NCBI GenBank assembly: GCA_025094145.1
Contig: JALLLS010000151.1
Coordinates: 1 to 38,453, forward strand
Direction: 5' to 3'
DNA length: 38,453 nucleotides
DNA from: Spinellus fusiger
Taxonomy: Eukaryota; Mucoromycota; Mucoromycetes; Mucorales; Phycomycetaceae
In this document: positions 1 to 38,453 of the stretch, piece by piece
Layout: each line of letters begins with the position of its first letter
How positions within the stretch are numbered: position 1 is the first letter of the stretch
The notes under the pieces: model-generated
Told to the model about the DNA's origin: nothing
Databases searched by the model: none
The model's input: the letters and a program-made list of their open reading frames with translations, nothing else
Translations under genes and position numbers: made by a program

Positions 1-30
1 AGAAAGAGGATTTCTGCCTATACTGGTAAT

Positions 31-417
31 TTAGGAATGCTGCTTCAGCTGTTCCCAAATGGCACCTACAGCATGAAAGTCCTTCTTCACTTGCTCATAC
101 TCAAGGAATAGGAGATCTGTCTCAGATACAACTCCTACCCTGTTTGCAACTTTCGTTATCAGAGCTGCAACTTTAGAGGTCAAGGCCATGTACAATCTAT
201 GTACACTAGTGCTAGCCAAAACTAGACTACTGCACTCATCGTTTGCAGGACACACAACTGAAACCACTGGGGACTCCACCACAGACACAGGGGAAGACTC
301 AAAATCCATGCTTCCCAAGAGGAAAGACAGACTAGCAGGGGACACAGGCTGGACACTCTCATTGAGAGAAACCTTGGAAAAAGGAGACAAGGGAGAAAGA
401 CCAGAGAAGGATGACAT
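31..417 (-). CDS. Unrecognised ORF, possibly a gag N-terminal remnant
   Basis: An open frame of 128 codons, rich in Ser, Val and Leu in its first half, with a more helical second half (ALTSKVAALITKVANRVG). I do not recognise a family. It starts about 25 bases from the LTR-like repeat at 442-611, a position where a retrotransposon gag would begin if that repeat were read on the minus strand. However, TATA placement in that repeat favours the plus strand. No zinc knuckle, protease or other diagnostic motif is visible, and it does not resemble the gag-like pseudogene at 16862-17604. It may be a real but degenerate gag, or a chance ORF in repeat DNA. Confidence 0.25.
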   Translation of the reverse strand: MSSFSGLSPLSPFSKVSLNESVQPVSPASLSFLLGSMDFESSPVSVVESPVVSVVCPANDECSSLVLASTSVHRLYMALTSKVAALITKVANRVGVVSETDLLFLEYEQVKKDFHAVGAIWEQLKQHS

Positions 418-441
418 GTTGGTTTGTAATAAAAAAAGTAT

Positions 442-611
442 TGTTGGAAATGGGTAGACCTGGTCACCTATTTTGGGAGAACTTATTGTAGTAATTCTAT
501 ATATGTAAAAATGTAGAATAGCATAAATAGTGAGAGCAGATGCACACTTTGCATCTTTGAGAAATATACCTTTATTTTACCAAGCACCCCTTTTGCCTCT
601 GATTCTTAACA
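442..611 (+). repeat. LTR-like repeat, TGTTGG...TTAACA (170 bp)
   Basis: Read on plus, it begins TGTTGGAAATGG and ends CTTAACA. It has a TATA-like CATAAATAG about 90 bases before the end, and an end block (TTGAGAAATATACC...CCTTTTGCCTCTG). The same block closes the repeat at 17739-17923 and, inverted, the one at 17656-17738. The end is followed by AGTATCAAAAAG, loosely like the GTATCA primer-binding site found after many copia LTRs. No copia coding region follows, so it is probably a solo LTR or a truncated element. Confidence 0.5.
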
Positions 612-638
612 GTATCAAAAAGATAAGATTAAAAAAAA

Positions 639-792
639 TGTTAAATTCAAAAAGGAATTAATCAGACTCAAGAACAAGATGCTTTTATTAAAACAATTTT
701 GACATGTCTATTTATACTAAATAGACAGGTGACTGTGTTATTGAGAATAATCTATGACTGTTTTAGGATACTTGATAATAATGGCCTGTACA
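639..792 (-). repeat. Probable 3' LTR of the decayed gypsy element (154 bp)
   Basis: On the minus strand it runs TGTACAGG...GAATTTAACA. It contains TATAAATA (709-716) and AATAAA (684-689), the same paired module seen in the LTR at 18955-19531. It lies about 20 bases after the last pol codon, where a 3' LTR belongs. There is no matching 5' LTR before 4605 and no clear polypurine tract, so the boundaries are tentative. Confidence 0.4.
684..716 (-). promoter_or_regulatory. LTR core module: TATAAATA then AATAAA
   Basis: On minus, TATAAATA (716-709) is followed after 19 bases by AATAAA (689-684). The same pair with nearly the same spacing occurs at 18058-18090, 19003-19034 and 26215-26245. Confidence 0.45.
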
Positions 793-814
793 GTAGACTT
801 TAATATGCAGTGTC

Positions 815-2584
815 TTAACTATGAATTACGTTGTAGAAAGGAGACAACTTAATAATTGGTCTGTGACTGCTACCATTGTCTTCATGATTACAACAATCTG
901 GTTTTTGCCATAGATCTGGATCTTCCTGTGTTTCCAAGTTTTTCCCATCTGTAGTTTCTTGGGGATCTTCTTGAGGAATTTCTTCCTGAGGGACTTCTTG
1001 TTGATTTTCTTCTTGACTGCCCTTGGGAGATGTCTCTTCTACAGGTTCTTGGTCTAGTGGTGGTGGGTTGTTCAGTTCAATGGGCTGTGCATCTTCATCC
1101 CAATGGTATGGCATCAAACAATCCCCATGGTAGTTTTTCACCAAGGGTATACCTTTGGTATCACACAGGGAATATACCAGCCTGTCTAGCAATTACCTGG
1201 TATGGTCCAGTTCTTCTCTCCCATTGCTTTGATACATTATATGCCTTTGGTAGAACCTTCACAGACCCCCATTCCCCATGTTCAAACCACCTTGGGTTGA
1301 TGTTCTTGTTTGCCCACTCCAAGGTCTTTCTCCTAGTCATAATCTTCTGCTCCTTAGTAGTTTCCTCTAGCTTTCTCTCCAGCATTTCTAGGTCAAATGT
1401 GTCCTCTTCATGGCTCAGTAATTTGGACTGATTTTGCTTTATAGCAGCAGTACTGTAAAAGCATTCATATGGAGTACACCCTAATGTTCTTGAGGCTGTG
1501 TGTGCATGTGAGGCTACTATTTGTGGTATAAAGTGTGTCCATCCTTTTTCTTCTGGATTTTTAACTATCAGTCTTCTCAGCTTGTCTTTAAAAAGTCTTA
1601 CTGCTATTTCAGCTAGTTCTGACTGAGGATGCATGGCTGAGGCATGTATGTGATGGATCTTCTTTTCCTCTATGAAGGAGACAAATTCACTGAATATAGA
1701 TTGTCTGCCATTATCACTTGTGAGTGTTTTTGGCACACCATACTGTGAGAACCAGTTGTCTTGCAGTGCTTTGATAATTGATCTGGCAGTCATGTCTGCT
1801 ACAGGATACACTTCAAAGTAACCATTGCCTGAATCAATGATAGCTAGAGTGTATACTTCAGGGTCTCCATCATCTCCAATGTACAATAGATCAATGTAGA
1901 CATGTTCTCATGGATCATTCAATGTTGAAGTGCTCATGGGAGTATACAACCTCTGCTGTACAGCATTCATTTGACAAGTGTGGTAACTTTTCACAACTTT
2001 ATGATTTCACACAATCCTTTGCTCCACACCCTTTCTCTGACATAGGCTGCAGTTCTTGCAATGCCTGTATGGGCCAATGTCTTATAAGTATCCTTTACCC
2101 ACTTTCTTGCAAGGCTTCTAGTGATTACAGGTACCCAAGTGCTCATTGCTCCTATGGCATGAGTTGGCACTTGCCACTGTAGGACTTCGTTATATATTCT
2201 TATTAGTGAGATCTCCATGTCTGGAGTAGGCATTTCTTGAGTCTCCCTTATCCTAGCTAGGTTTTTCCAGCACATGATTGTTGGATCTTCTTGTGCTTTG
2301 TGTACCAGATAGTATGGGCTGTAGAGGTCTCTGAGTGCTGCAGCATGATATGCCATGGTCCCTTCTGCATCACCATCATGCATATGTTCATTTTCTGGGT
2401 CACCATTACCATCACTGTCACTGTCACTGCTTTTGTTTGGAACATAGTTAGGGTCCTCTTCTTCATCTACGTTTTCTGGATACTCTTGATCATCCCAAGA
2501 TACTAATCTCTCAAACTCATTATCTACCATTGTATGCTCTTTCACACCAAAAGCTCCAATAATTTTTTTTGTCCATGTCTTCAA
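815..2584 (-). pseudogene. Ty3/gypsy integrase, decayed
   Basis: This is the C-terminal third of the pol region. First comes an acidic linker (EEEDPNYVPNKSSDSDSD), then a zinc-finger segment (LAHTGIARTAAYVRERVW...TCQMN) damaged by a frameshift near 1990. The catalytic core follows: HVYIDLL (first Asp), TSDNGRQSIFSEF (second Asp) and HPQSELAE (Glu). The core is preceded by an in-frame TGA near 1912, where relatives usually have Trp. A further frameshift near 1165-1192 joins GPYQVIARQ to GIPLVKNYHGDCLMPYH, the usual C-terminal integrase segment, ending in a Glu/Pro/Gln-rich tail (PQEEIPQEDPQE). The integrase lies after RNase H, which defines Ty3/gypsy order. It is not functional in this copy. 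Confidence 0.85.
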
Positions 2585-2861
2585 TCCTTTTTCTCTTTGA
2601 TGTTTTTTGTCTGTCTAGTACTCAAGAGAGCCAATCTGCTATCAACTGTGTTTCTCCTGAGCAATGAACCACCATGTCTTGGTGTACTCCTAGACTACTC
2701 AACTTGGCATGGAATCTTGAGAGGTCATCCCTACAATGTTTGCTCTTGTGAGTGAAGAGTCCCAGTGCTGTTGTAGCATATGTTTATATTGTGAGGTTGC
2801 TGCATCCTTCCAAGTAGGGGTAGAAATGGTTTACAACTGCCACCATTCCATAGGCTTCTCT

Positions 2862-3796
2862 CTAGCCTGGATGTCTGCTCCCTTGTGCTCCATCAAATGC
2901 CTTTGAATAATAGGCCACTGGGGCCACATTTTCCTGATCAGGGGTAGGGTGTGTCCATAGTACTGCTCCTATGCCTGACTCAGCAGCATCTACACGTAAT
3001 GTTAGGGGTGCTCCCATCTTAGGCACAACTAGATGCTTTGTGTTGGTAAGTGCATTCTTCAAGGCTACCCAGCTAGGTTTTAGGTCTTCTTTATCCTTTT
3101 TGCTCAAACGTGTCTTCTTCCCCAATAGTTTGTAAAATGGAAGGAGTATGGACTGGGACCAAGGTAAGTGTTCACTAATGGCATTGATGCCCCCATACAT
3201 CTTCTGTATGCCTTTCATGGTCACTAGCATATCAAGTGATAAGAGATGTTCTATTCTGTGGTCTGGTACTTTCCAATCACTATCACTGCTCCATTCTCTT
3301 CCTAGAACTGCTACCATATCTTTCCCAAAGAAAATACTCTTTTCATGTTGATCAGAAGGTTTACATCTAAGAAACAACAAATTACTTCACTGACATCATC
3401 AATGTGCTCTTTCTCATTTCCATTGGTGGACTTCAAATATATATTATCAATATATATCAGTAGGTTTTGTTGGATGTTCTTTGCTTTTGATAAGACATGT
3501 TGCAAGAAAGCCTGGGCTATTGCCAGTGATTCTGAGTTTTTTTGAACTAAGCGTTTTGTTCTTAATTTTCCTATGCTGCCTCCATCAAAGGTCCAGTAGT
3601 CTTGCACCTCTTTATTCAGACAAATTGCAGTGAAAAAGGAGGCTAGGTCTAAGGATGTCAGTATTTTTGTGTCTCTCACAAACAGTGAACATTCCATTGG
3701 GGTAGGCAATTGTAGCCCCACCTTCTTCATGTTGAGTGAGCTGTTTGAGCTATTGTCAAAGAGTACACAGTGGTCAGTAGTCCCAGGTTTCTCCAC
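2862..3796 (-). pseudogene. Ty3/gypsy reverse transcriptase and RNase H, decayed
   Basis: Two overlapping frames make up the polymerase. The upstream one carries LTSLDLASFFTAICL (RT motif A) and LLIYIDNIYLKSTNG, where the catalytic YxDD reads YIDN, so the second Asp is lost. The downstream frame carries the thumb and connection, then LRVDAAESGIGAVLWT, the start of gypsy RNase H (normally TDAS.xGxGAVL), and APVAYYSKAFD. The C-terminal part of RNase H, between about 2590 and 2860, is too scrambled to read. The switch between the two frames is near 3311-3380, and the frame also shifts from the upstream segment near 3727-3796. Confidence 0.85.
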
Positions 3797-4605
3797 AGAA
3801 AAATAGGGACTTGAGCATGTGTTTTCCCTGGCTCATCAATGCCATACTCAATGCATTTTTCCACAAACTTCTCTCTGGATTTGTAGGCTGCTCCTCCAAG
3901 CATGTGTTGTGCTACAAAGAGAATCTTAGCTTTATCCTTCATAGGTGGCATGATCAGAGCATATGCAGCAGGTGGAGGGCATCCACTGGGGTATTCTCTT
4001 AGTGCTGCCTTGTGCATGACCAGTGTATCCAGCAACAATTCTATTGTTTCTTCTTTGCAATGTGTTACTAGCCTTGATGCAATATTTTCTCTGGAAACTT
4101 CAGGATACATTGAATTATATCTCTTGTACACTTCATCCCTCAATTCAGTGAAGTATCTATCAGGAAGTCCTATGGCAACTTGCATCTTTTTTTGTACAAC
4201 AGGGGCCTTCTTGTGTTCACCTTCTACTGGAAGTTCTTTATCAGATTCTGTGGCCAATTCATAAGTTGCTTGAATATCTTGTTTCTTTTCAGCAGCAATG
4301 CTATTCAGAAGAAAACCCATTGCTTCCAGTGACTTTGATCCTACAAGCAACTCCAATCTTGCCTTAAAATTGACTACTATGTGCTGTGTCCAACAACCAG
4401 GGCTTCCATTTATTTTCATTTTCACACCTGTATGTCCCAGGGCAGTATACACATGCTGGTTCCACAAGGAGAGTAGTTTTAGTAGTGCTTCTGTCTTTAC
4501 ATTTAATCCCAGGCAATTTGCTGCCTCTTTTGTGATTAGGTTTGCAGCTGCCCTTTGGTCAGCCACTGCATATATCTCCTTTCCTCCAATCTCAACCTTA
4601 GGCAA
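3727..4605 (-). pseudogene. Ty3/gypsy protease and RT N-terminal segment
   Basis: A 292-codon open frame. Residues 14-35 (AVADQRAAANLITKEAANC) match the retroviral-type aspartic protease layout A-x-x-D-[ST]-G-A-x-x-N-x-I, but the active-site D-T/S-G reads D-Q-R, so the enzyme would be dead. A linker follows. From about residue 200 (ALREYPSGCPPPAAYALIMPP) there is a stretch that could be the connection to the reverse transcriptase, which continues in another frame from about 3796. No gag is present upstream. A mariner lies 280 bases away, so the 5' half of this retroelement is missing. Confidence 0.6.
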
Positions 4606-4885
4606 AGTTACTCAGTGTAGGTTATGATCTCTCTTATTTTGATGGCACTTAATATATCTAGTACTAGATTTCATTTTATTTGTGGCAAAAGAACTGTAAT
4701 GTAGGGCAATGCAAGATCTTAGGAGGCTAGTAGGTCTCAAAGTGAGGTTGTTATGGACACAGGTTTCTTGGGACAGATAGTATGCTTGAGGATGTACTGT
4801 GGTAGTCCTGATACAGAGGTATCTGAACAATAGAGAGACTTGGCAGGTGTAGAATGTGGCCAAGTGAGGTAGTGTACTTGTAATA
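4606..4885. other. Unassigned spacer between gypsy pol and mariner
   Basis: There is no recognisable gene or repeat. An ORF at 4612-4920 runs into the mariner terminal repeat and has no family features. The left TA target dinucleotide of the mariner is 4884-4885. Confidence 0.4.
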
Positions 4886-4915
4886 CAGTGGCTCCTAACA
4901 AAACAATGGTATTTT
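4886..4915. repeat. Mariner left terminal inverted repeat
   Basis: 30 bp starting CAGTGGCTCCTAAC and ending GGTATTTT. It is the exact reverse complement of 6181-6210. Confidence 0.95.
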
Positions 4916-5062
4916 TTCATACCCCAGTATAATTCTGCAATAGGAAATACTTATTCTTTATCATAAAAACATACATTAAACACACAGTAGAGACTTGTAA
5001 ATTGGATGAAGTATAAAGAAGGTCAACAGAATAATAAATACAAATTTATTGGGTGGAAACCC

Positions 5063-6104
5063 TTAATATTTGGTGCTTCCACCCTTGGCCTCAATGACAG
5101 CCCTACATCTCTAATGCATGCTGGCAATGAGGGTGTCTGTGGTGTCCTTGGGAATTTTTTCCCATTCTTCCAACAGAAGCACCTCCAAATCTTGAAGAGT
5201 ACTTCTTGGGGTCATCCTCTTCCTAATGGCCCTGTCAAGCACCTCCCAAAAATGTTCTATTGGGTTCAGGTTGGGGCTTTGTGAGGGCCACCCCTCCATA
5301 GTGACAATGCTCTCCTGTGCCTTCCACAACCTGGACTCTTTGCTTTTATGACAGCTAGCATTGTCTTTTCGAAGAACATAATCTACCTCTGGATTCAGTG
5401 CTTTGAGTTGAGCCAGCTCAGGGCAGTATTCCTTTTTTAAGATCTCAATGTATCCTCTACTGTCTATACTGCCCTTCACAGGTGCCAATCTCCCAACACC
5501 TTCACCAGAGAAAGATCCCCACACCATCACACTACCACCACCAAACTTCATGGTGGGCTTGATGTTCTTTGGGAGCAGTCCTTCCTTCTTTCTTTGCACC
5601 ACTCTGTTGCAGTTGTTGGTCCTCATCAGTTAGTACTTTGACTCATTGGACCAGAGGACTGTCTTCCAGTCTTCCTCAGTCCAATGGGGTGGGTCTTAGC
5701 CCAAGCAAGTATCAACTTCATGTGCTTAGTAGTGAGAGAAGGTTTCTTGACCACCCTGCAAGAAAACAGACCAAGCTTCCTCATCAATTTTCTAAAAGTG
5801 TTCATGGACACTTGGGTAGTCATCTGCCTGCAAAGCTGATTTATTGTCTGGAATGAATCTCTTACCACTTTGCAAGCAACTTCTCTCTTGTCCTTCTCCT
5901 TCAGAATGGGCTTGTGCCCAGTGCTCTTTTTGGCCTTGAAACAGACTGTTGACTAACTCCAAACCTAGCAGAAATGGCAGCCTGGCTGGTCCCATTTATG
6001 GTGGCCTTGTGAGCAATGAGACATCAGGTGAAGTCATCAATATTCTTCTTTCTGTTCCCAAGAGGTCTCATGGGTTGTTTGGTGGTGTTAGATGAGGTAG
6101 ACAT
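5063..6104 (-). pseudogene. Tc1/mariner transposase, frameshifted
   Basis: About 345 codons from ATG at 6102-6104 to TAA at 5063-5065, the usual Tc1 length. The N-terminal helix-turn-helix part (TSQAAISARFGVSQQSVSR) is interrupted by a TGA. The middle reads FRKLMRKLGLFSC...LAWAK. After a frameshift comes HWTEEDWKTVLWSNES, where the first catalytic Asp (WSDES in relatives) is Asn, followed by TAA. The longest intact frame (5111-5626) holds GGGSVMVWGSFS, DNASCHKS (second Asp) and WPSQSPNLNPIEHFW (Glu). I count 35 residues between the last two acidic residues, so DD35E rather than the Tc1 DD34E. A TAG at 5111-5113 separates the conserved tail (RCRAVIEAKGG). Confidence 0.9.
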
Positions 6105-6180
6105 TAGAGTGGAAAAGCAATAAATGAAGAATGTTTAATAAAAAAAGAATTTTTAAGGGTGAAATTATGGTCTGAATTTG

Positions 6181-6210
6181 AAAATACCATTGTTTTGTTA
6201 GGAGCCACTG
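6181..6210. repeat. Mariner right terminal inverted repeat
   Basis: It ends ...GGAGCCACTG followed by TA. The last four bases (ACTG) are also part of the LINE-1 target duplication at 6207-6221. Confidence 0.95.
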
Positions 6211-6221
6211 TATATAGAACC
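6207..6221. repeat. LINE-1 left target-site duplication (15 bp)
   Basis: ACTGTATATAGAACC, identical to 11234-11248. The first four bases are the end of the mariner inverted repeat, so LINE-1 is younger than the mariner. Confidence 0.85.
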
Positions 6222-6488
6222 CGAGGGCTCTTTTGCATAATAAATATTACCCCAAAGAGTTATAATAAAATCTACAGCAAACATTACAATCACCCATCCG
6301 TCAACACCAACACCCCCTGCCACCTATATCACACTGGATCCATTAACCACGGACCCCACCTCAGCACCACCCCCAAACCCTTTGAGTTTGGCCTTACCAA
6401 CGTCCCCACCACCTACAACATCCCTAAAAGCAGAAAAGAAAAACTGCTTGCCAAATGCACCCAAGCAAGAACCAACAAGGAGAACAAA

Positions 6489-7433
6489 ATGTCCAAGGTG
6501 GAAAAGGCCAACACCCATGCCCAACAAATGCTGCAGATGATGGTGGCAATCCAAAAACAGATGGAGATCTTTGGACTCCATATCCAGGAACTGGAGGCCC
6601 AATTGAAGGCCAAGGATGCAATTATTGCATCCCTCCAGGCTCAGGCCACTACCAGCACCACCAACACCACCACCACTGCCACCCCTGCCACCCCTGCCAA
6701 GCAGGACAACTCGACTGCTGCTTCAAAGCATGCCCCAACCTCCACACCCACACCCACACCCACCACCTATGCCAGCATGGCAAAGAAGAACCCCCAGGCC
6801 AAGAAGCCTACAAAGGCCAAAGCAGTGCTTAAGGCACAAGCAGTACGTGCCTTGCAGGAGCCCACTGGACCCTCAGTGTACGAATTTGTATATGTCCCTT
6901 GCTGCCGATACCTTAAGTATGGCCAGGTCCGCAAGATGTTGGGATTGTTGAAGATCCAACAGTCACAGATCATTGACATCCACTTCCTGGCAAGGGGAAC
7001 ACTTGCACTGCTGGTCCACAGCAGCTACAAGAAGGAACTTGAGGAGCACCTTGAGAAGCTTAAGATCAGTCCAGTGAAGGACTTCAACCCTGTGTCCACT
7101 GCAGTCATTGCAGACCCAAAGCTCCAAGGGGAAACCAACAGTACCAAGGCTGCAAAGGCCCAGGAACTCTTTGACCAGAGAGTGTCAAACACCTGTCTTC
7201 GTTCCCTCACCCACTTAGGGTACAGCATTGCTTGCCACTTTGGCTCTGGTAATGCCACTCCCCGCCTCTCTGCCACTGCCTTTGAGAAGCTCTTGGCAGA
7301 TCTCAAGGCCAAGACCCCAGTTGCCAGCTGCCCCGCCACCCTTGAAGAAGAGGCCATCCAGGCATTTGGATCAGGCTCAGCTATGGAAGAAGATGAGGGA
7401 GACACCCAAAACATCCACCAAGAAGAATTATGA
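6489..7433 (+). CDS. LINE-1 ORF1: RNA-binding/chaperone-type protein
   Basis: The frame is open from 6159, inside the mariner, but the first Met within LINE-1 is at 6489 (MSKVEKANTHAQQML), giving 314 residues. Residues 1-50 are heptad-like (MMVAIQKQMEIFGLHIQELEAQLKAKDAIIASL), a coiled coil suited to the trimers formed by LINE ORF1 proteins. A Thr/Pro/Ala-rich linker follows, then a Lys-rich stretch (MAKKNPQAKKPTKAKAVLK). The conserved core is YVPCCRYLKYGQVRKMLGLL...TLALLVHSSY, which matches the ORF1 cores of LINE-A and LINE-B. There is no zinc knuckle. Its stop TGA overlaps the ORF2 ATG (ATGA, 7430-7433). The product probably binds element RNA. Confidence 0.7.
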   Translation: MSKVEKANTHAQQMLQMMVAIQKQMEIFGLHIQELEAQLKAKDAIIASLQAQATTSTTNTTTTATPATPAKQDNSTAASKHAPTSTPTPTPTTYASMAKKNPQAKKPTKAKAVLKAQAVRALQEPTGPSVYEFVYVPCCRYLKYGQVRKMLGLLKIQQSQIIDIHFLARGTLALLVHSSYKKELEEHLEKLKISPVKDFNPVSTAVIADPKLQGETNSTKAAKAQELFDQRVSNTCLRSLTHLGYSIACHFGSGNATPRLSATAFEKLLADLKAKTPVASCPATLEEEAIQAFGSGSAMEEDEGDTQNIHQEEL

Positions 7434-10387
7434 ATAGACTGAAGATTGGTCTATTGAATGCCTGTGGAATCAGGCCCAAACTGGTAAACGTTCTGAATGT
7501 GTGTGTGCAGAATGATATTGATATACTTTTAGTGACAGAGACTTTCCTGACCAAAGACATGCAAATGTTGAGGTGCCCCTGGATACAAATACACAACTAT
7601 GCTACAGCCCATGGTGATGCTGGACAAGGTTTTGATGGAGTTTTGTTCTTTATTCATCTGACTTTCCTTACCATGTACATTCCTTACCAATTACTAATCC
7701 TTTTGTGGTCTCCTGTAGGATTGGCCCATATATACTCCATGGTCTGTACCTACCTCCAAGGCTGTTGTCTAGTGAGGCTGCGGAAAGGTTGAATTCACTA
7801 CCCATAGATGACTTCACACTTGTCCTTGGTGACCTGAATACACGTTTATGCCACCTGACTGGAGATCATGGCATAAATGACAGACATGTGGGATTTGAAG
7901 ACTGGATCTGCCATCAGGATCTAACCTTGTGGAACTCAGAGTTGGCATTTGGCTTGCCTACATATGAGCAAATTCTAGCAGATGGCTGTTGGTTTGCTAG
8001 CATTATTGACCTGTTCCTGTCAAGAAGCTACAACTTCTCCAAAGTGTGCTTGCACATTAGGGACGATCTGACATTAGGTTCAGACCACCACTTGTGTGAG
8101 CTGTCCTTTCAGCCAGTGCTCATGCCACCACTCATGACAGAAACTGCTGTCCATTGCCTCTGGAGACCGTAACGTTTAAACAAACAAACAGTCTGTGACC
8201 AGTACAAGCAATGTTTTGCAGAGAACATAGGTGAACTGCAAAGAGAGATCCAAAAAATATTAGAAGACAAAACCCTGTTGTGCTCTGTTAAGATGGAGGA
8301 CTTTGCTGAGAGACTCAATGAGTCAATCTACAAGGCCCTGGATGATAGCATAGGGTGCACACAATCCCATCCAAAAGCTTGGAAAAGCTACTGGAATGCT
8401 GATCTACAACAGTTAGCTGATTGTTGTCAAGAACTTTATTGTTTTAGACAACAGGTAGGCAATGATATTGAATGCATTGAAGCCTACTGCTTGTATGAGG
8501 AAGCGTGTTTAGCTTTGAAAAAGGCTATAAGGCAAGCACAACAACAAACCTGGCATGTATTTTGTGATAAAGTCCGTAAGGGCTTAACAGAGATGACAAG
8601 TGCTGTGAAAGGAATGAGGCTGCAGAGACGTTTGCAATTTCCCTGTCATCTCCAGAGGGCCCTTGGCATGCTGCCAATTGCATGATTGACCACCTAGAGA
8701 GTGTGTTTGGCGGATCTATGGAAAGACAGGAGCGTCAGGAGTTTACTCTCCAAGACAATCCAGTCCCATGGGACATAGACTTTATTCACTCTGCTATTCA
8801 AAAGATGCCAAATCGAAAAGCACCAGGCATTGATCATATTAGAGCAGAAATGCTCAAACCCCTAGTTTGAGTGCTAGTGCCTCTGTTACATCAGATCTTC
8901 ACATTGTGTTGGAGATGGTTGTGGATGCCTGTGGCCTGGAGAACAGCACAGGTGGTACCTATTTACAAAAACAAAGGAGAGCAGGATGACCCTAGTAACT
9001 ATTGGCCTATTAGCTTGACATTGGTGTTTCATAAGCTCTTAGAAAGATGTATAGCTGGGGAGCTCCTTTCAACCATGCCTGCATTGGACATGGCTCAAGG
9101 TGGATTTTGCACTCATTGTGGAACTCTAGACCAGGCCCTCTGTCTCCACAAACTTATGGGGTTGTACGCTGCCCAAGGATCAGGAGAGCAGGATCCAAAG
9201 CCTCCAGTTGTTGTCTTCCTAGATATTAAAGCTGCATATGATAGTGTGGAATGCTCTGTCATATGGGAGTTGCTGATGCCCTTTGTGTCTCAGCCATTGC
9301 TCTTGCTACTACAGAATTTGTTTGATGACATTGTGGTGAATGTGATTCTGAAAAATGTAGCATCCTGGGACATTGTACCTAAACGGGAGTCTTACAGGGT
9401 AGTATTCTTTCTCCATTTCTTTATTCTATTTTCATTGATACTCTTCCATGTTTCTTGAGGTTTGCTTTGGTATCCCCAATACTGGTTGGTATGCACCCAC
9501 CTACCATGGGACGGTCCATTAATCTCTGTGTTCAAAATCCTTTCTCTTTTGCTTCCCCACAGGCAACTGTTCACACATTGCTTGACAAGTTACAGAATTC
9601 CCTTCACAATCCTTTTCCTACTTCTACAGTTTTGGATGACTCTTCTGAGTCATCAGATTCCTCTTACAGTCCATCTCATGTCACTGTTACTTGGGCTCCT
9701 GTGAATTGTTTGTTGTATGCTGATGATGTGGCTCTTATGGGCTGCCCAGAAGATATACATTGAATGCTGGCACTTGCCAAAATTCACTTGACCCTCCTTG
9801 GTTATTAATGGAGTCCCTCCAAATGTGAAGTACTCAATGCCCCAGCCAATGTGCCATTTTACCTCTATGGCAACAAGCTTCCAACCTGTGATACTTTCAA
9901 GTACCTTGGTATCCCCTTTTCACATCAAGGTATTAACCAAGATGCACTTTTCTCACACTCAAAAGTCAAGGCAATTACAGTAATGCAAAAGCTGAGAGGA
10001 ATGGGTGTAAACATGTATGGCTTTGGGATTACAGCAGCCCTAAGAGCATATACTGTTTTTGTTTGGCCTATCCTTGAGTATGGGTTGGCTATTTTTAATG
10101 TCAATAGACTAGGCATCTGCCCACTACAAATCTGTCAGTCTGCTTGTCTGAGACTTTGTCTTGCTAGATCTGCTACTGCTAGGTTTGGAACAATCCAGGT
10201 TGTCCAATTAGCTGCCCTCCCTAACATGTACTCTTGTTTTCTTTATCTGCAAGCCAAATTTGTTGAGCGCACAGCTACCCTTCCTGAAGACACCCTCCTC
10301 TGGTGCCTTGTCCCACAGCTTGAAGCACCCCAGAGTAAAGCCAGATGGATTAAGCTATGTGGCAATATACTCTGGCAAAATGCTTAA
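7430..10387 (+). pseudogene. LINE-1 ORF2: APE endonuclease and reverse transcriptase, broken
   Basis: It starts ATGAATAGA at 7430 (MNRLKIGLLNACGIRPK). The endonuclease spans about 7430-8172: DILLVTETFL, then after a frameshift near 7705-7790 LVLGDLNTRL, IIDLFLSRS and TLGSDHHLCELSF. A TAA at 8170 follows. The RT spans about 8680-10100: NRKAPGIDHIRAEMLKPL, a TGA at 8868, FLDIKAAYDSVE (motif A), LLYADDVALMG (intact catalytic YADD) and YLGIPFSHQGI. There are frameshifts near 8685 and 9458, a TGA at 9761-9763 and a nearby TAA. Between motif B and YADD there is a Ser-rich insert of about 60 residues (LDDSSESSDSSYSP). Traces of the C-terminal domain may run to about 10928. Confidence 0.85.
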
Positions 10388-11233
10388 AGAATAGAATGGG
10401 CTCACAACCCTCCTAAATATCCATTAAAAGTAGCTTATCTTGAACGTCTTCAAAGTGAAATTACTAGTCTAGTACGTGGCAAGAATCTGCTGGTGACAGT
10501 AGCCCATGGACTATGTAGACCTGTTTGGGATCCAATTCTTCTACTACCGTGCACACACAAAGAAAGACATTCATGCAATTGACTATTATCTAAATCTTTT
10601 GCTGTGCATGGTTAAGTCTTTTGTTAAATGGCAAGATCTTTGGCCCAGTTTGTTAATACTGCTGCAAGCCATTGATTGAGCCATGTCTACTTGAGACTTT
10701 AAGGTAGAGCCATCAGCTGGTAGCCTGCTCATTGAGGCTGCTGATGGGTGTGTTGAGTGGGAACGCCAACGCCACCATAGAGTGCAAAGACTCCTGCAGC
10801 AACAGACGCTGTATCCTCACCTCCTCCGATATCTCCTCTACCACCCATTCTTAACCCATTTAGCAAAGCCAGAAGCTGCTAGTGTAGTTGCTGTATTTGT
10901 GTCCTCAGGATTGTCCAGGTTGCTCTAAGTATCCCTCATTGGATTTCGAATTGCCACAGGATGACAGTTATCTTTTTGGTGTCCTGGTTTCCTTGCTAAC
11001 TTTATGGCCTTTTGGATGTCTATTCATAATTCTTATTTTACCATCATTTTTTCCTCATCTGAGGTTTTGTATTTCTTGGTCCTTTTGTTTTCCATTCATT
11101 TGCATTCTTTTTTTTCACTTTCATATTTGAAGTGTTTTAATGTTTATTCTATTTTTTCAAAAGTTCTCATAGGGTGGCTAACATGCCCAATGCACAAATA
11201 GCAATCAACACCCATAAATAAAAAATACTTTGA

Positions 11234-11248
11234 ACTGTATATAGAACC
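11234..11248. repeat. LINE-1 right target-site duplication
   Basis: ACTGTATATAGAACC, a perfect copy of 6207-6221. It overlaps the left duplication of LINE-2. Confidence 0.85.
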
Positions 11249-11253
11249 AGGCA
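11241..11253. repeat. LINE-2 left target-site duplication (13 bp)
   Basis: ATAGAACCAGGCA. It matches 16499-16511 (ATAGAACCAAGCA) with one transition. Confidence 0.75.
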
Positions 11254-11257
11254 TGAC

Positions 11258-12514
11258 ATGGCTTCTTCTGCTAAAGAATCACAACCCAAGGGCAATCCCC
11301 CTGCAACAAACACCAGTTGGGCTAGCATTGCTGCCAACAAAACAAACACTTCTCTGCCTCTGAGCAACACTCAAGGCATGAAAACGTACAGGACTTGTGT
11401 TTGGCATAGTGCATACTACCCAGGCACAGTCATCTTTGACATGAGCAAGGTCTCACCCACTCACCTCCAGGTATATGAGGCATTGTTTGAGCAATACCCT
11501 AAGAGACTTGGTGCCACTTCCCAGAAAGAAGGGAAGAAGACCATCTTTGAGGTTGGATTTGCACCTGATGACTATGAGAGCATCAGCAGGGCCTGCAAAA
11601 AGGGGCTGTACTTCAAAAAGGCCAAGGTGACTGTAGTTGGTGTCTTGGCTCTTGAGCCTAAGGTCAATATCAGAAAGGTATCTCTTTCAAGACTCCCTTT
11701 GAGGGATCCACAGACCGTCATAGATAGTATCAGGGACACAATGGTTTACTATGGCCAAGTCCTGGATGCAGGTGTCCTTTACAACACAACGTATTGCACT
11801 TACATGGGTGCTGGCTATGTGATCCTGGATGTGGCCCCATGCACAGATTCAGAAGGTGACCTCATCACCTTTGAGCAGCTCCAACACAACATCCCTTGGC
11901 TGCAGGAGGAGATGGCAATCCATGCTGTCACTAGCACCCTCCCCAAGTGGTGCCATTACTGCCACAAAGATGGCCACAAGAGGGACACTTGCCCTATTTG
12001 CCCCACCAACAACTGCACTTGCTGGTTGTGCCAAGAAACTGGCCATTCTAAGGCCAACTGTCCTTGTGGAAATGCCTGCAGCACCAAGACCCACAAGCAC
12101 CAGCCCTCTATGGAGGTAAATCCAGAGGTTCAAGCAACTGCTGTAGTGAACACAGAGGAGGAGAGGGATGATCTAATGGAGGGCCAAATGATCCCAGAAA
12201 GCCCCAAGGAAGCCCCAGAGCCCCAGGTAGTAACAGCAGTATTCGCTGTGGAAGAGGAGGAGGAGGAGTTGCCCTCTCCTGGCCATGATCACACCATAGC
12301 TGAACAGGTCAAACAGGTCAAGGAGCAACCACAGATGGAGACCCCTGCCACCAAAAGGCAGAAGACAAAGGAGCTCTTTCCTAGGGTGACTAGGTCTGCT
12401 TCCTCTGCTACCACCAAGCCCACCACCCACATCCCTGGAGTACAGGCCAAGCCTGCTTCAACCCCTGCCATTCCTTCTGCTGGAACAACACCAGCAACTA
12501 CACTAACATCCTAG
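11258..12514 (+). CDS. LINE-2 ORF1: nucleic-acid-binding protein with two CCHC knuckles
   Basis: An intact 418-codon frame. Residues 1-45 are low complexity (KGNPPATNTSWASIAANKTN). Residues 46-220 form a globular region that may hold an RRM-like fold (VWHSAYYPGTVIFDM, KVNIRKVSLSRLP, YYGQVLDAGVLY). Residues 229-265 contain two retroviral-type zinc knuckles, CHYCHKDGHKRDTC and CWLCQETGHSKANC (both C-x2-C-x4-H-x4-C), with extra cysteines between them. The last 130 residues are acidic then Thr/Pro-rich. Such ORF1 proteins coat element RNA and assist priming. It is the longest undamaged frame of this element, although its ORF2 is dead. An upstream Met could have been lost if the 5' end is truncated. 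Confidence 0.8.
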   Translation: MASSAKESQPKGNPPATNTSWASIAANKTNTSLPLSNTQGMKTYRTCVWHSAYYPGTVIFDMSKVSPTHLQVYEALFEQYPKRLGATSQKEGKKTIFEVGFAPDDYESISRACKKGLYFKKAKVTVVGVLALEPKVNIRKVSLSRLPLRDPQTVIDSIRDTMVYYGQVLDAGVLYNTTYCTYMGAGYVILDVAPCTDSEGDLITFEQLQHNIPWLQEEMAIHAVTSTLPKWCHYCHKDGHKRDTCPICPTNNCTCWLCQETGHSKANCPCGNACSTKTHKHQPSMEVNPEVQATAVVNTEEERDDLMEGQMIPESPKEAPEPQVVTAVFAVEEEEEELPSPGHDHTIAEQVKQVKEQPQMETPATKRQKTKELFPRVTRSASSATTKPTTHIPGVQAKPASTPAIPSAGTTPATTLTS

Positions 12515-12515
12515 G

Positions 12516-15500
12516 ATGTTGGCCCTTCCTCTTTCTGTCAGCATTGCCAGCATCAACTGCAATAGCTTGATCAAATTATCCAGTCCTTCTCATTGTTTAG
12601 ACTTCATTTCTTTCCTTTAACAATCCTCATTCAACATCATTGCCCTTCAAGAAACATATGTCACATCACTTCAACTTGCCACCCTCCTTTACCAACAATT
12701 TTGCGCCCACTCTTCCCTATGGACATACCATTGTGGTATTGTTTCTCTCTCTCCTCATCTTCATTTTGACCACATACCCTTACCAGAGGATGATTGTGCC
12801 CTGCTGGTCAAGGTAAGTCATGTTTCTTCCTTTTATGATCCTTTCTATGCCCTTGTTCTTTATGCCCCTGCTAGTTCTCTTCCTCAACAAAGAGACTTTT
12901 TTCATAACCTTTGTTCCTTTTCTATTTTACACAACCCACTCATTTGGGATTGCCTCTTTATTATGGGAGACTTCAACATGTCTCTTCACACTCCCTCCAC
13001 TCATCCTCTTCTTATGCCCTGGTGTGAATATCTCTCTTCATAATTTGTGGACTGTCACTATGCCCCTCCTTTTTCTCCATTACCTACCTTTGGTGCAATG
13101 CCACTATCCTCTCTACCATTGACTATATTTATGCCCCCTCCTCTCTTTCTTCTTTGCTTAAATCATCCAATGTTGAGCTGGTCTCATCCTCTTGGACTGA
13201 TCATTCTCTTCTTTCTGCCTCCTTCTGCTTGGGTATTTTGCCCAGTGGAAAAGGCACCTGGCATGCTAATCCTCTCCTTGTCTCCAATCCTTCCTTCAAA
13301 GAACAGCTCTCTTCCACCCTCACTGACCTCTTTCCTTCTCTCACTTCTCCTTTGGTGCAAGTCAATTGGGAAACAGTGAAGCAGGCAGTGCAATGTGTGG
13401 CCAAGAAGTTTAGCCAGAAGCATGTTCCATGGCAAGACAAGCAATTGAAGATGCTGCAGAGTAAGTGTAACAAGCTGCTTTGTAGCAAACCTCCTCTTGC
13501 TGTTCTCTACCAAGTCCTTTCTTCCCTTGACCAGGAAATTGCCACCCTCCAACAGAAACTGGTGGATATCTCATCTCTTTGAGCTGGCAAATGTTGGCAA
13601 GAAGAAGGTGAGAAATATGCCAGTTTCCTCAAGAATACCATCTCCCAATGTGCCTCCCAGCAACATATGCCCTCCCTCCAACATCCAGTCACCAACAACC
13701 TATGCACCACTCCTTCCACTATGACAGATGCAGCACATTCCTTTTATATGACCCTCTTTTCCCCTGAACCCACCAACCCCACTGCCACATCCCAATTGCT
13801 GGATCACATCACTCCTGACTGCCAACTCACAGCAGAACAACAATCCTTCCTTCTCCTTCCCTTCACCATCCTTGACATCTGTGACAGTGTATCTTGCAGC
13901 CCCAAAGCTAGCAGTCCTGGTCCAGATGGTCTTCCTTATCCAATCCTTTCCCTTGTTTATGCCCACCCTCTCTATGTCACACTCATTACCTATCTTTACA
14001 ACAATGCCCTTTCCCTCTCCCTATTTCCCTCTTCTTGGATGGACACTACTATGTGCCTCCTACCCATGAAAGGTGATCTTAACCTTCTTTGCAACTGGTG
14101 CCCCCTTTCCTTAATCAATTGTGACACTAAAGTGTTTATATGGATGCTGAACTCTAGGATGGTCTGGGTAGCAAAGACACTCATTAATCCCTACCAAACT
14201 GACTTCTTCCCTTCTTGCTTCATTGCTGACAATGGTCTAATGATCAAGTTAGCAATGGACCATGCCTCTTCCTCTCATTCCCCCACCATTGGCATCCTTC
14301 TTGACCAAGAGAAGGCTTATGACCATGTCCATCCTTCTTACCTCCAGTCCGTCCTTACCCATTTTTGTTTCCCTCCTTCCCTTGTCACCTCCATTGCCTC
14401 CCTCTTTTTCAACACAAAAATTCACATCAATATTAATGGGCACCTTTCTGATCCTGTCACCCAAGCAAGAGGTCTCAGGCAGAGAGACCCATTATCTCCA
14501 ATCCTTTTAAACTTCATCCTCAAACTGCTCCTTCTCACCATCCAAGATGATCCTCTCTTCAGAGGTCATTCCATCCCCTATGCCTCACCTTCCTTATGCC
14601 TCAAAGTACTCACTTATGCCAACAACATCCTTGCCTGCCCCAGCACACCCTCCAACCTTACTTGCCTTTGCCTCCACCTTGACACCTGCAGCCTTGCCTC
14701 CAATGCTCATGCTAACCTCAACAAAACCCATGCCTTTTCCCTCTCTGGTGCTCCTCTGCCTGAATGGCATGAGCCACTTACAAGAGCTGGTATTCCCTCT
14801 TGGATAGAACACTCTTCTCCTTCTCCACTCATTTACCTTAGTTATCCCTTCATCCATACTCCTTTACAATGCAACACCTATGCCACCCAGCTCCTTGCCA
14901 CCATCCAGCAAGCACCCCACATTCATTCACAACAATTCCTGTCAGTTTGAGGTAGAGCCACTGTGGTTAACACTTTGGTTCTCTCCAAGCTCTGGCATGT
15001 TCTCAGTCTTGTCTGGTTTCCTGTCTCCTTTTATGCCAAGCTAAAATCTATGGTAAGTAAGTTTCTGATGAGAAGGATGTTTCCTCCCATCAGCTATGTC
15101 AACCTATGTCTCCCTTGTCACTGTGGTGGTCTTGGTGTGCTAGATCTGTCCACTCAACAGGCCTCACTCCAGTTTTGTTGGCTCCTTCCTCTCCTTTGTC
15201 CTGTCACCCAATATGCTCCCCTTCCAATCCTCTGGCTTTGTGCCTATTTTTCTTATTATATATCTCTTTCTTCTTCTTTCTATGCCCCCAATTATGTTTT
15301 TCTTTTCTTTTTTCCTGCTTTTTGTTCTGCTTTACGTCTGCCCCATTTACATTCATTTAATCTTCTTTTCTTGGCTTTTGACCATCTTCCCCTCCCACAA
15401 TTGTGCAGTGACTTGTCTCCTGCTACATGTCTTTGCCTTCCCCTGTCATCCATATGGATATCATCAACCACCAACCCCACTCCAGCTAGGCCAGGCCTCA

Positions 15501-16303
15501 AAAACCTTACAGTTGCCAATGCTTATTATTATGATCTTCCCACACAATCCTTACAATGTTGTCCTCAGACAGATCAGCCAATGTGCCCTTACCTCCTCTC
15601 TCATTTCTTCTATGATGTGAACAATCATCACATCATCCACCCTCCATTCTTCATCCACTCATGCACTCCTCATATAAACCCACAGTCATCATATTCTGAT
15701 ACTGTGGATATTTCTTCTTCTCCCCTCACAACATCTTTCTTCAACTTGCCACTTATGCACTCCTCATCACAAGTCTTCTGCTCACTATGCTATACAACAC
15801 CTGTGCCAAACTCTTCTCCTGCTGCCTCACTTCCACCCAACAAGTGGAAAGCCTTTTGGAAGGCACCTATGTCACATGTGGCAAGGAATGTTTGGTTTTG
15901 CCTGTTGCATGGCAAACTGTCCTCCTTGTCACTCCTACACCACATTATGCCCACCATTGTTCTGTCTCTCTCTTGCCGCCTATGCTCTCACCCTTGCCAC
16001 AGTCCCAAACATTTCTTAGTGACTTGTCCAAGGGTTTGGCCTGTCTGGATGTCTGTTTTGCCATATTGGCTCAACATATACACTCCTTTGCAAGCAGATA
16101 CTATCCAACATTTACATTCCTTTTCTCTTCCTCCCAAAGGACCTCTGACTAGTAGTCAAGTCTATGGAGTGGTACTACAGGCAATTTGGCATGGCTACTG
16201 GGCCAGCCACTTCCACAACTCTCCTTTCCTTACCTCCACTGTCTCTGAACATGCCCAATCCTTTCTTACCACCCTTACCTGCAAAAACAAAGACATGTCA
16301 TAG
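12516..16303 (+). pseudogene. LINE-2 ORF2: APE endonuclease, RT and zf-RVT domain, broken
   Basis: It starts one base after the ORF1 stop (ATG 12516). Endonuclease motifs are SIASINCNSL, IIALQETYV, FIMGDFNMSLH and, after a frameshift near 13110, STIDYIYAP and SSWTDHSLLSA. Stops fall at 12618 (TAA), 13041 (TAA), 13580 (TGA) and 14948 (TGA). The last two occur where relatives usually have Arg (LRAG..W and LRGRATVV), so CGA to TGA is likely. RT motifs are SSPGPDGLPYPIL, GILLDQEKAYDHV and GLRQRDPLSPILLNF. The catalytic Y-A-D-D reads YANN, so polymerase activity is lost. Around 15840-16040, WKAFWKAPMSHVARNVWF, CRLCSHPCHSPKHFLVTC is a zf-RVT-type module. Confidence 0.85.
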
Positions 16304-16498
16304 TCTAGTGTTTATTTTAACTTTATGCCCTTTTCTCCTATATACTCCTTTTGTTTAGCTAGTTTTTTTTCTTTCTTTTCTGTTATTTTAATTTTCTGCA
16401 AGTGACTTGTGTCTAATATGCTTTCCCAGTCAGACCTCTCAGTGCAACGTGTGACTGCATAAAGATGCTCAATAAAAAATGTCTTATACAAAAAAAAA

Positions 16499-16511
16499 AT
16501 AGAACCAAGCA
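16499..16511. repeat. LINE-2 right target-site duplication
   Basis: ATAGAACCAAGCA follows the poly(A). It differs from 11241-11253 at one position. Confidence 0.75.
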
Positions 16512-16861
16512 GGGAAACAGAACAATGGTAGTGGATAACAAAATAAATAGAAAGAGTATCTAGGTCAACAAAATCAGACTTGCATGATATCTAGACAGCC
16601 CTTGCTTCTACAAATGGTACACAGTTACTGTTTGAAAACTTCAATGATTTATTCAAGTTAAAAGGACACTGTTTATATAGCTAATATTTCAAGTTGTGAC
16701 TATTTGCCCTGAATGTTAGGCTTTAGCATTCAGGGAGGTTTTGTTTGTTGTCTTCATCTTGCCTCAAAGTACTGTCAGGGGCAACTGACATTACTCACAG
16801 AACCTATTACTAGAGATGAGGGAGTACAAGTGTTGCCTAGGCTTTTCCCACATTGTTCTTG
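16512..16861. other. Unassigned AT-rich spacer
   Basis: I see no coding capacity here apart from a possible frameshifted tail of the adjacent gag-like pseudogene. It contains the short hairpin at 16707-16735. Confidence 0.4.
16707..16735. repeat. Short perfect inverted repeat (9-bp arms)
   Basis: CCCTGAATG (16707-16715) and CATTCAGGG (16727-16735) flank an 11-base loop. Its function is unknown. It could be the end of a retroelement or a remnant of a small DNA transposon. Confidence 0.5.
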
Positions 16862-17604
16862 TTAAGCAGGCTCATCAGTGCCTATAACTGCTTTGACTAC
16901 TCCTCCAGCTGTCTCTCCATTGTAGTGTATCTGGATTACCTCTCCTTATAATTCTTTCTTCTCAGCAAAAGCTTGCTAGGGCCATCATAGGAAGTGGATG
17001 TAGGTCTGGGTACTCCAGGGGGTGAATGGGCTGAGGCTTTCTTCTGGGGCACCACTCCTCTTTGATAGAATTCAGGAGAGTCTCTTGGAGTTAGTGTTGC
17101 ATATGATTCAAATTTCTCCAGCATTGTTTCAAAGTTTTCTACAGTGACTTTGGTGGCTAATACCCCTGTTAGTTACCATGCATAGGGGAATGCTTTGCTC
17201 AGTGCCATGGCTATGGCATAGGCTGCCCCAGTTGATGGTGTGAGCACCTTGTAGAGACTCAGGGCTTCTCTTGCACAGCTTGTAGAATCAAAGGGGGCAA
17301 AGTGGGTGCCACTGTCCAGTTTTGTCATTACAGCAGACCTATAGCCAGACATAGGGAATTTCTCTCTCAGATGAGAATATAGCTCTTCAGGGCTCATAAA
17401 CCAGACACCAATGGATGCCTTTGCAGCACCTGCTAGCTTCTCTCAATACATTAAAGCAGCAATGTATGGGCTTATGTGGTTGAAGAGGTCCACCTTCCAG
17501 TGAGCCATTTCCTTGATCCAGGCATTAACTGCCATAGAGTCTGTGGAGCCTGTGAAAACTGGGGCCTGGTTCTTGAATAGTTCACTGAGGGTGGCAACGT
17601 CCAT
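16862..17604 (-). pseudogene. Gag-like pseudogene of an LTR retrotransposon
   Basis: From ATG at 17602-17604 one frame reads NQAPVFTGSTDSMAVNAWIKEM...FNHISPYIAALMY, then TGA, then EKLAGAAKASIGVWFMSPEELYSHLREKFP...YAIAMALSKAFPYAW, then TAA, then TVENFETMLEKFESYATLTPRDS to 16936. A frameshift then gives EVIQIHYNGETAGGVVKAV to a TAA at 16862. The pattern of a phi-x-G-x-x-x-x-x-x-x-W-I core followed by W-x-x-x-L-x-x-x-F helices resembles retrotransposon gag capsid proteins. No zinc knuckle is seen. It lies about 50 bases from an LTR end at 17656, as expected for gag. The lineage is uncertain. Confidence 0.5.
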
Positions 17605-17655
17605 TGTTTTTTGAAAAGGGGGTTCAAGATGTAGTTTTTAATTAGTAAGAATAGA

Positions 17656-17738
17656 TGTTTAGAAGGCAGAGGCAAAAGGTGTGCTTGGCAAAATAGAAAG
17701 TATATTCTTCAACTTGTAAATGTTTGCTTCTATGCCTG
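17656..17738 (-). repeat. LTR 3'-end fragment, inverted, next to gag-like pseudogene
   Basis: On minus it reads TTGAAGAATATAC...CCAAGCACACCTTTTGCC...TAAACA, closely matching the end of the repeat at 442-611. It is probably the R-U5 part of the 5' LTR of the gag-like element, cut by the plus-oriented LTR that follows. Confidence 0.5.
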
Positions 17739-17923
17739 TGTTGGAAAAAGGGGATAAAGAACATACCCCCCTGAATCCTATAAAACTTGTTATCATAAAA
17801 AGTAATCAATGTAACTTAGAAAAAAGTATATAAGCCTGCTCAATTTATAGCAGAAGCAATTTGAGAAATATATTTATTACATTCTGAAACCACACCTTTT
17901 GCCTTTGGGGGGGTTTTTTTAAC
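17739..17923 (+). repeat. LTR-like repeat, TGTTGG...TTAACA (185 bp)
   Basis: It begins TGTTGGAAAAAGGGG, has TATATAAG near 17830 and ends ACACCTTTTGCC...TTTAACA. The start and end blocks match 442-611. It abuts an inverted LTR end at 17738, so the two LTR tails point outwards. A homopolymeric G7-T7 run lies just before the end. Confidence 0.5.
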
Positions 17924-18479
17924 AATATTATTAAATTATAAAGTGTATGTTTTTTTCAAAAGATTATAGTTTTTTTTATATTTTTTATATAATAAGATTA
18001 AAATAAACTTGAGAGACTCTTAAGATAGAAAGCCTTAGATGGGTAGAGAAAAGATACTTTATTTTGTATATAGAATTGTAGATATTTATACTATTCTATT
18101 TATCTGATTATTAGAAGTAGTATAGAGCCAATATGACTAATTTTTATTAAGTACTGTAGGTAGCAGTACAGTAGTCCTTACAGCTAATGACCAACATTTA
18201 GTCTGTAGGTATTGACATAGCAATTGTTATGGCTGATGAGTCATGGTGTTTGGTTCAGCAACCACAGAAAAAAGTTCAACTTCTGTTGGAACTCCAGATA
18301 GTGCCAGGCTCACAACAAGATATCCATCATTAATATAAATTTAGATATATATCAGGGAACAAAAAGAAAATAGTGATAAGAGGAAGTACTGTCCATTTCA
18401 ATATCTAGAGCAAGCTTAGCCTCTACAATACAATTCAGAAGATACAAGATAGTTGTTTTATTTGAGAGTTCTATCCTAT
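17924..18479. other. AT-rich region with an LTR-like core
   Basis: No coding region is seen. It contains the TATAAATA/AATAAA pair at 18058-18090 (minus), suggesting a decayed solo LTR of the gypsy type, but I cannot set its ends. Confidence 0.35.
18058..18090 (-). promoter_or_regulatory. LTR core module: TATAAATA then AATAAA
   Basis: TATAAATA at 18090-18083 and AATAAA at 18063-18058 on minus, with the same spacing as 684-716. Confidence 0.4.
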
Positions 18480-18550
18480 TCTTCAAAATATAGAAACAAA
18501 AGGTGTGTTTGGTAATGTAAGAAGTATATTTTGCAAAGCTTTGATGTCTA
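18480..18550 (-). repeat. LTR end remnant
   Basis: On plus it reads GAAACAAAAGGTGTGTTTGG...AAGAAGTATATTTTGCAAAG. This is the inverted form of the end block shared by 442-611 and 17656-17923. Confidence 0.4.
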
Positions 18551-18711
18551 ATGAGTAGCTAGCTTTTATACCTTTTCTACTTATCATAATAGTCTATCTA
18601 AAAATACTAAAGCAATTCCTTCTGAAACATTTGCCAAGTCTTTCCATCACCTCAGCATATTGAGTGTAAGAGGCTTCCTAATTTTCAATATACTCCAGTG
18701 ATTGTAAATAG

Positions 18712-18912
18712 CTATTTTTTCTCAGTGGACACTTTTTCTACATAGTCTTGATCTGAGTCTTTGATCCTTGTTCTTGTTTTTGGCCTCAAAGATGGACTGA
18801 CCAGTAAGGTCATGATGTCTTCATGGTGTGGATTCTCATACTGATCCCTCCAGCTCATCATCTTTTCAGTAGCCTTCTTATTGTGGCCATAGAGGCTTGT
18901 CCCCAAAGCCAA
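18712..18912 (-). CDS. Small hypothetical ORF, unrecognised
   Basis: 66 codons (MALGTSLYGHNKKATEKMM...), and the frame is open upstream towards about 18955. It is hydrophilic and Lys-rich, with no motif I recognise. It sits at the inner or outer border of the LTR at 18955-19531. It could be a gag fragment of that element, or a detached C-terminal piece of the TNP2-like transposase that the element interrupted. Both are guesses. Confidence 0.2.
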   Translation of the reverse strand: MALGTSLYGHNKKATEKMMSWRDQYENPHHEDIMTLLVSPSLRPKTRTRIKDSDQDYVEKVSTEKK

Positions 18913-18954
18913 AGGAAATTCTTTGTACTCTGAAGCTTGCTGATCAGCTGTAGC

Positions 18955-19531
18955 TGTAATTATTCAGACAAGTAAAAATAATGAGACTGAACAAAGATAA
19001 TTTTTATTAAGTGAAGAGTGGTTCATTATTTATACTTTTTGTGGGTGCTTATCCTTCAGTGGCATTCTACCTTTTGGTAGTTAATGATTAGTCCATGGCA
19101 TAGCTTATTGATAGATGCAACCATATGGTTGGTGTAGATGATTTATCCTATGGTAGTTTACATATGTGTAGCTTTATGGTTGGTGTAGCTGTTCTACCTA
19201 ATGGTAGACTACATGTTGGAGCCTTATGGTTGGTTCATTGAATAAGCACACCATTATAGAGCCATCTATTATGTCTTCACTTTTAATTGCCTTTGATAGG
19301 TCTTATTTAATCCACTAAGGATTTATAGATGAAGGCAGCTCATTAAGTGTCCAATAATAATTTGAGCTTAGAAGGTTGATTTGTAGTTACAACTATTCAG
19401 TGAGATGATACAGAGATGTACTATGGTACTTGTGTGCACTCAAGCTTTCATAGAGTATTCTGAATGTCACAGCATACTCCTGATGTTGACCAATTCATGA
19501 AGAATCTTTGGATTGAAGTCAGAACATGACA
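18955..19531 (-). repeat. Gypsy-type LTR, copy 1
   Basis: On minus it starts TGTCATGTTCTGAC and ends near AATTACA, about 577 bp. It shares long near-identical segments with 20886-21329, such as GTGTGCACTCAAGCTTTCAT and CAGAGATGTACTATGGTACT on plus. It contains degenerate units of about 50 bp and the TATAAATA/AATAAA module at 19003-19034. The integrase fragment between the two copies identifies the element as Ty3/gypsy. Confidence 0.7.
19003..19034 (-). promoter_or_regulatory. LTR core module: TATAAATA then AATAAA
   Basis: TATAAATA 19034-19027 and AATAAA 19008-19003, inside LTR copy 1. This is the best-supported instance of the recurrent module. Confidence 0.55.
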
Positions 19532-20426
19532 GATATTTAAAAGAAACAATTCATTTATCACTGTTATGAACATATATCAATAATTTATAGAGGAGTGAAT
19601 CAAAAGAATAGCTATTGATCATTATAAATTGTAACAACAAGAAGAAATCATGTTAACATATTACAATATATCATCTTGCCAAAAAAAAATTGATGGTTGC
19701 CAAATTCTTTCATGGTAACCAATTTTTTTTTAATGTATCTACATATATTTTATTCAATATCATAATTATTGTATACTTTATATGAATATCTACTATGATT
19801 TTAAATGCATTTAAAACATATTTAAATATTATTATTAATAAATATATATATGTACGCATAATATTATAATATTATATTACTAAAGATTACATTTATTATT
19901 ATTTAATACATACTAACGCACAATATATATTTTGTATTTTTATTGATTTGATTTGTCAGAAAATATCATACTCCGACATCCTTGTGTCATATAATTTTTT
20001 TTTATAAATTAAATGTAATGGTCTCTAACATTTAAGTGTTTTAAAATTATGTTGTTCTTTATGTTTACATGAACTTTAGTATTTACCAATTACTATACGT
20101 ATTATAAAGAAATCAGTTAAATATTTATAATGTTATTATATATTCTGCTATTAATTATACCAGAAGTGTTATATTCAGAGCTAATATAGAGACATGTCTA
20201 ATAAAGTTGCACTAATCAATTACACATTACTGGTGTGTAAGTTAAGACATATGAATAGGTTTAACTACAGGAATCATAGATGTGTATTCATGGCAATCAA
20301 ATAGAATATAAATAGTTGAATAATTTACTTAATATAAGCAATCTATTCTTGTATAAAGTTCTGTCATCACTCAGTCCCTTTATTCTTTAGTTTGGATAAA
20401 ACAGTAAGCAGTAGATAGATTAAGAT
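19532..20426. other. Extremely AT-rich region without genes
   Basis: It consists of long A/T tracts and simple TATA-type runs, with no ORF or motif that I trust. Between two LTRs this should be element interior, but it is too eroded or was replaced. It holds the inverted repeat at 19681-19731. Confidence 0.5.
19681..19731. repeat. Imperfect inverted repeat around an 11-base loop
   Basis: A9-TTGATGGTTGCC on the left and GGTAACCAATT-T7 on the right can pair over about 19 bases with minor mismatches. Confidence 0.5.
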
Positions 20427-20885
20427 TTACCAGAACTTGAAATTGAATACAGAGCTGCAATCAGAGACAATGTCTTGAAGCAGACTATGGGGACAAAAGA
20501 CATTCCTTATGAAGATTTTGACTAGGCCTTCAACACTGATGATATTGTGACAAGGAACTAAGTGGGCCATCTTTGTCAAACAATCTACTACCACCCAGAT
20601 ACTGTTGAAATTGTATAACTAGGCAATCCTTTAATGATGTCCATGCTGATTGAAGACCAGGGCATCTCATGGATTGGGAGTGGATGAAGAGTACCATGGG
20701 GTTGTTGTCTTGGGACTTTTGCACTGATGCATGTAGAGCAGTTGGCAATATAATGGTTAACAAACCTACACCTACCAGGCTTATGGTAGTTTCTGGCCAG
20801 TATTTCACAAGTTTTGGCACATCCAAATTGGCCAGCAACAGGTAAGTCATGGTGTTCTTGGAGCAATTGCAGCTTGTACTGATTA
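20427..20885 (-). pseudogene. Ty3/gypsy integrase fragment
   Basis: The H2C2 zinc-binding domain and the start of the core are readable: LLQEHHDLPVAGQFGCAKT, ARNYHKPGRCRFV, CSTCISAKVPRQQPHGTLHPLP, PWSSISMDIIKGLP (first catalytic Asp). After a frameshift near 20590 come WVVVDCLTKMAHLVPC and then IVSDCSSVFNF (second Asp; relatives have SDRG). It ends before the catalytic Glu. It is directly joined to LTR copy 2, so most of the element between the 5' LTR and integrase is deleted. It comes from a different gypsy lineage than the element at 815-4605, because the linker and core sequences differ strongly. Confidence 0.85.
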
Positions 20886-21329
20886 ACCTTATGGCTGCTT
20901 CACAATTACAACTAAATGGTTGGTGGGGATATTCTACCTTATGGTAGAATTCACTCTCTTTGATCTTATGGTCAGTGTCTATATTACTACCTTATGGTAA
21001 TATTAATAACTGCCACCTTATGGTTGGTTCCTGGGATAAGCACTCCATTATTGAAACCATTAATTATTATGAGTCTTTACTCAATTGACTCTGATAGGTC
21101 AATATTGTTCTGTTAGAATTATTAATGAAGATGGCTCTTGTTAAGTGTCTGATAGTACACTGAGCTTTAGAAGGTGATTTGTAGTTACAACCAATCAGTG
21201 AGATTATACAGAGATGTACTATGGTACTTGTGTGCACTCAAGCTTTCATAGAGTATTCTGAATGTCACAGCACACTACTTGTGTTGAACAATTCATGAAG
21301 AATCTTTGGATTGAAGTTGGAACACAACA
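20886..21329 (-). repeat. Gypsy-type LTR, copy 2 (truncated)
   Basis: It starts on minus TGTTGTGTTCCAAC (copy 1: TGTCATGTTCTGAC) and matches copy 1 over about 440 bp, but lacks the TATA/AATAAA end. Its first bases provide the last codons of the TNP2-like ORF, so the LTR element landed inside that transposase. Confidence 0.7.
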
Positions 21330-23672
21330 TGCCTGTTGGTGTGCAGTATGTGTTCTTGGATAAACTTGTTGAACTGTTCTCTTCTCTCTGTTTTGTAACA
21401 AACAGGTGAACCAAAGCACAAGATATCCTTGTACAGGTGGTGAAGAAGATGCATCTTTAGGGTGCTGCTAATGGTCTTCTTCTTTGCAGGCACACTCAGA
21501 GCTGGCAATGTATCATATTGAATGATAGCAGCAACCAACTCCTTTATGGCAGATCTCACCTTGTTCACATATATATCCAAATATGCCTCAATATTCTGCA
21601 TATAAAGAAGAGACACAAGCAAACCAAGCTTCACAAAAAAATCAAGAATATTTGCTTTTGAGTTGTTATTGCTTATGAGTCTTCTTTGGGTCAGGTCATA
21701 CAGAATGATAGGCATTTGCTGGATAATGATCTTGAAATCTCTTCCAAGATAAGATCCACACAGACAAAATAGAGTACAGTGCTTTCTTGTGAAGGCTTTT
21801 GACTGATAATTAAATAAGCTTTCTTCCAAGTGCTTTACTTCTTTCTCAGAATAAAATGGCACCATGCCAATCACAAGATTCTTAGCAATGCTAAGAAGGA
21901 TAGTGTGGAGTATCTTGACAGGAAAATTCTTGGAGGGATCCCACAACTACAAGGACAAAAGAGCTTCACTACCAGTCAACTTGTAGCCAGTGTCAGAATT
22001 GCTTCTGAGGCCAGTATTGTTGGAGTTGCTGTTACAATGCTGGCACATCTCCACCAGATCCTCCTTCCTTCTTCTTGCATGAGCATTGCCATCCACTTTC
22101 TTCTGTTCTACTGTTGTGCTTCCACCATTAACCCAGTAACACTTTCTACATGGCAGCTTAGCCTTAGCACTAAGACTACATGCCACAACTGCATGCATAG
22201 GGTTGTCTGCCATGATAAGGTGCACCACTCTAACAACAAGAACAAGTTCACCATACTCAACGTCAAACATCTATACACCTTTCTTAAGTGCCTCAAGGTC
22301 CTTCACAAGCTCAGGAAGCATCTCCATTATTAAGAACTTGTTGCTGGTACAAATAAAGAAAATATTATCAACCTTGCACTGTCCTTTAAATGGCATTGCA
22401 GCAAGCAACACCATGCAAATCTCAAACTTATCTCACTTCTTGGTAGTATTGCCACTTGTATCATCTGAGAACAAGTTCAAAGGTACAATTTTCACTGGCA
22501 TGAACTGTCTGTTGGGGCTGTTAGTACTTGTAGCAATTCTTTTAAGTGGGTGGTGGGTGGTGGAGTTGATGTGGGTGTTATTGAAAAGTTGAATGCCTTT
22601 CATAATGTCCAGAACAACACTGCTACTGACAGTAAACAAACCAGATGCTTCTTCATGGGCTTCAGTCATCAATCTACCACTTGATGTAAAGAAATAGGCA
22701 AACTTGTAGGTTGAAGTCACACCTATAACAGGAGAGGCATACACTAAATCTCCTACCCAGAAATCAACAGAAATGTTGTTGATGGTAACAGCTACAATTG
22801 GATGTTAGAAGAGATGGTGTGTCTTTCAATTTTCACCCTGTTGGGGCAAAACACTTTGGTTGGGTGTGTTGTCTGGCAAGGCAGAGAGCATTGCTGTTTT
22901 GAGGGGTTTGGCAGTGATAAGCTTTAAGTGCTCAGATGGCTTGTTCATAGAGAACTCATGAATGATGGTGGTGGGGGGTAAGCCTTTGCACTTATTTACC
23001 ACAGAAACTTGGTGAGTGGTGGTAGGGAACTTGGGGACATTGTTCTTTGCTCTCTTGTTGAGGTTGAGAACCCTGTCCAAGGCAGGTATCTTCTCCCAAG
23101 GATTGGCAAGAGTGGCATCCTTTATGTCCTGGCACAAAGACATGACCTTCCCTGCAAGTGTCTTTGAGAAGCAACTCTCATTCTCAGAAAAGAAACAATG
23201 AAAGATCATTTCTAATCTGGTTGCAAATGGGAAAACACCTTCTACAAATGCAGTCTCCTCAAAAGTGTTGCTGCTATTATCAAGCTCCTCTCCTCTGTCA
23301 GCCCAAAGAGGCTTCTCTCCAAGAACTTCTTCAGCTTCATTGATAAACTCTCAGTCATTGTCTGAATCCTCTTCTACATGGAAGACTGTGGTGATGGCAG
23401 AGAAAGGTCTGTAGACAACAGCAATAAAGCATGATAAGTTTGATTCTTATTATTCTATGCCTTTATTTCTATGATATATACCAAGAAGAAGACTCAGCCA
23501 TGGAGCTATCCAAAGTAGAGAATGAGCAACATTACTTTTAGACTTAAGATTAATCTTACATGTTGTGGGTAGCCCTGTGTGATTTTATAAGAACTTTTAT
23601 TTTGAATGTCTTCTGGCAGACATTGCAGGCAAAGATTTCATTCTTTTTGAATCTGATGGTAGAGAAGGACAT
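21293..23672 (-). pseudogene. TNP2/Plavaka-like DNA transposase, broken, with probable intron
   Basis: Exon 1 (ATG 23672) encodes a C2H2 finger, FACNVCQKTFKIKVLIKSHRATH, as found at the N-terminus of fungal Plavaka-type transposases. A donor GTAAGA at 23559 and acceptor TTGTCTACAG ending at 23409 would remove 151 nt and join frames, giving an acidic segment then VEGVFPFATRLEMIFHCFFS. One frame then runs to 21293 through LFSDDTSGNTTKK, MADNPMHAVVACSL, KLPCRKCYW and FNKFIQEHILHTNRH, all typical TNP2 landmarks. In-frame stops lie at 23351, 22826, 22805, 22433 (where relatives have Trp), 22067 or below, and 21947. The C-terminus is replaced by an LTR from 21329. I see no terminal repeats. Confidence 0.75.
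23409..23559 (-). other. Probable spliceosomal intron in the TNP2-like gene
   Basis: It runs from GTAAGA to TTGTCTACAG, 151 nt on the minus strand. Splicing avoids the TAA just after the zinc finger and keeps the reading frame of the downstream acidic segment. Confidence 0.45.
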
Positions 23673-25443
23673 GGTAAGGAAGATTTCAATATAAGAATAG
23701 GGTGTTATTTGACCTGTGAATTTTGATTTAATTATTGAAAAGTGAGGGCTAAAGTGATACATAACCAAAATAATTTTTTTTTATTCTTTGGCCTGTTATT
23801 ATTTTGTTATTTATTGCACTGCCCCTACAACTCAACACCCAAGTACTTGTCCAGATGAGCATAACTAAGCAAGTTAATATGCCATTATTAACAAAGAAAA
23901 ACAATAGAAGGAAGTGATAGACACTACCAAAGACTATTCTGAGAGTAAAAAGGTAAGCAGTGTCTTTATCTCTGCTTGAGCTCATTGTATTCCAAAAGAC
24001 ATAGTAACAAGTCTTCTTCTAATAGATAATATATGGCTTATTATTCTAAAGACAAGTATTAATTACAAGGTAAGCATACTATCTCTCATGATTGAACTGT
24101 TACTAATAAACTCTTCTACTATTAGATAAGTTAAGATTGTTCTCAAGTCAGTCTCAGGTGGTTTTCTTCCTTCTATACTGTCTAAGGAATCTAGGCTGTC
24201 TAAGGTATACTCCTGAGCATAGTTATCTATCTCTTAAGGATAAAGCACAAGGCTTTTAGGGTATATAATCTATTGCTATGAGGGAATGTACTTAGGCAGT
24301 TGCTATAGTCATACTATACTATTATCTATACTATTACAATGAACAATTTTATTCATAAACAATATATTATATTGATAATACAATTTGATATTGAGGTATT
24401 CCACAAAAGGAAATAATAATTTGGATATGTGATATAGCAGCAGCTATAGTGTGGATAGTTAACAAAATTGCCAATATATATATGGTTAAAAGTTAATGAG
24501 ATTAATAGATATAGCTAACAACACAATGAAACAGTGTATAAAAACCACATCAATTGAATATCTAATAAACATTGACCTTTTTGTTTACATTAAGTATTGT
24601 TGGGACTGTTAAGAGAAGCAAAGATTGCTTAAAGAATAGTTGCTTAGTCACTAGTTGTGCTCAAATTGTGTGTTGTATCCCTGTCCCTGCTAGAGACCAA
24701 ATAACTATACATTCATCTTTCTGGTAGTCCTGTTGATAATTGCAGTGCCCTATATTACAGATACTCAAACCTTTGATTTTAAATACAGTTCCATAAAAGG
24801 GCAAAATATTTTTAGACATAAAAGGAAAGAGATAATACCACTTAAAGGCCAGAAAATCTTTGGGTATGTATTGAATGATCAAATTGTATAGTTTTCATAC
24901 ACTGTTTCCTTGTATTGTTATCTATAGTTACTTGTATCTCATGCACCTCCAACACTGGGCATGCATGGCAAAAACATCAACTATCCATACAATAGCTTTG
25001 GCTATATCACAGATCTACTAGTGAAATAAAAATGTAGGCTATCAGTCACTAGTAGGGTAGCAGGTCATGAGGATAATAGTAACACAAAAATATGGTTGAA
25101 CAGGACTTACAGAATATAATAACAGATATAGATGATTTAAGTACTTGTTCTTTATCAATAAACTTCTTTAAGCAAATGACTACTTCTCAGACAGTTCATC
25201 AATACTTAACAAGCAAAAAAAAACTTTCTTATTATTCCTTCAGATATAAAGGACAATTATACCTTTTTCTAGATTATTATTAGCTATCTAATATACTTTT
25301 CTATAATCTTGGCATCTCTCTTGATAGATAATAAATATACTATCCAAAAGATGTCTCAGCTTTATTACAAAAAGTAATAAATTCAATTATGTGTGACTAT
25401 GTAATATAATTTCTAAATAAACACTAAAAGTGCCATTCTCCTG
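23673..25443. other. AT-rich intergenic region, no supported gene
   Basis: ORFs here are short and biased (for example a hydrophobic 78-codon frame at 23749-23985, minus) and I do not call them. A plus-strand TATAAAAA (24537-24544) with AATAAA (24564-24569) shortly before TGTTTACATT may be another eroded LTR core. There are no tRNA, terminal repeats or coding motifs. Confidence 0.4.
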
Positions 25444-25449
25444 AAAAAA
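25444..25449 (-). terminator. RNA polymerase III terminator of tRNA-Lys
   Basis: A run of six T on the minus strand, three bases after the tRNA 3' end. Confidence 0.8.
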
Positions 25450-25452
25450 TAA

Positions 25453-25524
25453 GCCCAACGGGGGGGTCGAACCCCCAACCTTGAGATTAAGAGTCTCACG
25501 CTCTACCGATTGAGCTAGCCGGGC
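25453..25524 (-). tRNA. tRNA-Lys (anticodon CUU)
   Basis: 72 nt, no intron. The acceptor GCCCGGC pairs with GTTGGGC (two G-U pairs). The D arm has TAGCTCAATCGGTAGAGC with a good A box. The anticodon stem-loop is TGAGA-CTCTTAA-TCTCA with anticodon CTT. The T arm is GGGGG-TTCGACC-CCCCC with a good B box. All arms pair, so the gene looks functional and closely resembles eukaryotic cytosolic tRNA-Lys(CUU). Its 5' flank is not host DNA: SINE-2 begins three bases upstream. A second copy of its first 14 bases lies at 26407-26420, which shows that the SINE insertion duplicated nucleotides 1-14. Confidence 0.97.
25511..25524 (+). repeat. 14-bp target duplication at tRNA-Lys nucleotides 1-14
   Basis: TGAGCTAGCCGGGC on plus is the reverse complement of the tRNA 5' end. 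It is identical to the sequence after the SINE-1 tail (26407-26420, minus), 14 of 14. Confidence 0.8.
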
Positions 25525-25527
25525 CGA

Positions 25528-26053
25528 GATGTTTGGCTTGGCCGGATTAGTATTAAGATCTTCTAAACATTGCAGAGGTTGCAGGTTCAAATCCCAGGGA
25601 AGAACAATTTTTGCTCTAAAACAGGCATCCCAGCCCCTACTAATTTTCTGGCAAGGTGGGTGACTGCTTTTGGTTGCTGTGTGCTTGGCTGGCAGTTTTG
25701 ACCATGCGTCCTGTCCTTTTCCCTCCCACGCAAGCACTGCCTTGCAGTCCTTATGTTCATATATGCCCAAAAAGGGTTTAATGCTGTTTTCTTTCTGGTG
25801 TGGTTCCTGGTTTGGCTGGTCTGGTCTTGGGGTGCTGGCAGGTGGAAGGATGCCCTCATGGGCTTAATTAAGCAATCTTTCCTATCTTTCAAATAAGTCT
25901 TAGTCTTAGTAATTTGTCTGTATTTCAGTTCCTTTCCTTTCATTCTATGTTCCTATCCTTATATGTAAATTATGCTTCCCTAATATGTCTGTTGGAGTCA
26001 CTATACTATTTCTAGCTTGTGAAAAATACTCCTAAAATAAAAAATCTTTAACC
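25528..26053 (+). mobile_element. SINE-2: tRNA-headed SINE with LINE-type tail
   Basis: About 526 bp. The head starts GATGTTTGGC and has an A-box-like TGGCTTGGCCGG (25534-25545, one mismatch to consensus) and a B box GGTTCAAATCC (25584-25594). The body from about 25668 matches SINE-1 in reverse with a single CpG transition in roughly 386 bp. The last 60 bases (GTCACTATACTATTTC...AATCTTTAACC) match the 3' ends of LINE-A and LINE-C. The ORF on the opposite strand is a shadow. It is presumably pol III-transcribed and moved by LINE-A-type enzymes. Confidence 0.8.
25534..25594 (+). promoter_or_regulatory. SINE-2 internal pol III promoter (A and B boxes)
   Basis: A-box-like TGGCTTGGCCGG starts at +7 and B box GGTTCAAATCC begins 50 bases later, as in tRNA-derived SINEs. 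Confidence 0.6.
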
Positions 26054-26067
26054 TGAGCTAAAGCCAG
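26054..26067 (+). repeat. 14-bp target duplication after the SINE-2 tail
   Basis: TGAGCTAAAGCCAG. It is identical to the sequence before SINE-1 (26939-26952, minus), not to the one before SINE-2. Confidence 0.8.
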
Positions 26068-26406
26068 GATCTACTTTTGTCATTCCCTAATTTGGATAGA
26101 ATAGTTCTAAGCCTGGAGGTATGTGCACAGAGTGGAATAGCTAGTGGTTCTTGGTTTGGACTAAAGCCCATGTAGATCAAAGAAGAAGAATAAAAGAGAA
26201 GATAGAAGATAATGTTTATTCATTGAATTCACTTGATTATTTATACTAAATTCTACAGTGTACAATTGCACATACATGTCTTGGCATTTATCTTATTAAT
26301 TATATTATATTATATTATCTGTGTGTATCCAAAAAGGGAAGACATGTACAGCCAATAGTATTACTTTATTTTATAGCATGGTGTCTAGCATGGACAAATA
26401 TAAGAA
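26068..26406. other. Segment between the inverted SINEs, proposed inversion
   Basis: 339 bp without genes. It contains the TATAAATA/AATAAA module at 26215-26245, so part of it is probably an old LTR. The swapped duplications on its two sides suggest it was inverted after both SINEs inserted. Before inversion the 26406 end (ATATAAGAA on plus) would have been the original upstream flank of the tRNA-Lys gene. Confidence 0.5.
26215..26245 (-). promoter_or_regulatory. LTR core module: TATAAATA then AATAAA
   Basis: TATAAATA 26245-26238 and AATAAA 26220-26215 on minus. The surrounding bases also resemble 18990-19035. Confidence 0.4.
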
Positions 26407-26420
26407 GCCCGGCTAGCTCA
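26407..26420 (-). repeat. 14-bp target duplication: tRNA-Lys 5' fragment
   Basis: On plus GCCCGGCTAGCTCA, exactly nucleotides 1-14 of the tRNA-Lys, fused directly to the SINE-1 tail. Confidence 0.85.
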
Positions 26421-26936
26421 GGTTAAAGATTTTTTATTTTAGGAGTATTTTTCACAAGCTAGAAATAGTATAGTGACTCCAACAGACATATTAGGGAAGC
26501 ATAATTTACATATAAGGATAGGAACATAGAATGAAAGGAAAGGAACTGAAATACAGACAAATTACTAAGACTAAGACTTATTTGAAAGATAGGAAAGATT
26601 GCTTAATTAAGCCCATGAGGGCATCCTTCCACCTGCCAGCACCCCAAGACCAGACCAGCCAAACCAGGAACCACACCAGAAAGAAAACAGCATTAAACCC
26701 TTTTTGGGCATATATGAACATAAGGACTGCAAGGCAGTGCTTGCATGGGAGGGAAAAGGACAGGACGCATGGTCAAAACTGCCAGCCAAGCACACAGCAA
26801 CCAAAGATGGACCAGACATCTGCCGAGACTGCAGTAGGGGCTGTAGATGCCCATATTTTAACTGGGCAACTAGGGATTGAACCTAGGCTGCACAAGTGAC
26901 ATGACACATTACTACTACTGCATCATGCCAAACATC
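26421..26936 (-). mobile_element. SINE-1: tRNA-headed SINE with LINE-type tail
   Basis: 516 bp. The head starts GATGTTTGGCATG. The B box GGTTCAATCCC (26883-26873) lies in a well-paired T arm (CTAGG-TTCAATC-CCTAG). The A box is degraded. The head (about 130 bp) is unlike that of SINE-2 beyond the first ten bases, yet the remaining body and tail are nearly identical. Its 5' end directly follows the LINE-A tail and target duplication. Confidence 0.8.
26873..26883 (-). promoter_or_regulatory. SINE-1 B box
   Basis: GGTTCAATCCC on minus, an excellent pol III B box in a tRNA-like T arm. Confidence 0.65.
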
Positions 26937-26938
26937 TA

Positions 26939-26952
26939 CTGGCTTTAGCTCA
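26939..26952 (-). repeat. 14-bp target duplication between LINE-A and SINE-1
   Basis: On plus CTGGCTTTAGCTCA, which reads as tRNA positions 1-14 (acceptor CTGGCTT, TA, GCTCA). It is identical to 26054-26067 in reverse. Confidence 0.8.
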
Positions 26953-27197
26953 GGTTAAAGATTATTTTTATTAAAGGGGTATTTATCAAATGCTTCAGAA
27001 AGTAAAGTGACCCCACAGAAAAGAAAAGAAAAGAAACAAAGAAACATCTAAGACTAAAAGATATAAAAAATGCTAAACTACTTAACAGAAAACTCTAAAC
27101 TACTAACTAAACTACTGTTCTGGAGGTCTTCCACCCAATGTGCACTAAATGGTTGTGGCAGTGGGGGAGAGCAACCAGGAGTCAGACAGAAAAGGTT

Positions 27198-30100
27198 TCA
27201 TTCTTGTGAAGACCTAATACTGCCACCAGAGGCCAGCCACAGAGATCCAGGAGACAAGTCCTTAGGAAAGAAACAGTCTGGGCAACATAGTGTTTCTATG
27301 TGCCAGAGCAAGGCAAGTAAAGTGGGCCACCACACAGGACAGGGGGCACCACAACATGTTGAAAGGCTGTTGAGGCAATGGTCAATTGGGTAGACCCCAG
27401 CAGAGCAACCAGGAAGCAGGGACCAAAGGGAGGCAGGAACAAGAGGACACTCCAAAAGGTAATGGTGTGAGGTGTGGTCCAGGTCACAGGAACACTCTCT
27501 AGGCTTTCCAGGGAGTCACCCAAGATACCAACAGACCAAATGGCTTCTCTCTGCTCTAGAAGCAGGCACCAACAGAACAGGATCAATTCCCAACAAGGGG
27601 CAGCAGTGTTTGATCAACACCATGGTGGTGGTGGCAAGGAACAGGTCAAACTTATCTTGTCTGTACTGCTCAAAGAACAGCTTGAGTTGACTGTCTTTGG
27701 CAGGAACAGGTTCTGGCAGGGCAAGGTACAGAGCATTTTCCACCAGATATGAACTCCTTCTGGCCATGGGCAGAGAGGCAGAGAGCAGGACAAGAAGACA
27801 AGAAGAAGGCAAGGACCAAAAATGCAAGGCAAAATGGGTCACCAGCACATTTACCCTATGCTTCATGGAGGGCATGTTGGTAATGTGCTTCAGCACTGTT
27901 ATGGATGAAGTTGGGTGGCCACCCACCAGGAGATAGAGACACCTGTCTTGGAGCCTTTCAAGGGCCTTGAACTCTGTAGCCTTCAGATAAGAGATGGCTA
28001 GGCCAAACTCAAACTTTGGCCTCACAAAAGTCTTATAGATGTGGGAACAGAGGTGGAGAGAGAAGCCAGCATGGTTCACACCAACCAGGTTTAGGATGCC
28101 AATCACCTTGAGCATACCAGGGGACCAAGATGAGACCAGAGAAGAAGCAACCAAACCTTTCTTGCCAAAAGGCAGACCAAGATATGTCACCTCCTCTGCA
28201 TGTGGAAGTGGCACACCATACAGAGAGAGGGAGAGGCCACAGGACGTTGAAGAAGTGGAGGAGGGATGGTTCACCACCACACATTTGCTAGGGTTCCACC
28301 TGTACCCAAGGGAGAACAAATGCTGCTCTGCCAGAGCCAGCATGTCTTGTACTGCTTCTTTATCTCCAAAGACAGCCATGTCATCTGCAAAAAGCAGAGA
28401 GTTCACAGGAGCCAGGGCAGGACCAGAGCCAGAACCAAAACCAGAACCAGAACCAGAACCAGAGGGAAAGGACACACAGTGGGTTGTTGGCCTAGCAGCA
28501 CAACAAAGCAAGGCAGGCAGAGAGTTGATATACAGTGAGTATAGACATGGGCTCAACACTGACCCTTGGAGCACCCCAGTCACTGGAGCAAATGGTAAAG
28601 AAGAGTGGTTAGACAAGAGCACAGAGATGGTTACCTCATCAAAAAGGTGAGAGACAAATGAGAGGAGTGCTGGAGGAGTGCCAAAGGAAGACAGGGCTTG
28701 CCAGACCACATGTCTGTCCACCTTGTCATAAGCTGAGGATATGTCCAAGAGGGCCACAACAGGATAGTGATGGTGCTGGAGGTAGTGTGCATGCATCAAG
28801 TCATGCAGACACAGGGCCTGGTCTAGAGGACTTCTTCTGGGTTGGAAACCACCTTGTGCAAGGTCAGACACAGGAGCATAATGGGACAATGATGGGGCCA
28901 GGCAGAACTCCAGCAGCTTTCTTATCACTGAGGTCAAGGAAATAGGCTTGTAATTTTATGCCAATGACTTGTCACCCTTCTTAAAGATTGGGAATACTGC
29001 TGCATGTCTCCATAGACAAGGAGTGTAAGACCACTGACAGCAGACTGTGAAAAGCAAAGAAATGAGAGGGGCCACCACTGAGCACAGGGGCTTGAGCATT
29101 TCAGCCTTGATATGGTCAGTACCAGGGGCTTTCCTGTTAGGGAGAAGCTTGATACAACAACCCACCAAAGCAGAGTCAAACATTGGAATGCCAATGGATG
29201 GCAAACCAAGAGCACCAGACACACCAGACACACCAGGGGAAGGAAGGGGAGCATAGGAGGAGAAGGGAAGGAGGGAAGTGAAAGGACCAGGAGGGGGAGG
29301 ACAGGAGGAAGGAAGGATATCACCACTATATACAGTTTCAAGATGGTCAGCCATCACCTTTACAGCAACAGCTGGTCCATCAGGGTGGGAGAAGGAAGGA
29401 GTGGAAGTGTGGTGCCCCTTGAGATGCTTAACCTTGGCCAAAGCCTTGGAAAAGTTGGTCTCAAGTGACTTGCAGAAATTCTGCCATGACATACGTTTTG
29501 CAGACAGGACAGCAGACATAAAGGAAGCATGGGCAGCCTTGTACTTTGACCACCAGTGGACCTTGTCAATACCTGTACAGTATCTCCACTTTCTGTAGCA
29601 CCTCTCACAATTGGCAGCAGCAGATTGCAGGGCAGGAGACCAGTACTTTTTTCAATGGGATAGCCAAGGAGTCTTGGTACCCAGAGCTGCATCCAGAGAT
29701 AGGTAGATACACTCATTGAGTGAGTCCTTGAGACTGTCAATGAGTGGGTGAGTAGGGGGAAGGGAAGAAACAAGGGATTGTAGTTGGGTGCATAGGGGTT
29801 GGGAGAGGGAGGTGAATGTGGAAATGTACAGGTTGCATGTATCTTCTTCTTGTAGTCTTGATAGATTCCAGAGGCATTGGGCGTGAATGAATGATGAAGG
29901 GGAAGATGAGGGGGATAGGGAAGTAGAGGACATATCATAGGTAAAGGAAAGGGTAAGCATATGGTGGTCAGAGCCAAGGAAGAGGTCAGAAAAGATATTC
30001 ATAGAAGGGAGGGTCATAGGGAAATTGCATAGAAACAGGTCAATGATACTTGTGCATGTGCAATCATGCTGGAAACCATTCCAGGTAGCAGTGCCATAGG

Positions 30101-30614
30101 AAAGAGAAGAGTTCAACACAGACAGGGACTGCTCCTCAAGCCATGGAACCATGGCAGAGCCATGGGGAGACATCACTGCATCACCAGTAATGTCACCCAG
30201 CCTTGCATTGAAGTCACCACACAAGATGGTGTTGGGGAAAATAGGAAGAGAAGAAAGGACAGACATAAAGTGAGAACGTGGCATAGAAGGGGGGAGGTAC
30301 AGGCATAGAAAACGAAGTGGTCCCACTTTCAAAGAAAGGGTATACTTGTTTGGAGAAGGAAGTTGGTAGACAGGAAAGGGAAAGGAAGGAGACACCAGAG
30401 CAGAGACACCCATAGAGCCACGGTTGGCAGAGAGAACAGGAGAGCCATACAGATGGAATTGCTCCCAGTCTGTAGGTAGACAGGCAGGGGGAAGAAGCCA
30501 GGTTTCTGTGATAAAAAGAATAGAGGAGGGGGGACAGTGGGACAATACATCATGCACAATGGTTGTCTGAAGACCATTGGCATTCCATAAACTTACCTTT
30601 ATGGACTCACTCAT
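27198..30614 (-). pseudogene. LINE-A ORF2: endonuclease and reverse transcriptase, three stops
   Basis: One uninterrupted frame of 1139 codons except for TGA (29652-29654), TAA (28956-28958) and TGA (27516-27518). The two TGAs fall where LINE-B (HWQKFW) and LINE-C (GWLPGK) have Trp. Endonuclease (30614 to about 29900): SLWNANGLQ, LFITETWLL, ILCGDFNARLGD, SIIDLFLCN, GSDHHMLTLSF. RT: NRKAPGTDHIKAEMLKPL, FPIFKKGD, AQGGFQPRRSPLDQAL, LLDISSAYDKVDR (motif A), TGVLQGSVLSPCLYSLYIN (B), a Gly-Ser repeat insert, NSLLFADDMAVFG (C, intact), GYRWNPSKC and YLGLPFGKKGL. The C-terminal CxC...H...C motif is damaged (HTSHHY in place of HTSRRH). Confidence 0.9.
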
Positions 30615-31647
30615 AAATTGAGATTGTCATCATGGGTCATAGGGGTAAAGGAGGGGGAGGAGGAGACTTCACTCATCTCATCATCACTGATAGAGAAGGC
30701 TTGGTCATGGTGGTGGACAGCATAGGCAGGGTTGGAGAGGATCTCCTTGAGGTCTTCCTCAGAGATCCAGCCAACAGAAAGGAAGGACTTGGCCACAGAG
30801 GGGATCAGGAGGGTGTGGAGGTGGGTCAGGGCCAGGATGCACCTCTTATGGTGCACTTCATGGGCCTTGTCTTCCAATTCCTCAAAAGACAGGCTGGCAA
30901 AGGCAGGGTCAGCCAGGTGCTTGGGATCCAAGGGCTCAAAGCCAGAGATGACCTTTACTTGAGCCTTCTCCAAGAGCTCAAGGACAGTGGGGGCATACCC
31001 ATTGTGGACCAACAGGCCAAGGACAGAGCAGGCAGGGAAACAAATGTCCAGCAGACAGGAGGGCTCCAGACCAAAGACATGAAGGCAGCAATGGACCTCT
31101 TGTCTAGTCATCTTCCTAGACCTAGGAATATAAATATACTGATATCCTGTGACATCAGAAGCCTCAGAAAAGACTTGGACATTGGCTTCAAACTTCCTTT
31201 GGGAAGTCTTGGGCTTGGGGGAGCAGCAGGGTGGTTTTTCTTGGCCACAGTGGCCCAGGAGGAGTCTTTTACTGTTTTGACAGCATTGGCAGAGGCAGAC
31301 AAGGAGGAAAATCCTGAAGAAGAGACAGGAGAAACCAACATATTGTTAGTAATTTTTGTGTTTTTTACCTCCGACGATGACGCCATAGGTGTGACCGGTG
31401 TTGTGACGGTTGCGCGACGTCGCAGGCTTTCGTTCTCCGCCTCAAGCTCTGAAATCCGACCTCTCAGAGCCAAGATATCAGCCTTGGAGCTCTCTAGCTC
31501 CTGGACCTTTTTTGCCAGGTCTAAAACTAAGGCAGTCAGTGATTGGAAGTCCGACAGGGCCGGACTAGTTGGTGGTTCGGTGGTGGTCTCCATGGCACCA
31601 GAGACAAGGTGTAAAGGAGTCCCCAAAGGGAAAGGAGAGAAGCTCAT
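30611..31647 (-). pseudogene. LINE-A ORF1, one frameshift
   Basis: It starts MSFSPFPLG at 31647. A coiled coil follows (LVLDLAKKVQELESSKADILALRGRISELEAENESLRRR), then a Ser/Thr/Pro linker. A frameshift near 31165-31200 separates it from the conserved core: YIPRSRKMTRQEVHCCL, DICFPACSVLGLLVHNGY, GFEPLDPKHLADPAFASLS, and SVGWISEEDLKEIL near the end. The core closely matches LINE-B. The stop TGA overlaps the ORF2 ATG (30611-30614). The 31370-31440 stretch is unusually CpG-rich for this window. It probably binds element RNA as a multimer. Confidence 0.8.
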
Positions 31648-31800
31648 TGAAAATTAGGCCTAGAGAAGAATGGACAACAGATTTGAAAAGGCAGCAAATG
31701 GATGCACCCAAAAATGTACTGGATGCAAATGGATGGGGTGGAAAAAAAGTTAGTTAAAATTTGAAAACTTACCAAAAGTGAGGACAAAGTGAAAGAGAGT

Positions 31801-31810
31801 CTGGCTTTAG
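31801..31810 (-). repeat. Shortened target duplication between LINE-B and LINE-A
   Basis: CTGGCTTTAG on plus. The CTCA seen at the other junctions is missing here, consistent with a small deletion or a shifted cut. Confidence 0.6.
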
Positions 31811-32050
31811 GTTAAAGATTTTTTATTAAAGGAGATATATGCATTTGCTTAATGAAGCCTTACTGCACTCCTTGCACTAATTGAAATAAACAAAAAAGTT
31901 CTACAGGACAAAAGAACAAAAAAAGACAGGCAAGAGAAAGAAACTAAGACTACTAGACCTTAAGGCTGTCCCTGCTCTCCACTCTGCAGCTGTGTTAAAA
32001 GATTGTAACAGTGAGAGGGAGGAGGCCAGGGAAGCAGAACAAAAAGCTGT

Positions 32051-35000
32051 TCATTCATGCACCTGGTGCACCTGATCATGCCAAAGCATGCCTGGACTTG
32101 AGTGGGGACTAAACTCACTGTCAGGGTTGCAAAGCTGGTCTATATGCCAGAGAATTGTATGTAGAGGCACCCAGAAAGAAGGACAGGAAGAAGATTTCTT
32201 AGAAAGACAGTTGATGGTGTGATCCAATGGATGGCAGTGTTGTGGTGCTGGTGGCAGTTGATCCCATAGGTCCCTTGGAATTGCTGGACACTCTGCAAGA
32301 TGTCTTCTGGAGGTGTGCTCTGCTGGACTGCACTGACATGGACGTGGCTTACCAGGAAGCCATCCCATTCTCCAATGTATGAGCCTGCTTCTGTCATGTC
32401 TGGTTGCTGGCAAGAAGAGGACTGGATCAATGCCAAGTGTTGGCCTGCATGCCTTGATCAGCACCTTGTCTGTCACTTGCAGATACTGGTCAAGGAGCTG
32501 TTGGTGTTGTTTCTGGAAGTATTGTTTGAGTTGGGCAGATGATTCTGGCAATACTGCTGGAAGAGAGGCAAAGAGGTGATTCTTGGTAAGTGGTTCAAGT
32601 GGTGGCACTCCTGGACTGTTTAGCAGCAGAGACAAAAGACATTGGGGTGGAAGTGAGGCAGCACTAGACAGAACCTTGTCTTGAGAGAGTCTGAGCGAAA
32701 CTCATGCTGGGCAAGTCACAGATATGCTTCAACACCTGAGTGGAGCTAGTGGGGTGGTGCCTATGATCATTCTAGGCACCTGTCTTGTATCTTCTCCAGA
32801 GCTTTGATATCTTTCTTCAAAAGAACAGTGATTGCCAGACTATACTCAAACTTTGGCCTAATGAAGGTCTTGTATAGTCTTGAGCTGAGGAGCAAAGAGA
32901 AACCAGAACATGAGGCACCAACAGCATGCAGTGTGGACATGGCAAACATTGTGCCTTGCTTTCTGTGTGAGATAATCCCAGAGGAGTTGATTCCATTGTA
33001 GACAAAGGGCATGCCAAGGTAAATAAACTCATTGGCTGCTGGAAGGGCCTCTCCATATATCTTGAACTGGTTGGCCTGGGAAACAGAAGGGGGAAGAACC
33101 ACTGCACACTTGGAAGGACTCCATCTAAAGCCAACTGAAACGGAGTAGTGCTCTGCCAAATGCAGCATGTGCTGAACCTCTCCAACCTTACCAAAGACAG
33201 CAATATCATCAGCAAAGAAGAGTGAGTTGATTCCTGTAGGCTTATCCATAGTGGTGCTACTGTTGTCTGTTAGTTGATTCTTCATACTCTGCCAAAGATG
33301 ATGGTGAGCTAGACTGCACATGTGTTGTTGTTGTTGCTGTTGCCACACTTCTGAAAAGACATGCAAGTGGGTTAATGTAGATTGAATAAAGGTGGGGGCT
33401 GAGAACTGAGCCTTGCAGTACACCAGTTACTGGAGAGAACAAAGAGGACACATAGTTGTTCAGGATGACTGACACATGGACATCATCAAACAAGTGGACA
33501 AGCAAAGCAAGCAGTGGTGGCAGTGTGTTTCTCTTGTGCAGGGCATCCCAGATCAGGTTCCTGTCTACAGTGTCATAGGCTGCCTTGATGTCCAAGTAGG
33601 CTACCACAGGATATGGTGGTGTCTCTGATAATATCTCTTCATCAGGTTGTGTAAACACAGAGCCTGGTCCAGTGCACCTTGTCTTGGTCTGAATCCACCC
33701 TGGGCAACATCAAGTGGGGGAGAGTACTTGTGCAGGTCTGGTGCTAGACATACCTCAAACAGCTTTCTGAGAACAGAAGTCAATGAGATTGGCCTGTAGT
33801 TGGCTGGATCACTTGGATCACCCTTTTTGAAGATGGGGAACACCTGTGCTTGATGCCATGGGAGAGGAACATAGGACCACTGCCAACACATGGTGAACAG
33901 ACCAGAAAGAATGGGGACAATGGTGGTGCTGAGTGGCTTTAGCATTTCTGCTCTCAGGTGGTCTACTCCTGGTGCTTTCCTATTTGGCAGCAGCTTCATA
34001 CAGAACTTGACAACAGGTTGTGAGAATGGTGTTGTGGCTGCTGGGAAGGGATGCTGATGCTGCTGTGCTGTTGCTGGTGGTCTAAGTGATGTTAATAGTG
34101 AGCCTCTATAAACACTCTCAAGGTGTTGGCTCATCACTTCTGCTGCTGCTGCTGGCCCATCTGGGTGTTGGAATGTCTGCTGTGGCTGTCTTCTTCTACA
34201 AATCTGCTTCACCTTGGATGTAGCCTTTGCATAGTCTCTCTCCATGCTCTTGCAAAACTCCTGCCAGTGTCTTCTCTTGGCTCTTTGCACCTCACACCTA
34301 AAGGCCCTCTGTGCATCCAGGTGCCTCTGCCACCAACAAACCTTGTCCAGGCCTCTTGCCCTTTTCCAGCTCTTGAAGCTGTGCTCCCTCTTCTCAACTG
34401 CCTTCTGCAGAGCCTCACTCCAGAACTTCTGCCAATGTGCAGGTCTATGTGTCTTGCTTCCAACAGAGCTGTCCAAAGCAGAGTAGATGCAGCTGCTGAG
34501 CTGATCTGTCAGGCCATCAATGTCAGGACAGACACCAGGAGGATTGCTCACTGTAGATGTAATTAGTTGACATAGTTGAGAGGAGAGACTATCAAACTTG
34601 TCTCTGTATAGATCAGCAACATCTGGCTCCACAAGGCGTGAGAGTTCCACATTCTTCTGATGGGTGGTGGTGTGAGAGGAGCTGTAGACATGTCATGATC
34701 AAATGTCATACTGAGCAGCCTATGGTCTGAACCAAGAGAGAGATCACCATACACCATCATGAATGTGTTGTCAAAGAGACAGTTGGACACAAACAGATCC
34801 ACAATGCTACTCATCTCTTGTTCTTGTCGGAAAGAGTGGTAGGTTGCTTGACCAAAGGCATGCATGCTGTTCTGGACATACAGCTGACGTTCTTCTAGCC
34901 ATTCCAGTAGGGCTGTACCTCTAGGATTTGTGTCATGGTCCCCAAGAACTGCACCAAGTCTTGCATTCAGATCCCCACAGATGATTGTGTCCTCTGTCAA

Positions 35001-35366
35001 AGGAATGGAGTTGAGCACTGCAAAAGTGTCTTCAAGGGAAAGGGAGGGGGAAGGTAGAGACATATAATTCTCAGTGAACCAATTTGGACACCAAGGGCAT
35101 AGGGGGGGCATAGGGATGTGGGTAACATGGTAGGGACAGGAGGGAGAAACAAGAGCACAGATACCAAGTGAGCCATGGTAGCTGTTCTCAACAGGCTTGC
35201 CATAGGTGTGGAACTGTGTCCAGGAAGTAGGGAGGTGGGAGGGAGAGAGGAGCCAGGTTTCTGTGATAAAGAGCATAGTAAAGGAGTGTGAGTGTGTCAT
35301 AATGTCATATACCATAGACTGTTGAAGTCCATTGGCATTCCATAGGCCTATAGAGACTCTATTCAT
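32051..35366 (-). pseudogene. LINE-B ORF2: endonuclease and reverse transcriptase, frameshifted
   Basis: It starts MNRVSIGLWNANGLQ at 35366, overlapping the ORF1 stop by eight bases. Endonuclease: LFITETWLL, IICGDLNARLGAVLGDHD, SSIVDLFVSNC, SLGSDHRLLSMTF (to about 34600). Frame changes follow near 34600, 33630, 33330 and 32700. RT: NRKAPGVDHLRAEMLKPL, PIFKKGDPSDPANYRPIS, YLDIKAAYDTVDRN, TGVLQGSVLSPHLYSIYIN, NSLFFADDIAVFG (intact catalytic Asps) and FRWSPSKC. A Gln-rich run (WQQQQQQH) lies between motifs B and C, where LINE-A has Gly-Ser repeats. The C-terminus keeps CQCSPAEHTSRRHLAEC, the intact form of the putative zinc motif. Confidence 0.88.
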
Positions 35367-36275
35367 ATTGGTGTTTGTTGTTGGAGGACTCAGACATGGC
35401 AACAGAGCTTCTTCTGCTCACTTGGAAGGCATTTGCTGGGTCATCTCTGTCAATGTGTCCCTTGTTGGTTGGCTTGGGGGGCATCTGCTCTTCACTGATC
35501 CAGCCATTGGCTACAAAAGCAGCAGCAACAGAAAAAGCAATGTGGGGGCGCATGTACTGGATAGCCTGCATGCATCTGTTCTCTTGGAGTCTGGCTGCCT
35601 CAATGCACATCTGCTCAACATTGAAGGTGGCATATTTTGGGTCTGCCAGATGCTTGGGGTCCAGAGGGTCAAAGTTCTTGTAGATATCTACCTTGGCCTT
35701 ATTCAAGACTGCAGTAAGAGACTCAACATACTGGACATGGACCAAAAGACCAAGAACAGAACAGGCAGGGAAACACACATCCAGGATTCTACCTGTTTCC
35801 AGGCCAAGGGTTCTCAGGAGGCATCTTGCCTCTGGGCGGTTCATGTGTCTGCCTCTTGGAATGTACACATAAGTGTAACCTTTAGGACCTTCTTGGATGG
35901 TGAAGGTGCTGGGCAGGTCTTTTTGGCTACAGTAGCCCATGTGGAGTCCTTGGCTGTCTTCTCAGCCTGTTGGTGGTTCTTTGGTGCCTGTGTCACCTCT
36001 TGTATCACAGGAGTTGCCTTATTAGTCAAGGCAGCAAGCTTTGCCTCAAGGGCTGCCACAGTCTCTCTCAGCTGCTTGTTTTCTTCCATAATGGCCTCAA
36101 AGGCCTCAAGTCTCTGCTTCTGATGGGTGTGCTCAGAAGCCATTTGAGCAAAGCTCTGTTGGAGTGACGTCACTGCCGAGATAAGTTGAGCTTTGGTGGT
36201 GGTGGTGGTGGTGGTGGCATTAGCCAAAAGGTGTTGTTGTCCTGCTGGAGAAGAGAACATGGTGGATCTGGTCAA
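35359..36275 (-). pseudogene. LINE-B ORF1, one frameshift
   Basis: It starts MTRSTMFSSPAGQQ at 36275. It has a poly-Thr run (encoded by a trinucleotide repeat at 36193-36216), a coiled coil (ISAVTSLQQSFAQMASEHTHQKQRLEAFEAIMEENKQLRETVAALEAKLAAL in full, of which only the start and end are diagnostic), a linker, and a frameshift near 35850-35930. The core follows: YVYIPRGRHMNRPEARCLL, DVCFPACSVLGLLVHVQY, NFDPLDPKHLADPKYATF, VANGWISEEQM. It ends TAT GAA TAG over the ORF2 start. It closely parallels LINE-A ORF1 and is distantly similar to LINE-1 ORF1. Confidence 0.78.
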
Positions 36276-36453
36276 GTTTGAGAGCTGGAGGTCTGAAACT
36301 TTTGTAGAAGATAGTTGGGAGATGGGGGAAGATGGATTGATGATGGATGCAGATGGATGCAGCTTTTTGGAGACGGATGGACGTTTTTGAATTTTTGGAT
36401 TGAACTTATGAATTTTGAAAAAAACTAATCTTTAGCAGAAAGAGAAGAAGAGT

Positions 36454-36467
36454 CCGGCTTTAGCTCA
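36454..36467 (-). repeat. 14-bp target duplication between LINE-C and LINE-B
   Basis: CCGGCTTTAGCTCA on plus, which reads as tRNA positions 1-14. It differs from 26939-26952 by one CpG-type transition (CCGG versus CTGG). Confidence 0.8.
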
Positions 36468-38453
36468 GGTTAAAGATTATTTTTATTAAAGGGGTATTTA
36501 TCACATGCTTCAAAAAGTAAAGTGACCCCACAGAAAAGAAAAGAAAAGAAACAAAAAAACATCTAAGACTAAAAAATATAAAAAATGCTAAACTACTTGA
36601 CAGAAAACTCTAAACTACTCTCTAAACTACTGTTCTGGAGGTCTTCCACCCAACATGCACTAAATGGTTGTGGCAGTGGGGGAGAGCAACCAGGAGACAG
36701 ACAGAAAAGGTTTCATTCTTGTAAGGACCTAATACTGCCACCAGAGGCCAGCCACAGGGATCCAGGAGACAAGTCCTCAGGAAAGAAACAGTCTGGGCAA
36801 CATAGTGTTTCTATGTGCCAGAGCAAGGCAAGCAAGGCAGGCCACCACACAGGACAGGGAGCACCACAACGTGTTGACATGCTGTTGAGGCAGGAGTCAA
36901 TAGGGTGAACCCCAGCAGAACAAACAGGCAGCAAAGACCAAAGGGAGGCAGGCACAAGAGAACACTCCAGCAGGTGACGGCGCGAGGTATGGTCAGAACC
37001 ACAAGGACACTCTCTAGGCTTTCCAGGGAGCCACCCAAGATGCCAACGGACCAAACGGCTTCTCTCTGCTCTAGAAGCAGGCACCAACAGAACAGGATCA
37101 ATTCCCAACAAGGGGCGGCAGTGTTTGATCAACACCATGGTGGTGGTGGCAAGGAACAGGTCAAACTTGTGCTGGCGGTACTCCTCAAAGAACAGCTTCA
37201 GCTGGCTATCTTTGGTAGGAACAGGGTCTGGCAGGGCAAGGTACAGTGGGTTCTTTACCAGATATGAGCTCCTTCTGGCCATGGGCAGAGAGGCAGAGAG
37301 CAGGACAAGAAGACAAGAGGAAGGCAAGGACCAAAAACGCAAGGCAAAACGGGTCACCAGCACATTTACTCTATGCTTCATGGAGGGCATGTTGGTAATG
37401 TGCTTCAGCACTGTTGTGGATGAAGTTGGGTGGCCACCCACCAGGAGACGGAGACACCTGTCTTGGAGCCTTTCAAGGGCTTTGTACTCTGCTGCTTTCA
37501 AGTAAGAGATGGCCAGGCCAAACTCAAACTTTGGCCTCACAAAAGTCTTGTAGATGTGTGAGCAGAGGTGGAGAGAGAAGCCAGCACAGTTCACACCAAC
37601 CATGTTTAGGATGCCCATCACCTTGAGCACACCAGGGGACCAAGAAGACACCAAAGAGGAAGCAGACAGACTCTTCTTGCCAAAGGGCAGACCAAGATAT
37701 GTCACCTTCTCTGCATGTGGAAGTGGCACACCATACAGAGAGAGGGAGAGGCCACGAGATGTTGAGGAAGTAGAGGAGGGATGGTTCAACACCACACACT
37801 TGCTAGGGTTCCACCTGTACCCAAGAGAGAACGAATGCTGCTCTGCCAGAGCCAGCATATCTTGTACTGCATCTTTGTCTCCAAAGACAGCCACGTCATC
37901 TGCAAAAAGCAGAGAGTTCACAGGAACCAAGGCAGGACCAGAGCCAGAACCAGAACCAGAACCAGAACCAGAGGGAAAGGACACACAGTGGGTTGTTGGC
38001 CTAGCAGCACAACGAAGCAAGGCAGGCAGAGAGTTGATATACAGTGAGTATAGACATGGGCTCAACACTGACCCTTGGAGCACTCCAGTCACTGGAGCAA
38101 ATGGTAAAGAAGAGTGGTTAGACAAGAGCACAGAGATGGTTACCTCATCAAAAAGGTGAGAGACAAATGAGAGGAGTGCTGGAGGAGTGCCAAAGGAAGA
38201 CAGGGCTTGCCAGACCACATGTCTGTCAACCTTGTCATATGCTGAAGATATATCCAGAAGTGCCACAACTGGATAATGGTGGTGTTGAAGGTAGTGAGCA
38301 TGCATCAGGTCATGCAGACCCAGGGCCTGGTCCAGAGAACTTCTCTTTGGGCAAAATCCACCTTGTGCCAAGTCAGGAACTGGAGAATACTGTGACAATG
38401 AGGGGGCAATGCAGAATTCCAGCAGCTTTCTGACCACTGAGGTAAGGGAAATT
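36468..38453 (-). mobile_element. LINE-C: youngest LINE, 5' part beyond the window
   Basis: The 3' UTR and most of the RT are present. The tail and 3' UTR are nearly identical to LINE-A (AATAAAAATAATCTTTAACC), and the ORF2 C-terminal half differs from LINE-A mainly by CpG transitions. It retains CpGs and open reading, so it is younger than LINE-A. If it is as long as LINE-A, its 5' end lies about 2.9 kb beyond the right edge. Confidence 0.93.
36713..38453 (-). CDS. LINE-C ORF2, reverse transcriptase and C-terminal domain (partial, open)
   Basis: Open from the window edge to the stop at 36713 (580 codons visible), so the start is not in view. RT motifs: ISLTSVVRKLLEF, AQGGFCPKRSSLDQAL, LLDISSAYDKVDR (A), TGVLQGSVLSPCLYSLYIN (B), a short Gly-Ser repeat, NSLLFADDVAVFG (C, both Asps present), GYRWNPSKC and YLGLPFGKKSL. 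The thumb and C-terminal parts include FVRPKFEFGLAISYLK, GIDPVLLVPASRAERSRLV and GWLPGKPRECPCG followed by HTSRRHLLEC, a CxC-H-H-C cluster that may bind zinc. No inactivating change is visible, so this is the best candidate for a recently active copy and a possible source of machinery for the SINEs. Confidence 0.9.
   Translation of the reverse strand, partial: ISLTSVVRKLLEFCIAPSLSQYSPVPDLAQGGFCPKRSSLDQALGLHDLMHAHYLQHHHYPVVALLDISSAYDKVDRHVVWQALSSFGTPPALLSFVSHLFDEVTISVLLSNHSSLPFAPVTGVLQGSVLSPCLYSLYINSLPALLRCAARPTTHCVSFPSGSGSGSGSGSGPALVPVNSLLFADDVAVFGDKDAVQDMLALAEQHSFSLGYRWNPSKCVVLNHPSSTSSTSRGLSLSLYGVPLPHAEKVTYLGLPFGKKSLSASSLVSSWSPGVLKVMGILNMVGVNCAGFSLHLCSHIYKTFVRPKFEFGLAISYLKAAEYKALERLQDRCLRLLVGGHPTSSTTVLKHITNMPSMKHRVNVLVTRFALRFWSLPSSCLLVLLSASLPMARRSSYLVKNPLYLALPDPVPTKDSQLKLFFEEYRQHKFDLFLATTTMVLIKHCRPLLGIDPVLLVPASRAERSRLVRWHLGWLPGKPRECPCGSDHTSRRHLLECSLVPASLWSLLPVCSAGVHPIDSCLNSMSTRCGAPCPVWWPALLALLWHIETLCCPDCFFPEDLSPGSLWLASGGSIRSLQE

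What the first reader, a model, noticed from the sequence alone, without database searches (positions are those of the whole stretch)
25453..36467. LINE/SINE group that appears to insert at nucleotides 1-14 of tRNA genes
Junction sequences next to SINE and LINE 3' ends are 14 bp long and, read antisense to the element, fit tRNA numbering exactly: seven acceptor bases, TA (8-9), GCTCA (10-14). At tRNA-Lys the duplication is GCCCGGCTAGCTCA, precisely bases 1-14 of the intact gene, and it is repeated at 26407-26420. At the LINE junctions it is C(C/T)GGCTTTAGCTCA. The first nick would fall after base 14 inside the A box and the second at base 1. The tRNA body stays whole while its upstream flank is replaced. 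tRNA-associated non-LTR elements are known in other eukaryotes (for example Dictyostelium TREs), but those insert outside the gene. A cut inside the D arm with a duplication that repairs the tRNA would be a different solution.
Basis: partly seen in the sequence, partly recalled or inferred. Interest (0 to 1): 0.88.

Follow-up and report, generated by a model that had tools for sequence, protein, structure and literature searches.

The report
Retrotransposons that rebuild tRNA genes
In a probably mucoralean fungal genome, families of LINE and SINE retrotransposons sit directly against the first base of tRNA genes with a copy of the gene's first 14 bases at their far end, which most likely means that they cut inside the tRNA gene when they insert and that the 14-base duplication rebuilds it; that would be a way to live in essential genes without breaking them.

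Summary
Of 52 genomic AATCTTTAACC words I read 51; 46 are element 3' ends, and 30 of these 46 are followed by a 14-mer within two mismatches of bases 1-14 of a tRNA gene, at that register only. Where one element spans both ends, its 5' end abuts base 1 of the matching gene and the duplication is 14 bp. The window's C(C/T)GGCTTTAGCTCA is tRNA-Tyr 1-14. Tails A and S1 go to ...TCA starts (20 of 20), tails B, C and F8 to ...TA(A) starts (25 of 26). On a tree of LINE 3' parts the class changed twice, the second change resting on families found through a TAGCTCA word. One copy has an uninterrupted ORF2 with APE-type endonuclease and reverse transcriptase. An off-register and a non-tRNA insertion keep the 14-bp duplication, so the stagger belongs to the enzyme, as in R1. 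Against simplicity: five class II LINEs have unlike tRNA sequences at their ends, probably through recombination, of which the window's two SINEs show an example. I saw no report of LINEs that cut inside tRNA genes and restore them.

The parts
25452..25524 (-). tRNA-Lys(CTT) gene, whole, 65.1 bits; bases 1-14 = 25511-25524
25525..26053 (+). SINE1 (tail S1), 5' end against base 1 of tRNA-Lys, 3' end AATCTTTAACC
26054..26067 (-). relic of tRNA-Tyr bases 1-14 (CTGGCTTTAGCTCA) at SINE1's 3' end
26068..26406 (.). flank with LTR-like sequence (by eye), inferred to have been inverted by recombination between SINE1 and SINE2
   Evidence: sequence; swapped 14-mers; inversion is inference
26407..26420 (+). 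copy of tRNA-Lys bases 1-14 (GCCCGGCTAGCTCA) at SINE2's 3' end
26421..26938 (-). SINE2 (tail S1), different 5' head, body 99.7% identical to SINE1 over 385 bp
26939..26952 (+). relic of tRNA-Tyr bases 1-14 (CTGGCTTTAGCTCA) between SINE2 5' end and LINE1 3' end
26953..31800 (-). LINE1, family A (class I target), full length with stops in ORF2
31796..31809 (+). 14-bp duplication AGAGTCTGGCTTTA: LINE1 5' end plus tRNA-Tyr 1-9 (off-register site of LINE2)
31810..36448 (-). LINE2, family B (class II target), frames broken
36449..36462 (+). second copy of LINE2's 14-bp duplication, AGAGTCCGGCTTTA
36454..36467 (+). tRNA-Tyr bases 1-14 (CCGGCTTTAGCTCA) at LINE3's 3' end
36468..38453 (-). LINE3, family A, cut by the contig end; the tRNA-Tyr gene is inferred to lie beyond
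   Evidence: position of the gene is inference

Best explanation
LINEs of several families, and the SINEs that share their 3' tail, lie antisense between two copies of bases 1-14 of tRNA genes, and most likely got there by target-primed reverse transcription in which the LINE's own APE-type endonuclease is predicted to nick the coding strand after base 14 (inside the A box) and the other strand about 14 bp away at base 1, so that the duplication would rebuild the gene. The freed 3' end ...TRGCTCA or ...TRGTNTA would prime copying of the element RNA from its AATCTTTAA(C/A)C end; the 5' end is joined to base 1, so the tRNA body stays whole with the element's 5' end as its new upstream flank, and a 14-base relic is left at the far end. 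Shown: positions, 14-bp repeats, 5' truncation, two target classes by family, whole tRNA bodies, tandem stacks, one uninterrupted ORF2. Inferred: the nicks, their order, that the endonuclease itself reads the A-box sequence, and that the rebuilt genes are expressed. Fourteen bases is just long enough: a shorter stagger from the same nick would cost the gene part of its 5' acceptor strand.
For: Register: 30 of 46 element ends not chosen by their target are within 2 mismatches of a tRNA 1-14 word, none at 12 other offsets. Both ends: 22 of 70 junction words have a second copy that passed the script's filter; 18 of the 22 are the start of a tRNA gene (Lys 6, Thr 5, Ile 3, Cys, Ala, Tyr, Pro), in 14 of these 18 with a single element in between; chance extension on the 5' side is 0-1 base in 17 of 18 (Ala is complicated by a 12-bp tandem copy), and A15 against G fixes the border in the six Lys pairs. 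tRNA side: of the 63 Rfam-scored tRNA matches, 18 of 36 with a YTCA start carry an element within 12 bp of base 1 and 0 of 27 with other starts (Fisher p 7e-6). Classes: A and S1 20 of 20 TCA; B, C, F8 0 of 26 TCA (p 2e-13). SINE tails S1 and S2, close to class I LINE tails, are at TCA words in 15 of 15, but 7 of the 15 were found through a TAGCTCA word and one (C111) is weakly assigned. Tree: 27 LINE 3' ends, class II not one clade (AU p 7e-68). Enzyme: P0077, 1175 aa without stop, EN and RT domains; EN model pLDDT 92.5, best matches LINE-1 and TRAS1 endonucleases. The 14-bp stagger holds off-register (window LINE2) and at a non-tRNA site, C147 ACAAATATAGCTCA/GCAAATATAGCTCA. Census by protein (39 of 857 candidates scored): 22 of 34 LINE copies with a 3' part have a listed 3' word within 500 bp of the expected place, one of them (C120) by a neighbouring SINE's word, its own being a variant word at 378370.
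Against: Five class II LINEs join unlike tRNA sequences: C17:7459 Asp relic with Val gene, C79:14696 Val-like relic with Pro, C36:56827 GCATTCAATAGTTTA with Glu, C49:22047 GCCGTGATAGTATA with GTTTCCATGGTCTA, C1:185276 Glu relic with GCATCAATAGTTTA; in C36 and C49 the 5' end was read and abuts base 1; recombination is my explanation, not shown. Eleven of 46 ends look like class II tRNA starts for which the reference holds no gene; searches for two of these words with a tRNA body gave 0 places. One true end, C121, is at no tRNA-like site. A seven-base word is far too common to give this specificity alone, so more bases or a host factor must help. Of 34 LINEs found by protein, 12 have no listed 3' word: one at a contig end, one interrupted by another element, one (C176:14699) 514 bp from a known D end, nine unexplained. 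In 4 of the 18 tRNA pairs more than one element lies between the copies. In the occupancy count the library holds pieces of five of the counted loci plus the window, and 10 of the 63 genes had only 100 bp of upstream sequence, 9 of them in the group with 0 hits. No empty site from another strain, no biochemistry.
Confidence: 0.88

Rival explanations
1. Tethering: the integration complex is brought to tRNA genes by the Pol III machinery (TFIIIB/TFIIIC), as for TRE5-A and Ty3, and the endonuclease then cuts at a weakly chosen word that happens to lie in the A box.
For: Nearly all ends are at tRNA starts although seven-base words such as TAGCTCA must occur thousands of times in 38 Mb (estimate, not counted); TRE5-A needs the B box and its ORF1 protein binds TFIIIB subunits (PMC5391098 and PMC5006619, passages and sections read).
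Against: Register is exact to the base; tRNA genes with other A-box words (Arg, Asn, Met and one unnamed) are equally Pol III genes but carry 0 of 27 elements at base 1; each LINE family keeps to one word class; a non-tRNA TAGCTCA site was used with the same 14-bp duplication.
Confidence: 0.3
2. The 14-mers are part of the elements' own 3' ends, carried from copy to copy, and the true duplications lie outside.
For: The relics at five class II LINEs do not match the tRNA at the other end.
Against: Within one tail family the 14-mer changes with the tRNA and equals, within 2 mismatches, the start of the tRNA gene downstream in 18 pairs.
Confidence: 0.02
3. The mismatched class II copies are not recombinants but one-step events in which cDNA primed at one tRNA gene was joined at its 5' end to a second nicked tRNA gene, linking two loci.
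For: Five mismatched copies, all class II; the two whose 5' ends were fetched for this (C36, C49) are exact at base 1.
Against: The window itself shows swapped ends that plain recombination between inverted SINEs explains; by my count matched ends are 6 of 6 for class I LINEs and 7 of 12 for class II, too few to separate the classes (not run as a test).
Confidence: 0.2
4. The duplications come from recombination or gene conversion between tRNA genes and not from retrotransposition.
For: Repeats near tRNA genes appear to recombine here.
Against: 5'-truncated copies with 14-bp repeats (C12, C30, C114), shared LINE/SINE tails, and a 14-bp repeat at a non-tRNA site are marks of target-primed reverse transcription.
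Confidence: 0.02

Closest known systems
R1 retrotransposons of arthropod 28S rRNA genes
   Same: LINE at one exact site in a multicopy RNA gene, 14-bp duplications, tandem copies separated by the 14-bp word, stray sites with 4-9 bp of target identity (PMC2718515, passages read).
   Different: Target is the tRNA A box; the duplication rebuilds the gene, whereas an R1 insertion interrupts its 28S gene (recalled). R1 clade membership was not tested.
Dictyostelid TRE5/TRE3 and NLTR-A/NLTR-B
   Same: Non-LTR elements at tRNA genes; D. purpureum NLTR-A is found 2-6 bp upstream of the first base (PMC5006619, abstract and sections 9 and 11 read).
   Different: They lie outside the gene (TRE5 about 50 bp upstream, TRE3 about 100 bp downstream); TRE5-A needs the B box and contacts TFIIIB. 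No cut inside the gene or gene-restoring duplication is described in the sections read. NLTR-A has an RNase H domain, which Pfam does not find in P0077.
Dada DNA transposons
   Same: Insert in the A box of tRNA genes at nucleotides 8-13, words TAGCTC, TAGTCT, TGGCGC (PMC3706591, PMC8869645, passages read).
   Different: DDE transposase, 6-7 bp duplications, sit inside the gene and split it.
Dewa and other target-specific LINEs (Keno, Mutsu)
   Same: Target-specific LINEs at small RNA genes; Dewa is at the spacer of tRNA-Leu (one sentence in PMC3706591). Two introductions list tRNA genes among the targets of non-LTR elements (PMC5035012, PMC8869645), citing papers that I did not see.
   Different: As far as seen, a spacer and not the tRNA gene itself; the original 2004 paper was not looked up.
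Ty3/gypsy elements of Rhizopus oryzae
   Same: Co-localise with tRNA genes in a mucoralean genome (PMC2699053, passages read).
   Different: LTR elements; the passages seen say nothing of LINE sites.

Membership tests
APE-type non-LTR retrotransposon (LINE) | Apurinic-type endonuclease domain | tested here: met
APE-type non-LTR retrotransposon (LINE) | Reverse transcriptase related to LINE ORF2 | tested here: met
   PF00078, 79.5 bits; LINE-1 ORF2p best PDB sequence match, E 6e-17
APE-type non-LTR retrotransposon (LINE) | Target-site duplications with 5'-truncated copies | tested here: met
   C12, C30, C114 truncated with 14-bp repeats
R1 clade | 14-bp duplication and exact site in a multicopy RNA gene | tested here: met
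   PMC2718515
R1 clade | 28S rRNA target | tested here: not met
   tRNA starts
R1 clade | RT places with R1 | not tested
Dictyostelid TRE | Insertion about 50 bp upstream or 100 bp downstream | tested here: not met
   element 5' end at base 1
Dictyostelid TRE | Poly(A) tail | tested here: not met
   3' ends read are AATCTTTAACC or AATCTTTAAAC
Dictyostelid NLTR-A | RNase H domain after RT | tested here: not met
   no RNase H family listed for P0077 at E up to 1
Dada DNA transposon | DDE transposase, 6-7 bp duplication | tested here: not met
   EN and RT proteins, 14 bp
SINE | 3' tail shared with a partner LINE, no coding sequence | tested here: met
   tails S1 and S2 resemble the LINE tails; about 520 bp
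SINE | Pol III (tRNA-like) head | tested here: inconclusive
   GGTTCAAATCC-like word in the head, no Rfam match for the two heads

The most novel reading that the evidence does not exclude
A group of mucoralean LINEs has evolved a family of A-box endonucleases with a 14-bp stagger that is exactly what a tRNA gene needs to survive a cut in its own promoter; target class has switched at least twice within the group, SINEs follow their partner LINE's class, and repeated insertion, each copy docking between its predecessor and the reborn gene, has rewritten the upstream flank of half of the eligible tRNA genes sampled. Protein relatives in Rhizopus, Mucor, Phycomyces and Umbelopsis suggest that the strategy may be as old as the Mucoromycota.
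Probability: 0.55. Interest if true: 0.85.

Novelty: new variant of a known kind. Interest (0 to 1): 0.78.

Why it matters
The tRNA-associated retrotransposons that I could read about avoid harm by landing outside the gene, and RNA-gene LINEs such as R1 accept the loss of a copy (recalled). Here the cut is inside the gene's internal promoter and the duplication would repair it, so every insertion leaves the target ready for the next. The families form a natural series of related endonucleases with two word classes, useful for asking how an APE-type endonuclease reads DNA and for site-specific retrotransposition into tRNA genes without loss of the gene. It also leaves fossil tRNA starts that decay (22 of 32 changes in 48 assigned relics are CpG transitions) beside selected living ones.

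Tried and rejected
The ideas that TGAGCTA belongs to the element, and that the 14-mers are chance, were tested and dropped. Two patterns built on relic words GCATCAATAGTTTA and GCCGTGATAGTATA with a tRNA body found 0 places, so those relics stay unassigned. The EN sequence alone found no PDB sequence match. Comparing EN sequences of classes I and II gave too few rows to name specificity residues. ORF lists of three loci gave no usable host gene, so the host is named only by LINE relatives; the third protein search was not used. My first reading of ORF2 in L043 was on the wrong strand, corrected. Literature: nine paper searches were answered; in the titles and abstract starts that they listed, and in the passages that I opened, I saw no LINE that cuts inside tRNA genes and restores them. 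The library holds open-licence papers only; Kojima and Fujiwara 2004 was not looked up or seen.

Rows dropped before counts: 5 of 51 AATCTTTAACC words were set aside as not element ends because the bases inside them do not resemble any tail (C2, C24, C157, C176:64142 beyond the cut-off, C13 at the cut-off and dropped by eye); 1 of 52 (C54:39277) was never read. Families D, E and S2 and 2 of 10 S1 rows were found through a TAGCTCA-containing pattern and are kept out of the unselected counts; a tail-only search found 9 D ends, 6 of them known class I and 3 unread, and 4 E ends, all known class I. The C110 pair is an inverted duplicate counted twice. C141 was put in family A by its tail but stands apart on a long branch in the tree.
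Full report
The window is contig C59 of an unnamed 38.08 Mb assembly in 197 contigs. The homologues of the LINE proteins that carry an organism name are from Rhizopus, Mucor, Phycomyces, Lichtheimia, Umbelopsis, Cokeromyces, Pilaira, Parasitella and Dichotomocladium, which I know as Mucoromycota; so the host is probably a mucoralean fungus. This is inference from mobile genes only.

In the window, ARAGORN finds one tRNA gene, tRNA-Lys(CTT), and Rfam places it at 25452-25524 minus. SINE1 begins at its base 1. The word CCGGCTTTAGCTCA, unexplained in the finding, is bases 1-14 of a tRNA gene elsewhere in the genome (C135:262669; ARAGORN calls it Asn with an intron, but it reads as an intron-bearing tRNA-Tyr to me). 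So the right half of the window is a tandem stack of LINEs grown on a tRNA-Tyr that should lie beyond the contig end. SINE1 and SINE2 are inverted to each other, share 385 bp at 99.7% with different heads, and carry each other's 3' 14-mers; an inversion by recombination explains this.

Genome-wide test. AATCTTTAACC occurs 52 times (reversed control 22). I read 51; 46 are element ends by the bases inside them, 5 are not. The 14 bases after the end were compared with 26 distinct tRNA 1-14 words, 22 from tRNA genes in held sequence and 4 added from recurrent tRNA-type starts: 12 identical, 15 with one mismatch, 3 with two, so 30 of 46; the 5 non-element words have 7-9 mismatches; at 12 other offsets from -40 to +14 there are none. 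The remaining 16 of 46: two off-register (C59:31810, C130:12198), one with five extra bases (C177), one decayed Glu word by my reading (C120:353285), one non-tRNA site (C121), and eleven that look like class II tRNA starts without a gene in the reference. A later search found GGTTTCTTGGTGTAGTTGGTTATCAC, which I read as tRNA-Val, at 5 places; its start is the relic at C37 and is one change from that at C79.

Both ends. In one search, 22 of 70 junction words (51 of the GG form, 19 of the GT form found through a TAGCTCA pattern) have a second copy within the held sequence that passed the filter (up to 3 mismatches, up to 1 if not at a tRNA or another junction). Eighteen second copies are the start of a tRNA gene: Lys 6, Thr 5, Ile 3, and one each of Cys, Ala, Tyr and Pro. 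This count includes two junction words at C120 that point to one Thr gene, the inverted duplicate at C110, and C54:23324, whose tRNA-Lys the script did not label. In 14 of the 18 one element fills the gap; at C120 (two), C197:3855 and C135:263667 more lies in between. The other four are two relic-to-relic tandems, the window's LINE2 and the non-tRNA site C147. The repeat is 14 bp; chance extensions of 1-3 bases on the 3' side occur where tRNA base 15 is G, and none in Lys, where it is A.

tRNA side. All 63 Rfam-scored tRNA matches (63 of 1446 first-look candidates scored, so a lower bound) were fetched with 100 to 700 bp of upstream sequence used. An element 5' end or truncated interior lies within 12 bp of base 1 in 18 of 36 genes whose bases 11-14 are YTCA and in 0 of 27 others. 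Five ARAGORN-only tRNAs are left out of this count. The seven genes that start GCCCGGCTAGCTCA with 65.1 bits include four with an element (C59, C110 twice, C125) and three without (C101, C116, C135), so the body is not damaged.

Two target classes. Tail families A and S1 are followed by words ending TCA in 20 of 20; B, C and F8 by words ending TA or TAA in 25 of 26, the 26th (C177) ending TAGTGTA plus five bases. D, E and S2 were found through a TAGCTCA pattern and all rows end in TCA; tail-only searches support this for 6 of 9 D ends (3 unread) and 4 of 4 E ends. A maximum-likelihood tree of 27 LINE 3' parts puts C beside A (support 95/99) and B with D and E (100/100); class II is not one clade (AU p 7e-68) and two changes are needed. 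Without D and E one change could suffice, so the count of two rests on them. Two rows, C141 and C120:377358, are on long branches.

Protein. The A copy at tRNA-Ala (C135) has an uninterrupted ORF2 of 1175 aa and an ORF1 of about 345 aa, with endonuclease and RT domains. Among 39 aligned sequences the invariant residues include E37, Y106, D134, D192 and H217, and N11 and N136 are nearly so, the catalytic pattern of APE endonucleases as I recall it. The EN model (pLDDT 92.5) is closest to human LINE-1 and TRAS1 endonucleases; APE1 and other nucleases follow closely, so this shows fold, not specificity.

Mechanism. In the presumed primer strand the 3' end is ...TRGCTCA or ...TRGTNTA, base 14. The second end is at base 1. 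The 14-bp distance is kept when the first cut is elsewhere: window LINE2 and probably C130 (whose second copy has one base fewer by my reading) cut after base 9, at CTTTA or GTTTA, words like the class II TTTA; C147 shows 14 bp, with one mismatch, at a non-tRNA TAGCTCA. So I infer that the endonuclease reads DNA sequence and that the stagger is its own. TAGCTCA alone is too common to explain the specificity; further bases, chromatin or Pol III factors are likely to help.

What does not fit: five class II LINEs with unlike ends (listed under evidence against). Repeated LINEs recombining is the plain explanation and the window gives a worked example with SINEs, but I could not test it inside those LINEs.

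Literature. R1 has 14-bp duplications, tandem arrays with 14-bp spacers and stray sites (PMC2718515, passages). Dictyostelid elements lie outside the gene; NLTR-A 2-6 bp upstream is the nearest (PMC5006619, abstract and sections 9 and 11). A 2018 review, in the passages seen, gives windows from 2 bp upstream or 7 bp downstream outwards (PMC5911963). Dada DNA transposons use the same A-box words but split the gene (PMC3706591, PMC8869645, passages). Two introductions list tRNA genes among non-LTR targets without detail (PMC5035012, PMC8869645). Rhizopus oryzae Ty3-type elements co-localise with tRNA genes (PMC2699053, passages). None of what I saw describes a LINE that cuts in the A box and rebuilds the gene.

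Noticed in passing
upstream of many tRNA genes, e.g. C61:5925, C197:82844, C71:17946; window 26068-26406: LTR-like ends (by eye) about 10-16 bp upstream of tRNA genes, also at Arg, Asn and Met genes that the LINEs avoid; looks like Ty3-type position targeting beside the LINE system.
   Followed up: partly
window 1161-4605: Frames that look by eye like broken Ty3-type pol pieces on the minus strand.
   Followed up: no
window 6159-11200 and 11258-16303: Two further LINE-like elements on the plus strand; the first has EN 37% and part of RT 43% identical to P0077. The ends of the first were looked at but target sites were not worked out.
   Followed up: partly
relic 14-mers genome-wide: 22 of 32 changes in 48 assigned relics are CpG transitions, although CpG positions are 18 of 210 in the reference words: relics decay, perhaps by cytosine methylation, while the genes are kept.
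   Followed up: yes
C135:146507 (L043): The tRNA-Ala start next to the uninterrupted LINE carries an extra 12-bp tandem copy of itself, perhaps a second aborted event.
   Followed up: no
C110:491823-495448 and C71:17946-21461: tRNA genes with identical upstream sequence lie in inverted orientation to each other, probably inverted duplicates.
   Followed up: no
window 5111-5626 and 21293-21946: Frames resembling a mariner-type transposase and an unnamed protein similar to one at C136; named by eye only.
   Followed up: no
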